Shown piece by piece: positions 1 through 64,000 of a stretch of DNA of 64,000 bases. A model generated the notes under the pieces. The model did no database searches, had not been told where the DNA came from, and saw only the letters and a program-made list of their open reading frames with translations. The DNA comes from Mycobacterium sp. MS1601 (lineage in GTDB: Bacteria; Actinomycetota; Actinomycetes; Mycobacteriales; Mycobacteriaceae): NCBI RefSeq assembly GCF_001984215.1, contig NZ_CP019420.1, positions 5,084,001 to 5,148,000 on the forward strand. Reading direction: 5' to 3'. Position 1 is the first letter of the stretch, and each line of letters begins with the position of its first letter. Position numbers and translations under genes: made by a program.

Positions 1-612
1 GGTGAACAGCGGATGTGCGAACGGGGCCATCACCAATCGCAGCGCCGCGGTCACCAGGGCATCACCCAGTGATTCGCCGCCTGCGATGTAGAAGATGTCC
101 TCGAGCCAGGCGAACCCCGCGGCCACCAGGCCGGCGTACACCAGGCAATCGACCAGGGAATTGAGTTCGTGGCGGCGACGGCCGGTCATCATCAACAGCA
201 GGAACGCGCCCTTGGCTGCCTCTTCGATGATCGGGGCGGCGATTGCGGTGGTGCGCCAGTCGCTCTCGGCGCCCCCGCTGACCACCGCTCCGAACACCAT
301 CTCAAAGATCACCGACACCACGATGGCGACGGAGGCGCCCCAGATGAACGCGAGCACCAGCAGCCGCGGAGGCTCAGGCTCGAAACGGTCCAGCCACAGG
401 TACGCCAGCACCACTACCAGCATGGCCAGGGTGGACAACACGAAACCGATTGCGGTGCCGACCGGGTTGACCGCGGTGAGCAGGATCACCAGCAGCCCTG
501 CAATCGTGCCCAGCCCGATGATCAGGGCAATCGGGGCTCCGACTTTGCGGACGCGGCGGGGAAACGGTGGCAGGAATGCCGGTGCTTGCGACGGGCTCGC
601 GGGGGTGTGCAC
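1..612 (-). CDS. PrsW-family intramembrane metalloprotease (partial, C-terminus off left edge)
   Basis: Reading the minus strand from a GTG at 612 gives an open frame that runs off the left edge (204 codons visible). An in-frame TAA lies a few codons upstream, so this GTG is the only nearby start. Visible signatures are two N-terminal membrane segments, a WLDRFEPEPP motif after them, an EEAAKG motif (the E-E-x-x-K signature of the PrsW/CPBP-like fold), a YAGLVAAGFAWLED segment, and FAHPLFT at the cut edge. PrsW proteins are multi-pass membrane proteases that cleave anti-sigma factors in Bacillus; the substrate in mycobacteria is not evident from the sequence. It is divergent from rpsA. Confidence 0.85.
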   Translation of the reverse strand, partial: MHTPASPSQAPAFLPPFPRRVRKVGAPIALIIGLGTIAGLLVILLTAVNPVGTAIGFVLSTLAMLVVVLAYLWLDRFEPEPPRLLVLAFIWGASVAIVVSVIFEMVFGAVVSGGAESDWRTTAIAAPIIEEAAKGAFLLLMMTGRRRHELNSLVDCLVYAGLVAAGFAWLEDIFYIAGGESLGDALVTAALRLVMAPFAHPLFT

Positions 613-669
613 GTCAGCAGATTAGCGGTGCCACCTAGTGATGGGAGGGTGGGTTTGTCCAGGCAGTGC

Positions 670-691
670 CCTGTCGAGTAACCTCGACAGG
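670..691 (+). promoter_or_regulatory. Perfect hairpin in the rpsA leader
   Basis: CCTGTCGAG-TAAC-CTCGACAGG is a perfect 9-bp stem with a 4-nt loop, about 80 nt before the rpsA start. It lies between divergent genes and has no T run after it, so it is more likely an operator or leader RNA structure than a terminator. S1 is autoregulated at its leader in other bacteria; whether that applies here is inference. Confidence 0.4.
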
Positions 692-769
692 TATCTGTGT
701 GCGTTTCGTGCTCAGGTCACCGAGCTCAACCTGCCCCTACTACCCAACCTGTCCGGAGCTATCCACCAT

Positions 770-2215
770 ATGCCAAGTCCCGTCGCCACCTCGCCGCAAG
801 TAGCCGTCAATGATATCGGCTCGGCTGAGGATTTTCTCGCCGCCATCGACAAGACCATCAAATACTTCAACGATGGCGACATCGTCGAAGGGACCATCGT
901 CAAGGTTGACCGTGACGAAGTCTTGCTCGACATCGGCTACAAGACCGAAGGTGTCATCCCTTCGCGCGAACTCTCCATCAAGCACGACGTCGACCCCAAT
1001 GAGGTTGTGTCCGTCGGCGATGAGGTCGAAGCCCTCGTTCTCACCAAAGAGGACAAAGAAGGCCGACTGATCCTGTCCAAGAAGCGCGCTCAGTACGAGC
1101 GTGCCTGGGGCACCATCGAAGAACTGAAGGAGAAGGACGAGGCCGTCAAGGGCACCGTCATCGAGGTCGTCAAGGGCGGCCTGATCCTCGACATCGGTCT
1201 GCGCGGCTTCCTGCCCGCGTCGCTGGTGGAGATGCGTCGTGTCCGCGATCTGCAGCCGTACATCGGCAAGGAGATCGAGGCCAAGATCATCGAGCTGGAC
1301 AAGAACCGCAACAACGTGGTGCTGTCCCGCCGTGCCTGGCTGGAGCAGACCCAGTCCGAGGTCCGCAGCGAGTTCCTCAACCAGCTGCAGAAGGGTGCCA
1401 TCCGCAAGGGTGTCGTCTCGTCGATCGTCAACTTCGGCGCGTTCGTCGATCTCGGCGGCGTCGACGGCCTGGTGCACGTCTCCGAGCTGTCGTGGAAGCA
1501 CATCGACCACCCGTCCGAGGTTGTCCAGGTGGGCGACGAGGTCACCGTCGAGGTGCTCGACGTCGACATGGACCGCGAGCGGGTTTCGCTGTCGCTCAAG
1601 GCCACTCAGGAAGATCCGTGGCGCCACTTCGCTCGTACCCATGCCATCGGCCAGATCGTGCCCGGCAAGGTCACCAAGCTGGTGCCGTTCGGTGCGTTCG
1701 TCCGGGTCGAAGAGGGCATCGAGGGTCTGGTGCACATCTCCGAGCTGGCTGAGCGTCATGTCGAGGTGCCGGACCAGGTTGTCGCCGTCGGCGATGACGC
1801 CATGGTCAAGGTCATCGACATCGACCTCGAGCGTCGCCGGATCTCGTTGAGCCTCAAGCAGGCCAACGAGGACTACACCGACGAGTTCGACCCGTCGAAG
1901 TACGGCATGGCCGACAGCTACGACGAGGCCGGCAACTACATCTTCCCCGAAGGCTTCGACGCCGAGACCAACGAATGGCTCGAGGGCTTCGACAAGCAGC
2001 GCAACGAGTGGGAGGCCCGGTACGCCGAGGCCGAGCGTCGCCACAAGATGCACACTGCGCAGATGGAGAAGTTCGCCGCTGCCGAGGCGGAAGCCGCCAG
2101 TCGGCCCGCGACCAGCGGAACCACCTCGTCCAGCTCGGGCGAGTCCGCTGGTGGATCGCTTGCCAGCGATGCCCAGCTCGCCGCACTGCGCGAGAAGCTC
2201 GCCGGTAACGCGTAG
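770..2215 (+). CDS. rpsA: 30S ribosomal protein S1
   Basis: The 481-aa protein has the same length as M. tuberculosis RpsA when started at ATG 770 (MPSPVATSPQ). It carries four S1/OB RNA-binding repeats (about residues 35-105, 120-190, 205-280 and 290-365), each with the D-G-D-I-V/G-x-V core and G-A-F-V turn, e.g. NFGAFVDLGGVDGLVHVSE and PFGAFVRVEEGIEGLVHISE. The acidic, Ser-rich C-terminal tail is typical of actinobacterial S1. S1 binds mRNA on the 30S subunit during initiation. The frame is open upstream of 770, but the upstream codons do not look like S1. A strong terminator follows the stop. Confidence 0.98.
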   Translation: MPSPVATSPQVAVNDIGSAEDFLAAIDKTIKYFNDGDIVEGTIVKVDRDEVLLDIGYKTEGVIPSRELSIKHDVDPNEVVSVGDEVEALVLTKEDKEGRLILSKKRAQYERAWGTIEELKEKDEAVKGTVIEVVKGGLILDIGLRGFLPASLVEMRRVRDLQPYIGKEIEAKIIELDKNRNNVVLSRRAWLEQTQSEVRSEFLNQLQKGAIRKGVVSSIVNFGAFVDLGGVDGLVHVSELSWKHIDHPSEVVQVGDEVTVEVLDVDMDRERVSLSLKATQEDPWRHFARTHAIGQIVPGKVTKLVPFGAFVRVEEGIEGLVHISELAERHVEVPDQVVAVGDDAMVKVIDIDLERRRISLSLKQANEDYTDEFDPSKYGMADSYDEAGNYIFPEGFDAETNEWLEGFDKQRNEWEARYAEAERRHKMHTAQMEKFAAAEAEAASRPATSGTTSSSSGESAGGSLASDAQLAALREKLAGNA

Positions 2216-2247
2216 CAGCACAAAGACACTCAATTCGCCGAGTGAAG

Positions 2248-2289
2248 CCGCGCAGTACGTCTTCGGACGTACTGCGCGGTTCTTTTTTC
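2248..2289 (+). terminator. Rho-independent terminator after rpsA
   Basis: A 14-bp perfect stem (2248-2261 with 2266-2279) closed by a TTCG tetraloop is followed by TTCTTTTTTC. It is one of the few U-tailed terminators in this window and separates rpsA from coaE. Confidence 0.9.
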
Positions 2290-2313
2290 GCACCTTCTAG
2301 ATGAGGCAGGACA

Positions 2314-3414
2314 GTGCTGCGGATCGGTTTGTCGGGTGGTATCGGTGCCGGAAAATCCACCGTCTCAAGGACTTTCAGTGAGCTCGGGGGAGTCATCGTC
2401 GATGGTGACGTGATCGCCCGCGAGGTCGTCGAACCCGGCACGCCAGGGCTGGCGGCGCTTGTCGAGGCCTTCGGCCACGGCATCTTGGCGCCCGACGGTG
2501 CTCTGAACCGTCCTGCGTTGGCCGCCATCGCGTTCGGTGACGAGCAGAAGCGCCAGACTCTGAACGGGATCGTCCACCCCCTGGTGGGCAAGCGGCGCTC
2601 CGAGCTCATCGAGGCCGCAGCCCCTGACGCCGTGATCGTCGAAGACATCCCGTTGTTGGTGGAATCCCGGATGGCGCCGATGTTCCCGTTGGTGATCATC
2701 GTCCACGCCGACGAGGACGTCCGTGTTCGGCGGCTCATCGAGTACCGCGACTTCAGTGAGGACGATGCCCGGGCGCGCATCAAGGCTCAGGCCACCGTCG
2801 AAGAGCGCGAAGCCGTCGCCGACGTGTGGCTGGACAACGCCGGCTCCGCGGAGGAGCTCGCCGAGCAGGCGCGCACGCTCTGGCATCACCGGATCCTGCC
2901 GTTTGCGCACAATGTGGAGCACCACACTCCGGCCGTTGCGGCGTCGCTGGTGGTGCCGTATGACCCCGAGTGGCCGAAGCAGGCGCGGCGGGCGGTGGCG
3001 CGGCTCAACACCGCCTGCGGGCACCGAGCCCTGCGGATCGACCACGTGGGGGCGACGGCGGTGGCCGGCCATGAGGCTGCTGACGTGCTCGACATCCAGG
3101 TGACGGTCGATTCGCTGGCCACCGCCGATGAGCTCGGTGACGCATTGCTGGCGGCCGGCTATCCGCGTGTCGAGGACGTCACCGGAGACCAGCAGCTGGA
3201 TTCAGACACCGATGAAGCTCTGTGGCACAAGCGCTTTCATGGCTCGGCAGACCCCGGTCGCCCGGCGAATGTCCATCTGCGCGTCGACGGGTGGCCCAAT
3301 CAACGGTTCGCGCTGCTGTATCCGGACTGGGCGGCGGCCAATCCGGGGGAGTCCGGTGACGACATCTACGCCCGGGCGTGGGCGTGGGCCGATGCCACCG
3401 GCTGGCGTCCCTGA
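2314..3414 (+). CDS. coaE: Dephospho-CoA kinase with GrpB-like (UPF0157) C-terminal domain
   Basis: The 366-aa protein catalyses the last step of CoA synthesis, phosphorylation of dephospho-CoA. Residues 1-195 are the kinase: P-loop GLSGGIGAGKST, DGDVIAREVVEPG, HPLVGKRR and the lid EYRDFSEDDA. Residues about 205-366 form a GrpB/UPF0157 nucleotidyltransferase-fold domain (VVPYDPEWP, RIDHVGATAV, HKRFHGSADPGRPANVHLR). This fusion is the usual mycobacterial form; the tail is thought to help folding and its own activity is not established. Start is GTG 2314, just after the rpsA terminator. Confidence 0.96.
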   Translation: MLRIGLSGGIGAGKSTVSRTFSELGGVIVDGDVIAREVVEPGTPGLAALVEAFGHGILAPDGALNRPALAAIAFGDEQKRQTLNGIVHPLVGKRRSELIEAAAPDAVIVEDIPLLVESRMAPMFPLVIIVHADEDVRVRRLIEYRDFSEDDARARIKAQATVEEREAVADVWLDNAGSAEELAEQARTLWHHRILPFAHNVEHHTPAVAASLVVPYDPEWPKQARRAVARLNTACGHRALRIDHVGATAVAGHEAADVLDIQVTVDSLATADELGDALLAAGYPRVEDVTGDQQLDSDTDEALWHKRFHGSADPGRPANVHLRVDGWPNQRFALLYPDWAAANPGESGDDIYARAWAWADATGWRP

Positions 3415-3415
3415 A

Positions 3416-3928
3416 TCAGGCGGGCGGCAGAGCCGGATCCACTGGCTCGTCGGGCGGCGGCGGTGGTGCGGGCACGCCGGCCACCGGCGCTTCACAGGTC
3501 AGCGACCCGAAATCGGGGTCGTCGCGCTGCGGCAGTACCCGGGGTGCCACGAAGTCGTCGGCCTGTGCCACCAGCTGGTCGTCTATCAGGATCTCGCAGT
3601 GCAGGTTGGCGGAGTACGGCCACTGGATGGACAGCCGCACGTTGGCCGTCCCGGAGGCCGGCAGCACGGTCTGCGTCTCGAACACGCGCCCGGGCACCAT
3701 GGTGGGGTTTTCGGTCTGGATGCGGTTGTCCTGGGCGGCCCAGGTGACGCTGGCGCCTCGGGACACGCCGTCGACACGGGTGCGGTAGGTGACGTTGTGC
3801 AGCACTTCGGTCGACGGGGCGGGCTCAACCGTGGGGGTGTCGGTGACGGGCTCCGCGGAGGCGACGCCGGGGGTGAACACAGCAAGCAGTAGCGCGGTGG
3901 CGGTAACCACGCGTACCGGGGAGTTCAT
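3416..3928 (-). CDS. Secreted hypothetical protein
   Basis: A 170-aa protein from ATG 3928 (a GTG at 3940 would add four residues). An N-terminal signal peptide ends in GVASA-EP. The mature part has a beta-rich stretch with two cysteines (NLHCEIL and GSLTCEAP, probably a disulfide) and a Pro-rich tail (PAPPPPPDEP). It matches no enzyme family I recognise; mycobacteria encode many small exported proteins of this design. It lies 19 bp downstream of the DUF402 gene on the same strand, so co-transcription is likely, and is convergent with coaE with almost no gap. Confidence 0.75.
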   Translation of the reverse strand: MNSPVRVVTATALLLAVFTPGVASAEPVTDTPTVEPAPSTEVLHNVTYRTRVDGVSRGASVTWAAQDNRIQTENPTMVPGRVFETQTVLPASGTANVRLSIQWPYSANLHCEILIDDQLVAQADDFVAPRVLPQRDDPDFGSLTCEAPVAGVPAPPPPPDEPVDPALPPA

Positions 3929-3947
3929 GATCGCTGACACTATGCCT

Positions 3948-4448
3948 TCATCGCCAGGAGAGATTCATTCCGTTACTCGCTAGCCAAGCTAACAGATTAT
4001 GCCCGTGTGCGGTCAACCCCGCGGTGGTGGACACCGCGGTATGGATTGCCTTTTCCGCAGTCCGGGCGCTGATCAGGCCCGCTTTGTGGGCCTCCAGCAG
4101 TTCGTCGACGTCGAGCAGTTCAGTGCTTCGATCGGTGCGCACCACCAGGTCGAGGTAGTGGTCGACTGTCCGCCAGACGTCGCCGTCGACGGTGATCTCG
4201 CCGATGTCGAGATAGAAGTCCTGATCGCGCTCGTGCCCGGCGTTCCAGTGGAAGACATTCGCGCGAAGATCGAGTGTGGGCAACAACCACGACTCCAGGT
4301 GATGGAACTGAGCGCGGCCGGGCGTCGGGCGGGCCATGTACAGGCCCCAGGGTTCACGCACGAAGACGTCGACCGCCCGGACGAACCCCTTCGGGTCGAC
4401 GTTGGTGCGGGCGGCCAGGTCGAATGTCTCGTTCTTGGGTGGATGGAT
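3948..4448 (-). CDS. DUF402 domain protein (Rv1632c-like), probable ATC start
   Basis: DUF402 fold protein of the FomD/Ntdp-like type, with YLDIGEITVDGDVWRTVDHYLDL and LLDVDELLEAHKAGLIS in the core. These folds bind or hydrolyse nucleotides; the mycobacterial role is unknown. The first ordinary start is GTG 4361, but 29 further in-frame codons upstream encode HPPKNETFDLAARTNVDP, which looks like the conserved family N-terminus. An in-frame TAG at 4460-4458 closes the frame. No ATG, GTG or TTG lies in this stretch, so the start is probably ATC at 4448. It is divergent from uvrB with about 58 bp between the starts. Confidence 0.8.
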   Translation of the reverse strand: MHPPKNETFDLAARTNVDPKGFVRAVDVFVREPWGLYMARPTPGRAQFHHLESWLLPTLDLRANVFHWNAGHERDQDFYLDIGEITVDGDVWRTVDHYLDLVVRTDRSTELLDVDELLEAHKAGLISARTAEKAIHTAVSTTAGLTAHGHNLLAWLASNGMNLSWR

Positions 4449-4506
4449 ACGCCCAGCCTAGGCGAGGGAATCGCAGCTGTCGGTGCGTGGTTCTAACCTG
4501 GTGAAC

Positions 4507-6678
4507 ATGGCTTTCGCAACCGAACATCCCGTACTCGCGCACTCGGAGTACCGACCCGCCGCCGACGCGGTGGACGGCCTGCTGCGCGCGGGCGGCCAGT
4601 TCGAGGTGGTCAGTGAGTACCAACCGGCTGGGGACCAGCCCGCTGCCATCGAAGAGCTGGAACGTCGTATCCGCGCCGGTGAACGGGACGTGGTGCTGCT
4701 GGGTGCCACCGGCACCGGTAAGTCGGCCACCACTGCCTGGCTCATCGAGCGGCTCCAGCGGCCCACCCTGGTGATGGCGCCCAACAAGACACTTGCCGCT
4801 CAGTTGGCCAACGAGCTGCGCGAGATGCTGCCCAACAACGCCGTCGAGTACTTCGTCTCGTACTACGACTACTACCAACCCGAGGCGTACATCGCGCAGA
4901 CGGACACCTATATCGAGAAGGACAGCTCGATCAACGACGACGTCGAGCGGCTGCGCCATTCGGCCACGTCCAATCTGTTGTCGCGGCGCGATGTGGTGGT
5001 GGTGGCGTCGGTGTCGTGCATCTACGGTCTCGGCACGCCACAGTCGTACCTGGACCGCTCGGTGGAGTTGAAGGTCGGCGACGAGGTGCCGCGGGACGGG
5101 CTGCTGCGTCTGCTGGTCGATGTGCAGTACACCCGCAACGACATGTCCTTCACCCGGGGCACCTTCCGGGTGCGGGGCGACACCGTCGAGATCATCCCGT
5201 CGTATGAGGAACTGGCGGTGCGCATCGAGTACTTCGGTGACGAGATCGAGGCGCTGTACTACATGCACCCACTCACCGGTGATGTGGTCCGCCAGGTCGA
5301 TTCACTGCGGGTCTTCCCGGCCACCCATTACGTGGCGGGCCCGGAACGGATGGCCATGGCCATCTCCAGCATCGAGGCTGAACTCGAGGAGCGCCTGGCT
5401 GAGCTGGAAGGTCAGGGCAAACTCCTCGAAGCGCAGCGACTTCGGATGCGTACCAACTATGACCTCGAGATGATGAAGCAGGTCGGCTTCTGCTCGGGTA
5501 TCGAGAACTACTCGCGGCACATCGACGGCCGGGGTCCGGGCACCGCACCGGCGACGCTGATCGACTATTTCCCCGAAGACTTCCTGATGGTGATCGACGA
5601 GTCCCATGTCACGGTGCCGCAGATCGGCGGCATGTATGAAGGCGACATGTCGCGCAAGCGCAACCTCGTCGACTTCGGTTTCCGTCTGCCCTCGGCGGTC
5701 GACAACCGCCCGCTGACGTGGGAGGAATTCGCCGACCGCATTGGGCAGACGGTGTATCTTTCGGCCACTCCGGGCGACTACGAGATCAGCCAGGCCGCAG
5801 GCGAATTCGTCGAGCAGGTCATCAGGCCCACCGGCCTGGTGGATCCGCAGGTGATCGTTAAACCCACCAAGGGCCAGATCGACGACCTGATCGCTGAGAT
5901 CCGGCTGCGCACCGAGCGTGACGAACGCGTGCTGGTCACCACCTTGACCAAGAAGATGGCCGAGGACCTCACCGACTATCTGCTGGAGATGGGAATCCGG
6001 GTGCGTTACTTGCACTCCGAGGTCGACACCCTGCGGCGGGTGGAGTTGCTGCGGCAGTTGCGCCTCGGTGAGTACGACGTGCTGGTGGGCATCAACCTGC
6101 TGCGTGAGGGCCTGGACCTGCCCGAGGTGTCGCTGGTGGCCATCCTCGACGCCGACAAGGAAGGGTTCCTGCGCTCACCGCGCAGTCTGATCCAGACCAT
6201 CGGCCGCGCGGCCCGCAACGTCTCCGGCGAAGTGCACATGTATGCCGACAAGATCACCGACTCCATGAAAGTCGCCATCGAAGAGACCGAGCGTCGCCGG
6301 GAGAAGCAGGTCGCCTACAACAAGGAGCACGGCATCGACCCGCAGCCGCTGCGGAAGAAGATCGCCGACATCCTCGACCAGGTGTACCGAGAGGCCGATG
6401 ACAGTGACACGGTGGAGGTCGGCGGGTCCGGTCGCAACTCGTCACGCGGCCGCCGAGCGCAGGGGGAGAAGGGCCGAGCGGTCAGCGCCGGCGTCTTCGA
6501 GGGCCGCGACACCTCCAGTATGCCGCGGGCCGAGCTGGCCGACCTCATCAAGGACATGACGGAACAGATGATGGCCGCGGCCCGCGACCTGCAGTTCGAA
6601 CTCGCCGGCCGGATCCGCGATGAGATCGCCGATCTGAAGAAGGAACTTCGCGGGATGGACGCCGCCGGACTGAAGTAG
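4507..6678 (+). CDS. uvrB: Excinuclease ABC subunit UvrB
   Basis: The 723-aa protein is the damage-verifying helicase of nucleotide excision repair: it is loaded by UvrA, then recruits UvrC. It shows Walker [14 protein letters not shown], the beta-hairpin [10 protein letters not shown], motif [23 protein letters not shown], the helicase C domain ([22 protein letters not shown]), QTIGRAARN and a C-terminal UVR coiled coil ([15 protein letters not shown]). The start ATG 4507 (MAFATEHP) matches the M. tuberculosis N-terminus; GTG 4501 is an in-frame alternative. About 25 residues are inserted near the N-terminus compared with the recalled M. tuberculosis sequence. Confidence 0.98.
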
Positions 6679-6722
6679 GCCGATTTGAACTGAACTGCGG
6701 TTGAGGTTCTACCGTCTACGGC

Positions 6723-8114
6723 GTGAACGAAACCGGGACGTGGCGTCAGCTGCTTGGTCCAGCCAACGTGGGCACGTCGACTGTGCTCGCAGGTGGTGTG
6801 GCGCTGTATGCCACCAATGAATTCATCACCATCAGCTTGCTGCCCAGCGCAGTCGCCGACATCGGTGGCCAGCGGTTCTACTCGTGGGTCACCACCGTGT
6901 ACCTGGTGGCATCGGTGGTTGCCGCCACCACCGTGAGCCCCATTCTCACGCGCCTCGGTCCCCGAGTGTCCTACCTGGGCGCCATGTCGGTGTTCGCCGC
7001 CGGCACGGTGCTGTGCGCCTTGGCGCCCGCCATGGAGGTGCTGCTGGTCGGGCGGACGGTGCAGGGCCTGGGTGGGGGAGTGCTGGCGGGGCTGGGCTAC
7101 GCGGTGATCAATGCGGCTCTGCCGCAGGCATTGTGGACAAAGGCGTCGGCGCTGGTGGCGGCAATGTGGGGAGTGGGCACCCTGCTGGGGCCGGCCGCGG
7201 GAGGGCTCTTCGCCCAATTTGGCCTGTGGCGGTGGGCTTTCGGATTTCTGTTGGTTGCCACCGCGGCTGTGGCTGTACTGGTTCCGTTCGCGCTGGCGGG
7301 CCGACGCCCGGGCGAGGAGGTGGCCCCGTTCCGCATTCCGATCTGGTCGCTGCTGCTCTTGGGTGCGGCGGCATTGACAGTGAGCGTGGCAGGCATACCG
7401 CGCAACCTGGCGCTCACCGCGGCCCTGCTGCTGCTCGGCGTGGCCCTCATGGGCATCTTCCTGGTGGTGGATCGCCGGGTAAAGGTATCGGTGTTGCCGC
7501 GCAGTGCTTTTGGGCCGGGACCGCTGAAGTGGATCTATCTCTCGCTGGGTGTGCTGATGGCTGTGACCATGGTCGACATGTACGTGCCGCTTTTCGGCCA
7601 GCGGTTGGCGCATCTGGTGCCCGTGGTGGCCGGTTTTCTCGGCGTCGCGGTGTCGGTGGGTTGGACAACCGGGGAGATCGCCAGCGCCTCTCTGCGTTCG
7701 CCATCAACAGCCAGGCGCGTGGTGGCGGTGGCGCCGGCGGTGATGGCCGTCGGTCTCGGAACGGCCGCCGCGACGCAGATGGTCGATGCCCCGCCCTGGG
7801 TAGTCGCGATCTGGGTGTTTGCCCTGTTGACGATGGGCGTCGGCGTCGGGATGGCCTGGCCGCACCTGTCCGCATGGGCGATGGCCGGCGATGCCGGCGA
7901 CAGCGGAACCGCGGCGGCGGCCATCAACACTGTGCAACTGATGTGCGGTGCTTTCGGTGCCGGGCTGGCCGGAGTGGTGGTGAACCTGGGCCACGGCGGT
8001 GACGAGTCCGCTGCACGGTCGATGTACGGGGTGTTCGCGGTACTGGCGCTTGTCGGCGTAGTGGCGACGGTGCGAGCTACTCGGCCTGCTCGTCTAGTTG
8101 CCGCAGCGCTGTGA
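6723..8114 (+). CDS. MFS drug-efflux transporter (Rv1634-like)
   Basis: A 463-aa multi-pass membrane protein with 12-14 predicted hydrophobic segments. It shows the MFS pattern of the drug:H+ antiporter type: GRTVQGLGGGVLAGLGYAVI matches the family motif in TM4/5, and the loop RLGPRVSYLGAM occupies the motif A position. Position and orientation right after uvrB match Rv1634, described as a drug-efflux protein. Start is GTG 6723, 44 bp after uvrB, so read-through from uvrB is possible. The last 38 bp overlap the convergent MgtC-like gene. Confidence 0.9.
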   Translation: MNETGTWRQLLGPANVGTSTVLAGGVALYATNEFITISLLPSAVADIGGQRFYSWVTTVYLVASVVAATTVSPILTRLGPRVSYLGAMSVFAAGTVLCALAPAMEVLLVGRTVQGLGGGVLAGLGYAVINAALPQALWTKASALVAAMWGVGTLLGPAAGGLFAQFGLWRWAFGFLLVATAAVAVLVPFALAGRRPGEEVAPFRIPIWSLLLLGAAALTVSVAGIPRNLALTAALLLLGVALMGIFLVVDRRVKVSVLPRSAFGPGPLKWIYLSLGVLMAVTMVDMYVPLFGQRLAHLVPVVAGFLGVAVSVGWTTGEIASASLRSPSTARRVVAVAPAVMAVGLGTAAATQMVDAPPWVVAIWVFALLTMGVGVGMAWPHLSAWAMAGDAGDSGTAAAAINTVQLMCGAFGAGLAGVVVNLGHGGDESAARSMYGVFAVLALVGVVATVRATRPARLVAAAL

Positions 8115-8811
8115 CGCCGCTGATCTGCGCCAACACTGCCGGCGCCTGCAGAATGCCGGACCCGGACAGTGCCATCGTCACGCCCACCTGAGCAGCGCCC
8201 GACGACGGTGTGTCGGTCGGCAGGTCGGATGCCAGTTCATTGAGTCGCCAACGGTGCCGGTCGCAGATCTGCAGCACCTGCCGCATCACGCCCGCGTTGT
8301 CGGTATAGGTCAGGTGCAGTCTGATGGTGCCGCGCAGCCGGGCGTTGAGTCGACGCGCCACCGGGGCGAAGCCGAGGACGATGACGAAGTGCAACACCGT
8401 CACCGTGACGGCCAGCAGCAACAACCCGGCGCCTGCGGCCATGCCGATCGCGGCGCTTTCCCACACCGCCGCGGCCGTGGTCAGGCCGTGCACCGCCCCG
8501 CGGCGGGTGATGATCAATCCGGCGCCGAGAAAGCCTATGCCAGAAACGATCTGGGCGGCGACCCGAGACGGGTCGACCTCGACGGTGCCCGCCGCGAGGA
8601 CATCGTGGAAGCCGTACTTGCTGACCAGCAGGATCAACGCCGCCGAGGTACCCACGATGGCCTGGGTCCGCAACCCCGCACTCTTGCCCTGGATCTCGCG
8701 CTCCAGGCCGATCAGCGCGGTGAGCGTAAAGGCCACCAGCAGTTCGATGATCTGCCGGCTGCCCTGCCCGGGCCCATCGAAGAATCCGGCCTCGGCCAGC
8801 AAAGTCTGCAT
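8077..8811 (-). CDS. MgtC/SapB-family membrane protein
   Basis: A 244-aa protein with the MgtC/SapB domain (about residues 20-150): LIGLEREIQGKSAGLRT, VGTSAALI, QIVSGIGFLGAGLI and GLTTAAAVWESAAIGMA, spanning 4-5 TM segments, then a soluble ACT-like C-terminal domain (RLHLTYTDNAGVMRQVL). The family supports growth in low Mg2+ and inside macrophages in Salmonella and M. tuberculosis; MgtC acts on membrane ATP synthase and pH balance rather than as a Mg2+ pump. Whether this copy is the orthologue of M. tuberculosis mgtC cannot be decided here. Its 3' end overlaps the MFS gene tail-to-tail. Confidence 0.92.
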   Translation of the reverse strand: MQTLLAEAGFFDGPGQGSRQIIELLVAFTLTALIGLEREIQGKSAGLRTQAIVGTSAALILLVSKYGFHDVLAAGTVEVDPSRVAAQIVSGIGFLGAGLIITRRGAVHGLTTAAAVWESAAIGMAAGAGLLLLAVTVTVLHFVIVLGFAPVARRLNARLRGTIRLHLTYTDNAGVMRQVLQICDRHRWRLNELASDLPTDTPSSGAAQVGVTMALSGSGILQAPAVLAQISGVTALRQLDEQAE

Positions 8812-8896
8812 TTGCGAACGTTATCCCGTTCCGTTGGGATCACGCAGATTCCAACGGTGTTGCGCGTCGCTGCCGTTTGGCACAGTCATCGGTAGT

Positions 8897-8967
8897 GCGG
8901 GTGTGGCTGAGTGGCAAGGCACCGGCCTGCAAAGCCGTTTACACGGGTTCGAATCCCGTCATCCGCT
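8897..8967 (+). tRNA. tRNA-Cys (GCA)
   Basis: A 71-nt cloverleaf. The acceptor stem GCGGGTG pairs with CATCCGC (one G-U), the anticodon loop is CTGCAAA with anticodon GCA, and the T arm is ACGGG-TTCGAAT-CCCGT. The discriminator base is U73 and CCA is not encoded. It sits inside the accessory block between the MFS and stress-protein genes. Confidence 0.96.
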
Positions 8968-8981
8968 CGCACAGCGGGGCG

Positions 8982-9596
8982 TCATCGCCGAACCTGGTAC
9001 CTCAGGTGCGCGACACCGGGAGCCTCAAGCACCCGGACCAGGTCGAGGTGGGGATTGCCCGGCGCAAAGCCCTCGAAGAGGCGTTCCCCGGATCCGAGGA
9101 TCTCGGGGCTCACTTGCAGATCGATCTCGTCGACAATCCCCGCCGCCAGTGCCTGGCGGGCGCATGACGCTCCACCGGCGATCGAGATGGGCCCACCCGC
9201 CGCGATCTTCGTCGCTTGCCGGTAGGCGGACTCGATGCCGTCGGTGACGAAGAAGAACGTGGTGCCGCCCTTCAGCTCGATCGGCTCATGCGGGTAGTGG
9301 GTCAGGACGAACACCGGGCAGTGGTACGGCGGTTCCTCGCCCCACCAGCCGTGCCAGTCCGAGGATCCCCACTCGCCGCGGACGGGGCCGAACATGTTGC
9401 GCCCCATGATCGTCGCCTTCATGTCGTCCAGCATCTCCCCGGCAACCTGCTTGTTCACCGGATGGTCTGCGGCAGGCCCGATGTGCCAGGTGTGCAGTTT
9501 CTCGCCACCGACACCCAGTGGGTTGTCTGCGGACTGGTCGGGTCCGGCGACAAAGCCGTCGGCGGAGATGGACATCGAAAGGTTCGTTCTGCTCAC
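8982..9596 (-). CDS. Dihydrofolate reductase-like protein (RibD C-terminal family)
   Basis: A 204-aa protein with a RibD_C/DHFR-like NADPH-binding fold: SMSISADGFVAGPDQS at the N-terminus, TIMGRNMFGP, CPVFVLTHYPHEP, GGPISIAGGASCARQAL (the GGG nucleotide loop) and EIDLQVSPEILGSGERLF. Members reduce pterin-like or riboflavin-pathway substrates, but most single-domain actinobacterial copies have no assigned substrate. The start is GTG 9596, with GGAGG eight bases upstream; the frame extends further, but those codons look non-coding. It is convergent with tRNA-Cys. Confidence 0.88.
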   Translation of the reverse strand: MSRTNLSMSISADGFVAGPDQSADNPLGVGGEKLHTWHIGPAADHPVNKQVAGEMLDDMKATIMGRNMFGPVRGEWGSSDWHGWWGEEPPYHCPVFVLTHYPHEPIELKGGTTFFFVTDGIESAYRQATKIAAGGPISIAGGASCARQALAAGIVDEIDLQVSPEILGSGERLFEGFAPGNPHLDLVRVLEAPGVAHLRYQVRR

Positions 9597-9707
9597 GAGT
9601 GCCTCCGGTGCGGTGCTGTCGAGGGTGCTGATGTCACCTGGTTGGACACCGACAGACCGCAAAACTCATCGAGTAGAGGCCCGGGGAGAACCAGAGGGGA
9701 TCGGCGC

Positions 9708-10085
9708 TCAGGGGGCCGGGGGCACCAGCGGTGCGGCAGGCATGCCGGGCAGCGGTCCCAGCCACTCGCCCTGCATGGGCGCCGTCGATGTGCCCGGCGC
9801 AGTCAGTGAGATCGTTCCCGGTGGCAACGGCGGGCCGCTGCCGGCTCCGGGAGGTGCACCGGGTGCCGGTACCGGCGGCGCGGTGAGTGCCCCCATCGGA
9901 TTCTCGGTGTGGAAGGTCTGCCACATGTCGCCCAGATAACCCACCGGCTCCTGCATGGAGCCCGGGCCGTAGACCGGGTTCGGTATCGGGGGCACCGGTG
10001 GAGGTCCGGGTTCGGCGCTCGCGGTCCCGGCCGTCAACGCACCGAACGCGACGCAGGCGCCACCTACCAGGAGTCTGACCGTCAT
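9708..10085 (-). CDS. Secreted Pro-rich hypothetical protein
   Basis: A 125-aa protein. The signal peptide ends at GTASA-EP, followed by a low-complexity Pro/Gly-rich mature region with a short non-repetitive core (GYLGDMWQTFHTENPMG). No cysteines and no recognised domain. It begins 9 bp after the TetR gene on the same strand, so it is probably the second gene of that unit. Confidence 0.7.
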   Translation of the reverse strand: MTVRLLVGGACVAFGALTAGTASAEPGPPPVPPIPNPVYGPGSMQEPVGYLGDMWQTFHTENPMGALTAPPVPAPGAPPGAGSGPPLPPGTISLTAPGTSTAPMQGEWLGPLPGMPAAPLVPPAP

Positions 10086-10094
10086 AGCGCCAGG

Positions 10095-10694
10095 CTACCG
10101 GGCCAGTCCGCGCAACAGCACCGCCAAACCCCATTCGAAGGCGTCGTCGGCCCTGGTCGGCTTGGGTGCTCCAGTGGCCAGCGCGGCAGCCAGGTCCGGG
10201 CCCACATCGGCACTCGCCGTCCACGGTTCATCCGGTGCGGCCAGGTCCAGGGCGGACCCCAGCACATAGTTGTCGATCAGCGTGATGGTCCGCAGAGTGT
10301 CCGCGGCGGTGAAGCCGGCGCGCGCCAGCGTCACCGCCACCGCGTTGTACATGATTAATGCCTGGGTGCTGTTCACCGCATGGATGGTCAGCAGGGGGAT
10401 CAGCCGCGGATAGCGGGCGAAGCTGTCGCGGTAGGACCGCATGATGTCGGCAAGGGTGTCGGCCCACGGCCGCTCCGGGTCGTCGGCGGGCAGTTTTACC
10501 CCCGACATGGCGCGTTCGCGCAGCAGTTCGACGATCTGATCGCGCCCGGACACGTGGTTGTACAGCGAGGACGGCCGTACGCCCAGCTTGTGGGCGAGCG
10601 CGGGGATGGTGAATCCGCCCGTCGAATTGACCAGCTCCAGTGCCACGACGGCGATGCGGTCCGCGGAGAGCAGCGGTACCGGGGGTCTACCCAT
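10095..10694 (-). CDS. TetR-family transcriptional regulator
   Basis: A 199-aa protein from ATG 10694 (MGRPPVPLL), preceded by AAGGGA at good spacing; a GTG at 10730 would abut the operator and is less likely. The N-terminal HTH (about residues 10-55) includes TIPALAHKLGVRPSSLYNHVSGRDQIVELL, followed by an all-helical ligand domain of TetR_C type. It is divergent from the nitrilase operon with a palindrome between them, so it probably represses that operon and itself. The inducer is unknown. Confidence 0.92.
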   Translation of the reverse strand: MGRPPVPLLSADRIAVVALELVNSTGGFTIPALAHKLGVRPSSLYNHVSGRDQIVELLRERAMSGVKLPADDPERPWADTLADIMRSYRDSFARYPRLIPLLTIHAVNSTQALIMYNAVAVTLARAGFTAADTLRTITLIDNYVLGSALDLAAPDEPWTASADVGPDLAAALATGAPKPTRADDAFEWGLAVLLRGLAR

Positions 10695-10733
10695 GTCACG
10701 TCCCTTGCGCTCGGCTGTGGTTGGTATCACACT

Positions 10734-10752
10734 AAACGAAACTCATTCGTTT
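10734..10752. promoter_or_regulatory. Candidate TetR operator between divergent genes
   Basis: AAACGAA-ACTCA-TTCGTTT is a perfect 7-bp inverted repeat with 5-bp spacer, in the 68-bp gap between the TetR gene and the nitrilase gene. It extends to CTAAACGAA/TTCGTTTTAG with one extra T. Size and position are typical of a TetR operator. Confidence 0.65.
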
Positions 10753-10762
10753 TAGGAGATGG

Positions 10763-11746
10763 ATGCTCACTGTCATGGCCGCTGCGCCCGATCCACTGTC
10801 ACGGACCACCACGTCCGACCGGCCGCCGCTTCGGGTGGCATTGGTGCAGCACCGGTGGCGCCCGGACCGCGCCGAGCTGCTCGATGTCCTGCGCGGCGGC
10901 ATCGCGCAAGCTGCCGCCGAGGGTGCACGGGTGGTGTTCCTGCCGGAGATCACGCTGCTGCGGTATCCGGCGGACGTGGCGGCGGGGGTGAATGCCGGTG
11001 CCCTCGCCGAGCCGCTCATCGGCGGGCCGACATGGCAGTTCGCCGTCGAGGCCGCCGCCGCCCACGGGATCTACGTGCACGCCTCGCTGTACGAGCGGGC
11101 CGACGGCGGCGACGGGCTGGGCTTCAACACCGCCATCCTGGTTTCGCCGGCGGGTGAACTGGTGGGGCGCACCCGCAAGATGCACATCCCGATCTCGGCG
11201 GGCTACTACGAAGACACCTACTTCCGGGCCGGGCCGGCGGTCGACGACGCCTATCCGGTGTACCAACCGAACGGCTTGGACGCGCGCATCGGGATGCCGA
11301 CCTGCTGGGACGAATGGTTTCCCGAGGTGGCGCGCGCCTACTCCCTCGGCGGGGCCGAGATCGTCGTGTACCCCACAGCCATCGGATCCGAGCCGAAGTT
11401 CCCTGCCTTCGACACTCAGCCGCTGTGGCAGCAGGTGATCGTTGCCAACGGCATCAACAGCGGACTGTTCATGGTGGTGCCCAACCGCACCGGCGACGAA
11501 GGCACTCTGTCGTTCTACGGCTCGTCATTCATCTCCGACCCCTATGGCAGGGTGCTGGTGCAGGCTCCCCGCGACGAGGAGGCGGTCCTGGTGGCCGACC
11601 TGGACCTCGACCAGCGCCGGGACTGGCTGGAGCTGTTCCCCTTCCTGTTGACCAGGCGGCCGGACTCCTACGGCGCACTCACCGAACCCGTTGACACCCA
11701 ACATCCTTACGGTGCCGGCCACGCCGCGACGGCGGTCGTCAAGTGA
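10763..11746 (+). CDS. Carbon-nitrogen hydrolase (nitrilase superfamily, N-carbamoylputrescine amidase-like)
   Basis: A 327-aa protein with the catalytic triad of the superfamily: Glu in VFLPEITLLRYP, Lys in RTRKMHIP and Cys in GMPTCWDEWFPE. The ISAGYYEDTYFRAG segment resembles the branch that hydrolyses N-carbamoylputrescine or omega-amides. It is the first gene of a three-gene operon with an amidohydrolase and a permease, suggesting uptake and stepwise hydrolysis of an amide or N-carbamoyl compound. AGGAG precedes ATG 10763; ATG 10775 is a possible alternative. The stop overlaps the next start (GTGA). Confidence 0.9.
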   Translation: MLTVMAAAPDPLSRTTTSDRPPLRVALVQHRWRPDRAELLDVLRGGIAQAAAEGARVVFLPEITLLRYPADVAAGVNAGALAEPLIGGPTWQFAVEAAAAHGIYVHASLYERADGGDGLGFNTAILVSPAGELVGRTRKMHIPISAGYYEDTYFRAGPAVDDAYPVYQPNGLDARIGMPTCWDEWFPEVARAYSLGGAEIVVYPTAIGSEPKFPAFDTQPLWQQVIVANGINSGLFMVVPNRTGDEGTLSFYGSSFISDPYGRVLVQAPRDEEAVLVADLDLDQRRDWLELFPFLLTRRPDSYGALTEPVDTQHPYGAGHAATAVVK

Positions 11747-13353
11747 GCGCCACACTGTTCACCAACGGGGTGATCTGGACGGGTCCGGCAGGGGAGACCG
11801 ACGCCCTGCTGGTCGCCGATGGAGTGGTGCAGGCCCTCGGGGACGCCGCCCGGGCCGGCGCGGGTGACGCCGAGGTGGTGGACCTGGCCGGCGGCTTCCT
11901 GATGCCGTCCTTCGGTGACGGCCACGCACACCCGCTCTACGGTGGGCTGGAAGCGGCGGGGCCGTTGGTGCGGCCTTGCCGCTCGGTTGACGAGATCGTC
12001 GAGACGGTCGGAAAGTACGCCGCCGAACACCCCGACCAGGAGTGGATCCTGGGCGCGTCCTACGACTCGAGCCTGGCGCCCGACGGCCTGTTCGACGCCC
12101 GCTGGCTGGATGCGGCCGTGCCCGACCGTCCGGTGGTGCTGCGGGCCTGGGACTACCACACGGTGTGGTGCAACTCGGTGGCCTTGGAGCGTGCCGGCAT
12201 CACCGCCGACACCCCGGACCCGCAGATGGGTGAGATTCCGCACCGTGCAGACGGTTCCGTGTTGGGCACACTGCGCGAATGGGGAGCCGTCGACCTGGTG
12301 ATGGCGGCCGCACCTCCTCGCGACGAGGAGGTGCGGGTGGCCGCGCTGCGCACCGCCGCGGACTACTACACCGCCCGGGGCGTCACGTGGGTGCAGGACG
12401 CCTGGGTGGAGCCCGCCGACGTCGACACCTACCTCGAAGCGGCGCGGCGCGGCGAACTGGGGGTTCGGTTCAACCTCGCGCTCTACGCGGATCCGCGGCA
12501 CTTCGACGCGCAGATCGAACGGTTCGCCGAGTCCCGCCGCCGTGTCGACGAACTCGATTCCCCGTATCTGACCTGTCAGACGGTCAAGTTCTTCGCCGAC
12601 GGTGTGGTGGAGAACGAGACAGGTGCGCTGCTGCAGCCCTACTGCTCGGGTCTGCACAGCCACGGGATGACGGTGTGGGAGAACGATTCGCTGGCCGAGG
12701 CCGCCCGCCGAGTCGACGAGCTCGGCCTGCAGATCCACATTCACGCCATCGGCGACGCCGCCGTCCGCCAGGCGCTGGACGCCATCGAATACGTGGTGCG
12801 AAACAACGGAGTTCGGGATCGCCGTCCGGTGATCGCGCACAACCAACTGGTCGATGACGCCGACATCAGCCGCTACGCGCAGTTGGGTGTCATTCCCAAC
12901 ATGCAGCCGTTGTGGGCGCAGCTCGACGACCTGATGACCGAACTGACGATCCCGCGGCTGGGCACTGAGCGGGCCGACAAGCAGTACCGGATGAACACGC
13001 TGTCGGGAACGGGTGCCGCCCTGGCGTTCGGTTCGGATTGGCCGGTGTCCTCGGGGGCTCCGCTGGACGGCATCGCCGTCGCGGTGTCGCGGCGCACGGT
13101 GGACGGTGAGCCGGCGGATGGGTGGACGGCGCAAGAGATTCTGCCCATCGAGGCCGCGTTGCTGGCCGGCACCGCCGGGGTGGCCTACCAGGCATTCGCC
13201 GAAACAAGTTGGGGCCGAATAGAACCGGGCGCCAGCGTGGATGTGGTGTGGCTGGATCGCGACCCTCGCACCGCAACGCCTCTGGACATTCCGGCCATCC
13301 GGATCTTGCGCACCTATCTGCGCCACCAACTCGTCTTCACAGCAACACACTGA
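11743..13353 (+). CDS. YtcJ-like metal-dependent amidohydrolase
   Basis: A 536-aa protein of the amidohydrolase_3/YtcJ type. The metal site is built from GDGHAHP (residues about 57-63), a carboxylated-Lys candidate in CQTVKFFADGVVENETG, IHIHAIGDAAVRQALD and an Asp in FGSDWPVSSGAP. These enzymes cleave C-N bonds in amides, N-formyl or cyclic compounds; the substrate is unknown. The 4-bp GTGA overlap with the nitrilase gene indicates translational coupling. Confidence 0.9.
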   Translation: MSATLFTNGVIWTGPAGETDALLVADGVVQALGDAARAGAGDAEVVDLAGGFLMPSFGDGHAHPLYGGLEAAGPLVRPCRSVDEIVETVGKYAAEHPDQEWILGASYDSSLAPDGLFDARWLDAAVPDRPVVLRAWDYHTVWCNSVALERAGITADTPDPQMGEIPHRADGSVLGTLREWGAVDLVMAAAPPRDEEVRVAALRTAADYYTARGVTWVQDAWVEPADVDTYLEAARRGELGVRFNLALYADPRHFDAQIERFAESRRRVDELDSPYLTCQTVKFFADGVVENETGALLQPYCSGLHSHGMTVWENDSLAEAARRVDELGLQIHIHAIGDAAVRQALDAIEYVVRNNGVRDRRPVIAHNQLVDDADISRYAQLGVIPNMQPLWAQLDDLMTELTIPRLGTERADKQYRMNTLSGTGAALAFGSDWPVSSGAPLDGIAVAVSRRTVDGEPADGWTAQEILPIEAALLAGTAGVAYQAFAETSWGRIEPGASVDVVWLDRDPRTATPLDIPAIRILRTYLRHQLVFTATH

Positions 13354-13363
13354 AGGGATTCCC

Positions 13364-14730
13364 ATGTCATCAACAGCGCCCGCGAATTCCGCGGCCGGCC
13401 AGCCTCTTCCGGGTGACAACGAGGGCAGGCTGCGTCGCGCACTCGGGTTCCCTCGCTGACGCTCTTCGGGTTGGTCTACATGGTGCCGCTCACCGTGTTC
13501 ACCACCTACGGCATCGTCACGGTGGAATCCGGTGGCAGAGTGCCGCTGTCCTACGTCTTCACCCTTGCGGCGATGATCTTCACCGCCCGCTCGTATGCGC
13601 GCATGGCGGGGGCCTACCCCGTCGCCGGCTCGGCGTACACCTACACGCAGAAGACGTTCGGCGCCCCCGTCGGCTTCCTGGCCGGCTGGTCACTGCTGCT
13701 GGATTACCTGTTCCTGCCGATGCTCAACTACATGGTGATCGGGTTGTACCTGAACGCCGCTGTGCCCGCGATTCCGCAGTGGGCCATCATCATCGTCACC
13801 ATCCTGGCGGTCACGGTGCTCAACATCGTCGGCATCGTCTCGGTGGCCCGAGCCAATGTGCTGATCATCGCGGTTCAGGCTGTCTTCATCGTGGTGTTCC
13901 TGGTGATGTCGGCAGTGGCGATCTCCGGTTCAGGCACCGTGGATGTCATGGCGCCGTTTGCCGGTGACGGTAGCGCCGGCGGACTGGCGCCGGTGCTGGC
14001 CGGTGCGGCCATCCTGTGTCTGTCGTTCCTCGGATTCGACGCGGTGTCAACACTTTCCGAGGAAGCCAAGGATGCCAAGCGTGATGTACCGAAGGCCATC
14101 ATGCTGGCTACGCTCATCTGCGGTGTGCTGTTCATCGTCCTGGCGTACGTCGCCCAGCTGGTGTTTCCGTCCAACGCTTTCGCCGATGTCGACTCCGGCT
14201 CGCTGGATGTCATGACTGCCGCCGGAGGCGCGTTCCTGTCGGCGTTCTTCACCGCCGCCTACGTCGCCGGTGCCGCCGGCTCGGCGCTCACGTCCCAGGC
14301 TTCGGTGGCGCGAATCCTGTACGCCATGGGCCGTGACGGTGTGCTGCCGCGCAAGGTGTTCGGGCATGTCTCAGTCAAGTTCAGCACACCCACCTGGGCC
14401 ATCCTGGTGGTCTCGGTGATTTCGTTGCTCGCGGTCGTGATCGACCTCGCGCTGCTGGCCTCGGTGGTGAGCTTCGGTGCGCTGGTGGCGTTCTCGGCGG
14501 TCAACCTGACGGTGATCAAGCACTACTTCGTCGACGCCGGTGAGAAGAACGTGCTGAACAACCTGGTGCTGCCCGGTATCGGCTTCGTGCTCACGGTGTG
14601 GCTGTGGACCAGTCTGTCGAGTTCCGCGCTGACCATCGGGTTGATCTGGCTGGGTCTGGGCTTCCTGTGGTTGGTAGCGGTCACCCGGGGGTTCCGGCGG
14701 CCCACCCCGGTGCTGGACATGCGCGAGTAG
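13364..14730 (+). pseudogene. APC-family amino acid/amine permease, frameshifted
   Basis: The start ATG 13364 (AAGGG upstream) gives MSSTAPANSAAGQPLPGDN, but the frame ends at TGA 13457. From 13471 a second frame encodes the rest of an APC permease with about 12 TM segments (VYMVPLTVFTTYGIV, AGAYPVAGSAYTYTQKTFGA, FLGFDAVSTLSEEAKD). Adding one G to the GGG at 13445-13447 fuses both parts through LGVPSLTLFGLVYMVP, the expected TM1 entry. So the gene is whole except for a one-base loss in a homopolymer, which may be a sequencing error. It is the third gene of the nitrilase operon and the likely importer for its substrate. Confidence 0.88.
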
Positions 14731-14751
14731 CCCCACGCAGAAGTGCTCGAC

Positions 14752-14786
14752 GGCGCGGCGTCCCCAGGTACTCGGGGCGCCGCGCC
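14752..14786 (+). terminator. Hairpin terminator without U tail after the permease gene
   Basis: GGCGCGGCG-T-CCCC (14752-14765) pairs with GGGGCGCCGCGCC (14774-14786), a 13-bp GC stem with one bulged T and an 8-nt loop. No T run follows, as is common for proposed mycobacterial hairpin terminators. Confidence 0.5.
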
Positions 14787-14954
14787 GCCGTTGTGTGCGG
14801 GGCTGGCAGCGACCCTGGTTTGCTGCTAAATGGCTAACGTGTATTTACCTCGTCCGATTTGCGGTGCCGCCGCGTAGGTCCCGGATGTGGGACGCGCGAC
14901 ACGCCGATGGGACGGTCAAGGTGTTCCGCTCAACAGGCAAAACCCCTGTAGACG

Positions 14955-14980
14955 GTGGCGTCCGGTAACCGGATCGCCAC
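14955..14980. repeat. Inverted repeat upstream of the repeat-protein gene
   Basis: GTGGCG-TCCGGT-A-ACCGGA-T-CGCCAC is a 12-bp stem with a single central base and one bulged T, about 105 bp before the ATG at 15086. It could be an operator or a 5'-leader hairpin. Confidence 0.45.
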
Positions 14981-15085
14981 TCCTTTGCAACGGTTCCATA
15001 AACCTGTGAATTGTCGCGCCGGCAAAGCAGCAAACCCTGGATACGTTCTGCCGCGAACACCGCTGTACGAGAAGCCGGGGAGAAC

Positions 15086-18000
15086 ATGTCAAAGACCACG
15101 AATCGCATCGCCATAGGCGCCGCTGCGACTGCAGGGTGTCTGTGGGCGGTTCAGCTCGTCACCCCGTTGACGATGATGCTCGCCGAGGCTCCTGCCAGTC
15201 CCGGCATCCCCTGTGTGGGAATTCTCAAGGACTTCGGTCCCGCGACTCCCGGCACGCCGGGCTCGGTGGAGAACATCACGACAGCAGTCCCCGGTGTCGG
15301 TTCACCCGGGATGGGCCCTGAGCAGCTTCTGCGGTCGACCACCAATTTGTTGCCAGGTTCGCCCGGGCTGCCCGTGACCGACGCAGCGGACTCGACCGCG
15401 CGGGTGACCCCGAACCTGCCTGGTTATCCCGGTGGGCCTGCCCCGACCTCGACCAGGGCTGCGCTGCCGGGCGTCCCCGGCGCCCCCGGCGGCCCCGCGG
15501 TCACCTCCACCTCCGGTGGAACTCCGCCACTCCCAGGCAGTCCCGGTTCCCCCGGGGTGGAGTCGACGACGGGTGTGTTGCCGGGTGGTCCCGGTACCCC
15601 GGGTGGCTCCGCCGCCGTTCCGACATCCGGTGCCATCCCGGGTGGCCCGGGCGGTCCCGGTGCTCCCGAGGTCGCGTCGACGACGGGTGTGTTACCGGGT
15701 GGTCCCGGTACCCCGGGTGGCCCTGGCGTCACCTCGACATCTGGTGCACTCCCTGGTGGTCCCGGCACACCCGGTGCGCCGCTGGTTGATTCCTCCGGCG
15801 CTGGGCTGCCTCCGGGCCCCGGCGGTCCGGCCTTGCCTGCCATCGACTCCTCCGCGGGCGTGCTTCCGCCGGCCCCCGGTGCTCCGGCGATCCCGACCGG
15901 CGGCGCCATCGACACCGCGCTGCCTCCCGGTGGTGCGCCGGTCCTCGACGCAGCAGGTGCCGGCGCCCCCGGCGCCGAGGGCGCCCCGATCGCTGATGCG
16001 GGTGCCCTGGGTGCCGGCGGAGGTGTCGGAGCGGGTGAAGGTCCGGGTGGCGGCGCCGGCGCTCCTGCCGCTGCCCCCGGCATCGAAGGCTTGCCTGTGA
16101 TGGATGCCTCCGCCGGTATCGCCCCGGCCGCGGAGGGCGCGCCGCCGATCCCGACGGGTGGTGTCATCGACACGGGACCGCCTCCGGCTCCGCCGATCCC
16201 GGCCGCCCCCATCGTCGACAACGGTGGCGTCGTCGCACCTCCGGGACCCGGCGTTCCCGGCGCCCCCATCGTCGACAACGGTGGTGTTGTCGCACCTCCG
16301 GGACCCGGCATTCCTGGCGCGCCGATCGTCGACAACGGTGATGTGGTGGCTCCGCCCGCTCCGGGCGGTCCCGGTGTTCCGTTGGCTGACAACGGTTCTG
16401 GTGCTACACCGCCCGCCCCGGGTGCTCCCGGTGTTCCGGTGGTCGACAACGGTGGGGTGGTGGCCCCGCCCGCTCCGGGTGCTCCAGCTGTTCCGTTGGC
16501 TGACAACGGTTCTGGTGCCACGCCGCCGGCCCCGGGCGCGCCTGGCGCACCGGTGTTCGACAGCGGCGCTGTGGTCCATCCGCCTGCCCCGGGTGCTCCC
16601 GGCATCCCGGTGGTGGACGCCGGCAACATCGTGGCCCCGCCCGCTCCCGGCGTCCCCGGTGTACCGGTGGTCGAAACCGGAAACGTCGCGACACCTCCGA
16701 CACCTCCGATGCCGGGTGGACCGGCCGGAGACAACGGGGTGGAGTTCACCCCCGGTACGCCGCCCACCCCGGGCGAGCCGCTGGTCGAGACGCACCAGAT
16801 CGTCACCCCGGGTACTCCGGGCACGCCGGGTGAGCCGAGGATCACGCCCTACATCGGCTTGAACCCCGGCGAGCCCCCCACTCCCGAGCTGCGTACCGTC
16901 GAGCCGCCGAGCATCAACATCCCGCCGGGCGGCAGCTACCCGGCCACTCCGAGCTTGCAGCCCAACAATGTCTCGACCCCGCCTGTGCCGGGTGGTCCGG
17001 GCGCGCCGATCGTGGATTCCGGCAGTATCTCCACCCCGCCGCTGCCGGTCGACCCCGGTGTGCCGACGTTGGAGAACACCGGAATCTCGACACCGCCGGC
17101 TCCCGGTGTCCCGGGGGCTCCCGTGGTCGACAACGCCGGTGTGGTGACTCCGCCCGCTCCGGGTGCGCCCGGCGCGCCGGTGGTCGAGACCGGAAGCATC
17201 GACACTCCGCCCACCCCGGGAACCCTGGTGTTCCGGTGGTGGACGACGGTGGTGTGGTGACGCCGCCGGGACCCGGTACGCCTGGTGTTCCGGTGGTGGA
17301 CGACGGTGGTGTGGTGACGCCGCCGGGACCGGGTACGCCTGGTGTTCCGGTGGTGGACAACGGTGGTGTGGTGACCCCGCCGGGACCGGGCACTCCAGGT
17401 ATCCCGGTTGTCGACAACGGCGGCCTGGTGACCCCGCCCGGACCGCCTGCCCCGGCTGTGCCCGCCGGTCTGCCCGGTGGCGGCGCCGTCCCTCCGGGCG
17501 GTCTGCCCGCGGGTGCTCCCATCGCCGACGCCGGTGGTGCGCCGATCCCTCCGCCCGGTGCTCCGGGTGGCGCCCCGATCGCCGACGCCTCGGCGCTGGC
17601 CGCTCCGGCCGGAGGTGCCGGTGAGGGTGCTGGAGCTGGTGGCGGTGCCGGTGGCGCCGCGGGTCTGCCTGGTGTCCCGGGTGCGCCGATCTCGGATGCT
17701 TCCGGCGCGCCTATCGCTGATGCCGCCGGTGTCGGCCAGCCCGTTGGTGCTCCCGCGGTGGTCGGCGGACCGCCGGCGGGGATCCCGACCGGAATCGGAA
17801 TCGGGAACCCGCCCACGCCGGGTGTGCCCGGTGGTGGTGTGCCGACGGGTGTGCCGGGTGTGACTCCGCCGGGGCCGGGTGTGCCGGGCGGTGGTGTGCC
17901 GACGGGTGTGCCGGGTGTGACTCCGCCGGGGCCGGGTGTGCCCGGTGGTGGTGTGCCGACGGGTGTGCCGGGTGTGACTCCGCCGGGGCCGGGTGTGCCC

Positions 18001-18501
18001 GGTGGTGGTGTGCCGACCGGTGGGCCTGCCGCGGTTCCTCCGAGCCCGGGTGGTCCCGGCACCAGCATTCCGACCGGTATCCAGATCAACACGCCCCCAA
18101 CGGGTCCGGTCTCCGGGACATCGGCTGCCACCGACCTGGGTCTGACGACGCCGCCGGCACCGGGAACTCCCGGCGCGCAGGTGTTCGATCAGGCGTCGCA
18201 GATGCCTCCGGGTGTGCTGCCGGTGCTGGGTACCACGTCGTCGTGGGTCACCAGCCTGATCCCGCAGCCGACTCTGGGTGCTCCGCCGGCGAATGCCTCC
18301 GGATTCGCGAGCCTGTTCCCGCAGCCGGGTCTGGACCTGCCTGAGATCCCAGGCATTCCGGTGCCGCTGCCCGACAACATCCCGCTGAATCCCACCAGCT
18401 TCATCTGTGAGGGCACCAGCTGGTCGGCGACCGCCACGGACGCTGATGGCGTGACCCTGCCGGGTACCCCGCCGGCGGACCGCCGCGAGGGTTGGGGCTG
18501 A
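15086..18501 (+). pseudogene. Giant secreted Pro/Gly-rich repeat protein, frameshifted
   Basis: The start ATG 15086 has GGGGAG upstream. The N-terminus (MSKTTNRIAIGAAATAGC) is a signal peptide or anchor. The body is built of about 19-residue units of the type PGxPGxPVVDNGGVVxPPx, interrupted by Ala/Gly-rich stretches (about 15950-16080 and 17450-17760). The non-repetitive C-terminus includes TSSWVTSLIPQPTL and a second Cys (SFICEGTSW) that may pair with the N-terminal GIPCVGIL. At 17223-17225 (CCC) one C is missing: the frame shifts to a stop at 17260, while the repeat continues at once in the next frame to 18501. Restored length would be 1,138 aa. It resembles a wall or surface stalk more than a PE_PGRS protein; the function is unknown. 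Confidence 0.8.
17222..18020 (+). repeat. 57-bp tandem repeats coding 19-aa units
   Basis: Two arrays lie inside the repeat-protein gene. About 17222-17440 encodes GTPGVPVVDxGGVVTPPGP units; about 17821-18020 encodes near-identical GVPTGVPGVTPPGPGVPGG units with a 57-bp period (GTGCCGACGGG at 17839, 17896 and 17953). The near identity suggests recent expansion or length variation. Confidence 0.85.
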
Positions 18502-18516
18502 GCTCGGATGATGCCG

Positions 18517-18543
18517 CCCGCAGCTGTAGCAGTCAGCTGCGGG
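18517..18543. terminator. Bidirectional hairpin terminator
   Basis: CCCGCAGCTG (18517-18526) and CAGCTGCGGG (18534-18543) form a perfect 10-bp stem with a 7-nt loop, between two convergent genes and overlapping the stop codon of the minus-strand one. Confidence 0.7.
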
Positions 18544-18928
18544 TGGTGTCCGGGATCAGAAGCGACAGAAGCCAACTGACGATGGACAGCACGATCGCGC
18601 CCCAGATCGCGGTCCACCAGAACTCGTCGACGTCCAGGCCCCAGTGGGTGGTGTTGCGGGTGATCCAGGAGGTGACCCACAGCATCCACGCATTGATGAC
18701 GATGTGGATGAGGCCGAGCGTCAGGATGTAGAGCGGGATGGCGATGAACTGGACGATGGGCTTGATGATGGCGTTGACAAGCCCGAATATCACTGCCACC
18801 ACGAAGATGATCCCGACGCGCGCTGCGGTGCTGTCCTCGCCACCCACGAAATAGATGCCGGGGACCAGCAGCGTGACGACCCACAGGGCGAATCCGGTGA
18901 TCGCGGACCGAAGCAAGAACAGCGTCAT
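18533..18928 (-). CDS. Phage holin family 4 / DUF360-type membrane protein
   Basis: A 131-aa protein from ATG 18928 with four hydrophobic segments and the family pattern LVNAIIKPIVQFIAIPLYILTLG followed by NAWMLWVTSWI. These proteins are widespread in actinobacteria and are named after a superfamily-IV holin, but no lytic role has been shown for chromosomal copies. It is convergent with the repeat-protein gene. The frame is open far upstream, but the sequence before 18928 does not look coding. Confidence 0.88.
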   Translation of the reverse strand: MTLFLLRSAITGFALWVVTLLVPGIYFVGGEDSTAARVGIIFVVAVIFGLVNAIIKPIVQFIAIPLYILTLGLIHIVINAWMLWVTSWITRNTTHWGLDVDEFWWTAIWGAIVLSIVSWLLSLLIPDTTRS

Positions 18929-19261
18929 GCAGTGATCTTGGCATGTGGGGAAACCGCTCGTGGCAACATCTTTCGCCCCCGACGGACAGGCCTCGAGTTG
19001 TGTTGTCCGCCAAGTGGTCCGGCTCACCGTGGGATCTCCACTGTGGTGGGGGCAACGTGGAGGCTGAGATGTTTGACACGTGTCGGCAAGCTCACCCGAC
19101 TGGTTGGTGCACCGCTTTTTCTGCAGGTCGGGAACACAATCGGCGTGCGGATCCGGGCGTATGTGTCCGCCAAATGTGCCCGATGCCCACTGGTAACGGG
19201 TTACTGTTTCGGTTGGCGTTGTAACCGGAACGGTTGTGATCGAACTTCTTGGAGGGTATGG
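18929..19261. other. Divergent intergenic region
   Basis: 333 bp between the holin-like gene and the stress-protein gene. It includes TTGACA at 19073-19078 fused to a GACACGTGTC palindrome (19075-19084), but no convincing -10 at the right distance. No coding sequence seen. Confidence 0.5.
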
Positions 19262-19705
19262 ATGAGCGGCTACAAGACCGTGGTGGTCGGCACCGATGGC
19301 TCGGATTCTTCGCTGCGTGCCGTCGATCGGGCGGGAGCTCTGGCCTCGGATCCGGACGCGAAGGTCATCATCGCCACCGCTTACTTCCCGTCTGCCGAAG
19401 ACTCCCGCGGCGCCGACATCCTCAAGGACGAGGGCTACAAGCTCTCGGGTAACGCGCCCATCTACGCGATCCTGCGTGAGGCCAAAGACCGTGCCAAAGC
19501 CGCAGGTGCGGCCAACATCGAGGAGCGGCCCATCGTGGGTGCTCCCGTCGACGCCCTCGTCGAACTGGCCGATGAGGTCAAGGCCGACCTGCTGGTGGTG
19601 GGCAATGTCGGGCTGAGCACCATCGCGGGTCGCCTGCTCGGTTCGGTGCCTGCCAATGTCGCACGGCGGTCCAAGACGGACGTTTTGATCGTGCACACCA
19701 CCTAG
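19262..19705 (+). CDS. Universal stress protein (Rv1636/TB15.3-like)
   Basis: A 147-aa single-domain UspA-fold protein: VVVGTDGSDSSLRAVDRA at the N-terminus and the ATP/cyclic-nucleotide loop G-x2-G-x9-GS-V (VGNVGLSTIAGRLLGSVPANV) at the C-terminus. The M. tuberculosis homologue is known for binding cAMP, so a role as a cAMP sink is likely. The start ATG 19262 follows GGAGGG. The last 45 bp are copied in tandem just downstream. Confidence 0.95.
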   Translation: MSGYKTVVVGTDGSDSSLRAVDRAGALASDPDAKVIIATAYFPSAEDSRGADILKDEGYKLSGNAPIYAILREAKDRAKAAGAANIEERPIVGAPVDALVELADEVKADLLVVGNVGLSTIAGRLLGSVPANVARRSKTDVLIVHTT

Positions 19706-19768
19706 GTCGCGGGTAGGTCGGCACCGCGGTCCAAAACGGACGTTTTGATCGTGCACACCACCTAGGTC
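19661..19768 (+). repeat. Direct duplication of the 3' end of the stress-protein gene
   Basis: Copies at 19661-19708 and 19721-19768 are 48 bp each, 60 bp apart, with two differences (C/G and A/G substitutions). The first copy contains the gene's stop codon; the second is non-coding for it and runs to the stop codon of the convergent MBL gene. Confidence 0.95.
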
Positions 19769-20444
19769 AGAATCCTCGGTCGCGCCATTCGCCGAGGTGC
19801 GGGCGCTCCGTGCCCAGGGTGGTGTCGTCACCGTGACCCGGGTAGACCACCGTCGCGTCGTCGTAGACGTCGAACACCTTGGTGGAGACGTCGCCGAGCA
19901 GCGTCTCGAAATCTCCGGGCTGCCAGGTCTTGCCCACCCCGCCCGGGAACAGGCAGTCACCGGTGAACAGGTGGGTGACCCCGCCGGTGGCCTCGCCGCC
20001 GAGGGCCAGTGCCACCGAACCCGGAGTGTGGCCGCGCAGGGCGATCACGTCGAAGGACAGCTCACCGATGGTGAGAGTGTCCCCGTCGGCCAACACCCGG
20101 CTGGGCGGCACCGGCAGTTCCTTGCCGTCGACGGCGCTGGCCGCGGTGGGCGCACCGGTGGCCGAGGCCACCGCTTCCAGCGCCTGCCAGTGGTCGTGGT
20201 GCTGGTGGGTGGTGACGATCAGCGCCAACTTCGGGGCGTGGGCCTCGAGCACCTCGAGCAGGGTCTCGGCGTCGTTGGCAGCATCGATGAGTAGTGACTG
20301 CCCGGTCCGGGAACACGTCACCACGTAAGCGTTGTTGTCCATCGGGCCCACCGACACTTTGACCAGGGAGGCCGCAGGGAGTGAGCGCCGGGCTCCGGTG
20401 CCTGGTTCGACATGGCCGGTGTACTGGTCATCGATGACGGTCAT
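19767..20444 (-). CDS. MBL-fold metallo-hydrolase, glyoxalase II-like (Rv1637c-like)
   Basis: A 225-aa protein from ATG 20444 (MTVIDDQYTGHVEPG). Metal ligands: THQHHDHW (HxHxDH), a His in ALRGHTPGSVAL, Asp in LFTGDCLFPGGVGKT and His in VVYPGHGDDTTLG. This matches the glyoxalase II/YcbL class that hydrolyses thioesters, though the substrate is not proved. The frame continues far upstream, but only as the antisense of uvrA. It is divergent from uvrA, the M. tuberculosis arrangement. Confidence 0.93.
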   Translation of the reverse strand: MTVIDDQYTGHVEPGTGARRSLPAASLVKVSVGPMDNNAYVVTCSRTGQSLLIDAANDAETLLEVLEAHAPKLALIVTTHQHHDHWQALEAVASATGAPTAASAVDGKELPVPPSRVLADGDTLTIGELSFDVIALRGHTPGSVALALGGEATGGVTHLFTGDCLFPGGVGKTWQPGDFETLLGDVSTKVFDVYDDATVVYPGHGDDTTLGTERPHLGEWRDRGF

Positions 20445-20564
20445 GGTGGTCAGGTTACTGCCCACCGGAAACTTGTCGGTAGGGGCACATAGCATGGACG
20501 GCAACGTCTGTGACGGTTCCGGGGAACCGGTCACGAACTGCAGAAACAAGCTGAAAGGTACCGG

Positions 20565-23477
20565 GTGGCAGAGCGCCTGATCGTCAAAGGTGCGCGTGAG
20601 CACAACCTGCGCAGTATCGACCTCGACCTGCCCCGCGACGCCCTCATCGTCTTCACCGGGCTGTCGGGGTCGGGCAAGTCGTCGCTGGCGTTCGACACCA
20701 TCTTCGCCGAAGGACAGCGCCGCTATGTGGAGTCGCTGTCGGCATACGCCAGGCAGTTCCTGGGCCAGATGGACAAGCCTGACGTGGATTTCATCGAGGG
20801 CCTGTCGCCCGCGGTGTCCATCGACCAGAAGTCGACCAACCGCAATCCGCGGTCCACCGTCGGCACCATCACCGAGGTGTATGACTACCTGCGTCTGCTC
20901 TATGCCCGCGCCGGCAGCCCGCACTGCCCGGTGTGCGGCGAGAAGATCGCCAAGCAGACTCCGCAGCAGATCGTCGACCAGGTGCTCGCCATGGAAGAGG
21001 GCACCCGCTTCCAGGTTCTGGCGCCGGTGGTCCGCACGCGCAAGGGTGAGTTCGTCGACCTGTTCGAGAAGCTCAACAGCCAGGGCTACAGCCGCGTCCG
21101 GGTGGACGGCACGGTGTATCCGCTGACCGATCCGCCGAAGCTGAAGAAGCAGGAGAAGCACGACATCGAGGTGGTCGTCGACCGCCTCACGGTCAAGGCG
21201 TCCTCCAAGCAGCGCCTCACCGACTCGGTGGAGACGGCTCTGGGCCTGGCCGACGGCATCGTGGTCCTGGAATTCGTGGACCAGGAGGAGGGCGCGGCAC
21301 ACCGCGAGCAGCGCTTCTCCGAAAAGCTGGCCTGTCCCAACGGGCACGCCCTGGCGGTCGACGATCTCGAACCTCGGTCGTTCTCGTTCAACTCGCCCTA
21401 CGGCGCCTGCCCGGAGTGCACGGGTCTCGGTATCCGCAAAGAGGTGGACCCCGAACTGGTGGTCCCGGATCCGGAGATGACGCTGGCCGAGGGTGCGGTG
21501 GCGCCGTGGGCCATGGGTCAGACGGCCGAGTACTTCACCCGGATGATGTCCGGCCTGGGCGAAGAGCTGGGCTTCGACGTCGACACGCCGTGGAAGAAGC
21601 TGCCCGCCAAGGCACGCAAGGCCATCCTCGAGGGCTCGGATCACCAGGTCCACGTCCGGTACAAGAACCGCTACGGCCGCACCCGCTCGTACTACGCGGA
21701 CTTCGAAGGGGTCATGGCGTTCCTGCAACGTCGCATGGAGCAGACCGACTCCGAGCAGATGAAGGAGCGCTACGAGGGCTTCATGCGCGATGTGCCGTGC
21801 CCTGTGTGCAACGGTACCCGCCTCAAGCCGGAGATCCTGGCCGTCACGCTGTCTGCGGGTGACCTCGGCGAGATGTCCATTGCCGAGGTGTGTGCGCTGT
21901 CCATCGCGGACTGCTCGGACTTCCTCAACGCGCTGACGCTCGGCGCCCGCGAGACCGCCATCGCCGGCCAGGTACTCAAAGAGGTGCAGTCCCGGCTGGG
22001 ATTCCTGCTCGACGTGGGTCTGGACTACCTGTCGCTGGAGCGCGCCGCTGGCACCTTGTCAGGTGGTGAGGCGCAGCGCATCCGGCTGGCCACCCAGATC
22101 GGTTCCGGGCTGGTGGGCGTGCTCTACGTCCTCGATGAGCCGTCCATCGGTCTGCACCAACGCGACAACCGCCGCCTCATCGAAACCCTCACCCGCCTGC
22201 GGGATCTCGGCAACACGCTGATCGTCGTCGAACATGACGAGGACACCATCGCGCACTCGGACTGGGTGGTCGACATCGGCCCGGCCGCAGGTGAACACGG
22301 CGGCACCGTGGTGCACAGCGGGCCGTACCCAGACTTGCTGAAGAACTCGAAGTCCATCACCGGGGCCTACCTGTCGGGCCGAGAGAGCATCGAGGTGCCC
22401 GCCATCCGCCGCCCGGTGGATCGCAAGCGCCAGCTCACCGTGGTCGGCGCTCGCGAACACAACCTCAAAGAGATCGATGTGGCGTTCCCGCTGGGCGTGC
22501 TCACCTCGGTCACCGGGGTGTCGGGTTCGGGTAAGTCCACGCTGGTCAACGACATTCTGGCGACGGTGCTGGCCAACAAGCTCAACGGTGCCCGTCAGGT
22601 GCCGGGCAGGCACACCCGGATCAACGGGCTCGACCATCTCGACAAGTTGGTGCGAGTCGACCAGTCGCCCATCGGCCGCACACCGCGGTCCAACCCGGCC
22701 ACCTACACCGGGGTGTTCGACAAGATCCGCACCCTGTTCGCGGCCACCACCGAGGCGAAAGTCCGCGGTTACCAGCCGGGGCGGTTCTCGTTCAACGTCA
22801 AAGGTGGTCGCTGCGAAGCATGTTCGGGTGACGGCACCATCAAGATCGAGATGAACTTCCTGCCGGACGTGTACGTGCCGTGCGAGGTGTGTCACGGCGC
22901 TCGGTACAACCGGGAAACCCTCGAGGTGCACTACAAGGGCAAGACCATCTCCGAGGTGCTGGACATGCCCATCGAGGAGGCCACCGAGTTCTTCGAGCCC
23001 ATCAGCTCGATTCACCGGTACCTCAAGACCCTGGTCGACGTCGGCCTCGGCTACGTCCGATTGGGGCAGCCGGCGCCCACGCTGTCCGGTGGTGAGGCTC
23101 AGCGCGTCAAGCTGGCTGCCGAACTGCAGAAACGTTCCACCGGCCGCACCGTGTACATCCTCGACGAGCCCACCACGGGTCTGCACTTCGAGGACATCCG
23201 CAAGCTGCTGAGGGTGATCAACGGCCTTGTCGACAAGGGCAATTCGGTCATCGTGATCGAGCACAACCTCGATGTCATCAAGACCTCGGACTGGGTCATC
23301 GACATGGGCCCCGAGGGCGGGTCCGGCGGCGGAACCGTGGTGGCCGAAGGATCGCCGGAAGACGTCGCGTCGGTACCGGAGAGCTACACCGGCAAGTTCT
23401 TGCGGGAAGTGCTGGACGCGCCGGCGGCCAAACCCGCTCCGAAGAAGACGACCCGTAAGCGCAAAGTCAGCGCATAG
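20565..23477 (+). CDS. uvrA: Excinuclease ABC subunit UvrA
   Basis: The 970-aa damage-recognition ATPase of nucleotide excision repair. It carries two ABC modules with Walker [15 protein letters not shown] and [13 protein letters not shown], signatures [14 protein letters not shown] and [14 protein letters not shown], and Walker [14 protein letters not shown] and [13 protein letters not shown]. Cys pairs for the zinc modules are present ([27 protein letters not shown]...CEVCHG). Start is GTG 20565. It ends 11 bp inside the convergent winged-helix gene. Confidence 0.98.
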
Positions 23478-24642
23478 CGATTGATTTGGACAGTGCGGAC
23501 GGGAACCGGGGGTTCACCCTGGTTCCCGCCAGCCAGTCGGTGAGCTCGGCGGCTTTGCGGTCCAACGCTTTTCGAGCTCCGGACCCGGGGTCCTCGAGCA
23601 GGTGAAGTTGCACCCTGCCGCTGGTGTCCTGATTCCACGCGCCGATCGCGCGGCCGTCGTACCAGACGGTGGGCCCGGCGTTGCCGTTGGTGTCGAACAA
23701 CTGGCCGCGGTGGCCGCCCAGATACCAGTCCCGTTCGAACCAGCCCATCACGGTGACGTCGAGGCTGGGCAGCAGCGCCACCCAGTGCTCCGGCGCGGTG
23801 TCCGGCTCTTCATCATCGGCCAGCACGTATCCGGGAGTGCCGTCCAGGTCGACCTCCACCGCCCCGATGGCGGCCAGCGCAGCGCGGCTCGCGGTCAGGG
23901 TGCTGCCGAACCACCACTTCAGGTCCGTGACAGTGGCGGGCCCGAAAGCTCGCAGCCAGGTCCGCACCAGCTCGGCGCGGGCCTCATCGGCGGGCAACCG
24001 GTCAACACGTCCCACCCACTGCTCGGCGCTGACCCAGCGTGGCCTCGAGGTGATCCAGGAACCGTCGTTGGGACCGCGGACGATGTCTCCGTGCACCGAC
24101 ATGACAGTCATGACGCGTGGTGCGATATGCCCGGCGCCGCCCCAGGTCTTTCCCGGGGCCGGATCGTAGGTTCCGGTGAGCTCCGGCAATGCTGTGCGCA
24201 GTTGTGTGGCGCTGGCCTCGCCGTGCTCGGCGAGGTGTGCGAGCACCGCCGTGGTCGCGGTCTTCAGCCAGGCGGCACCGTCGGCGGCCACGCCATTGGC
24301 TTCGACATCGGCGATGAGCCGCCGCCGCTCGTTGTCGGCCACCCGAGCGCTGGCGCCCGGCAGCACCATCGCAAGGTCAGGGGAGTTGACCAGCCACAGC
24401 GTTCGTCGCATCGCCAGCTGTTTGACCAGTCTGCGGTGCTGGTACATCTCGGCGTCCAGGGCGTCCACCGTGAATCCCGGCCGCCGGGCCCACAGTGACA
24501 GGTACGGCGTGGCCGGATCGGTAGCATGCCAGCCCACCAGCGCCGTCGTCATCTCCGGGATCGGGAGTTGTCCATCCGGTTCAGCGAGGAAATGGCGGTG
24601 CGCCAACCGGGCCCGGCGCTCGGCTTCGGTGAACGTCCTCAG
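23467..24642 (-). CDS. Winged-helix DNA-binding domain protein (HTH_42/AlkZ-like, QxQ motif lost)
   Basis: A protein of about 391 aa in the HTH_42 (YcaQ/AlkZ) superfamily: three winged helices, with [33 protein letters not shown] near the N-terminus spread over two segments, [11 protein letters not shown], and a C-terminal part with [22 protein letters not shown]. AlkZ/YcaQ glycosylases use a Q-x-Q or Q-x-D motif at the HATDP position; here it is H-A-T-D, so glycosylase activity is doubtful. TTG 24606 is the first usual start, but the codons upstream read [11 protein letters not shown], typical of the family, so CTG 24642, in a CTGA overlap with the upstream stop, is more likely. Confidence 0.85.
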
Positions 24643-24929
24643 CTGTCGTCCGACTTCATCTGCTCGCGGATCTGCGCCAGGCGTTCCGCCGCGGCCCGCT
24701 GTCGCGCCTCGTACTGCTCGTCGACACTGCGGCCTTCGGGAGTGGCAGCGTCCAGCTCGGCTGCGCCGATCGCGGTGCCGTATCGCGTCTCGATCTTCTC
24801 GCGCACCATGTCGAAGGTGGGTACACCGCCCGGGGTGTAGCCGGTCTCCTCAGGGGCCACCGGCACCGGTTCGGCTGGGGGCACCAACTCGGCGTCGATG
24901 ATCGGCTGCTCGACAGGTTCGTCCGGCAT
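24639..24929 (-). CDS. Small acidic hypothetical protein
   Basis: A 96-aa protein from ATG 24929. It has a Pro/Glu-rich N-terminal half (MPDEPVEQPIIDAELVPP) and a helical, charged C-terminal half (RSVDEQYEARQRAAAERLAQ) that could form a short coiled coil. No cysteine, no TM and no known domain. It overlaps the next gene by CTGA and so is probably the first gene of a two-gene unit. By position it may correspond to the small conserved gene near Rv1638, but I cannot confirm homology. Confidence 0.75.
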   Translation of the reverse strand: MPDEPVEQPIIDAELVPPAEPVPVAPEETGYTPGGVPTFDMVREKIETRYGTAIGAAELDAATPEGRSVDEQYEARQRAAAERLAQIREQMKSDDS

Positions 24930-25005
24930 GACCTCACCGTACCGCCGGCACCGCCGTGAGCTGACCTCACGACGCCCTAACGCCACGTCCGGGCACGATG
25001 GTCTG

Positions 25006-25662
25006 ATGCGAGTTCTCGTGGTGGAAGACGAACAACTGCTGGCCGACGCGATCGCCTCCGGGTTGCGGCGGCACGCCTTGGCGGTCGACGTCGTCTATGA
25101 CGGCGAGGCTGCCCTGGAGCGTGCCACGGTCAACGACTACGACGTGATCGTGCTCGACCGTGATCTGCCGCGCCGCTCCGGAGACGACGTCTGTGTGGAG
25201 CTGGCTCGGACCGGCGCCGCCGCCAGGGTTCTGATGTTGACCGCCGCCACCCGCGTCGAGGAACGGGTGGCCGGACTGGGGCTGGGGGCCGACGACTACC
25301 TGACCAAACCGTTCGCCTTCGCCGAGTTGGTGGCCCGGGTGCAGGCATTGTCGCGACGTGCCCGTCCGGCGGCGCCGACGGTGTTGGAGCGCGCTGGGAT
25401 CCGGCTGGACCCACACAGCCACGCGGTGTCGCGTAACGGGACGCCGATCACGTTGTCACGCAAGGAGTTCGCGGTGCTCGAAGAGTTGCTCAGGGCCAAC
25501 GGCGGGGTGGTGTCCGCCGAGCAGCTGCTGGAGAAGGCCTGGGATGAGAACGTCGATCCGTTCACCGGCGTGGTGCGCTACACCATCATGATGGTCCGCA
25601 GAAAACTCGGAGATCCTTCGGTGATCGACACCGAACCTGGTGTGGGATACCGGCTTTCATGA
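25006..25662 (+). CDS. OmpR-family response regulator
   Basis: A 218-aa protein from ATG 25006 (MRVLVVEDEQLLADAI). The receiver domain (1-115) has the acidic pair EDE, phospho-acceptor Asp in IVLDRDLPRRSG, Thr in MLTAATR and Lys in LTKPFAFAEL. The C-terminal winged helix (about 125-218) has LSRKEFAVLEELLRANGGVVSAEQLLEKAWDE split across the recognition helices and RRKLGDP. It acts with the kinase encoded next, with which it overlaps by ATGA. The regulated genes are not evident. Confidence 0.96.
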   Translation: MRVLVVEDEQLLADAIASGLRRHALAVDVVYDGEAALERATVNDYDVIVLDRDLPRRSGDDVCVELARTGAAARVLMLTAATRVEERVAGLGLGADDYLTKPFAFAELVARVQALSRRARPAAPTVLERAGIRLDPHSHAVSRNGTPITLSRKEFAVLEELLRANGGVVSAEQLLEKAWDENVDPFTGVVRYTIMMVRRKLGDPSVIDTEPGVGYRLS

Positions 25663-26822
25663 AACGGTCGACCATCCGCTGGCGACTGGCCCTGCTCTAC
25701 GGAGGCGCCTTCTTCCTCGCCGGGGCAGTACTGGTGGCGCTGATGTACTTCAACCTTGCGCAGTCGATGGACCGCCGTCCCGGCGCCGCCGTCCAGGGAT
25801 TGGTGCGCCAGTTCCTCAGCCGTAATGAGCTTCCCGACAAACCATTGGCCAATGACTTGTTCTCGGCCATCGTCGCGCAGGCAGAGCAGGAGCGCCGCGA
25901 GACCCTGCGCACCATGCTGGTGTGGTCGCTGGTGTCGCTGGGCGCCACCGGCATCGCCGCCGTCGGATTCGGCTGGCTGATGGCCGGGCGCGCGTTGGCA
26001 CCGCTGCAGGACATCACGGCCACCGCCCGGCGAGTCGCTGACCGCAACCTTCACGAACGCATCGCCCTGAGGGGGCCTGATGACGAGATCAAGGACTTGG
26101 CGGACACTTTCGACGCCATGCTGGAACGGCTGGATCGTGCCTTCGACGGTCAACGTCGTTTTGTGGCCAATGCCTCCCATGAGCTGCGTACGCCGTTGAC
26201 CATCAACCGGACATTGATCGAGGTGGCTCTCGACGACCCCGACGTCTCGGAGGACACCCGCCGCCTGGGTGCAACCCTGCTGCAGGTCAACCAACGCAAC
26301 GAACGCCTGATCGACGGCTTGATCACGTTGGCGAGCAGTGAGGAGGGGTTGGCCCAGCGGGTGCCGGTGGATCTTGCGGAGGTGGTGCAGCGCGCCGTTG
26401 CCATTGCTCAGCCGGAAGCCGACCGAGTGGGCGTCGAGGTGTCGGTGTCGACATCGGATGTCACCGCCCTCGGCGACCCCGTGCTGCTCGAACGGCTGGC
26501 GCAGAACCTGGTGGACAACGCGATCCGGCACAACACATCCAGGTCGGGATGGGTGAGGGTGACGGTGCGTGACGGTGCACAGTTGACGGTCGAGAACTCC
26601 GGGCCCGTCATCCCGGCTGCCGCGGTCGACGGACTGCTTGAACCTTTCCGCCGCTGGGGCGGCGATCGGATAGCCGAATCGGGGGACAACAGCACCGCCC
26701 GAGGCGCGGGCCTCGGGCTGTCGATCGTGCGCTCCATCGTGCGCGCGCACCAAGGCAGTCTGCGGGTGACGGCCCGCGCCGAGGGTGGTCTGGCGGTGTC
26801 GGTGGCCCTGCCTGCTCAGTAG
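25659..26822 (+). CDS. Sensor histidine kinase
   Basis: A 387-aa membrane kinase. TM1 is at about residues 10-30, a short extracytoplasmic loop of about 55 residues follows, and TM2 at about 88-108 contains SLGATGIAAVGFGWLMAG. A HAMP domain leads to the H box ANASHELRTPLT (phospho-His about 174), N box NLVDNAIRHN and G box GAGLGLSIVRSIV. It is translationally coupled to the regulator (ATGA). The short sensor loop suggests sensing at or in the membrane. Its 3' end overlaps the convergent hemophore-like gene by 7 bp. Confidence 0.95.
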   Translation: MKRSTIRWRLALLYGGAFFLAGAVLVALMYFNLAQSMDRRPGAAVQGLVRQFLSRNELPDKPLANDLFSAIVAQAEQERRETLRTMLVWSLVSLGATGIAAVGFGWLMAGRALAPLQDITATARRVADRNLHERIALRGPDDEIKDLADTFDAMLERLDRAFDGQRRFVANASHELRTPLTINRTLIEVALDDPDVSEDTRRLGATLLQVNQRNERLIDGLITLASSEEGLAQRVPVDLAEVVQRAVAIAQPEADRVGVEVSVSTSDVTALGDPVLLERLAQNLVDNAIRHNTSRSGWVRVTVRDGAQLTVENSGPVIPAAAVDGLLEPFRRWGGDRIAESGDNSTARGAGLGLSIVRSIVRAHQGSLRVTARAEGGLAVSVALPAQ

Positions 26823-27193
26823 CTCGGGCAGGTTTCGGCAACTCGCGCCATGCGCGCCATCATCTGCTGACCGGCAGGTGTGGCCCGCCTCTCCTCGGCG
26901 ATTCTGGCCATATCGGGGTTGCGGTCCAGGAATCCCTGGATGCGAGCCTGCCGTTGATCCACCGGCAGGCTGAGCAGTTCCTGGATCCGGTTCTGGGCGT
27001 TGGTATTACCGGCAAGTCGATCAGCGGCCTGCGGTGCTTCGACTCGCAGAGCCGCCTCGATCTGTGCGTAGCTGCAGGTGGTCTGGATCAGCGGACCGTC
27101 CAGTGGCAGCGCCTGGGCCGTCGGCGTCGCCACCGTCGCAGCGGCAGCCAGCGCGACCAGACTTGTCATGGCGATCCGGCTGGGTCTGGGCAT
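26816..27193 (-). CDS. Hemophore-related secreted protein
   Basis: A 125-aa protein with a signal peptide cleaved near AQA-LPLDG and an all-helical mature domain. Cysteines are at TTCSYAQIEAAL (start) and ETCPSY (end), which would tie the helices with one disulfide. This is the pattern of the mycobacterial haem-binding/hemophore family (Rv0203-like; TIGR family of MTB hemophores). Members carry haem outside the cell, but many paralogues lack proven haem binding. ATG 27193 follows AAGGAG. Confidence 0.82.
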   Translation of the reverse strand: MPRPSRIAMTSLVALAAAATVATPTAQALPLDGPLIQTTCSYAQIEAALRVEAPQAADRLAGNTNAQNRIQELLSLPVDQRQARIQGFLDRNPDMARIAEERRATPAGQQMMARMARVAETCPSY

Positions 27194-27251
27194 TGGGTTC
27201 TCCTTGAACTGTGGGGATCACCAGTTCACCAAACCTGCTGTTGGAGCGGCG

Positions 27252-28553
27252 TTAGGACGCCAACGTGCCTGCTCCGGACGGGGTGTGCACGGCATCGGCC
27301 AGCCACGGCAAGGTCTGGGAGAACGCTGCGGTGGCGAAGGTCCAGTCATGGTTGCCCGGCATCGTGACCACCGAGCAGGTGATGTTTTCGGTGCGCGCCA
27401 CGGTGCTCAAGGCCTGTGCGGCCTGTGCTTGGGTTGCCTGGCCGAATTGGGCCAGCGGGCTGACGAACAGTCCGGCCTCCGATGTGTACGGTCCGTGACG
27501 TGTCATCACCGTCGTGGGGTCGAAGCTCGCCTGTGCCGCGGAATCGCCGCCGTACAGTCGGGCCAAGGTCTGCTCCGGCGTGCCCGCATTGGGCGCCAGG
27601 TCGCCGGCTATGTCTTCGAACACACTGAACTGATCGGGGTGCATGGTTGCCAGGTCCACGGCACAGGTACCGCCCATCGACCAACCGGCGACGGCCCAGC
27701 CGGTCCGGTCGGGGCTGACTCCGAAGTGTGAAACAACATACGGAACAACGTCTTTGGTGATGTGGTCGGCCGCATTGCCCCGTGGTCCGTTCACGCATTC
27801 GGTGTCATTGTGGAAGGTGCCGACGGCGTCGACGAACAGCACCACCGGCGCATTGCCGTGGTGGGCGGCGGCGAAGGTGTCCAGTGTGGTGATCGCGTTT
27901 CCGGCACGCATCCAGTCGGCCGGGGTGTTGAACTCGCCGCCGATCATCACCACGGTCGGAAGCTGCGGCGGGGGACTGGTGGCGAACCACGCCGGCGGCA
28001 GGTACACGAACTCGTCGCGGTGGGCGAAGTGCGAGGCGTCGCCGGGGATACTCACCTCGACCACGCTGCCCTTTGCCGGAAGTCGATGCTGTTCGCGCGT
28101 ATTGGCAACCAGTGCACTGACTCCCGTCGCGTCGATCTGGTCCGGCAGCGGCCCGGCGGTGAGCTGGTTCCATCCGGCCTGCACGTCCGGCACGTAACCC
28201 ACCCAGAGGTTCACGCTCAGTGCTGCACTCACGACGCAGAGCAGGACCGCTGACACCGATGCCGCGCGGCGCCACCCTCGTGCGCTTCGCCAACCCAGTA
28301 CCAGCACGCCGATAGCCACGCCGGTCAACCCGACCCAGGCCCAGAGACCGCCCGGCGGGGGTGTGCCACCCCAGCCTTCGTCAGCGATGTACCAGTACAG
28401 CCACAGCGTCAACGCGGCGCCGGCGAGCACACTCAACGGCACGAACACCCGACGCCAGCGTCGGGTCCGCCAGCCGACGGCAGCCACCAGCGTCGCGGCG
28501 GCCACCGCCTGTGTCACAAACGGCACTACACCGTGCAGCAGCGAAATGGGCAC
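27252..28553 (-). CDS. Membrane-anchored esterase-D-type alpha/beta hydrolase (Rv1639c-like)
   Basis: A 433-aa protein. Four N-terminal TM segments (residues 1-130) are followed by an extracytoplasmic alpha/beta hydrolase of the esterase D/mycolyltransferase-like class. The nucleophile elbow is AGWSMGGTC, an acid residue is expected around FVSPLAQFG, and a His lies in MPGNHDWTFATAAF. The design (4 TM plus esterase) is shared by several mycobacterial proteins placed near cell-wall genes; substrates are unknown. Start GTG 28553. It lies 51 bp downstream of lysX on the same strand, the M. tuberculosis order. Confidence 0.9.
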   Translation of the reverse strand: MPISLLHGVVPFVTQAVAAATLVAAVGWRTRRWRRVFVPLSVLAGAALTLWLYWYIADEGWGGTPPPGGLWAWVGLTGVAIGVLVLGWRSARGWRRAASVSAVLLCVVSAALSVNLWVGYVPDVQAGWNQLTAGPLPDQIDATGVSALVANTREQHRLPAKGSVVEVSIPGDASHFAHRDEFVYLPPAWFATSPPPQLPTVVMIGGEFNTPADWMRAGNAITTLDTFAAAHHGNAPVVLFVDAVGTFHNDTECVNGPRGNAADHITKDVVPYVVSHFGVSPDRTGWAVAGWSMGGTCAVDLATMHPDQFSVFEDIAGDLAPNAGTPEQTLARLYGGDSAAQASFDPTTVMTRHGPYTSEAGLFVSPLAQFGQATQAQAAQALSTVARTENITCSVVTMPGNHDWTFATAAFSQTLPWLADAVHTPSGAGTLAS

Positions 28554-28604
28554 GTAACAATCGTGACCCGCGATCCTGACGGGTCGCTGCGAGCCTGCTG
28601 TGAG

Positions 28605-31600
28605 CTAGCGAGGTTTTGCCAAGGGGAAGGGCAGTGTCTCGCGGATGCTCCGCCCGGTGATCATCATGACGATGCGGTCCACACCCATGCCCAGCCCACC
28701 GGTGGGCGGCATCGCGTATTCGAGGGCCTGTAGGAAGTCCTCGTCGAGCTCCATGGCCTCGGGGTCGCCGCCTGCGGCGAGCATGGACTGCTCGTGCAGC
28801 CGCTTGCGTTGCAGCACCGGATCGGTGAGTTCGCTGTAGGCGGTGCCCAGTTCGACACCCCAGGCCACCAGATCCCAGCGTTCGGCAACGCCCGGCTTGC
28901 TGCGGTGCGGACGTGTCAGCGGCGACACCGAGGCGGGGAAATCGGTGTAGAACGTCGGCGCCTCGGTGCGGTCCTCCACCAGGTGCTCGTACATCTCCAA
29001 CACCACTGCGCCTGCATCCCAATGAGTTTGGTAGGCAATGCCGGCGGCGTCGCACAGCTTGCGCAGCGCGGGCACGTCGGTGTCGACGTCGACGTGCTCA
29101 CCCAGAGCGTCGGACACCGCGTCGTGCACGGTCTTGACCGCCCACTGTCCGGAGATGTCCACCGGTTCCAGGCTGCCGTCCGGTCCGGGGCGCATGATGA
29201 CGTGCTCGCCGTTGGCGGCCATGGCGGCGTTCTGGATCAGTTCGCGGCAGCCGTCTATCCACACCAGGTAGTCGGCGTGCGCTTGGTAGGCCTCCAGAAG
29301 GGTGAACTCGGGATTGTGGCTGAAGTCCACCCCCTCGTTGCGGAATGCGCGGCCCAGCTCGAACACCCGCTCCACCCCGCCGACACAGAGTCGTTTGAGG
29401 TACAGCTCGGGGGCGATCCGGAGATACAGATCCAGGTCGTAGGCGTTGATGTGGGTGGTGAACGGCCGGGCGTTGGCGCCGCCGTGGATCTGCTGCAGGA
29501 TCGGTGTCTCGACCTCGAGGAATCCCTTGTCGAACAACGTCTCCCGGATGGCGTGCAGCACCTGGCTGCGGGCCCGGATCAAGTCGCGGGCCTCGGTGTT
29601 GATGGCCAGGTCCACGTAGCGGGCGCGCACGCGGGCCTCCTGGTCGGTCAGGCCCTTCCACTTGTCCGGCAGCGGGCGCAGGCACTTGCCGATGAGCCGC
29701 CACTTGCCCACCAGGATCGAACGGGTGCCGTTCTTGCTCACACCCATCGTCCCGCTGACCTCCACCAGGTCGCCCAGGTCGATGGCGGCGGTGAAATCGG
29801 CTGTGCTGAGCACCGATTGGTCCAGCAGCACCTGTGTTTCCCCGGACCAGTCACGCAACTGCGCGAACAGCACGCCGCCGTAGTCACGCAGTCGCAGGAT
29901 GCGTCCGGCCACTGTGACACCGGTGCCGTCGGGCTCGGCCAGGGCCGACGCCACGCTGTGGCTGGGTTCCTGGCCCACCGGGTAGGCGTCGACACCGTTG
30001 TCCTGCAACCACTTCAGCTTCGCCATCCGGACCCGGACCTGCTCGGGCAATCGAGGTGTGCCGGTCTCCTGGGACGGATCCTCAGGCAGTGCGGCGGCGT
30101 CCGGGGTGCTGCCGTCCCCGTGTAGGGCACCCGTCTTCGCCAGCGCCTCGGGTACCGCCGAGTGCTGACCGGTGTGCTGTTTGTTGCGCCGACTGAACGG
30201 CAACACCAGGAAGCCCTCGGCGATCACCGACGCCACGCCGACGCGTGGGGCCAGCCGGGCGTCCTCGTAGCAGGCGAAGCGCGGCACCCATTCCGGTTGG
30301 TACTTCATGTTGGATCGGTACAGCGTCTCCAGCTGCCACCAGCGGGAGAAGAACACCAGCAGGGCTCGCCACAGCCGGGCCACCGGTCCGGCGCCCAGTT
30401 GTGCGCCTTCCTCGAACGCCGAGCGGAACATGGCGAAGTTCAGCGAGATCCGGGTGATGCCCTGGTTCTCACCCTGCAGGCAGAGCTCGCTGACCATCAG
30501 TTCGACGGTGCCGTTGGGGGACTGCCGTGAGCGCCGCATCAGATCGAGGGACACCCCGTTGCTGCCCCACGGCACCAGCGACAGCATGGCCACGACTTCT
30601 TCCTTGTCGCCCTCGTGACTGACTGCTTCGGCCAGCAGGCAATCCGCGTCGGCCGGATCACCCAGCCGGCCCAGCGCCATGGAGAACCCGCGCTCGGTCT
30701 CGGTGTCGCGCCAGGCGTCGGCGCGTTCGATCACCTGGGCCATTTCTTCGGCGGACAGTTCGCGGTGGCGGCGTATCCGGACGGTCAGCCCGGCACGACG
30801 GGCCCGGGTGACGGCCTGTCGCACCGGTTTCATGTCCGGCCCGGACAGCCTGAAGCGATCCGGGTACAGGATTGCTTCGTCACCGAGTTCCAGCGCGTGC
30901 AGTCCGGCATCGCGGAACGCCTGTGCCGCCTGCGCGCTGGCACCCATGACTCCGGGGGCCCAGCCGTAGGTTTCGCACAGTCGCAGCCACGTTTCGATGG
31001 CGCCCGGCCATGCCCGGGGATCACCCACCGGGTCACCGGAGGCCAGGCACACCCCAACTTCCACGCGGTACGTGATCGCCGCCCGGCCGTCGGGGGAGAA
31101 CACCACCGACTTGTCGCGGCGAGTGGCGAAGTAGCCCAGGGAGTCGTTCTTGCCGAACACCTCCAGCAGCCCGCGGATCGCGGATTCGTCCTCGCCGGTC
31201 AAAGCGTTGTCGGCTTGTTGTGAACGAAACAGCACGATCGCGGCGACCATCAGCGCCAGCGCCCCGAACAGGCCGAGCAGTGCATTGACGACGCTGCTGG
31301 GATGCTGGCCGTCGAACGCCCCGCCGTCCACCCCGGCGAAGGCCACCACACGGTTGATCGAGTAGGCAAGCCGGTAGTCGCGCTCCAGGCTGCCGGGGAA
31401 CAGTTCCAGCAGCCCCCAGCCCACCATGATGCCCAGTGCCATTCCGGCCAGCAGCGTCGCGACGGCCTTGAACAGCGCGGCGCGGCGCACCCGCGCCCAG
31501 AACTGCTTGTGGGCAATCACCAGGAAGGCGATGGCGGCAGCATGGAAGATCAAGCCGATGACCTCGCCGAGATCCTCGCGGATCGACTCGTCGCCGCTGA

Positions 31601-31913
31601 CCAGATCGCCGATGTTCACGATGATCGCCGCCACCATGTACAGCAGCAGGATCCACCAGGCGATGCGTTTGCGCGCCGCCAATGCCGCAGCCAGCAGCGC
31701 CAGCACGAATGCCCACGCGAAGCTGGTGTCGGGGAAGTTGAAGATGTAGTCGTCGACGAACTCGCGGGGAATCCTGATCACGTGCCGCACCACCGGCGAG
31801 ACGCTGGCCAACAGCGACAACGTGGCGATGACGCCGACGGTCCAACCGGCCGCCGCGGGGACCCAGTGGTAGCGGGAAGGTGTTCGGCTCACCGTACGGT
31901 CGACGAGGGTCAT
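28605..31913 (-). CDS. lysX: Bifunctional lysylphosphatidylglycerol synthetase/lysyl-tRNA synthetase
   Basis: A 1,102-aa protein. Residues 1-230: 6-7 TM segments. About 235-560: MprF-like DUF2156 transferase domain ([47 protein letters not shown]). About 610-1102: class II LysRS with OB fold ([21 protein letters not shown]), motif 2 ([21 protein letters not shown]) and motif 3 ([12 protein letters not shown]). It charges tRNA with lysine and transfers lysine to phosphatidylglycerol, giving membrane positive charge and resistance to cationic peptides. The M. tuberculosis protein is slightly longer. Confidence 0.98.
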
Positions 31914-31977
31914 GGCCGGGAGGATATTCGCTGGCTCGACAAATAGTGCGGAGAAACCCTGGCCACGGCGCGGCCGG

Positions 31978-32340
31978 CTACCAGACCGGGCCGGTGTATT
32001 TCTCGCCCGGGCCCTTGCCCGGTTCGTCCGGGTGGGCGCTGGCTTCCCGGAACGCCAGTTGCAGGCTCTTGAGCCCGTCGCGCACGGGTCCGGCGTGCGG
32101 GCCCAGGTACTCGACCGACGCCGTCACCAACCCGGCCAGTGCGGTGATGAGCCGGCGGGCCTCGTCGAGGTCGCGGTAGGGGCTCTCGTCGGGGTCGGGA
32201 TGGGAGAGCCCGAGCTTCTCGGCGGCGGCACTCATCAACATCACCGCTGATCTGGTGATCACCTCGACGGCGGGTACCTCGGCGAGTTCGCGAACCTCCT
32301 GAGCGTCCGCGGGTGCAGCGATTCTGGGATCTTCCGTCAT
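31978..32340 (-). CDS. DUF1844 protein
   Basis: A 120-aa soluble protein with the DUF1844 core ([40 protein letters not shown]) and a flexible C-terminus. It is conserved in actinobacteria next to infC; the function is unknown. It is divergent from the infC operon, and the promoter region between them is 255 bp up to the infC start. Confidence 0.9.
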
Positions 32341-32506
32341 GCCTGATAGACTTCCATGCGCGACCGTCCCGGCTCACGCCAGGGACAGCAAGTGGAGTCC
32401 CACTCCCACCGTTCACCGCACAGGTGCAACGGTCCGGTCACCGACATCCTAGATGTCGCTTCTGCGTCATGCGCAGGCGGTTTGTTCCGCGACCGGTCGG
32501 CTTTGG

Positions 32507-32531
32507 GCCCTGCTACGTGCAGGGCTTTTTT
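32507..32531 (+). terminator. Attenuator-like terminator in the infC leader
   Basis: GCCCTGC-TACGT-GCAGGGC-TTTTTT is a 7-bp stem followed by six T, ending 64 nt before the infC start and after about 170 nt of leader. A second small stem GACATC-CTA-GATGTC (32443-32457) lies upstream. A terminator inside the leader of an infC-rpmI-rplT operon is the hallmark of attenuation by ribosomal protein L20 or IF3 in other bacteria; the mechanism here is inferred. Confidence 0.7.
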
Positions 32532-32595
32532 GCTGATGATGTGGTGTTCCCGGCTGTTTTGCGGTCAAAGACAGTGGAACAACCAGGGAGGCCCC

Positions 32596-33216
<621 letters not shown>

Positions 33217-33223
33217 GGACCAC

Positions 33224-33418
33224 ATGCCCAAGGCAAAGACCCACAGCGGCGCTTCCAAGCGTTTCCGCACCACCGGCACCGGCAAGGTCGTGCGGCAGAA
33301 GGCCAACAAGCGCCACCTGCTCGAGCACAAGGCCACCAAGCGCACCCGTCGTCTCGACGGCCGCACCGTGGTTGCGGCCACCGACACCAAGCGTGTCAAA
33401 GCGATGCTCAACGGCTAG
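33224..33418 (+). CDS. rpmI: 50S ribosomal protein L35
   Basis: A 64-aa highly basic protein with the L35 pattern [21 protein letters not shown] and [11 protein letters not shown] 33224 lies 7 bp after the infC stop, with GAGGA upstream. Confidence 0.98.
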
Positions 33419-33464
33419 ACCCACTGACCTTCTGACCGATTTTTAGATAGAACGAGGAACATCC

Positions 33465-33854
33465 ATGGCACGCGTCAAGCGCGCAGTCAACGCCCAGAAG
33501 AAGCGGCGCACAGTACTCAAGGCGTCGAAGGGTTACCGCGGGCAGCGGTCACGCCTCTACCGCAAGGCCAAAGAGCAGCAGCTGCACTCACTGACCTACG
33601 CCTACCGGGATCGCCGGGCGCGCAAGGGTGAGTTCCGCAAGCTGTGGATCTCGCGGATCAACGCCGCGGCCCGTGCCAACGACATCACCTACAACCGGCT
33701 GATCCAAGGTCTGAACCTGGCCGGTGTCGAGGTTGACCGCAAGAACCTGTCGGAGATCGCCATCAGCGATCCGGCCGCGTTCACCGCACTGGTCGAGGTC
33801 GCCAAGGCCGCTCTGCCCGCTGACGTCAACGCGCCCGCTGGAGAGGCTGCCTGA
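33465..33854 (+). CDS. rplT: 50S ribosomal protein L20
   Basis: A 129-aa protein with [57 protein letters not shown] and the C-terminal NRKxL-type segment ([13 protein letters not shown]). It binds 23S rRNA early in 50S assembly and in other bacteria represses its own operon. Four bases overlap the next gene if that gene starts at CTG 33851. Confidence 0.98.
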
Positions 33855-34627
33855 CGCTCACCGAGCGCTCCAACCGGGTGGCTGCCGCGCTGAAGCTGCA
33901 GAAACCTTCCGGACGTCGCCACGCCGCACGTTTCCTCGCTGAAGGTCCCAACCTCGTCGAGGCAGCGCTGCGGCGTGGTCTCGTTGAGGAGGTGTACGTC
34001 ACCGAGGCCGCGTTGGAGCGCTTCGCTGCGCTGCTGGATGGTGTGTCCGTCCAGCTGGTCACCGAGCGCGCCGCGAAGGCGTTGTCGGACACGGTGACTC
34101 CCGTCGGCTTGGTGGCGGTATGCCGCCTGCCGTCGGTGTCGCTCGCCGACGTGCTCCAGGGCTCGCCCCGTCTGGTGGCGGTGGCCGTAGAGACCTCCGA
34201 TCCCGGTAATGCCGGCACCTTGATCCGGCTGGCCGACGCCATGGGCGCTTCGGCCTTGGTGTTGGCCGGCAACAGCGTCGACCCGTACAACCCGAAGTGC
34301 CTGCGATCCTCGGCGGGCAGCATCTTCTCGATTCCCGTGGTCGAAGCCCCTGACACGCTGGGTCTGATCAACGATCTGGTGGGCGCCGAGTTGGTGGTGA
34401 TGGCGACGACGTTGGACGGAGAACGATCCTTGGACGACGTCGATCTCGGCGTGCCGACGGCCTGGCTGTTCGGTTCGGAGGCGCACGGATTACCTGTCGA
34501 GGTGGCTGCCGCTGCCGATGTCCGGGTGAGCATTCCGATGTCCGGTGGCGCTGAGAGTTTGAATGTGGCTGCGGCCGCGGCAATCTGCCTGTATCAGAGT
34601 GCGGCCGCGCACCGGGCCGCTCAGTAG
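33851..34627 (+). CDS. tsnR: SpoU-family RNA 2'-O-methyltransferase (TsnR-like), probable CTG start
   Basis: A protein of about 258 aa. An N-terminal L30e-like RNA-binding part ([20 protein letters not shown]) is followed by the knotted SPOUT domain with the three family motifs: [31 protein letters not shown] and [22 protein letters not shown]. It transfers a methyl group from SAM to a ribose in rRNA. GTG 33878 is the first usual start, but upstream codons read TLTERSNR, the family N-terminus; CTG 33851 gives a CTGA overlap with rplT and has GGAGAGG four bases before it. The tsnR name follows the M. tuberculosis neighbourhood; the exact target base is not established. Confidence 0.9.
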
Positions 34628-34632
34628 TCACA

Positions 34633-34656
34633 TCCGCCCGCGGGCGGAGTGCTTTT
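34633..34656 (+). terminator. Palindromic terminator after the methyltransferase gene
   Basis: TCCGCCCGCGGGCGGA (34633-34648) is a perfect 16-nt palindrome followed by GTGCTTTT, six bases after the stop codon. It probably ends the infC operon. Confidence 0.55.
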
Positions 34657-34978
34657 CAGAATGCCCGCCTCTGAGCGACATCTCAGCGACAACCGACTAC
34701 GCCGCTTCGCGCCACCCGGTAGTGGCGCATCTCCCAGCGCAACGCATCCGAGACCGCCTTCGACGGCCGGCCGACAATGTCGAAGCCCTGACAGGCCAGC
34801 CCGGCAACGAGTTCATCAACGGTTGACGGTCCATGGTCGAACAGATACGTCGTCAGTAGGTACCGCAACTCGATGCCCCGCACCGGTACGCCGTTGGTCA
34901 TGTCAGCGCCCTGGCACGGGCGCCCGACATTTCGGTTTGTCGCTGATTTGTCGCTCAGAGCCGGGCATTTTCAAAGCG
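34650..34978. repeat. Long inverted repeat flanking a small gene (MITE-like element)
   Basis: AATGCCCGCCTCTGAGCGAC at 34660 and onward (to 34696) is repeated as its near-perfect reverse complement at 34932-34969: about 37 bp with two mismatches and two single-base indels. Weaker pairing reaches about 34650 and 34978. Each arm holds two AGCGACA copies. The enclosed 235 bp contains one small minus-strand gene whose stop codon lies inside the left arm. No transposase and no clear target-site duplication are visible. Confidence 0.7.
34683..34901 (-). CDS. Small winged-helix-like hypothetical protein, probably truncated
   Basis: A 72-aa protein (MTNGVPVRGIELRYLLTTYL ... GRPSKAVSDALRWEMRHYRV). The part ELRYLLTTYLFDHGPSTVDEL looks like the first helices of a small winged helix seen in conserved mycobacterial hypotheticals. 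As I recall them, those continue past RV with a Gly/Arg turn and another 20-30 residues; here the frame enters the inverted-repeat arm and stops (VVGCR). No function can be assigned. Confidence 0.55.
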   Translation of the reverse strand: MTNGVPVRGIELRYLLTTYLFDHGPSTVDELVAGLACQGFDIVGRPSKAVSDALRWEMRHYRVARSGVVGCR

Positions 34979-34997
34979 TTCGACCTGCAGGCCGCTC

Positions 34998-36236
34998 TCA
35001 GTGCTCCCGCAGAAGGCCCTTGGCGACGTGGGTGATCTGCACTTCGTTGCTGCCTGCATAGATCATCAGCGACTTGGCGTCACGGGCCAGCTGCTCCACC
35101 CGGTACTCGGTCATATAGCCGTTGCCACCGAAGAGCTGCACCGCCTCCATCGCCACGTCGGTGGCCGCTTGAGAGCAGTAGTACTTGATGGCCGATGCCT
35201 CCGCCAGTGAGATAGCCGCTCCCGTTTGCCCGGCCTCGATGACGCGGAACAACATGTTGCGCACGTTCATCCGGGCCACTTCCATGTTGGCCAGCTTCAG
35301 CTGGATCAGTTGGAACTGGCCGATCTCCTTGCCCCACAGGGTGCGGGTGCGGGCGTAGTCGACCGACAGGCGAAGGCACTCTTCGATGACGCCCAGCGCC
35401 ATCGCTGCCACACCGATGCGTTCGGCGGAGAAGCTGGAGCGGGCGCTGTCGCGGCCGTCTCCGGAGGCGTTGTTCTCGGTTTCGCCGAGCAGCCTGTCAC
35501 GACCGAGGCGGACGTTGTTGAAGAACAGCTCGCCGGTGCGGGATGAGTGAATACCCATCTTGCGCAACGGTTTCGACTGGACAAACCCCTCCATGCCCCT
35601 GTCCAGGACGAAGGTCAGAACCTTGCGGTCTCGTTTGTCGATACTCGGGTCGCCCTCGTCCAGCTTTGCGTACACGACGACGACGTCGGCGTCAGGACCG
35701 TTGGTGATGAATGTCTTCTGGCCGTTGAGGATGTAGTCGTCACCGTCACGCACCACATACGATTTCATGCCGCCGAAGGCGTCGGATCCCGAATCGGGTT
35801 CGGTGATGGCCCAGGCACCCACCTTCTCGTAAGTGACCAGCTCGGGTAGCCAGCGTTCCTGCTGTGCCAACGTTCCGCGGCTCTGGATGGTCGGAACGGT
35901 GAGGCCGAGGCTGACACCCATGCCGGTCACCACGCCCATCGACACCCGGCAGAGTTCGCTGATCACGACAAAGCCCATGCCGCCCTGCTCGCCACCGAAC
36001 ATCCCGCCACCACCGCCGGACTTGGACTCGCCGCCGTCGCGCAACCTGGTCAGCCGTTTTTCCAAGGACTCGCGTGCCATCACGTCGATTCCGAAGGAGG
36101 TGAACAGTTTCCGGATGATCGGGTAGGGCTCCATCTCGCCGCTTTCCAGGGCGTCGACGTGCGGTCGGATCTCCTTGTCGACAAACTGGCGCACGGCGTC
36201 ACGCACCGCGAGGTCAACGTCGGACCACTCGATCAT
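34998..36236 (-). CDS. Acyl-CoA dehydrogenase
   Basis: A 412-aa flavoprotein: an N-terminal helical domain with a Gly-rich insert (GGGGGMFGGEQGG, about residues 75-90), middle beta domain with AITEPDSGSDAFGGMKS and TFITNGPDADV, and C-terminal domain with RTLWGKEIGQFQLIQ and LFGGNGYMTEYRVEQLARDAKSL. It forms the alpha,beta double bond in an acyl-CoA and passes electrons to ETF. The Gly-rich loop is unusual. It is followed 38 bp upstream by the MpaB-like gene on the same strand, so the two may be co-transcribed. The preferred chain length cannot be read from the sequence. Confidence 0.93.
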   Translation of the reverse strand: MIEWSDVDLAVRDAVRQFVDKEIRPHVDALESGEMEPYPIIRKLFTSFGIDVMARESLEKRLTRLRDGGESKSGGGGGMFGGEQGGMGFVVISELCRVSMGVVTGMGVSLGLTVPTIQSRGTLAQQERWLPELVTYEKVGAWAITEPDSGSDAFGGMKSYVVRDGDDYILNGQKTFITNGPDADVVVVYAKLDEGDPSIDKRDRKVLTFVLDRGMEGFVQSKPLRKMGIHSSRTGELFFNNVRLGRDRLLGETENNASGDGRDSARSSFSAERIGVAAMALGVIEECLRLSVDYARTRTLWGKEIGQFQLIQLKLANMEVARMNVRNMLFRVIEAGQTGAAISLAEASAIKYYCSQAATDVAMEAVQLFGGNGYMTEYRVEQLARDAKSLMIYAGSNEVQITHVAKGLLREH

Positions 36237-36274
36237 TGAAGGTGTCTCGATTCGGTTGTGTTGTATCGGTCAGA

Positions 36275-37303
36275 TCATGCTGCCGAACGTCGGCCCCTGG
36301 CGGGGCGGAATCCGGCCAACGAGAACGTCGTGTGCACGAAGGTGCCTGCGGTCTCGGTCAGCACCTTCGGGATGGGGGAGCGGCGTTTGGGCACATAGTG
36401 CATCGGCATGCCCTTGCGGTCGCGCGGCGGGTCCATGAAGAACGGCGCCTCGACCAACGGCGCGTCGGGGCTGTCCTGACCGGAGGCCCGGCGATACGCC
36501 GCCAGTGCTCGGGGATGCAATCGGATCTCGTCGGGCACCACCAGGAACGCCACCTGCACTGCCTTGCCGAACAGCCGCAGCAGCACCTCGTCGCTCGGGG
36601 TCCAGCGCATGCCGGCCTTCTCGCGCAGACTCTCGTCGAACAGTCCGGCGGCGATCCACCGTTGCCCGGCCACCATCGGTTTGAACAGCTGATCCCACAC
36701 CGGGGTGGGCATCAGCACGAACTTCGGCTTCGGGATTCGGATGGTGAAGATGTCGCGCGTCGCCCGGTTGATCTCCAGCTCGTCGCGGCAGGTGCGCTCC
36801 CAGTACTCGCAGAAGTCCTCCCACGTCTGCGGCACCGGTCGCATGCTCATGCCGTACTGCCGGTACCACTGGATGTGCTCGTCGAACAGCTGCCGCTTCT
36901 CCGCCTCGGTGAGCCCGCCGCAGAAGTACTCTGCCGTCTTGAGGATCAGCACGAAAAATGTGGCGTGGGCCCAGTAGAAGGTCTCCGGGTTGAGCGCGTG
37001 GTAGCGGCGACCATGGGTGTCGACACCTTTGATGGTGGTGTGGAAGTTCTTGATCTGCGCTCCGGTCTGGCTGGCCCGGTCACCGTCGTAGACGACGCCC
37101 ATGATCGGGTAGACCGACCGTGCCACGCGCTGCAGGGGCTCACGCAGCAGGATCGAATGGTCTTCGACACCGGCGCCCAGTGATGGGTACATGTTCTGGA
37201 TCGCCCCGATCCACACCCCGAGCAGCCCGGTGCGCAAGTCGCCGAAGTACTTCCAGGTCAACGAATCTGGGCCCAGCGGATCAGCCGGGTTGTGTTGGGT
37301 CAT
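36275..37303 (-). CDS. MpaB-like (DUF2236) haem oxygenase-family protein
   Basis: A 342-aa protein from ATG 37303 with AGGCAGG upstream. DUF2236/MpaB signature: VYPIMGVVYDGD, KGVDTHGRRYHALNPETFYWAHATFF with its conserved His, and EHIQWYRQYGMS. The family includes latex-clearing protein and the mycophenolic-acid oxygenase MpaB, which bind b-type haem. Mycobacteria carry many paralogues without assigned substrates. It is probably transcribed with the acyl-CoA dehydrogenase. Confidence 0.88.
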   Translation of the reverse strand: MTQHNPADPLGPDSLTWKYFGDLRTGLLGVWIGAIQNMYPSLGAGVEDHSILLREPLQRVARSVYPIMGVVYDGDRASQTGAQIKNFHTTIKGVDTHGRRYHALNPETFYWAHATFFVLILKTAEYFCGGLTEAEKRQLFDEHIQWYRQYGMSMRPVPQTWEDFCEYWERTCRDELEINRATRDIFTIRIPKPKFVLMPTPVWDQLFKPMVAGQRWIAAGLFDESLREKAGMRWTPSDEVLLRLFGKAVQVAFLVVPDEIRLHPRALAAYRRASGQDSPDAPLVEAPFFMDPPRDRKGMPMHYVPKRRSPIPKVLTETAGTFVHTTFSLAGFRPARGRRSAA

Positions 37304-37587
37304 CCTGCCTCCCGTCTGTGCGAGGTGCAGATGACGATAGTGCTGACAACCGGGGTTGTCCATGGTTGGCGGGGTTTGCTGATCAGGCTGTTACTGAGGT
37401 GATACCGAGGGCGGATGATGATCTTGATGAATAGCGCTGGTTGCGCGTGGTTTTTACTTGCGTGCCGTGGCTGACGGTGATGTAACAAGAGCTCTGAGCC
37501 TGGAATCGCCGAGCCGACCTCGGTGTAAATCCTCACCGATGACGTTCTGCGGCAACAACTTCAGCGAAGCGCTGTTCGAGTCCAGCC

Positions 37588-39612
37588 CTAGAGGTTCATG
37601 CAGAGACGACGCGCGTCGTAGATGGCCGAATGGACGCCTCGATGCGATACGGCGTCGCCAATCCGGAACAACTGAAATCCACTACCAGCAGAGGCCTGGG
37701 CAATACCTGTCTTGAACAGTTCGAGATCAACCTCACCTCGGTTCGTCGATTTCTCGCGTAGCTGTTCGTAAACGTCGGTGTTGGGTTCGGTGCCTTGCTC
37801 CACCACTACGACGTCTGCGACGAGCGTCGAGGTTTGATCGGTGTAGATGTGCATCAGGCTGACCGAAAGCTTGCCGTCAGTTTTGGTGACTGACCGCACC
37901 TCGTTGTTGGGAACAACCGTGGCGCCCGCTGCGAAGAGAATCCGCTTGAAATCGGGGATGATGGTGTGCCCTACCTCGAAACCGATGTCTCCGTCGACAG
38001 TGACGATTTCGACGGTGTTGCCTTCGCCACTCAACAAGTGCTCGGCCGCCGTGAGCGCCTGTTCGCCACCGTGGTCGTCATAAACAAGGTATGCCGTATT
38101 CGATCCCGGCCCGCGGCTCAAGACGTCCACCGTCGTCTGTACGAGATGACCACCGCCGTCGGGGAGATCGGTTCTGTGCAACCCGCCCGTAGCGACGATG
38201 ACGACGTCCGGCTCGAGCGCCAGAACATCCTCTCCGTCGACATAGTGGTCTACCTTCAGTTCGGCTCCGGCATGGCGGGCTTCGGCGGCGAGCCACTCCG
38301 TGATAGACCGCTTCTCCGATTGTCGGTGGGTCCTAGACATGGGAAGCACCTGTCCACCGAGCTGAGAGGATGCTTCGAACAGCGTCACGCGGTGACCGCG
38401 TTCGGCGCTGACGCGCGCCGCTTCCAGGCCACCGGGGCCTCCGCCGACCACGACGACGCGCAACGACACAGTTGACGGTGTCGTCAGGTGGGGGATCGTC
38501 TCCTCACGACCGGTGGCGGGGTTGTGGATGCACAGCGTCTCCGCGCTCAGGCATTGGCTGGCTCCGACGCATGGCCGTATACGTTCTTCCTGACCTGACT
38601 CGAGCTTGCGAACGATGTGCGGATCGGCGATGTGCGCGCGAGTCATACCAACCATGTCCACGAGATTCTCGCGGATGGCGTAGCGAGCGGTTGCCAGGTC
38701 GGCGATTCGGCCCGCATGGATCACGGGTATGTCGACGGACGCCCGGATGCGAGCGGCGACCGGCAGGTGACCCCCTAGCTCACGGCCAGTCGGGGGGATG
38801 AGGTCGGCGAGCTCGCGGTGGGTGAAGCCACTGCCGTAGACCACTGAGAAGTAGTCGACCTGACCGGTGCTTGCGAATCGCTGCGCAATCCGGACGCAGT
38901 CGTCGGGGCTGATGCCGGTGGCTGAACCCTCGTCGCCAGGAATGCGCAGGCCGACGACGAATTCGGTTCCGACCGCCGCTCTTACCGCGGCGAGCACCTC
39001 CAGGGCGAATCTCATCCTGGATTCGAGATCACGGGTGCCGTACTCGTCATCGCGGTAGTTGGTTCGATCGGCGAAGAATTGGTCCAGTAGATGACCTGCG
39101 TGTGCAGAGATCTCCACTCCGTCGAGGCCGCCGGCCTGCGCGCGCAGTGCTGCTTCGACGAATTTTCGCTGTACGCGTTTGAAGTCGAAGTCTTCCATCG
39201 TCTTGGGGTAGCTGCGGTGCGCCCGTTCCCGCACTCCGGATGGACTGATCGTCGGTAGCCACGAACCGGACTTGTCATCGCCACGACGCCCGAGGTGCGT
39301 TATTTGCACGAAAGTCTTCGCCCCGTGGCGATGGAGACGATCTGCGAGGTCTTGGTAGAACGGCACGATCTCGTCCGAACTGGCATCGAAGGCTCCGAAG
39401 TGACTGCGGGAGTCGGCATCGACGTAGCTGGAACCGCCGAACATGACGAGGCCCGCACCGCCGCGAGCCTTTTCCTCTTGGTAGAGCGCGTAGCGGAGGC
39501 CAGGCTGGTCGTTGATGTCCAGATAGCCGGCGGGAGCGTGCCCGCTACTGAAGATGCGGTTCTTGATCGTGACCGAGCCGATCGTCAGCGGCTCGAGCAG
39601 TGGGTCGGGCAT
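37588..39612 (-). CDS. NADH:flavin oxidoreductase, 2,4-dienoyl-CoA reductase/TMADH-like
   Basis: A 674-aa protein from ATG 39612 (MPDPLLEPLTIG; AGGA upstream; an ATG at 39639 adds nine residues). An N-terminal old-yellow-enzyme TIM barrel (about 1-350: IKNRIFSSGHAPAG, ISAHAGHLLDQFF, HAGRIADLATA) is followed by a Cys cluster (RPCVGASQCLSAETLCIHNP) and a C-terminal FAD/NAD domain with GGGPGGLEAARVSAERGH. The usual first pair C-x2-C reads C-V-G-A here, so the cluster may have only three Cys ligands. Relatives reduce dienoyl-CoA or demethylate amines and betaines. It faces the aldehyde dehydrogenase gene across a 345-bp gap with a 17-bp palindrome. Confidence 0.9.
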   Translation of the reverse strand: MPDPLLEPLTIGSVTIKNRIFSSGHAPAGYLDINDQPGLRYALYQEEKARGGAGLVMFGGSSYVDADSRSHFGAFDASSDEIVPFYQDLADRLHRHGAKTFVQITHLGRRGDDKSGSWLPTISPSGVRERAHRSYPKTMEDFDFKRVQRKFVEAALRAQAGGLDGVEISAHAGHLLDQFFADRTNYRDDEYGTRDLESRMRFALEVLAAVRAAVGTEFVVGLRIPGDEGSATGISPDDCVRIAQRFASTGQVDYFSVVYGSGFTHRELADLIPPTGRELGGHLPVAARIRASVDIPVIHAGRIADLATARYAIRENLVDMVGMTRAHIADPHIVRKLESGQEERIRPCVGASQCLSAETLCIHNPATGREETIPHLTTPSTVSLRVVVVGGGPGGLEAARVSAERGHRVTLFEASSQLGGQVLPMSRTHRQSEKRSITEWLAAEARHAGAELKVDHYVDGEDVLALEPDVVIVATGGLHRTDLPDGGGHLVQTTVDVLSRGPGSNTAYLVYDDHGGEQALTAAEHLLSGEGNTVEIVTVDGDIGFEVGHTIIPDFKRILFAAGATVVPNNEVRSVTKTDGKLSVSLMHIYTDQTSTLVADVVVVEQGTEPNTDVYEQLREKSTNRGEVDLELFKTGIAQASAGSGFQLFRIGDAVSHRGVHSAIYDARRLCMNL

Positions 39613-39649
39613 GAGCGTCCTAAGGAAGGCGGAGTGCATTACCGTTCGA

Positions 39650-39666
39650 TGTCCTATTGTAGGACA
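39650..39666. promoter_or_regulatory. 17-bp palindrome TGT-N11-ACA, site 1
   Basis: TGTCCTA-TTG-TAGGACA is perfect on both arms and lies 38 bp upstream of the flavoprotein ATG at 39612. The most symmetric of four related sites in this island. Confidence 0.65.
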
Positions 39667-39781
39667 GTAGATCGTCCCTGTCTTTCTGGAGCGCCTTCGG
39701 CGGTAGCTGTTCCTCGAACCCGCTGATCGGTGCAGTCTCTTCGACTTCCTGCGCTTCGGGGCGGTTGCGACGAATAGTTCA

Positions 39782-39794
39782 ACTGTCATACAGT
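39782..39794. promoter_or_regulatory. Palindrome ACTGT-CAT-ACAGT
   Basis: A 13-bp palindrome upstream of the aldehyde dehydrogenase. ACTGTATAACTAT in front of the GntR gene (around 49178-49190) shares the left half, as expected for a GntR/FCD operator. Confidence 0.5.
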
Positions 39795-39957
39795 CGTACG
39801 GTGAGCAGGGGCGTCCTGTGGCATGGCAAGGGAGCGGCAGGCTCGTAGCCGTCACGGCCAGGTCGGCCGTCGCTGGCGGCTTCGGTCGTCGGCCCCAGAT
39901 CTCCTGTGTCTCGGGTGGTCAACATCGCATCACTCGACCCGACCAAGGAGGCATGTC

Positions 39958-41451
39958 ATGACCACCCTTGACCAACCGCAGAAGAACGCGGCGGCGCTCG
40001 CCGCGGTACCGACCGGTCTGCTCATCGACGGCAGCTGGCGACCTGCCCGCGACGGCGCCCGCATGGACGTCGTCAACCCAGCCACCGAGCACGTCATCGC
40101 CCAGGTGGCCGATGCGGGTCTCGACGACGCGCTGGAAGCGGTGGATGCTGCGGTCCGCGCACAAACCCTCTGGGGCACCACGGCGCCTCGCGTGCGTTCC
40201 GAGCTGTTGTACCGCGCATATGAGGAGGTCATGCGGCGGCAGAACGACCTCGCATTCATCATGACCTCTGAGATGGGCAAGCCGTTCGCCGAGGCATGCG
40301 GGGAAGTCGCGTATGCGGCCGAGTTCTTCCGATGGTTCGCAGAGGAGGCGGTGCGCGTTGGCGGTGACTTCACGCAGCGTCCCGACGGTTCGGCGCGCAC
40401 CATAGTGATGCGTCAACCGGTCGGGCCGTGCTTGCTGATCACTCCGTGGAACTTTCCGATCGCGATGGGTGCGCGGAAGATCGGTCCAGCCCTCGCTGCC
40501 GGCTGTACCGTTGTGCTGAAGCCGGCTCCGCAGACTCCGCTGACGAGTCTCGCGCTTGCGCAAATTCTGCAGGACGTCGGTCTACCGGACGGTGTGGTAA
40601 ACGTCATCACGACCTCGCGGGCGGCTGAGGTCGTCGAGCCGATACTCACCGGCGGGTCGATTCGCAAGCTGTCTTTCACCGGCTCGACCGCCGTGGGCAA
40701 ACTGCTGCTGGAACAGGCGGCCAAGCAAGTTGTCCGCACGTCGCTCGAACTCGGCGGAAACGCTCCCTTCATCGTGTTGCCCGATGCCAACCTCGAGGTG
40801 GCCGTGGAGGCCGCTGTGCAGGCGAAGATGCGCAACATGGGGGAAGCCTGCACCGCCGCCAACCGGATGTTCGTGCACTCCTCATTCGTCGACGAATTCG
40901 CGCGGGCTCTCGCGGATCGGATGACCGCCATGCCGGTGGGTAACGGAATGACCGACGGCGTTCAGGTCGGCCCCATGATCGATGCGGTCAGCCGCGACAA
41001 AGTCCTTCGCCTGATGACAGACGCGATCGCACGCGGCGCGACGGTGGTCGGTGGCGGTCACGTCCCGGGCGGCATCGGTTACTTCATCGAGCCGACGGTG
41101 TTGACCAATGTCCACCCCGACTCTGACCTGACCTCCACCGAGATCTTCGGGCCCGTTGCCGCGATTCAGAGTTTCGAGACGGTCGAGGAGGTCATCGCCA
41201 AGGCCAATGCCACCGAATGGGGGCTTGTCGGTTACGTGATCACCCAGGACGTCGACCTTGCTCTCGAAGTCGGCGAACGCTTGCAGGTCGGCATGGTCGG
41301 CCTGAACACGGGCCTCGTGTCTACGCCCTCAGCCCCGTTTGGTGGTATCAAGCAGTCGGGCCTCGGTCGCGAGGGTGGCCGCCTCGGGATCGAGGAGTTC
41401 CTCGACGTGAAGTACATGGCGATGCCCATTCGGGCGCGAGGTCGCGCTTGA
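39958..41451 (+). CDS. NAD(P)-dependent aldehyde dehydrogenase (succinate-semialdehyde dehydrogenase-like)
   Basis: A 497-aa protein from ATG 39958 with AAGGAGG upstream. ALDH fold: ITPWNFPIAMGARKIGPALAAG, the SFTGSTAVGK cofactor loop, Glu in SLELGGNAPFIV, catalytic Cys in MGEACTAANR and EIFGPVAAIQSFE. The MGEACTAANR form and ALDH C-terminus (APFGGIKQSGLGREGG) are typical of succinate/glutarate-semialdehyde dehydrogenases. In this island it probably oxidises the semialdehyde made by the kinase/phospho-lyase pair. First gene of the plus-strand unit leading to the ABC importer. Confidence 0.93.
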   Translation: MTTLDQPQKNAAALAAVPTGLLIDGSWRPARDGARMDVVNPATEHVIAQVADAGLDDALEAVDAAVRAQTLWGTTAPRVRSELLYRAYEEVMRRQNDLAFIMTSEMGKPFAEACGEVAYAAEFFRWFAEEAVRVGGDFTQRPDGSARTIVMRQPVGPCLLITPWNFPIAMGARKIGPALAAGCTVVLKPAPQTPLTSLALAQILQDVGLPDGVVNVITTSRAAEVVEPILTGGSIRKLSFTGSTAVGKLLLEQAAKQVVRTSLELGGNAPFIVLPDANLEVAVEAAVQAKMRNMGEACTAANRMFVHSSFVDEFARALADRMTAMPVGNGMTDGVQVGPMIDAVSRDKVLRLMTDAIARGATVVGGGHVPGGIGYFIEPTVLTNVHPDSDLTSTEIFGPVAAIQSFETVEEVIAKANATEWGLVGYVITQDVDLALEVGERLQVGMVGLNTGLVSTPSAPFGGIKQSGLGREGGRLGIEEFLDVKYMAMPIRARGRA

Positions 41452-41644
41452 GCGTGCGCGCTACGGCGCCGCGCGGACCGACGTCCGCTCGCATGTCTGC
41501 GGCCACTGCCTGGTTCGCTTGCTCGGTCGGGGATGTCGCGAGTGTTTCGCTGCCGCAGGCGTCATGGGCACGCATGACGGTCCTGTTACGAGTCACTCCA
41601 CTGGCCACGGATCGGTTGCGAGGGTCTTCTGCATGGGTTAGAAC

Positions 41645-41661
41645 TGTTCTACAACTCAACA
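41645..41661. promoter_or_regulatory. 17-bp palindrome TGT-N11-ACA, site 2
   Basis: TGTTCTACAACTCAACA lies 54 bp before the binding-protein ATG. The TGTTCTACA half matches the half-sites at 45938-45947 and 49283-49292 on the opposite strand. Confidence 0.5.
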
Positions 41662-41714
41662 GTACGGCGAAAATGAGCAGTCTATTGAGGTACACCCCCA
41701 AAAGGAGCCAGAGC

Positions 41715-42665
41715 ATGAAGAGAGCCACCGGGCCTCGCAACCGCATCGTCGGCGCAATCGCTGCTGTCACACTTGTGTCGGTCGTGACTGCATGCGGTGG
41801 CTCCACTGGGGACACCGCTGCCAGCAGCGCACCCTCGGAGAAGATCCAGGAGATCGCCGATCTCGTGCCGCCGTCGATAGCGGAGACCGGCACGCTGAAG
41901 ATTGCCGCCGCCGCGTATGCACCGGCAGTCATCGCACCCTTGTCCGGATCCTCGATGCCCACCGGATTCGACGCCGACATGGCCACCGCCGTAGCGGGGA
42001 TACTCGGCCTCAAGCCCGAGTACTCGATGATCCCGTTCGACGGCATCATCACTGGTCTACAGGCCCAGCGTTACGACCTCGCGGTCGGCGACATCGGTAT
42101 CAACGACGAGCGACTCGAGACCGTCTCTTTCGTCCTCAATCACACCACCCGCGACCTTCTGGTGGTCCCCCCGGCCAGTACGCTGCCCGCCTCGATCAGC
42201 ACGGAGGTGGAAGCGTGTGGACTCACCGTCGGCGCGGTGCGTGGATCCCAGGAGGCCGCGGTGCTCGACAAGATTCAGGCGGCGTGCGAAGCTGCCGGCA
42301 AGACCTTCACGGCCAAGACGTTCCAAGACCAGGCGACTGTGAATCTCGCTGTGCAGCAAGGTCGTATCGATGCCAACCTCACAGATGAGGGTACTGCTGG
42401 CCTTCTCGTCGAGCAGTCGCCCGATGAGTTCAAGGCGGTCGAAGTGGGCTTTGTTCCGTTGTTGCCGACAGGCTTTGCTCTTCCCAACAACGACAACACC
42501 GCTGCGATGACGGAAGCCATTTCCGAGGCCCTCGATCATCTGATCGAGTCCGGTGACTACGCCGAGATCACAGGCAAGTACTTCAAAGACGGCGACAAGG
42601 GCCAGGTGGAGGCAGCCGAGGTGTACTCGCGCATCGTGGACGGCGCGAAGAAGACCACCAAGTGA
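41715..42665 (+). CDS. ABC transporter substrate-binding lipoprotein (polar amino acid/amine type)
   Basis: A 316-aa lipoprotein. The signal peptide ends in the lipobox VVTAC-GG, then family 3 solute-binding domain: GTLKIAAAAYAP, PTGFDADMATAVAGILG, GIITGLQAQRYDLAVGDIGI and QATVNLAVQQGRIDA. AAAGGAG precedes ATG 41715. Substrates of the family are polar amino acids, opines or amines. The frame extends about 160 codons upstream, overlapping the aldehyde dehydrogenase, but those codons are not coding. The stop overlaps the permease start (GTGA). Confidence 0.93.
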   Translation: MKRATGPRNRIVGAIAAVTLVSVVTACGGSTGDTAASSAPSEKIQEIADLVPPSIAETGTLKIAAAAYAPAVIAPLSGSSMPTGFDADMATAVAGILGLKPEYSMIPFDGIITGLQAQRYDLAVGDIGINDERLETVSFVLNHTTRDLLVVPPASTLPASISTEVEACGLTVGAVRGSQEAAVLDKIQAACEAAGKTFTAKTFQDQATVNLAVQQGRIDANLTDEGTAGLLVEQSPDEFKAVEVGFVPLLPTGFALPNNDNTAAMTEAISEALDHLIESGDYAEITGKYFKDGDKGQVEAAEVYSRIVDGAKKTTK

Positions 42666-43626
42666 GTGTCTCCACGAGATCAATCGGCACGCGCCGCAAC
42701 GCACACGAGCGGTTGCCGATCGATCAGCTTCCGCCCACCGAGGTGGTGCCCCTGAAGCACCCATTCAGGATCGCGTCGGCCGCTGTGGTGTTGCTCATTG
42801 GCGCATTGGGCCTGCACTCGGTGGTCACCAACGACAACTTCCAGTGGGGCCGCGTGTGGTTCTACCTCTTCGATCCACAGATCTTGTCCGGCTTACGGTC
42901 GACCTTGATCCTGACGGTGTGCTCTATGTCGATGGGTCTGGTTCTTGGGGTCATCCTCGCCGTCTTCCGCGTGTCGAAGAACCGTGTGTTGTCCTACCTG
43001 GCGGGCCTGTATCTGTGGTTCTTCCGCGGGACGCCTCTGCTCATCCAGCTCATCTTCTGGTTCAACTTCGCAGCGTTGTATCCTCGGCTCAGTATTGGTA
43101 TACCGTTCGGCGGGCCAGAGTTCATCGGGGGCAGCACCAACGAAGTCCTCACGGTGTGGGTCGTCGCGCTTCTCGCCCTCAGCCTCAATGAGGCTGCCTA
43201 TATGGCCGAGATCATCCGTGGCGGATTGCTCGCGGTGCCAAGTCAGCAGACCGAAGCCGCGCAAGCCCTTGGCATGAGTCAAACGCTGGTGTTCCGCCGC
43301 ATCATCCTGCCGCAGGCCCTGCGTGTGATCATCCCCCGACGGGCAACCAGGTCATCGGAATGCTCAAGTACAGCTCGCTGGTCAGCATCATTGCGCTTAC
43401 CGACCTGCTCTACTCGGCGCAGCTCATCTACTCGCAGAACTTCGAAACGATTCCGCTGCTCATCGTGGTGTCGATTTGGTACTTGTTGTGTACCAGCGTC
43501 CTGACGGTCGCTCAACGGCGCATCGAGCGGTACTACGGCCGTAGCGCGACTGGCGCACCCGTTCCGAAGCTGGCCAAGCCGGGTCGTCCCCAGAACCGCG
43601 TCACGGCTGCGGAGGCTCCGGCGTGA
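42662..43626 (+). pseudogene. ABC transporter permease (HisM/GlnP type), frameshifted
   Basis: The start GTG 42662 gives TM segments and the amino acid permease core (LRSTLILTVCSMSMGLVLGV, YLWFFRGTPLLIQ, EAAYMAEIIRGG, EAAQALGMSQTLVFRRIILP). After RVIIP the frame is lost: the CCCCC at 43333-43337 needs one more C to continue as PTGNQVIGMLKYSSLVSIIAL, which runs to 43626 as the expected C-terminal half. The 321-aa restored protein has no other defect. Both neighbours overlap it by 4 bp, as in an intact operon, so a sequencing error is plausible. Confidence 0.9.
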
Positions 43627-44486
43627 TCAACAGTCTGCGCCCAAGCGCCACCACGACGATCGAGAGCCTCGATGTGCCTCGCATAGGAGTAGACGACGTG
43701 CCCGACTCGCCCTCCGGCAACGCCGGCGACGTCATCGTCCGAATCATCGATCTGAAGAAGAGTTTCAGCGGACTGGAGGTGCTCAAGGGGGTCAATCTCG
43801 AAGTCAATCGAGGAGAAGTGGTCTGCATTCTGGGCCGGTCAGGTTCGGGTAAGAGCACTTTGCTGCGTTGCATCAATCACCTTGAGCGACCCAACGCCGG
43901 CGCCGTCGTCGTTGATGGATTCGTCATGGGATACCGCGCCCGGCGGGGCAAACTGCACGAGATGCGGTCGCGTGACACCGCCGAGCAGCGCCAATCAGTC
44001 GGCATGGTGTTCCAGTCGTTCAACCTGTTTCCCCACATGACGGTGATGGAGAATCTCATCGAGGCCCCTCGCAAGGTGCAGCGTCGGGGGCGGAGCGAGC
44101 TCGTCGCGGAGGCACGTTCACTGCTCGCCGACGTCGGCCTCTCCGACAAGGAGAACGCCTATCCAAGCACGCTGTCGGGCGGGCAGCAGCAGCGGGTGGC
44201 CATTTCACGCGCGTTGATGATGAAACCGTCGGTGATGCTGTTCGACGAGCCGACGTCGGCGCTTGATCCCGAGCTCGTCGGGGAGGTGCTGGAAGCGATG
44301 AAACGGCTCGCCGCGACCGGCATGACGATGATCGTCGTCACCCACGAGGTCGGCTTCGCCCGCCACGTATCGGACCGAGTCATCTTCATGGCTGACGGGG
44401 TTGTCGTCGAGGACGGCCCCCCGTCCCGGGTGATCGACAATCCCCAAATGCCAGAAACCCGAACCTTCTTGAGCACCATTCTCTAG
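43623..44486 (+). CDS. ABC transporter ATP-binding protein (polar amino acid type)
   Basis: A 287-aa protein. Walker A is [14 protein letters not shown], the Q-loop region [18 protein letters not shown] is diagnostic of the polar amino acid (GlnQ/HisP) class, then signature [15 protein letters not shown], Walker [15 protein letters not shown] and H-loop VVTHEV. About 40 extra residues precede the domain. Start is GTG 43623, overlapping the permease stop. Confidence 0.95.
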
Positions 44487-44601
44487 CCGTATTCGACGAC
44501 GCCCCGCCCCGCTTCGTGGCTGCACCGGCCTGTTCGGCCAAGCCAGTGTTGCGACCGCGGGCCACCGACGTGCGCACACCACCGGTTCGAACGACCCAAG
44601 G

Positions 44602-45675
44602 ATGCCAGTGAAGACCGTCCATATCCGCGGAGCACATGACGTTCGTGTGGAGAACGGTGCTGCTCCCACGTTGTTGACAGGCCCGAGTGCCAGCGGCCGT
44701 GACGCACTCGTTCGCGTCGTGGCCTCCTGCGTGTGCGGCTCCGATCTGTGGACCTACCGCGGCTTTCGTCCGCCCGCCCACGACCGCGGCATGGGGCACG
44801 AATTCGTCGGCATCGTCGAGCAAGTCGGTGCCAGTGTCCGCACGGTCTGCCCGGGAGACTTCGTCATCGCGCCGTTCTACATCGCCGATGGCACGTGCGT
44901 GCTTTGTCGCGCCGGGTTTTCCGCTCATTGCCTGCATGGCAGCCTTTGGGGCGCAGACATCGAGAACGAAGGCGCTTCCGCTGGTACCCAAACAGAGCTT
45001 GTTCGGGTGCCGCTGGCGGACGGGACGTTGTTTCCCGTGCCCGCCGATGCGGTGAACGACGATCTTCTCCCCGGACTGCTAACCCTGTCCGACGTGATGG
45101 GCACCGGTCACCACGCCGCGATCTGCGCGGGAGTGACGCCCGGATCCACCGTCGCCGTCGTGGGGGATGGGGCAGTGGGTTTGTGCGCGATCATCGCGGC
45201 CAAGCGACTCGGGGCCGAGCGCATCGTGGCGATGTCGCGCCATCCCAACCGGCAGGCGTTGGCCGCCAAATTCGGCGCCACCGACATCATCCCCGAGCGC
45301 GGGGACGACGGTATCGCACGGCTGAAGGACATGTTCGAGGGCGTCGGCCCGCAGTTCGCCTTGGAGTGCGTTGGGACGAAAGAGTCGATGTCGCAGGCGA
45401 TTCGAGCGGTTCGGCCGGGCGGCAACGTCGGCTTCGTCGGCGTGCCCGTCACCGGTGGAGAAATCTCGGTGCGCGAACTGTTCGTGTCCAATGTCGGCAT
45501 CCGTGGCGGTATTGCCACGGTCCGCGACTACATGGCCGAACTCCTGCCCGAGGTGCTCGACGGACGCATCGAACCCGGACGCGTCTTCGATCAGGAGCTA
45601 CCGCTGACCGAGGCTCCACGGGCCTACGCCCTGATGGACCAACGTCAGGCCATCAAGGTCATGCTGCGAGCGTGA
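44602..45675 (+). CDS. Zinc-dependent alcohol dehydrogenase
   Basis: A 357-aa medium-chain dehydrogenase. Catalytic zinc: Cys in SCVCGSDLWTYRG and GHEF. Structural zinc loop CVLCRAGFSAHC has three Cys with Asp at the usual first-Cys position. Rossmann loop is VVGDGAVGLCAIIAAKRLGA. It may reduce or oxidise an alcohol/aldehyde of the island's pathway. It starts 115 bp after the ATPase gene. The substrate is unknown. Confidence 0.92.
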   Translation: MPVKTVHIRGAHDVRVENGAAPTLLTGPSASGRDALVRVVASCVCGSDLWTYRGFRPPAHDRGMGHEFVGIVEQVGASVRTVCPGDFVIAPFYIADGTCVLCRAGFSAHCLHGSLWGADIENEGASAGTQTELVRVPLADGTLFPVPADAVNDDLLPGLLTLSDVMGTGHHAAICAGVTPGSTVAVVGDGAVGLCAIIAAKRLGAERIVAMSRHPNRQALAAKFGATDIIPERGDDGIARLKDMFEGVGPQFALECVGTKESMSQAIRAVRPGGNVGFVGVPVTGGEISVRELFVSNVGIRGGIATVRDYMAELLPEVLDGRIEPGRVFDQELPLTEAPRAYALMDQRQAIKVMLRA

Positions 45676-45998
45676 GACGGCCAGTTGTTCGTCGGACTTG
45701 TGGCGTGTCTGCGGCAAATGTCAACTGCTCCAGAACCCCTATGGATTCGACGCCGACGGTCTTCGGCAAATTCGATCGCTCCTGCTCGACAGGGACTACG
45801 TGGTTCAGTGGATTCTTTGATTGCCGTACGCGGGCAACGTTGTTCGCCGACGACAAGTCGATTGCTGAAGCTGCAAGTCGTGTCGGCACTCGCGGATGAG
45901 CGGCCTTGCCGAGTCATAGGAATGAGGTACTGTTCATCTGTGGAACAATCGAGCAGAAATGCGCGGTCACTATTTGGTGGTCCTAGCTGCCCTCAGTC
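45676..45998. other. Intergenic region upstream of the kinase gene
   Basis: 323 bp without a credible gene; it contains the palindrome at 45931-45947. Confidence 0.55.
45931..45947. promoter_or_regulatory. 17-bp palindrome TGT-N11-ACA, site 3
   Basis: TGTTC-ATCTGTG-GAACA lies 51 bp upstream of the kinase start. Confidence 0.55.
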
Positions 45999-47108
45999 GT
46001 GCGAATGATTGAAGACACCACATTCGGCGAGATCGTCAGCGAGTCCGGGATCGGCGCCTCGGACCGCCCCTCCATGGAGATGACCGTCGTGTCGAGCCTG
46101 TTGGCCGTGCACTTTGGGTTGATGGGAAGAATCGAACGAATTGCGACCGAGAAAGACGACACGTTCCGTCTTCGGGCACCCAGCGGCGATTTCCTGGTCA
46201 AGATCTCACCGCCGGATGAGGACCCGGACATCGTTTCACTGCAGACGGCCGCTGTGCTTCATTTGGAGGCGCATGCGCCCGACCTCCCCATCCAGCGCCT
46301 GGTGAGAACCCTCGAGGGACGCGAAAGCGTCCTGCTGCCGAAGCGCGACGGTCGTTTTCCACGGGTGATGCGTGTTTTGGAGTTCATGCAGGGTCAGCTA
46401 CTCGCCGACGTGAGCCCCTCGCCTGTCCAGCTCGAAGATGTCGGCGCGATGCTGGCACGGGTCACCCAGGCACTAACGACCTTCGATCACCCGAGGGCAG
46501 AACGCCGCCTGATCTGGGATCTGCAGAACTTCACACAAATGCGCGTGATGTGCGACTACGTCCCCGACCCCGACCACCGTTCGGCGGCCGAACAGGTCTT
46601 CGACCGATTCGACGCTTTCGTCACCCCAGTGCTGTCGAGGCTGCCCAAACAAGTTGTCCACGGCGACTTCAGCCCCCACAACGTCGTGGTGGACATGGCG
46701 TCGACGAACGTCGTCAGCGGCGTCATCGACTTCGGCGATGTCGTGAGGTCGGCAGTCGTCTTCGACGTGAGCGTGCCGATGGCAAATCAATTGGGTGTCG
46801 ATGCGTCGTCACCGTGGAGTCGTCCCCTCGATCTGCTGCGCGGCTACTTACGCGCGACGGCGTTGAGTGAGATCGAGATCGAAGTGCTTGCCGACAGCAC
46901 TCCGGCACGTCTTTTATTGCGCGCATTGGTGGCGGCGTGGCAAGCCGAGCGATCACCCGACCGTCACCGTTATCTGCTGACCCATGCCACGCACGACTGG
47001 GCGCGCTTGCAGGGGGGCCTCACCGTCCCGCGAAACCGCGTCGTCGAGGAACTGCACCAGCTCGCCACATCCGTGCGGGACAAGTCTGAAGGAGTGAGGA
47101 ACGCGTGA
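45999..47108 (+). CDS. APH-fold kinase (hydroxylysine kinase/aminoalcohol kinase-like)
   Basis: A 369-aa aminoglycoside phosphotransferase/choline kinase-fold protein. The catalytic loop is VVHGDFSPHNVV (H-x-D-x4-N) and the metal Asp is in GVIDFGDVVRSAVV. GTG 45999 is the start; ATG 46005 is two codons later. Its stop overlaps the start of a class-III PLP enzyme (GTGA), the same partnership as mammalian hydroxylysine kinase with its phospho-lyase and as the microcompartment kinase and PLP enzyme in this window. It therefore probably phosphorylates the hydroxyl of an amino alcohol or hydroxy-amino acid; the substrate is unknown. Confidence 0.85.
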   Translation: MRMIEDTTFGEIVSESGIGASDRPSMEMTVVSSLLAVHFGLMGRIERIATEKDDTFRLRAPSGDFLVKISPPDEDPDIVSLQTAAVLHLEAHAPDLPIQRLVRTLEGRESVLLPKRDGRFPRVMRVLEFMQGQLLADVSPSPVQLEDVGAMLARVTQALTTFDHPRAERRLIWDLQNFTQMRVMCDYVPDPDHRSAAEQVFDRFDAFVTPVLSRLPKQVVHGDFSPHNVVVDMASTNVVSGVIDFGDVVRSAVVFDVSVPMANQLGVDASSPWSRPLDLLRGYLRATALSEIEIEVLADSTPARLLLRALVAAWQAERSPDRHRYLLTHATHDWARLQGGLTVPRNRVVEELHQLATSVRDKSEGVRNA

Positions 47109-48454
47109 CATCACACCGCTTGGCGGCGCCCGTACGCACCATGATCAACGGGTTCAACCCCGCCACCACCGGCGACCTGCCGCCGAAGATGCGTGAAAAG
47201 GTGCAGCGGCGCGACAACGTTCTAGGACCCGGCTACCGGCTCTTCTACGAAGAGCCGGTAGAAATCGTCCGCGGTAGGGGAGCTCACCTGTTCGACGCCG
47301 ACGGGGTCGATTACCTCGACGTCTACAACAACGTTCCCGCAGTCGGACATTGCCACCCCAGGGTCGTCGAGGCGGTGAGTCGGCAGGCGGCAACCCTCAA
47401 CACCAACACGCGGTATGTCCAGGATTCCCTGGCGGCTTACTCCGAACGCTTGCTTGCAACCTTCCCGCCGGAGCTGGACCGCGTCACATTCGCCTGCACC
47501 GGTAGCGAGGCCAACGATCTCGCAATGCGAGTGGCCCGTTACGCCACCGGTCAGGAAGGTGTGATCGTCACCTCGAACGCGTATCACGGCCTTACGGCCC
47601 AAATTGCGGCGATGTCACCATCGCTGGGCGCCGGCTCCCCGCTGGGTCCCCACGTTCGGGTCATCGACCCCCCTGATGCGCTCCGGTTCGGTGAGGATGA
47701 CATCGCGTCGCACATGCGCACCCAGGTCCGAGCAGCGGTTGCTGACCTGCAGCGGCACGGATTCGGCATCGCCGCCTTCATCGCCGACAGCATCTTCTCC
47801 AGCGATGGCATCTTCGCCGATCCGCGTGGCGTGCTCGCTCCGATAATCGAGGAGATCCACAGTGTCGGGGGACTCTACATAGCCGATGAGGTCCAACCTG
47901 GATTCGTCCGCACAGGCGACAACTGGTGGGGGTTTCAACGACATGGGATCGTTCCCGACATCGTGACCCTGGGCAAGCCCATGGGTAATGGCATCCCCAT
48001 TTCGGCGGCTGTGTTCCGTGGTGGGGTCACTGAAGAGTTCGGCGCAAACATCAGATACTTCAACACTTTCGGTGGAAACTCCGTCTCGATCGCCGCCGCG
48101 GCGGCTGTCCTCGATGTCATCGAGGACGAGCAACTCGCCGCGCACTCCCGCGCCGTCGGAGAGCTGCTGCGCAGCGGCTTGCAAGATCTGCTGGGTGGCT
48201 CTGACCGTGTTGCCGAGGTGCGCGGAGCGGGACTGTTCATCGGTGTCGACCTCGTCGTCGGCGGCGGCTCACTCGTCCCGGACGGGGAGCTTGCAGCAAG
48301 GATCGTCAACGAGATGCGCGCCCGTCATGTCTTGATCTCAGCGAGCGGCGCGGAGGGCAACGTACTGAAGGTACGCCCACCTATGGCATTCGATCGCGCC
48401 GACGCCGATCGATTCCTCACGACCGTCGCCGACGTCGGCAACCTGGTGCTCTGA
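47105..48454 (+). CDS. Class-III PLP enzyme, probable amino-alcohol phosphate phospho-lyase
   Basis: A 449-aa fold-type I PLP enzyme. TGSEANDLAMRVARYATG binds phosphate, SNAYHGLT stacks on PLP, IADEVQPGFVRTG holds the Asp and LGKPMGNGIPI the Schiff-base Lys. The GKPMGNG form is that of the AGXT2L/ethanolamine-phosphate phospho-lyase branch rather than of ordinary transaminases (GKGLGGG type, as at 59569-60858). Coupled to the kinase, it should release phosphate and ammonia from the phosphorylated substrate and leave an aldehyde. It closely resembles the edge gene at 63119-64000 but lacks its C-terminal helix, so this copy is probably cytosolic. Confidence 0.88.
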   Translation: MTSHRLAAPVRTMINGFNPATTGDLPPKMREKVQRRDNVLGPGYRLFYEEPVEIVRGRGAHLFDADGVDYLDVYNNVPAVGHCHPRVVEAVSRQAATLNTNTRYVQDSLAAYSERLLATFPPELDRVTFACTGSEANDLAMRVARYATGQEGVIVTSNAYHGLTAQIAAMSPSLGAGSPLGPHVRVIDPPDALRFGEDDIASHMRTQVRAAVADLQRHGFGIAAFIADSIFSSDGIFADPRGVLAPIIEEIHSVGGLYIADEVQPGFVRTGDNWWGFQRHGIVPDIVTLGKPMGNGIPISAAVFRGGVTEEFGANIRYFNTFGGNSVSIAAAAAVLDVIEDEQLAAHSRAVGELLRSGLQDLLGGSDRVAEVRGAGLFIGVDLVVGGGSLVPDGELAARIVNEMRARHVLISASGAEGNVLKVRPPMAFDRADADRFLTTVADVGNLVL

Positions 48455-48479
48455 TACCGGGCTGGGTGGCCAAACCAGA

Positions 48480-49169
48480 TCAGCCGGTCGCCTGTGCTGA
48501 CCGCCGGATCTGCATGGATTGGCGAACGAGGTCGCGGTTTTCATTGATGATCGCCGCGATCTTGTTCTCCGCCACCGCCGCGTCGCGACTCTCGAGTGCC
48601 TCGACGATCGAAATGTGCTCCTGCTCGATCCCACTGACGTCCTCGTACTCGTGCTGATCGATGGAGAGCACCAGAAGGAAGTATCGCAATTGTGTACTCA
48701 AGTGCTTGTACACCCCACTGAGATAGGCGTTGCCGAGCAAATCGATCACCGTCTGATGGAGAGCAAGATCGGCCTCGACGATCCGGGTGGGGTCATGCGA
48801 GCCCAGCACCTCGCGGAAGTCCTCCAGGGCGCGTTTCACGGCGGACAAGTCCGTCTCCGGTCCGACAGCCCGGGCGGCGAGGCACTCCAGGTGGAGTCGA
48901 GCCGCATAGAGGTCCAAGATCTCCTCATCGGAGGGATCCCAGACGGCCATGCCGCGGCGCTGATGCTGACGGATCAATCCGCCGGCCTCCAACAGGCGAA
49001 CGGCCTCACGAACTGTGTTGCGGGAGATGCCGAGCGACGTCGACATCGTGCTCTCGTTGATGCGTTCGCCTGGGAGCAGGGCACCGCTCAGAATCATGTC
49101 TCGAATACCGTCGGCGACCTGCTGGGACGTGGTGACGTGAGACAAGGTCACGAAGTCGGCAGCTTCCAC
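48480..49169 (-). CDS. GntR-family regulator, FCD domain
   Basis: A 229-aa protein from GTG 49169; the frame extends to 49271 but those codons look random. N-terminal winged helix: SQQVADGIRDMILSGALLPG, INESTMSTSLGISRNTVREAVRLLEAGGLI. C-terminal FCD ligand domain (about 85-225) has metal-site residues in ARLHLECLAARAV, EADLALHQTVIDLLGN and EQEHISIVEALESRD. It is the probable local regulator of the 37588-50096 island. ACTGTATAACTAT lies just upstream and may be its own operator. Confidence 0.92.
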   Translation of the reverse strand: MEAADFVTLSHVTTSQQVADGIRDMILSGALLPGERINESTMSTSLGISRNTVREAVRLLEAGGLIRQHQRRGMAVWDPSDEEILDLYAARLHLECLAARAVGPETDLSAVKRALEDFREVLGSHDPTRIVEADLALHQTVIDLLGNAYLSGVYKHLSTQLRYFLLVLSIDQHEYEDVSGIEQEHISIVEALESRDAAVAENKIAAIINENRDLVRQSMQIRRSAQATG

Positions 49170-49275
49170 GTGCCCCACTGTATAACTATGGAGCCCGCGG
49201 GCGCTAACACTGTGCATTCTGACGCTGCCCTGGCCCCGGGAAGTCCGCAACTGAATTCCCGCTTGCATCATCGAT

Positions 49276-49292
49276 TGTCTAACTGTAGAACA
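49276..49292. promoter_or_regulatory. 17-bp palindrome TGT-N11-ACA, site 4
   Basis: TGTCTA-ACTG-TAGAACA lies 57 bp before the HAD gene start; the arms match site 1 with a one-base offset. Confidence 0.5.
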
Positions 49293-49349
49293 GATGAACG
49301 GGTCGCCGACGGTGTCGGCCTCGATTCAGTGGACTACACGGAGGCACGC

Positions 49350-50096
49350 ATGACCGCCCAACAAACAGCCCCTATCAACCTGCTCAACTACGACGCGCTC
49401 AGTTTCGACTGCTACGGCACGTTGATCGACTGGGAGACCGGGATTCGCGCCACCCTCGAACCATGGGCTTCGAAGGCTGGGCTCGACATGACGGGCGAGG
49501 ACCTTCTGCTGGCATACGCGGACTGCGAGGCGACGGCTGAGCGTGAGACGCCAACGGCGCTGTACCCAGAAATCCTTGCGAACAGCTTTCGACGCCTGGG
49601 CACAGTCTTGAACACGCCGGTGACAGACGAGGAGGCACAGCGTTTCGGAGCCTCCGTCGGCGACTGGCCCGCATTCCCTGACTCTCACGAGGCCTTGGTG
49701 TCGCTCGCGGAGACGTACCAGCTGATAATCCTGTCCAACGTCGACCGAGCGTCGTTCGCGGCGAGCAACGCTCGACTGGACGTCGACTTCGACTTGATCC
49801 TGACTGCACAGGATATTGGCTCCTACAAGCCGAGTCCTCGCAACTTCGAGCACCTCCTTGAGGCCGCAGGCGAACGAAACATTGCCCCCGAGCGAGTGCT
49901 GGTCGTCGCGCAGAGCCTTTTCCACGATCACGTTCCCGCCAAAGCGGCTGGGCTGGACTCGGTTTGGATTAACCGCCGCCACGATAACGAAGGCTGGGGA
50001 GCTACCCCGCCGCCTCCCGCGCCCGTGACGCCGGACCTGGAGTTCCCGTCCATGCAGGCTTTCGCGGACGCCGTGAAAGTCGCCAAGTCTGCCTAG
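49350..50096 (+). CDS. HAD-superfamily hydrolase (haloacid dehalogenase type II-like)
   Basis: A 248-aa protein from ATG 49350 (GGAGG upstream). HAD motifs: nucleophile Asp in LSFDCYGTLIDWE, Ser in IILSNVDRAS, Lys in IGSYKPSPRNF, and motif IV VVAQSLFHDHVPAKAAG. The motif IV form and overall length match the L-2-haloacid dehalogenase branch, whose members include phosphatases. Here it might remove phosphate from a pathway side product. It has its own upstream palindrome. Confidence 0.88.
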   Translation: MTAQQTAPINLLNYDALSFDCYGTLIDWETGIRATLEPWASKAGLDMTGEDLLLAYADCEATAERETPTALYPEILANSFRRLGTVLNTPVTDEEAQRFGASVGDWPAFPDSHEALVSLAETYQLIILSNVDRASFAASNARLDVDFDLILTAQDIGSYKPSPRNFEHLLEAAGERNIAPERVLVVAQSLFHDHVPAKAAGLDSVWINRRHDNEGWGATPPPPAPVTPDLEFPSMQAFADAVKVAKSA

Positions 50097-50558
50097 ACGT
50101 CCTCACTCAGGTGGAGGTGTCGCGTGCCGCGGGTTCGATGTCGATGAGAGTGCGCCGGGCGCTCCTGGGATGTCCAGTGTTGCTGATCAGGACTTCGGGT
50201 GCGGTGCGCCGCATGGTGGCCGGCTGCAGCCGCCGCAACCCTGCGTCCGGATCGGGGACGACAACGGTGGAACCGCTGGTGGGGCAACGGGTTCGGCGGC
50301 AGTTGTCGGTGGCGCCCTGTTCACGGGATCACCCCCCGTCGGCCACGACTGGGGGTGAACCGTTCATCAGGGATCTACTGGATCTCCGAGTGAGTCGCGG
50401 CGTTCACCTCACCGCACCAGGGCTGCGGCGTCAGCGGGCTTCGGTCAACAGAGTCACGTCCAGACCGTCCTGGGCGTATCCGCACACGTTGTCCTCGATG
50501 CGCTTCGACTGCGGGTCATCTCAGACAGCCTTCGCCCCAGAGGCCGCTGTAAATGATG
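50097..50558. other. Intergenic region without a clear gene
   Basis: 462 bp. No ORF has convincing composition or motifs. A short minus-strand stretch at 50431-50520 (DDPQSKRIEDNVCGYAQDG...) looks coding but has a stop three codons upstream and no start, so it may be a gene remnant. Confidence 0.5.
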
Positions 50559-51110
50559 TCACTTCAATCCCTCCGGCGCGAAGGTGACGTCGACGTTGCC
50601 CACAGTCATCGTGACCTGACCTTCGATCACCATCACGTGCGCCGAGACCCTTCGGTCGACACTCTGGGCCAGTTGCTGCACTTGCGCGTGCGGTATCTGC
50701 ACCACCGACAGGTTCGATATCCCCGCGACTTTGGGTCCCACGGTGCGCCACCAAGTGGCTACGCCGGCGGCGAAGGGGAACAGCAGCACCTGGTCGGCCT
50801 GGCTGGCCGCCTTGCCCAAGGCGCGCTCATCGGGCTGGCCGACGTTGATCCACTCCAGGATCCGGCCCGTGTAGTCCGCCAGCCGCAAGTCCGGTACGCC
50901 AGGGGTGGACAGTCCCGCCCCGAACGCCAACTCGCCGTCGACGTCGCTGAGCCGGTGTGCGCGCAACCCAAAAGCCAACAAGCGCACCACCATCCGCTCA
51001 TCGGTCTCGCTGGGATGACGGGCAACTGTCAGAGTGTGATCAGCGTAGTAACCGTGATCGACATCGGCGACGCCGAGATCGACTTTGAACACTGTTGCTG
51101 AAAGGGCCAC
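50559..51110 (-). CDS. YaeQ-family protein
   Basis: A 183-aa protein with the YaeQ signature ATVFKVDLGVADVDHGYYADHT, HPSETDERMVVRLLAFGL and GRILEWINVGQPDE. YaeQ has a PD-(D/E)XK nuclease-like fold; the E. coli protein was reported to suppress RfaH loss, but its activity is unknown. Full length. Confidence 0.92.
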   Translation of the reverse strand: MALSATVFKVDLGVADVDHGYYADHTLTVARHPSETDERMVVRLLAFGLRAHRLSDVDGELAFGAGLSTPGVPDLRLADYTGRILEWINVGQPDERALGKAASQADQVLLFPFAAGVATWWRTVGPKVAGISNLSVVQIPHAQVQQLAQSVDRRVSAHVMVIEGQVTMTVGNVDVTFAPEGLK

Positions 51111-51270
51111 GTCCTAGTGTCCACCCTGGTGGTGTTCTCCGAGGAGTCGGGTCGCCTCGAGCGCTGAGTTTGGGTGGCAGGAATCAACACATCGGGCAAG
51201 CCAACTGAATTCGAAGCACGGGTGTCGGTGAACGTCGCTGTTCAGGGCGTACGTACTGCCAGAATGAGAC

Positions 51271-52761
51271 ATGGCCCAGGTGAGTCTTGATCGCAGTACC
51301 TTGGAGCGGTTGATGGGCATCATCCAACAACTGGGGATCGGCGCAGATCTCGACGATATTCTCGAGCAGATCTGCGTCGCGGTAGTGGACATCATCGGAT
51401 TCCAAGCTGTCGCCATCAATGTTGTGACCGGATCCGGGGAACTCCGGGTTCGTACCGTCCTGGGTCCGCCGGAGTTGGAGAGTCTGGTTGGCGGCACTTT
51501 GTCTCAGGAAGGCTGGCTGTCGCTGCTGGACGACAGCGAGCCGTGGGGGGAGCTCCGCTTCCGTAGGTCGCCAGAGTTGGATGAGTCGGTCCCTCACGTC
51601 GATCCGTGGCAGCAGCGCTTGGCTGCCCACCCGCCCAGCAGTGTGCCCGCCGAGGTTGAGCCGTGGCGGCCGGAGTTTGCGCTGCTGGTTCCGCTGTGGC
51701 GCAGTGGCCACCTACGGGACCTCCTGGGTGTGATCAGTGTGGATCTTCCCAGATCGGGACTCACCCCCGATTTTCAACAGCGTGCCCTTCTGGAATTGTT
51801 CGGAAAACAGGCCGCCGCAGCCATCTCACGCGTTCATGCCTTCGATCTGGCCACTGACAAAGCTAATCTGTACCGGGAAGCCTTTGTCGCATCACCGGCG
51901 CCGATGTTGGTGCTCGACTCGGACTTGTGTGTCACCGACGCCAACACCGCGTTCACGGACATGTCCGACGCCATCTCCGACGAGGTTCTCGGTCACTCGA
52001 TCGCCGACCTCGTTGCCTTGCATGACTTCAACCAGACCAAGGCGTCCCTGCAAACCCTCGGTATCCACGACGAGGCCCTCGTGGCCGACGAGTGCGCACT
52101 GCTCCACCCCCGAGGCCACGCCTGGGATCGGTGGGTTCAGGTGCAGGCACGCCGAGTAGACAGTGGTGAATCTGGGCGACACTATGTGTGTCTCATTGCC
52201 GATCGAACCAATGTGCGCCAGTCGATGAACGCGCTACGGCAGCGCGCCGACTACGACCAACTGACAGGGTTGTACCTGCGTGCGGTGGGGATGGACCACC
52301 TCAATGCCTGGTGCCTTTCAGTGGGGGAGGACCTCGCACAGCAGGACCCCCAGACCTCACTGGCCGTGCTGTACTGCGATCTGGACAACTTCAAGCATGT
52401 CAACGACACCGACGGGCACCGGGCGGGCGACGACGTGCTCGTGGAGGTCGCGCATCGGTTGCGGCAGTTCACCGATCCGAGCGATATCGTATGCCGTTGG
52501 GGTGGTGACGAATTCGTGCTCATCGTCAGGCGCCGCGGCATGAAGGCCATCGTTGACCTCGCCCATCGACTCGTTGCCGCAGTGCAGGCGTTGGCGGCGG
52601 CGGCCGCTACCGGCACAGCTACGAGGATCCTCGCCCTGTCCATCGGTATTGCCGAGTTCACCCCTCCCGCTGACCCGGCCGCCGTGCTGGAAGCCGCTGA
52701 CGGTGCCCTCTATCGAGCCAAGAACGATGCGCATCAACGGGTTCACCTGCACACGCAGTGA
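51271..52761 (+). CDS. GAF-PAS-GGDEF diguanylate cyclase
   Basis: A 496-aa protein. N-terminal GAF-like domain (about 1-190: DDILEQICVAVVDIIGFQAVAIN), PAS domain (about 200-320: LYREAFVASPAPMLVLDSDLCVTDANTAF) and GGDEF domain (about 330-490: DQLTGLYLRAVGMDHL, YCDLDNFKHVNDTDGHRAGDD, RWGGDEFVLI). The GGDEF motif is intact, so c-di-GMP synthesis is expected. The inhibitory R-x-x-D site is absent (DPSD precedes the motif), so product inhibition is probably weak. No TM segment, so it is cytosolic. Confidence 0.94.
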   Translation: MAQVSLDRSTLERLMGIIQQLGIGADLDDILEQICVAVVDIIGFQAVAINVVTGSGELRVRTVLGPPELESLVGGTLSQEGWLSLLDDSEPWGELRFRRSPELDESVPHVDPWQQRLAAHPPSSVPAEVEPWRPEFALLVPLWRSGHLRDLLGVISVDLPRSGLTPDFQQRALLELFGKQAAAAISRVHAFDLATDKANLYREAFVASPAPMLVLDSDLCVTDANTAFTDMSDAISDEVLGHSIADLVALHDFNQTKASLQTLGIHDEALVADECALLHPRGHAWDRWVQVQARRVDSGESGRHYVCLIADRTNVRQSMNALRQRADYDQLTGLYLRAVGMDHLNAWCLSVGEDLAQQDPQTSLAVLYCDLDNFKHVNDTDGHRAGDDVLVEVAHRLRQFTDPSDIVCRWGGDEFVLIVRRRGMKAIVDLAHRLVAAVQALAAAAATGTATRILALSIGIAEFTPPADPAAVLEAADGALYRAKNDAHQRVHLHTQ

Positions 52762-52818
52762 TACTCCAGGCCGGTCGACCAAGGGCTTCCGGTGGATGCC
52801 CACTCCGCCTTCACCTGA

Positions 52819-53655
52819 TTAGGAATACTCGAGGTGGAGATCAAGAGGCAATGAGCTGTAGTGCTTCTGGTGAAGGTCCAGAGCGTCGTGGAGACCGCCG
52901 AGAACCGACAATGCGGTGATGGTGGCGTGGCCGCACAACAATTCGGCAAAGTCGCTTCCCCGCTGTGCCAGGGCTTCCGGTTCGACGGCCCACATATCTG
53001 CGTGATAGCGACCGGGAGTGAGCGCCCGGGTCTCGACTCGCGCGCCGGTCCAGTCGCGGCGACCGACCGAGCACAGGACTACCCGACTGGAGTCATCGGA
53101 GTGGGGCAGGTTCAGGTTGAGCAGTCCGCCTGTGGGTAGTTCGTTCCGAAGAACCCAATGTACCAGTGTTACAACATAACCGATATGAGGGAAGGAATCG
53201 GGCGCACTGGCCAGGAACGGGATGTCGGGTTCGGATCCGTGTTGAGAGACCGCTATGGCAGGCACTCCCAGCAGCGCGGCTTCTGCGGCGGCGCCGACTG
53301 TGCCCGAGTAGTGGATGTCGTCGCCGGCATTGGCCCCGTGGTTTATTCCGGATACGACGAGATCGAAGTCGGGCAACAGATCAGCCAGGATTGCGGCGCG
53401 CACACAGTCGACCGGGCTACCCGAACACGACCACGACGTCTCGGGAAGGGGGATCGCACGGCGAGTGAGACGCAACGGCACAGCAGATGTGTGGACAGAA
53501 TGACTTCGACCACTGTGGTTTCTGTCGGGAGCGAGCACTGTGACTTGGCATCCAGAACGTGTCAATGCCTCGGCCAGCAGGGCGAGTCCGCCTGCGTCGT
53601 ATCCGTCGTCATTGGTCAGCAGTATCTTCGGGGCAGCACCGATGCGAGCGGTCAC
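52819..53655 (-). CDS. surE: SurE-family 5'/3'-nucleotidase or phosphatase in the BMC operon
   Basis: A 278-aa protein. SurE signature: ILLTNDDGYDAGGLALLAEAL (metal-binding Asp-Asp), LAPDRNHSGRS, WSCSGSPVDCVRAAI and LVVSGINHGANAGDD. SurE enzymes hydrolyse nucleotides and other small phosphate esters with divalent metal. GTG 53655 starts 2 bp after the GntR stop, so it is the last gene of the kinase-side unit. In this context it may dephosphorylate surplus phospho-amino-alcohol, which is inference. The extra C-terminal part is longer than in E. coli SurE. Confidence 0.9.
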   Translation of the reverse strand: MTARIGAAPKILLTNDDGYDAGGLALLAEALTRSGCQVTVLAPDRNHSGRSHSVHTSAVPLRLTRRAIPLPETSWSCSGSPVDCVRAAILADLLPDFDLVVSGINHGANAGDDIHYSGTVGAAAEAALLGVPAIAVSQHGSEPDIPFLASAPDSFPHIGYVVTLVHWVLRNELPTGGLLNLNLPHSDDSSRVVLCSVGRRDWTGARVETRALTPGRYHADMWAVEPEALAQRGSDFAELLCGHATITALSVLGGLHDALDLHQKHYSSLPLDLHLEYS

Positions 53656-53657
53656 GT

Positions 53658-54434
53658 TCAGGTGACCTGGCGTTTGATGTGTGCGGGGCTCGACGTGTGC
53701 ACCGTGATAGCCATACGGTCGAAGCGGTAGTACTCCAGGCTGGTTTCGAAAGGCTCGCCGGACTCCAGGAGCGCGGTCCGCTGGACGACGAGGACGGGGG
53801 ATCCCGGTGAAAGTTGCAATGTCTGCGCCTGTTTGGAGTCAGCGGGCGCTGCGGTGATGGTTTCGGTGGCTTCACCACGTTTGATGGCATACCGTGATTC
53901 CAGAAGTTCGTACAGTGATCCCACCAGTGACTGATCGAGAAGTCCGGGGAACAATTCAGCTGGGACATAGACTGTCTCGACACTGAGCGGAAGGCCTCCG
54001 GCGAAACGGGCGCGTTCGATCTTGTAGACATGAGCGTCACCGGTGATCTTGAGGCGCTTGGCTACGTCGCTGTCGGGACGGATCACTCCTGTCCCGAGAA
54101 TAGTGGTGCCGGTCTCGAGGCCTTGTGCCCGCAGATAGGCGGGGAGTCCGACCAGCTGATCCAGGTCGCGCACCAGCTTCTTGGATGCGACGAACACTCC
54201 GCCGCTGCGACCGTGCGTTCTGATGATGAGGTTGTCTGTCTCCAGCTCTTCCAGCGCCTTGCGCACCACCCACCTCGTGACGCCATGGAGCGCGGCCAGT
54301 TCCCGTTCGGCACCGATTCGAGCGCCGGGCTCAAGGGCTCCTGTGCTGATAGCGGTTCGAATTTCCGTGGCCAACTTGGAGACCGCGGCGTCTCTGTTCT
54401 CTTGCTCTGGCCCAGAAGACTCTCGTGCTGGCAT
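53658..54434 (-). CDS. GntR/HutC-family regulator with UTRA domain (BMC locus)
   Basis: A 258-aa protein from ATG 54434, preceded by GGAGG; a TTG at 54464 would lie inside the operator. Winged helix: LATEIRTAISTGALEPGARIGAERELAALHGVTRWVVRKALEELE. UTRA effector domain (about 95-255): YLRAQGLETGTTILG, VYKIERARFAGGLPLSVETVYVP and EYYRFDRMAITVH across the pocket. UTRA proteins bind small ligands such as amino sugars or amines. A perfect inverted repeat lies 25 bp upstream. The M. smegmatis RMM locus also has a GntR regulator at this end. Confidence 0.93.
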   Translation of the reverse strand: MPARESSGPEQENRDAAVSKLATEIRTAISTGALEPGARIGAERELAALHGVTRWVVRKALEELETDNLIIRTHGRSGGVFVASKKLVRDLDQLVGLPAYLRAQGLETGTTILGTGVIRPDSDVAKRLKITGDAHVYKIERARFAGGLPLSVETVYVPAELFPGLLDQSLVGSLYELLESRYAIKRGEATETITAAPADSKQAQTLQLSPGSPVLVVQRTALLESGEPFETSLEYYRFDRMAITVHTSSPAHIKRQVT

Positions 54435-54458
54435 TGTTGCTGACCTCCGATACTCGTC

Positions 54459-54485
54459 ATCCAACCATAGCCGATTCGGTTGGAT
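54459..54485. promoter_or_regulatory. Inverted repeat ATCCAACC-N11-GGTTGGAT, candidate GntR operator
   Basis: Perfect 8-bp arms separated by 11 bp, just upstream of the UTRA-GntR start. CAACC/GGTTG half-sites recur at 62567-62583 and 62962-62981 around the permease promoter. Confidence 0.6.
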
Positions 54486-54646
54486 AAATGGTCGAGCAGT
54501 CGGCGAAGCTCAACTCGGGTACGGCAACCTGACCGAAACCGAACCGACGTATTCTGCACTGCGCCAAGGGCTCCGCCACCTTCGCCCTTGCGCGGAGATC
54601 ACGGAGCCCTGTTGCCAGTGCCTGGTGGACGCGGTGATTCCCTTGA

Positions 54647-55633
54647 TTAGTTGTTGATCCCGGGTAGGAAGGTGCCGGCCAAGTACCGCTCCGCCACTTC
54701 GCACGTTCCGGCGGCGTAGTCGTCTCCGAGTTCATGGGCCAGGTCGGCCTCGGGATGGGTTCCCAACCATGCGAGAAGATGAAGGCGGCGCAGGAAAACC
54801 AAGTGCGGGATGGCTTGGAAGTCTTCGGCGGAGAGCTGCCTGACCTCGGTGTATCCCGCCAGCCAGGCGGTGACAACCTTGTCGACGTCAGGTTGGTGCT
54901 CGATGAGTGTCGTTGAGCTACAGAGGTCCCACAGGTACCAACTGAATCCTGAGTCATCGAAGTCGATGACCCAGACGTCGCCGTCGGCGCTCTTGAGGAG
55001 ATTGGCCGCACGCAGGTCGCAATGCACCAGACCCCCGCGGGCATCGTCGGCTCGATAGTCCTGCAGATTGCGCCGCACTTCGGCCTCGGCGCGCCGCAAC
55101 AACTCGGCGCGCTCATCGGTCACGCCCGGGCCGTCGATCCATTGACCCCAGACCGCATCGGCGCCCAGCACTCCATCGAGATCCCAGCGTGGCCGGGTGA
55201 ACCATGATGGTCTGGACCAGTTTTCGACATGGTGGTGCAGCAGCGCAGCTGTGCGGCCCACCAGGCTGAACGTCGCTAAGTCGTCGGACTGCGGCTCGCT
55301 GCCCGGAACGTGTTCGAACAGCGCACATGCCCGCACCTCGTCACCGGATTGCACCCAGACGAAGAGTTCGCCGTCAAGGGTCCGCCGGATGCCTGGGGTC
55401 TTGATAACACCGTCTTCGCGCAGTGACTCGATCCAGGCGAGTTCGGAGCGTACGGCGTCGGTACTCTGGTTGTCTTTTCGGTAGACCCGCAGCACGCCGA
55501 GCGGTCCGCCGTCCTCGACCAGAAACGTGGAATTCTCCGAAGTGCTGATCAGGCGCGGCTTGGCAGCGGGTGGTAGTTCATACCTCTCGAGGGCCAGCCG
55601 CGCAAACATCTCATCGTTGCTCAAAGCGGGCAT
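54647..55633 (-). CDS. 1-amino-2-propanol kinase-like protein (RMM signature kinase)
   Basis: A 328-aa choline kinase/APH-fold protein. ATP lobe: STSENSTFLVEDGGPLGVLRVYRK. Catalytic loop LVHCDLRAANLL (H-x-D-x4-N), metal site WVIDFDDSGFSWYLWD. In M. smegmatis the RMM kinase phosphorylates (S)-1-amino-2-propanol with ATP, making the substrate for a phospho-lyase. It begins 3 bp after the BMC-T gene, so it is part of the shell operon. No obvious encapsulation helix at either end. Only weakly similar to the island-1 kinase at 45999-47108. Confidence 0.9.
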   Translation of the reverse strand: MPALSNDEMFARLALERYELPPAAKPRLISTSENSTFLVEDGGPLGVLRVYRKDNQSTDAVRSELAWIESLREDGVIKTPGIRRTLDGELFVWVQSGDEVRACALFEHVPGSEPQSDDLATFSLVGRTAALLHHHVENWSRPSWFTRPRWDLDGVLGADAVWGQWIDGPGVTDERAELLRRAEAEVRRNLQDYRADDARGGLVHCDLRAANLLKSADGDVWVIDFDDSGFSWYLWDLCSSTTLIEHQPDVDKVVTAWLAGYTEVRQLSAEDFQAIPHLVFLRRLHLLAWLGTHPEADLAHELGDDYAAGTCEVAERYLAGTFLPGINN

Positions 55634-55636
55634 TGC

Positions 55637-56359
55637 CTACCTACCTTCCAATGATTGGAGCACGGCGATGATTTCCTCGCCGGCGATACGCACTTCCTCG
55701 GGCGGGCCCGCGATGAAGACTCGTCCCGACGCACCGATCATCTGAACATCGACGAGAGTCAACTTGGCGGAAGCTCGTTCGGCGCTGTTTGCTGCTACTG
55801 CGGCAAACAACGCCGGTGCCATTTCGACCACCAGCATCGACATGCCGGGCAACAGCATCGATGCATCGCGGTTGCGGTTCTGGATCACCGCGTGTTGGTC
55901 CCCGATATCGTCGATCACGTCGTAGTAAAGCACCGTGGGTTTGAGCTGATCGCCTGGTGCTGCACCGATGCTACGAAGAATGGCTTCACCGGCCCGACGG
56001 ACATGCTCGACCTGTTTGCTGTGCACCTCGAGAATGCCGTATTGCCGTTCGACATACAGCAGGCCGGGGTCCACCTCGGGGGCGGCGCGTAGTGCCACGT
56101 CGATGACGCGGTGAATAGCCAAGGCCGGTGCAATCTCGACGATCAACGCGAAGTCGCCTCGTTGCGGAGGATAACCGCGTGCACGCGTCGGCGTTGCGAG
56201 GTAGGCGGCGAATTGGCTCTGCAGGCCGTCGATGGGTAGGTACACCCGCAACTCGGTGCGATGCACGGAGCCGCTGGCGCCATTCGACGTCGGTTTGTCT
56301 GCGACGGACTTCACGTCCGCCGCAGGCTTGGTGGCGATCTCTTTGGGCTGGGCTGTCAT
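55637..56359 (-). CDS. BMC-T shell protein (tandem BMC domains), long N-terminus
   Basis: A 240-aa protein with two BMC domains in tandem (about 35-135 and 140-238), forming trimers that tile as pseudo-hexamers. Visible parts: LRVYLPIDGLQSQFAAYLAT, GDFALIVEIAPALAIHRVIDVALRA split across the first domain, and PGMSMLVVEMAPALFAAVAANSAER in the second. An extra flexible N-terminus of about 32 residues ([18 protein letters not shown]) is absent from the sister BMC-T at 57391. It overlaps the BMC-H stop by one base. Confidence 0.94.
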   Translation of the reverse strand: MTAQPKEIATKPAADVKSVADKPTSNGASGSVHRTELRVYLPIDGLQSQFAAYLATPTRARGYPPQRGDFALIVEIAPALAIHRVIDVALRAAPEVDPGLLYVERQYGILEVHSKQVEHVRRAGEAILRSIGAAPGDQLKPTVLYYDVIDDIGDQHAVIQNRNRDASMLLPGMSMLVVEMAPALFAAVAANSAERASAKLTLVDVQMIGASGRVFIAGPPEEVRIAGEEIIAVLQSLEGR

Positions 56360-56640
56360 CAGTCGTTGCCGCTTACCGAGAAGTACTTGCCGAGATCCTG
56401 GTGGGGCCGGGGGATCACGTGAACAGACACCAGTTCGCCGATGGACGAGGCGGTTTCGGCGCCCGCTTCAGTGGCCGCTTTCACTGCGCCGACGTCACCC
56501 TGGATGACGATTGCCACCAAACCATCGCCGACCTCTTGACGACCGACCAGTGTCACGTTGGCGGCCTTCACCATGGCGTCGGCGGCGGCCAGTGAAGCCA
56601 CGTACCCACGGGTCTCGATCATTCCGATTGCATTGCTCAT
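56359..56640 (-). CDS. BMC-H shell protein
   Basis: A 93-aa single BMC-domain protein: [49 protein letters not shown] across the beta sheet, and the C-terminal [16 protein letters not shown]. Six copies form the hexagonal tile; the pore loop is near GRQEVGDG. It is the only BMC-H visible, so it is likely the main facet protein. Confidence 0.97.
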
Positions 56641-56660
56641 TGCTATCGCCCTTTCGTAAT

Positions 56661-56942
56661 CTACTGCGGTGGAATGGCTTCGGCAGAGGTGCCGGAGCCG
56701 GCTGGAGGTTCGTCGATAACCCCGACGATCATGGCATCCAGCGGTGCCTTACCTGAAAAATGTTGTGCCACTGCTGATCCCTGTGTGACGAGAACGCGGT
56801 CGCCGGGTCCGCTGCCGAGGGTGTCCACAGCCACCAGGCGTTTCCCCGATCCGGCGCACTGCACTTCCAAGAGTGCAACGGGCGGAAAAGGGTCCACACG
56901 TTTGGTCGCCCAGACCGGGCCCACCACAGTGGCGACGAGCAT
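56661..56942 (-). CDS. BMC-P vertex protein (EutN/CcmL family)
   Basis: A 93-aa protein with [47 protein letters not shown] and [10 protein letters not shown], the EutN/CcmL pattern. Pentamers of this protein cap the shell vertices. It starts where the 150-aa gene ends (shared base at 56942). Confidence 0.96.
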
Positions 56943-57394
56943 CAGGTCTCCCTTACGATGTCGACGCCCAGTTTCCGAGCCTTCTCACGGGCCAGCGGTG
57001 TCAGAACTGCTCGTGGTGACACCACGATGGCTCGGTTGTCCGCCGCTGCGGCCGTGACGATCTTTTCGGTGACCGCACCGCGCTCGACGCGGACCGCCGC
57101 AGAGCTGTCGACTGATGCCGCAGCGGAGAGCGGGCGTTGGGCGTCCGGCGATGTCTGACTCAGACGGAAAGAGATGGTGCCGCGGCGGAGTCGCTGCGAC
57201 TGGAGTGGATCATCGAGCATCGTGATGATGGTGTGTACGAAGTTGGATACATCACCGTCGGTAGCCAGCACCACGGTGCGGAACTCCGGAACTGTCGGGG
57301 AGCTTTGCTCCGGTTCGGCCGCAGCAGGAAGTGACTCGATGATGAGTTCACGAATCATGGCCCTGAGTTCTTGGGCACCTGGTTGGGCTGTCAT
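56942..57394 (-). CDS. Unassigned BMC-locus protein with N-terminal encapsulation-like helix
   Basis: A 150-aa protein overlapping the upstream BMC-T gene by 4 bp (ATGA). Residues 5-20 (GAQELRAMIRELIIESLP) form an amphipathic helix like the C-terminal tails of the aldehyde dehydrogenase and the edge PLP enzyme. A Pro/Ser linker (about 21-35) precedes a compact domain of alternating strands and helices, ending in TEKIVTAAAADNRAIVVSPRAVL and LAREKARKLGVDIVRE. The last part resembles the C-terminal segment of EutT/EutQ-type accessory proteins only loosely. It may be a scaffold, assembly factor or minor cargo; no catalytic motif is visible. Confidence 0.85.
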   Translation of the reverse strand: MTAQPGAQELRAMIRELIIESLPAAAEPEQSSPTVPEFRTVVLATDGDVSNFVHTIITMLDDPLQSQRLRRGTISFRLSQTSPDAQRPLSAAASVDSSAAVRVERGAVTEKIVTAAAADNRAIVVSPRAVLTPLAREKARKLGVDIVRET

Positions 57395-57996
57395 GACAGA
57401 CCTTCCAGCAGCGCTTCCGCGGCGTCGGCGGCGGCGCGGACGGCGTCATGTGGGCCGGACAGGTACACCCGCCCGGTCGCGCCCATCATGCGGTAGTCCA
57501 CCACTTTGATCTGGCTGGCCTTCTCGGCCTCGTTGGTGACCAGGATCGCGTAGGACGACGGCTGCATCTCCATCACGAAGAGGGATTCACCCGGCAGGAT
57601 CATCGATCCGGACTTGTTGCGATTGATCAGGAAGGCGTGTTCCTGGTCGATGTTGGTCACCAACCGCGATGCCAAGACTTCCGGTTTGCGGGCGTCTTGT
57701 TCGGTGACACCGAGTTCGGCCAGTACTGCGGCACCGGCTTGACGCACGGATTCAGGTGAGTGCGAGTGAATTTCGAGGTATCCGAACTGCCGCTCGACGA
57801 CGAGCATGCCGGCGCGGACCTCGGAGTGTTTGAGTGCCACATCGGTGAGCGGTTCGATGTCCAGACCGGGTGCGATCTCGATGATCTGAGCTGCCATGTT
57901 GGTTCGTGGCAGGCTGCCACGGACAATGGTGCCGAGGTAGCACATCGTTTGCGGCTGCAGCTTGTCGATGAAGATGAAGGAGCGGAGGTCGGCCAT
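57391..57996 (-). CDS. BMC-T shell protein
   Basis: A 201-aa tandem-BMC protein: LRSFIFIDKLQPQTMCYLGT, QIIEIAPGLDIEPLTDVALKHSEV split across the first domain, LVVERQFGYLEIHSH and ESLFVMEMQPSSYAILVTNEAEKA in the second. It is a paralogue of 55637-56359 without the extended N-terminus. Two different BMC-T proteins with one BMC-H and one BMC-P is the shell set reported for the mycobacterial RMM compartment. Its ATG overlaps the aldehyde dehydrogenase stop by one base. Confidence 0.94.
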   Translation of the reverse strand: MADLRSFIFIDKLQPQTMCYLGTIVRGSLPRTNMAAQIIEIAPGLDIEPLTDVALKHSEVRAGMLVVERQFGYLEIHSHSPESVRQAGAAVLAELGVTEQDARKPEVLASRLVTNIDQEHAFLINRNKSGSMILPGESLFVMEMQPSSYAILVTNEAEKASQIKVVDYRMMGATGRVYLSGPHDAVRAAADAAEALLEGLS

Positions 57997-59569
57997 CAGC
58001 GTGTACCAATCAGGTTTCGAAGCTCTTCGAACACAATCGCGCGAAGTTCATCTCGCAGTTCCGCTTTCTCGATTGTGGTGGGGTGGGATTCGGTGCGGGT
58101 AGCAGGGTGGGTGGGCTTTGTCGCCGTCTCGCCCAGGTTCGACGGCACCGGGTAGGCGGGAGCGGCAAGTTGGTGATTGGTGACCGTGGCGCGTAGCGCG
58201 TCGTCGAAATCGGGCAGGCGGACAGCGGTGCTCTGGCTGAAGGCGGTCACGCTCCACTGCACCAGGTGATCGGGGGTGAGATTGTCACCTGTCGAGCTTC
58301 CGCCACGGAAGCCGGTCCCGACGGACAGCGACATCGGCAGCGTGGTGCCCATCCCGGCGTTTCCCTTGCTGCCGGGCACGTTGACGGAGATCCGGTGTGC
58401 GGAAAGCGCTTTCGAGTACTCCAGGATAACGTTCGGGTTGTTGCTGTGGATCACCGCGGAGTGACCTGTGCCCGCGATGCGTAGCAGCGAACGTGCATCC
58501 CGGATTGCCCGAGCCACATCTGGGACCCGCAGCATCGCCAGGATGGGGGAGAGCTTTTCGTGCGTCAGAGGTTCTTCGTCGACCACGCTTTGGATCGGTG
58601 TGATCAGTACTTTCACCCGGGTGCCCACTCGGAAGCCGGCGCTCTCGGCAATGGCAGCCGCGGAACGCCCGACAACCTTGGTGTTGAAGCGGCCACCAGG
58701 GTAGACATAAGCCCGAATCTTCTCGGTCTCATCCGGGGTGCAGATGTAACCGCCGTTCCTGACCAGTTCTGCTTCGAGACGATCAGCGATCGAGTCGACA
58801 GCCAGCAACAGCGATTCGGCGGTACAGAGCACGGAGTTGTCGAACGACTTCGATTCGATGATGTCGGATGCAGCTTGCGGAACATCCGCAGTCGCATCCA
58901 CCAGCACCGGCGGATTCCCCGGTCCGACTCCGATTGCGGGTGTCCCGGAGTGATAGGCCGCGCTGACGACTGCGCCTCCGCCGGTGGCCAGGATGAGGTT
59001 GACTCTCGAGTCGCCCATCAGGTTCTCGATCAAGGGGACGGTCGGTCTCTCGATCACTTGGATGGCCCCTTGCGGCGCACCGGCTTCCACTGCCGCCACA
59101 GCCAGAACATTGGCCGCTTCCACGCAGGTCCGGCGTACCGCCGGGTGGGGACTGATGACCACCGCGTTACGGGTGAGCATCGCGGAAAGCACTTTGAAGT
59201 ACAGGGCTGCCACCGGGCTGGTCGAAGGGGTCACGGCGAAGATCACCCCGGCCGGTCGGGGAAGCGGACCTGTCGGCCCTCGATGTCGATCTGGGTGGTG
59301 CAAAGGTCCCGGCTGCCGTACTCGTGGATGAATCCTCGGGAGGCAGTGCGGTTCTTGGCCTCTTTGTCGTCCACCACGCCGAAGCCGCATTCGTCGACCG
59401 ACATCTCGGCGAACCTGCGGGCGTTCTGGTAACCGGCCTCGGCGACGGCATTGACGATCTTCTGTACAGTAGCAAAGTTATACTGATCAAAAAGCGTTGA
59501 TGCCCAACGTGCTTGGTCCAGCTTGGCCTGCGCCGCGGCCAGCTGCAGTAACGGGGTCCGGTCTTCCAC
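57996..59569 (-). pseudogene. CoA-acylating aldehyde dehydrogenase (PduP-like), BMC cargo, frameshifted
   Basis: GTG 59569 starts a frame (MEDRTPLLQLAAAQAKLDQA) that breaks at about 59258. The GGGG at 59258-59261 (CCCC on the coding strand) needs one more base, after which RFPRPAGVIFAVTPSTSPVAALYFK joins the two halves. The remainder has the PduP/EutE core with catalytic Cys in NSVLCTAESLL, cofactor loop ATGGGAVVSAA and a C-terminal tail ending LRDELRAIVFEELRNLIGTR after a Pro/Thr linker, a typical encapsulation peptide. Restored length 524 aa. It would convert propionaldehyde to propionyl-CoA. Decay seems unlikely in an otherwise perfect operon. Confidence 0.92.
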
Positions 59570-60858
59570 TAGCTCGCCTTCCGGTGTGTCTTGGTGAACT
59601 CGTCATTGGCCTCGCTGACCGCGGTGTGGAGTCGGGACAGCACCTCTTCGGTGAGTGCCGGGTCGTACAGCACCCCGGGCTTGAGCTGGAGCACGCTGTT
59701 GTCCAGGGTGGCGAAAATGGCCCAGATGCCGTTGCGGTACAGGGTTTCCATCACGGCGTTGCCTCCTCTGGGATGGGCAAACTCCAGACCGATCACCAAT
59801 CCGAGCTGTCGGACTCCCACGACGAATTCGGGGAAGTCGGCTTGGATGTCGGCGAGCCCCCTGCGGAAGGCTTCAGCAATGTAATGCGTGGTGGTGCGTG
59901 TCTCGGGACGGTTGAGGATGTTGAGCACCGACAGGGCTGCGACGCAGCCTAGTTCGGCACCGCCGAAGGTCGACATGTGGCCGAATCCATCTTCGTGCAG
60001 CCATTTGGAGCTGGTCTCGTTGGCGATCACGGCACCGAGGGGGTAGAGCCCTCCGCCTAGGCCTTTACCTGTCACGATCATGTCGGGCACGAAGTTCTCG
60101 CGCTGGATGGCCCACATTTCCCCTGTGCGCATGAGGCCGGTCTGGACTTCATCGGCAATGTACAGCGACCCGTGCTGCTCGCACAGTTTTTTCACCGTGC
60201 GGAGGTAGTCAGGCAGTGGTAGGGGAAAGCCGTATGTTGCCGGGACGGTCTCCAGGATGACGGCCGCGACGTCTCCGGCCCGCAACACCCGCTGCATCGC
60301 CTCGATGTCGTTGAAGGGTACCTGGACGAAGTCGTGGGGCTGATCGGAGAGGAACAGTTCGGAGAATCGGCGGTCGCCGGTTGCCACGGCGAGTCCGGTG
60401 TGACCGTGGTATGCGCGCTCGATGGAGACGATCTTGCGCCGTTGGGTAGCGTGCCTGGCAGATTTCAGGGCGATGTCGACGGCCTCGCCTCCACCACTGC
60501 CAAACATCACCTTCGACAATCCGGTTGGTGCCGAAGCCAGTAGGGCTTCCGCGCACGCGGTTCGCGCGAGTGCGGGGAAGTGGTGGTTGCCGACGTCGAA
60601 ATGTTCGAGTGCGTCACGGACGGCGCCAACGATTTCGGGATTGCGATGTCCGAGGTTGTACGTCCCGCCATTGAGGTGCATGTCGATCAGGCGCTTGCCA
60701 GACATGTCGTGGAGGAAGTATCCCTCGCGCCTGTCGATCACCAGGTCGACATTCGAGTCCACCCAGAATTGTGTCTTGGCGGGGTTCCAGTACTCGGCTG
60801 ATTTGTCGAGGACCTCGGCCTTCGACTCATACTGAAACAACCCGTACTGGTGGGCCAT
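59569..60858 (-). CDS. Class-III aminotransferase (BMC operon)
   Basis: A 429-aa fold-type I PLP enzyme: FGSGGGEAVDIALKSARHAT, ERAYHGHTGLAVATGD, IADEVQTGLMRTG and VTGKGLGGGLYPLGA with the Schiff-base Lys. The GKGLGGG motif is that of genuine omega-aminotransferases, unlike the GKPMGNG enzymes in this window. No encapsulation helix at the C-terminus (TKTHRKAS). Probably transaminates an amine or amino ketone feeding the pathway. Its stop overlaps the aldehyde dehydrogenase GTG by one base. Confidence 0.92.
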   Translation of the reverse strand: MAHQYGLFQYESKAEVLDKSAEYWNPAKTQFWVDSNVDLVIDRREGYFLHDMSGKRLIDMHLNGGTYNLGHRNPEIVGAVRDALEHFDVGNHHFPALARTACAEALLASAPTGLSKVMFGSGGGEAVDIALKSARHATQRRKIVSIERAYHGHTGLAVATGDRRFSELFLSDQPHDFVQVPFNDIEAMQRVLRAGDVAAVILETVPATYGFPLPLPDYLRTVKKLCEQHGSLYIADEVQTGLMRTGEMWAIQRENFVPDMIVTGKGLGGGLYPLGAVIANETSSKWLHEDGFGHMSTFGGAELGCVAALSVLNILNRPETRTTTHYIAEAFRRGLADIQADFPEFVVGVRQLGLVIGLEFAHPRGGNAVMETLYRNGIWAIFATLDNSVLQLKPGVLYDPALTEEVLSRLHTAVSEANDEFTKTHRKAS

Positions 60859-60990
60859 TGGTCGCGACTCCTTCTGTCATAGGTGCGCTCGTAGGGGGGA
60901 ATGTGTGGGCGTCAGCGCGGTTGGCCGGGTAAGTCAGCCTTCTCGACGATCCGCGCCGACGCCGCTCACCAGATGTTCTGGTGGAAGCTG

Positions 60991-62535
60991 TCAGGATGTC
61001 GATTCGCCGACCGGCGGGTTTCGATCCGGTTCGCTGTCCCTGTCGATATGCAGTGCCCGTTCGACTTTGGCGGCGTCGTGATCGACGCGGCCGCGGGTCA
61101 TTGCGTACTGCTCTTCCGGCGACAGGACCAGCCGCTTCCTGCCCACCAGTGCGAAGTACAGGATCGCCAGCAGATAGGCAATGGCGATGCCGACGACACC
61201 GGCACGGTTGGCTGGGTTCCAGAACAGTGCCACGCCCATGACGAGGGACAGGATGCACGAGATGATGGCACCGGGGGTTCCGAGCCGGCTCACGAAGGGC
61301 CGGTCCACATCAGGCATGGACCGTCGCAGGATGATGAACGAAACTGCTTGCATCACATAGGCAATTACGGCTCCGAAAACCGACATCGACAGCAGTGCAG
61401 CGCCAACCGACCCACTGCCGAAGTAGTAGAGGAGGGCGGCCAGTCCGTAGCCGACCACGGAGCCGGCGATCAAGCCCGCGTGCGGAGTGTGTCGCTTGCC
61501 ATGCGTCACCGACAACACGGTGGGGTAGTAACCGGCACGAGACAGGGAGTAGATGTTACGGCCGTAGGCGAAGATGACGCCGTGGAAGCTCGAGATCAGA
61601 CCAACCACGGCCAGCAGAGCCAACACCGGTGCGGCTATGGACCCGAAGATCGTAGTGAAACCCTCGTTGAGGGGCTCAGCTGATTCGCCCACCACTGCGG
61701 CACCTGGTGCGGTTCCCGCGCTCAAAATGACCGTGAGGAACGCCATTACGGTCAGCGTGAGCATTCCCAGCATCGTCGCCCTGGGAATCGCCCGGCCCGG
61801 CACATTGGACTCCTCGGCAGTCAGCGGCAGGCTCTCGATGGCCAGGAAAAGCCATGCGGCGAAAGGGATTGCGAAGAAGACACCTTCGACGCCGCTGGGG
61901 AACCAGGCGTTGCCTCCGGGTTGGACGGTGACGTTGAGGGCGTTCTGAAGGTCGAAGTGTGGCAATGCGCCGATCCAGAACACCACCAGGACTGCAAGGG
62001 ACAAGAGGGCCATTGCCAGGGCGAATCGCATGGCTTGTTCCACACCGGCGATGTTGATCAACACGAAGAGTCCGTAGAAGATCAGCCACCACACCGGCTG
62101 CGGCAGTTCGAGTCCGATGGTGGACTCGGCAATGCCGCCCATGTAGCCGCCGATTCCCACGGCCACGGTGGCGGAGGCGCCCACGTAGACGATGGTCTCG
62201 GCGACTCCAGTGATGAACCCACCCCATGGACCCATGGCCGAGCGTCCGAAGCTGTACGCACCGCCGGTGTGTGGCATTGCCGCAGACATCTCGGCCACAC
62301 ACATGGTGAGCGTCATGTACAGGGCGAAGGCGACCAGCACGGCGACGAGCATGCCGCCGAAACCGCCTGCAGTGAGGCCGAAGTTCCAGCCAAAAAAGTT
62401 CCCGGAGATCACCGTGGCTATTGCCAGGCCCCACAGAGTACCTACGCCGGCATATCGCCGGAGTTGCCGCTTCTCGAAATATCCCTGCTCAGCATGGCGG
62501 TAGGTCACCCCCTGGGGGTCCTTCGCATCAGCCAT
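60991..62535 (-). CDS. APC-superfamily amine permease (ethanolamine permease-like)
   Basis: A 514-aa membrane protein from ATG 62535 with 12 hydrophobic segments. GVGTLWGLAIATVISGNFFGWNFGL in TM1 and ALYMTLTMCVAEMSAAMPHTGGAYSFGR in TM3 are split by short loops; SFHGVIFAYGRNIYSLSRAGYYP is the ethanolamine/EAT-family signature. The cytoplasmic tail is acidic. It probably brings in the amino alcohol or amino ketone substrate of the compartment. A promoter and operator-like half-sites lie just upstream. Confidence 0.92.
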   Translation of the reverse strand: MADAKDPQGVTYRHAEQGYFEKRQLRRYAGVGTLWGLAIATVISGNFFGWNFGLTAGGFGGMLVAVLVAFALYMTLTMCVAEMSAAMPHTGGAYSFGRSAMGPWGGFITGVAETIVYVGASATVAVGIGGYMGGIAESTIGLELPQPVWWLIFYGLFVLINIAGVEQAMRFALAMALLSLAVLVVFWIGALPHFDLQNALNVTVQPGGNAWFPSGVEGVFFAIPFAAWLFLAIESLPLTAEESNVPGRAIPRATMLGMLTLTVMAFLTVILSAGTAPGAAVVGESAEPLNEGFTTIFGSIAAPVLALLAVVGLISSFHGVIFAYGRNIYSLSRAGYYPTVLSVTHGKRHTPHAGLIAGSVVGYGLAALLYYFGSGSVGAALLSMSVFGAVIAYVMQAVSFIILRRSMPDVDRPFVSRLGTPGAIISCILSLVMGVALFWNPANRAGVVGIAIAYLLAILYFALVGRKRLVLSPEEQYAMTRGRVDHDAAKVERALHIDRDSEPDRNPPVGESTS

Positions 62536-62566
62536 GTCGGTTCTCCCTACTCTCAATCGTGGTCAG

Positions 62567-62583
62567 CCAACCCATTGACAACC
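62567..62583 (-). promoter_or_regulatory. CCAACC half-site pair downstream of the BMC promoter
   Basis: CCAACCCATTGACAACC holds two direct CAACC half-sites, 32 bp upstream of the permease ATG, matching the arms of the GntR palindrome at 54459-54485. Confidence 0.4.
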
Positions 62584-62596
62584 AAATGACGACCTT

Positions 62597-62626
62597 ATCC
62601 TGAATGGTCGAAGTGAACTGTGTCAA
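62597..62626 (-). promoter_or_regulatory. Candidate promoter of the BMC operon
   Basis: On the minus strand a consensus TTGACA (62626-62621) is followed after 18 bp by CAGGAT (62602-62597), which has the A2 and T6 needed for a SigA-type -10. The CCAACC half-sites would lie just after the start point, as suits a repressor. Confidence 0.4.
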
Positions 62627-62961
62627 GGGACACTGTGTAATTGGGAGTCAAAGCTCTGATCAAGACTCCATGCACCGCCCCGCACGGTAGGGCCGCGCCG
62701 TACCCGGCAGTGGCGTGGTGCGCCCGTGTCCCGAATCGGAAGGCAGTCAGGAACTGCGCACGCTGGTGCCATAGCGCGTGATCAAGACACGAATCATGGT
62801 TATTTCCAGCATGTTTCTGCGCGAGTTACTCAGAGATGAGGAGGTTACACACTGAGATCTCCGCACTGCGCAGAGCAGAGGAAGTCCTCAGCTGCGTCCG
62901 CTGAGGATCATTGTTTGGTAGTCCGTGGTCGCTGGGGCCGGTGGTTCGATACAGGCAACGC

Positions 62962-62981
62962 CAACCATTAGTAATTGGTTG
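62962..62981. promoter_or_regulatory. Inverted repeat CAACC-N10-GGTTG
   Basis: CAACCATTAGTAATTGGTTG, with 6-bp arms CAACCA/TGGTTG, resembles the GntR palindrome at 54459-54485 (spacer one base shorter). It lies between the permease and the edge PLP gene. Confidence 0.45.
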
Positions 62982-63118
62982 ACGACGAGTGGTGGTCCCC
63001 CTGGCAATCGGTCAGCGGCAACTTGACCCGCGGCCACGACGACTTCGGGGCGAGGACCATCAGGGGGGTCATGCTGTGTGCGGTGCCACCGCACGCAGCT
63101 CCATACCCGATCGCGGTT

Positions 63119-64000
63119 CTAGACCAGGTTCTTGTCACCGATGAGTCCGAGAAGCTCTTCCTTGACGAATCGCCGGAGGTCCTCACGCAGGTAGCCACCA
63201 GCACTGTTGGCCGGCCGCGATGTGGAGATGGTCCTGGCGACAAACTCGAATTCGGTCAGATATCGGTCGACATCGGATTGGTCGAAAACCAACGGTGGAC
63301 GCACTTTGATGACATTGCCGAACTGCCCCGCCATGCTGGTGATCACCTTGCGGTGACGTAGTTCGTTGACAAAAGCGGAGGCCGTTTGCGGATCCGGGGT
63401 CTTGGTTTCAAGGTCGCCGACAAACTCGACACCCATGTACATCCCGGCGCCACGGACGTCGGCCTGGACCCCGCTGTCAGCGATGATGCGACGCATGCCG
63501 TGCAGAAGCTGTGTGCCCTTGTCTTGGGCATTGGCGATCAGATTTTCGTCGCGGATGACTTCGAGGACGGCTCGGGCGGCTGCAACAGGTGCATTTTCCC
63601 CGCCAAAAGTGTTGAAGTACGCCACATTGTCGCCGAAAGACTCGACCACCGGCCGTCGGCAGACGACGCCACCGATAGGCATACCGTTGCCCATCGGTTT
63701 CCCCATCGTGATGATGTCGGGGACCACGTTACTGCGCTGGTATCCCCACATCGCTGCCCCGGTGCGGCCGAACCCCGTCTGTACCTCGTCGCTGATGAAC
63801 AGACCTCCGGCTTGGTGCACAGCTTTGACAGCCGGCCCGAGTACGCCGGAGTCGGGGTAGATGCCATCCGAGGAGAAGAGGCTGTCGGCGACAAGAGCGG
63901 CAACCTTGACGCCGTGACGGCGCAGGTCGTCGATCTGGCGTTGGACTTGTGCGGTGAACCATTCGGCCAGCCCATGATCTGTACGGCGGAAGGTGTCCGG
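63119..64000 (-). CDS. Class-III PLP enzyme with C-terminal encapsulation peptide (partial), probable phospho-lyase
   Basis: The frame is open from the right edge to a stop at 63119 (293 codons visible; N-terminal part off the window). It has ISDEVQTGFGRTG and MGKPMGNGMPI (Schiff-base Lys), the GKPMGNG form of the AGXT2L/phospho-lyase branch, and strongly resembles the island-1 enzyme at 47105-48454. After the catalytic domain a linker (STSRPANSAGG) leads to LREDLRRFVKEELLGLIGDK, nearly the same helix as at the end of the aldehyde dehydrogenase. It probably removes phosphate and ammonia from phospho-aminopropanol inside the shell, delivering propionaldehyde to the next enzyme. Confidence 0.9.
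   Translation of the reverse strand, partial: PDTFRRTDHGLAEWFTAQVQRQIDDLRRHGVKVAALVADSLFSSDGIYPDSGVLGPAVKAVHQAGGLFISDEVQTGFGRTGAAMWGYQRSNVVPDIITMGKPMGNGMPIGGVVCRRPVVESFGDNVAYFNTFGGENAPVAAARAVLEVIRDENLIANAQDKGTQLLHGMRRIIADSGVQADVRGAGMYMGVEFVGDLETKTPDPQTASAFVNELRHRKVITSMAGQFGNVIKVRPPLVFDQSDVDRYLTEFEFVARTISTSRPANSAGGYLREDLRRFVKEELLGLIGDKNLV

What the first reader, a model, noticed from the sequence alone, without database searches (positions are those of the whole stretch)
52819..64000. Complete-looking RMM-type microcompartment operon
Shell parts (one BMC-H, one BMC-P, two BMC-T), a kinase, a phospho-lyase-type PLP enzyme, an aminotransferase, a CoA-acylating aldehyde dehydrogenase, a permease and a GntR regulator are collinear on one strand, with 1-4 bp overlaps through most of the core. 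This is the layout of the mycobacterial aminoacetone/1-amino-2-propanol compartment. It belongs to a class without a vitamin B12 or glycyl-radical signature enzyme: the aldehyde comes from a kinase plus lyase. The short-chain dehydrogenase expected for aminoacetone reduction is not in the window and may lie to the right.
Basis: partly seen in the sequence, partly recalled or inferred. Interest (0 to 1): 0.8.

Follow-up and report, generated by a model that had tools for sequence, protein, structure and literature searches.

The report
Aminoalcohol microcompartment operon, phospholyase variant
A mycobacterium carries genes for a protein-shelled compartment that probably breaks down small amino alcohols; it is a rare offshoot of a known type, in which the usual dehydrogenase gene is missing and an extra enzyme carries what looks like the shell's address label.

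Summary
The operon is real. Window 52819-64579 (minus strand, running past the window) encodes orthologues of all four M. smegmatis RMM shell proteins, an aminopropanol-type kinase, a CoA-acylating aldehyde dehydrogenase (AldDH), two class III PLP enzymes, a permease and a GntR regulator. It is not a standard aminoacetone/RMM1 locus. Of 48 shell-related loci compared, 43 have aminotransferase, kinase and short-chain dehydrogenase (SDR), and 2 are cut by contig ends. The window, Rhodococcus jostii RHA1 and one unnamed relative lack the RMM-type SDR and carry an ETNPPL-like phospho-lyase whose C-terminal tail matches the AldDH tail, like a shared encapsulation peptide. The shell tree unites these three, apart from the 22 same-genus loci sampled. 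No SDR lies nearby; a related one (61%) sits 2.1 Mb away. Best reading: a kinase plus encapsulated phospho-lyase route from an imported amino alcohol, probably 1-amino-2-propanol-like, to aldehyde and acyl-CoA. The substrate is unproven. New variant of a known kind; moderate interest.

The parts
63119..64000 (-). ETNPPL-like class III PLP phospho-lyase; continues outside the window to about 64579 (L004:1119-2579, start codon inferred); C-terminal encapsulation-peptide-like tail LREDLRRFVKEELLGLIG
   Evidence: PDB best hits 5g4i phospholyase 1.3e-94, 6tor ethanolamine-phosphate phospho-lyase 1.7e-87; 66, 70 and 79% to G255, RHA1 and G883 copies; tail test; Lys in TMGKPMGNG invariant in 7 of 7 aligned
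60991..62556 (-). APC-family amino acid/amine permease, near the ethanolamine-permease family but below its cut-off
   Evidence: TIGR00908 336 bits, cut-off 381.75; 90% to the permease of the G883 operon
59569..60858 (-). class III aminotransferase-like PLP enzyme of the RMM1 kind
   Evidence: PF00202 3.5e-72; 64-67% to that of 20 of 20 same-genus RMM loci; C-terminus not like the AldDH's
59243..59569 (-). N-terminal part of CoA-acylating aldehyde dehydrogenase (ORF of 108 aa), separate frame
   Evidence: matches the N-terminal part of AldDH in relatives; frame differs from the next part
57996..59258 (-). remaining 420 codons of the AldDH, with the Cys region and a C-terminal encapsulation-peptide-like tail LRDELRAIVFEELRNLIG
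   Evidence: AdhE/EutE-type acylating AldDH hits; tail
57391..57996 (-). BMC-T shell protein (MSM0275 orthologue)
   Evidence: 80% to RHA1 and 81% to G255
56942..57394 (-). 150-aa protein of unknown function with predicted N-terminal helix (residues 7-21) resembling an encapsulation peptide
   Evidence: no Pfam or NCBIfam match, no PDB profile match at E<=1; AlphaFold2 model pLDDT 83, pTM 0.39; at the same place in RMM-type relatives
56661..56942 (-). BMC-P vertex protein (MSM0273 orthologue)
56359..56640 (-). BMC-H shell protein (MSM0272 orthologue)
55637..56359 (-). BMC-T shell protein (MSM0271 orthologue)
   Evidence: no PF00936 match
54647..55633 (-). APH-fold kinase, relative of the RMM aminopropanol kinase
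   Evidence: PF01636 4.2e-19; 6ef6 2.8e-69 with HxD and DFDD motifs aligned; 72% to G883 satellite kinase, 38-41% to same-genus RMM1 kinases
53658..54464 (-). GntR/UTRA regulator
   Evidence: PF07702 9.2e-40, PF00392
52819..53655 (-). SurE-like 5'/3'-nucleotidase, 2 nt after GntR; role in the pathway unknown
   Evidence: PF01975 1.5e-50

Best explanation
This is an RMM-superfamily metabolosome of a separate clade without the RMM-type SDR. Inferred mechanism: the permease imports a small vicinal amino alcohol (most likely 1-amino-2-propanol or a close homologue). The APH-type kinase phosphorylates its hydroxyl group. The ETNPPL-like PLP enzyme, held in the shell by a C-terminal encapsulation peptide, removes phosphate and ammonia to give an aldehyde (propionaldehyde in the case of 1-amino-2-propanol). 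The co-encapsulated CoA-acylating AldDH, with the same kind of tail, turns it into acyl-CoA. Shown here: gene content, orthology, shared tails, shell phylogeny, absence of the SDR from the locus. Inferred: substrate, order of reactions, encapsulation, and the part played by the second PLP enzyme. I take the latter to do the same aldehyde-forming step, because the two replace each other across loci. The assembly's broken AldDH frame must be an error for the compartment to work in this strain.
For: Shell and kinase orthology. Phospholyase best hits. Tail match of the window phospholyase to the window AldDH: 0 of 1000 shuffles reach the score. The same holds for the three related copies (G883, RHA1, G255). 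Five copies away from shell genes show nothing comparable against the window AldDH: G086 901, window 47105 617, L108 794, L109 385, L110 812 of 1000. In RHA1 the AldDH and phospholyase end in the same 31 residues. 43 of 48 loci have aminotransferase+SDR+kinase and no such phospholyase; three have the phospholyase and no RMM-type SDR. The shell tree joins window, RHA1 and G255 at 100/100 (same without two faulty rows). In G883 phospholyase-permease-kinase-GntR stand together without shell genes, so these four form a unit of their own.
Against: The AldDH frame is broken in the assembly. G255 has no kinase hit in the 36 kb fetched, so the kinase is not a constant part of the clade. G255 does have an SDR of another kind (36%) about 2.3 kb beyond its GntR, below the 55% used to count RMM-type SDRs. 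The window kinase is only 38-45% identical to RMM1 kinases and 43% to RHA1's, so its substrate may differ. A hydrophobic-moment test did not separate the tails from controls. Against the RMM1 AldDH tail of L044, two tailless controls match over 6-8 residues better than most shuffles (L109 6, L110 26 of 1000). No activity or localisation data. An SDR related to the RMM one exists elsewhere in the genome.
Confidence: 0.65

Rival explanations
1. Ordinary aminoacetone compartment whose SDR has merely moved: the SDR at G000:C1:3000826-3001590 supplies 1-amino-2-propanol from aminoacetone, and the extra phospholyase is a side gene.
For: That SDR is 61% identical to a same-genus RMM1 SDR, next best 41%. 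RMM1 SDRs of other genera are at the same level, 58-74%. Aminotransferase kept at 64-67%.
Against: It is 2.1 Mb away with no window-type kinase or shell gene in the 20 kb around it. 61% is also the level of the SDRs in three shell-free kinase-SDR-GntR clusters (61-62%) and below the 78-92% within the genus's RMM loci (query's own left out). The tail on the phospholyase is unexplained.
Confidence: 0.22
2. B12-independent ethanolamine compartment: ethanolamine to phosphoethanolamine to acetaldehyde to acetyl-CoA.
For: The second-best solved relative of the phospholyase is named ethanolamine-phosphate phospho-lyase (6tor); RHA1's locus permease passes the ethanolamine-permease cut-off (503.8 against 381.75) and is annotated eat.
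Against: Window and G883 permeases fall below that cut-off (336, 327). One canonical RMM1 locus (L041) also has a passing ethanolamine permease (536.6). All 4 genomes tested have EutB elsewhere, so ethanolamine probably has a B12 route already.
Confidence: 0.2
3. Decaying locus: the SDR was lost and the AldDH is a pseudogene; the compartment no longer works in this strain.
For: Frame break in AldDH, missing SDR, a gene mix seen once in 48 loci.
Against: The other operon genes are open, and the 420 codons after the break hold no stop. RHA1 and G255 lack the RMM-type SDR too and have an AldDH in one frame. An assembly error explains one frame break as well.
Confidence: 0.2
4. The tail-bearing phospholyase handles a different substrate from the RMM1 aminotransferase-like enzyme, and the compartment is bifunctional.
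For: The window keeps both PLP enzymes; hydrolases (M20, SurE) flank the operon.
Against: Only one kinase gene in the operon; RHA1 and G255 do without the aminotransferase.
Confidence: 0.2

Closest known systems
RMM1 / aminoacetone utilization microcompartment (Aaum) of Mycobacterium smegmatis
   Same: Orthologues of the four solved shell proteins and of the solved kinase; the same gene order from aminotransferase to kinase, with the 150-aa protein in the same place, as in 20 same-genus loci. The M. smegmatis locus itself was not read here.
   Different: No SDR between kinase and GntR; permease of another kind on the same strand; added tail-bearing phospholyase, M20 hydrolase and SurE; shell in a different clade; AldDH second part only 48-53% identical.
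Rhodococcus jostii RHA1 plasmid pRHL2 locus (NC_008270.1, about 399-412 kb); R. jostii is counted among RMM holders in PMC4207490 (passages read)
   Same: Shell 65-86% identical per protein, phospholyase 67-70% with the same kind of tail, no RMM-type SDR, kinase, GntR, Eat-type permease.
   Different: No aminotransferase-like gene; part of the shell block duplicated; phospholyase between shell genes; kinase on the opposite strand; permease 39% identical.
Shell-free kinase-phospholyase-permease-GntR operon of an unnamed same-genus genome (G883)
   Same: Permease 90%, phospholyase 76-79% with tail, kinase 72%, GntR 75%.
   Different: No aminotransferase, AldDH or shell genes found in the 35 kb around it; that genome has a canonical RMM1 locus 3.2 Mb away.
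Ethanolamine-phosphate phospho-lyase (ETNPPL) family
   Same: Among the two best solved relatives of the PLP enzyme.
   Different: The window copy has an extra C-terminal tail like the AldDH's.

Membership tests
RMM superfamily of bacterial microcompartments | Shell proteins orthologous to MSM0271, 0272, 0273, 0275 | tested here: met
   (for BMC-H the top hit is a designed tandem fusion, 6ner; MSM0272 is second)
RMM superfamily of bacterial microcompartments | APH-type kinase and acylating AldDH beside the shell genes | tested here: inconclusive
   kinase met; AldDH present but split over two frames
RMM1 / aminoacetone (Aaum) type | Short-chain 1-amino-2-propanol dehydrogenase in the locus (PMC4207490 passages; 43 of 48 loci here) | tested here: not met
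   absent from locus; relative 2.1 Mb away
RMM1 / aminoacetone (Aaum) type | Shell inside the clade of the genus's RMM1 loci | tested here: not met
   the 22 same-genus loci sampled form one side of a branch (100/98) without the window
RMM1 / aminoacetone (Aaum) type | Hydrolases, permease and GntR among the accessory genes (PMC4207490 passages) | tested here: inconclusive
   window has M20 and SurE hydrolases, a permease and GntR, but hydrolases were not annotated in the other loci, so I cannot say whether they are the same ones
RMM1 / aminoacetone (Aaum) type | Growth on aminoacetone or 1-amino-2-propanol, shell particles | not testable with these tools
RMM2 | Diol dehydratase genes in the locus (PMC4207490 passages) | tested here: not met
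   none among the operon genes and immediate neighbours scanned with Pfam; no search with a diol dehydratase model was run
EUT | EutB ammonia-lyase in the locus | tested here: not met
   the one EutB match in the genome lies at C1:4308940
ETNPPL-type phospho-lyase | Closest to known phospholyases rather than transaminases, active-site Lys kept | tested here: met
   5g4i 321 bits and 6tor 298 bits against 162 for the next hit; Lys invariant in 7 of 7 (its role is recalled)
ETNPPL-type phospho-lyase | Phospho-lyase activity | not testable with these tools
   needs enzyme assay
Encapsulation-peptide cargo | 15-20 residue terminal peptide shared with a likely cargo of the same shell | tested here: met
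   phospholyase tail against AldDH tail, 0 of 1000 shuffles; hydrophobic moment alone not distinctive
Encapsulation-peptide cargo | Binding to the shell | not testable with these tools
   needs tail-fusion or co-purification test

The most novel reading that the evidence does not exclude
The phospholyase-permease-kinase-GntR set is a 'plug-in' for RMM shells. In G883 it stands 3.2 Mb from a canonical RMM locus with its tail kept, so it could load its lyase into a shell encoded elsewhere. In the window the aminotransferase-AldDH-shell cassette sits inside it. In RHA1 and G255 the lyase has replaced the aminotransferase. The result is a compartment that takes amino alcohols directly, with a tail-tagged phospho-lyase as signature enzyme and without the dehydrogenase.
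Probability: 0.35. Interest if true: 0.66.

Novelty: new variant of a known kind. Interest (0 to 1): 0.46.

Why it matters
How the RMM compartment makes its aldehyde, and which PLP enzyme does it, is not settled in the papers I could read: PMC4207490 and PMC6620236 (passages) discuss a transaminase. Loci in which a recognisable phospholyase with an encapsulation-like tail stands in for the aminotransferase-like enzyme (RHA1, G255), or beside it (window), are natural tests of a kinase-plus-phospho-lyase route, and include a laboratory strain (RHA1). They also suggest that the SDR is not an essential part of this shell's chemistry, and that a tail-tagged enzyme might be recruited to a shell encoded far away.

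Tried and rejected
SDR to the right: not found in the ORFs of 12 kb beyond the window nor in a genome-wide PF13561 list near the operon. Plasmid copies of the operon: no near match in plasmids. Naming the window's species: not achieved. Plasmid-like contig C4 matches M. abscessus plasmids (90% covered, 98%) and C2 matches mycobacterial plasmids in small part, so 'mycobacterium' is an inference. A named-genome scan with the kinase gave 4 loci, none close (26-27% identity for three, a 26-residue match for the fourth). Hydrophobic moment as a test for the tails: not discriminating. SurE as pathway enzyme: SurE hits also lie in 5 of the 6 loci of a different compartment type fetched (L070, L072, L073, L074, L076; not L071), and not in L098; no step could be assigned. 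Rarity: phospholyase hits at E<=1e-170 in 3 of 351 family genomes and at E<=1e-150 in 2 of 286 class genomes, the window's own genome included in both. Ethanolamine as substrate: weakened by EutB elsewhere in 4 of 4 genomes. Fold of the 150-aa protein: model obtained, structure comparison not possible.

Rows dropped or faulty: seven of 55 loci had a shell hit under 60% and were left out of the 48; an SDR was counted only at 55% identity or more. In one search only the 33 loci with both AldDH parts found are counted. In the tree two loci cut by contig ends (L091, L094) carried the wrong paralogue in the BMC-T columns; the tree was rebuilt without them on 46 loci with the same grouping. Second stretches of one place (L063, L065, L106) and L064, the same place as L078, were not counted as loci. 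L126 went into the tree beside its identical twin. Sampling: of the 45 genomes with a match (the window's own included) 20 loci were fetched with 20 kb, plus those of G883 and G512. Changes made on re-checking: shared RHA1 tail is 31 residues, reach of the rightward reading is 12 kb, the SDR levels of other genera were added (that rival raised from 0.20 to 0.22), main confidence lowered from 0.66 to 0.65.


Full report
What is there. That the genus is Mycobacterium in the wide sense is inferred from plasmid matches. On the minus strand, in transcription order and window coordinates, stand: an M20/carbamoylase-like hydrolase (66199-64907, outside the window), an ETNPPL-like phospho-lyase (about 64579-63119), a permease (62556-60991), a class III aminotransferase-like enzyme (60858-59569), an AldDH in two frames (59569-59243 and 59258-57996), BMC-T (57996-57391), a 150-aa protein (57394-56942), BMC-P (56942-56661), BMC-H (56640-56359), BMC-T (56359-55637), a kinase (55633-54647), GntR (54464-53658) and SurE (53655-52819).

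Shell identity. All four shell proteins match solved RMM shell proteins of M. smegmatis: MSM0275, MSM0271, MSM0272 (a designed tandem fusion scores higher) and MSM0273. The kinase's best solved relative is 6ef6, with the HxD and DFDD motifs aligned. That 6ef6 is the M. smegmatis aminopropanol kinase is recalled; the output only calls it an aminoglycoside phosphotransferase.

The AldDH. The gene is broken in the assembly. The first ORF (108 codons) ends at a stop at 59243, while the remaining 420 codons are open in another frame from about 59258. The second part aligns from its second residue to residue 103 onward of the AdhE chain 6tqh, with no stop. In 31 of 33 loci with both parts found the frame is single; the exceptions are the window and L068, which also has a BMC-T hit in two frames. 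Whether this is an error or a real mutation cannot be told here.

Comparison. 55 loci were profiled with the window's proteins and one same-genus RMM1 SDR. Of the 48 with a BMC-T at 60% or more, 43 have aminotransferase, SDR, kinase and AldDH and no window-type phospholyase; two (L091, L094) are cut by contig ends. RHA1 (L078) and G255 (L062) have the phospholyase but neither RMM-type SDR nor aminotransferase; G255 has an SDR of another kind (36%) nearby and no kinase hit. The window has phospholyase and aminotransferase but no SDR. Against the 20 same-genus loci the window proteins show 64-67% (aminotransferase), 48-53% (AldDH second part), 61-70% and 60-66% (the two BMC-T), 76-81% (BMC-H), 47-56% (BMC-P) and 38-41% (kinase). 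RHA1 gives 56% (AldDH), 80% and 70% (BMC-T), 86% (BMC-H), 65% (BMC-P) and 43% (kinase).

Trees. On 582 columns of the four shell proteins, the window, RHA1 and G255 form one group at 100/100, and the 22 same-genus rows form one side of a branch (100/98) without the window: 48 loci, 46 after removing two rows that held the wrong paralogue. The window's end branch is flagged as long, so its exact place carries some doubt. For the phospholyases, the four tail-bearing copies (window, G883, RHA1, G255) group at 93/92 beside the tailless G086 copy, the six rows together at 100/100 (two of them identical G086 rows); tail columns are filled in 4 of 16 rows and so fall under the 30% rule.

The tail. 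The window phospholyase ends ...LREDLRRFVKEELLGLIGDKNLV and the AldDH ...LRDELRAIVFEELRNLIGTR. No shuffle of 1000 of the phospholyase tail reaches the score of their match; the same holds for the G883, RHA1 and G255 copies against the window AldDH. Against the window AldDH the controls give 901 (G086), 617 (window 47105 copy), 794 (L108), 385 (L109), 812 (L110), 919 (window aminotransferase) and 504 (L044 aminotransferase) of 1000. Against the RMM1 AldDH of L044, the window phospholyase gives 1 and the other three tailed copies 0 of 1000; two controls match over 6-8 residues better than most shuffles (L109 6, L110 26 of 1000). The 150-aa protein's N-terminus gives 24 and 0 of 1000. A hydrophobic-moment score did not tell tails from controls. 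In RHA1 AldDH and phospholyase share their last 31 residues. In the AlphaFold2 model the 150-aa protein has a separate N-terminal helix, residues 7-21 (pTM 0.39, so relative placement is not trusted).

Modules. In G883 the phospholyase (76-79%), permease (90%), kinase (72%) and GntR (75%) lie together without shell genes. G883 has its own canonical RMM1 locus with SDR at about 0.44 Mb, against 3.61 Mb for the module. In G086 a tailless phospholyase and a kinase lie about 10 kb apart in a region with a plain aldehyde dehydrogenase and no shell hit (that dehydrogenase is named by eye from the ORF). The window thus looks like the G883 module with a seven-gene cassette (55637-60858) between permease and kinase. 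Insertion in one line and loss in the other cannot be told apart.

Substrate. The window's permease is near, but below, the ethanolamine-permease cut-off (336 of 381.75). RHA1's passes (503.8), and so does that of one canonical RMM1 locus (536.6), so the permease does not discriminate. EutB is present elsewhere in all four genomes tested. An SDR at 61% to a same-genus RMM1 SDR lies 2.1 Mb from the operon without kinase or shell hits in the 20 kb around it; RMM1 SDRs of other genera are also only 58-74%, so it could be a working substitute. I favour direct uptake of 1-amino-2-propanol or a homologue, with ethanolamine as second choice. The reaction scheme (kinase, phospho-lyase, AldDH) is recalled from the abstract of Mallette and Kimber 2018 (J Biol Chem), which is not held; only its title was seen, in reference lists.

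Literature seen. PMC4207490 (passages): RMM loci in Mycobacterium and R. jostii, with SDR, phosphotransferase, hydrolases, permease and GntR; function unresolved. PMC6620236 (passages, part of the abstract among them): transaminase-based schemes. PMC8217296 (passages, outline and the whole of section 8): RMM1 and RMM2 as types, nothing on this variant in what I read. PMC8007038, PMC6787980 and PMC11346464: passages. Searches for microcompartment with 'phospho-lyase' and bacterial microcompartment with 'phospholyase' returned 0 papers; the library holds open-licence papers only, supplements were not available, and the variant may be described elsewhere.

Verdict. A true RMM-superfamily operon, but of a rare clade without the RMM-type SDR and with a tail-tagged phospholyase, and with a frame break that must be resolved before calling it complete. 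New variant of a known kind.

Noticed in passing
window 39823-48454 (+) with GntR 48480-49271 (-): A second amine catabolic cluster without shell genes beside the operon: aldehyde dehydrogenase, solute-binding protein, ABC permease and ATPase, zinc alcohol dehydrogenase, APH kinase (45999-47108) overlapping a phospholyase-like PLP enzyme without tail (47105-48454), FCD-type GntR. It looks like a cytosolic counterpart of the encapsulated kinase-phospholyase pair.
   Followed up: partly
window about 39 kb to about 75 kb (L004): Third-position G+C is 0.73-0.76 in the three groups of genes chosen here (26 genes) against 0.84 for 15 genes at 0.6-36 kb, so the operon may lie in an acquired or atypical stretch; no tRNA in L003, window 47001-67000.
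   Followed up: partly
window 52819-53655; L070, L072, L073, L074, L076: SurE-like nucleotidase near shell genes both here and in 5 of 6 loci of a different compartment type in related genera (not in L071, nor in L098), e.g. Rhodococcus oxybenzonivorans pRB98 with EutJ, malate dehydrogenase and a HAD hydrolase.
   Followed up: partly
NC_008270.1 401985-407474 (L078): In RHA1 pRHL2 the block BMC-T, 150-aa protein, BMC-P, BMC-H is duplicated with identical protein accessions around the phospholyase; AldDH and phospholyase share an identical 31-residue end. G255 carries two near-identical BMC-H genes.
   Followed up: no
G000:C1:1124954-1127349 (L108): Another kinase with a divergently placed phospholyase-like gene in the same genome, making at least three kinase-phospholyase pairs with those of the window.
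   Followed up: no
window 51271-52761; L004:5223-7580, 7762-8919, 9547-10620: GGDEF/EAL cyclic-di-GMP genes lie on both sides of the operon (the last one by reading the ORF only).
   Followed up: no
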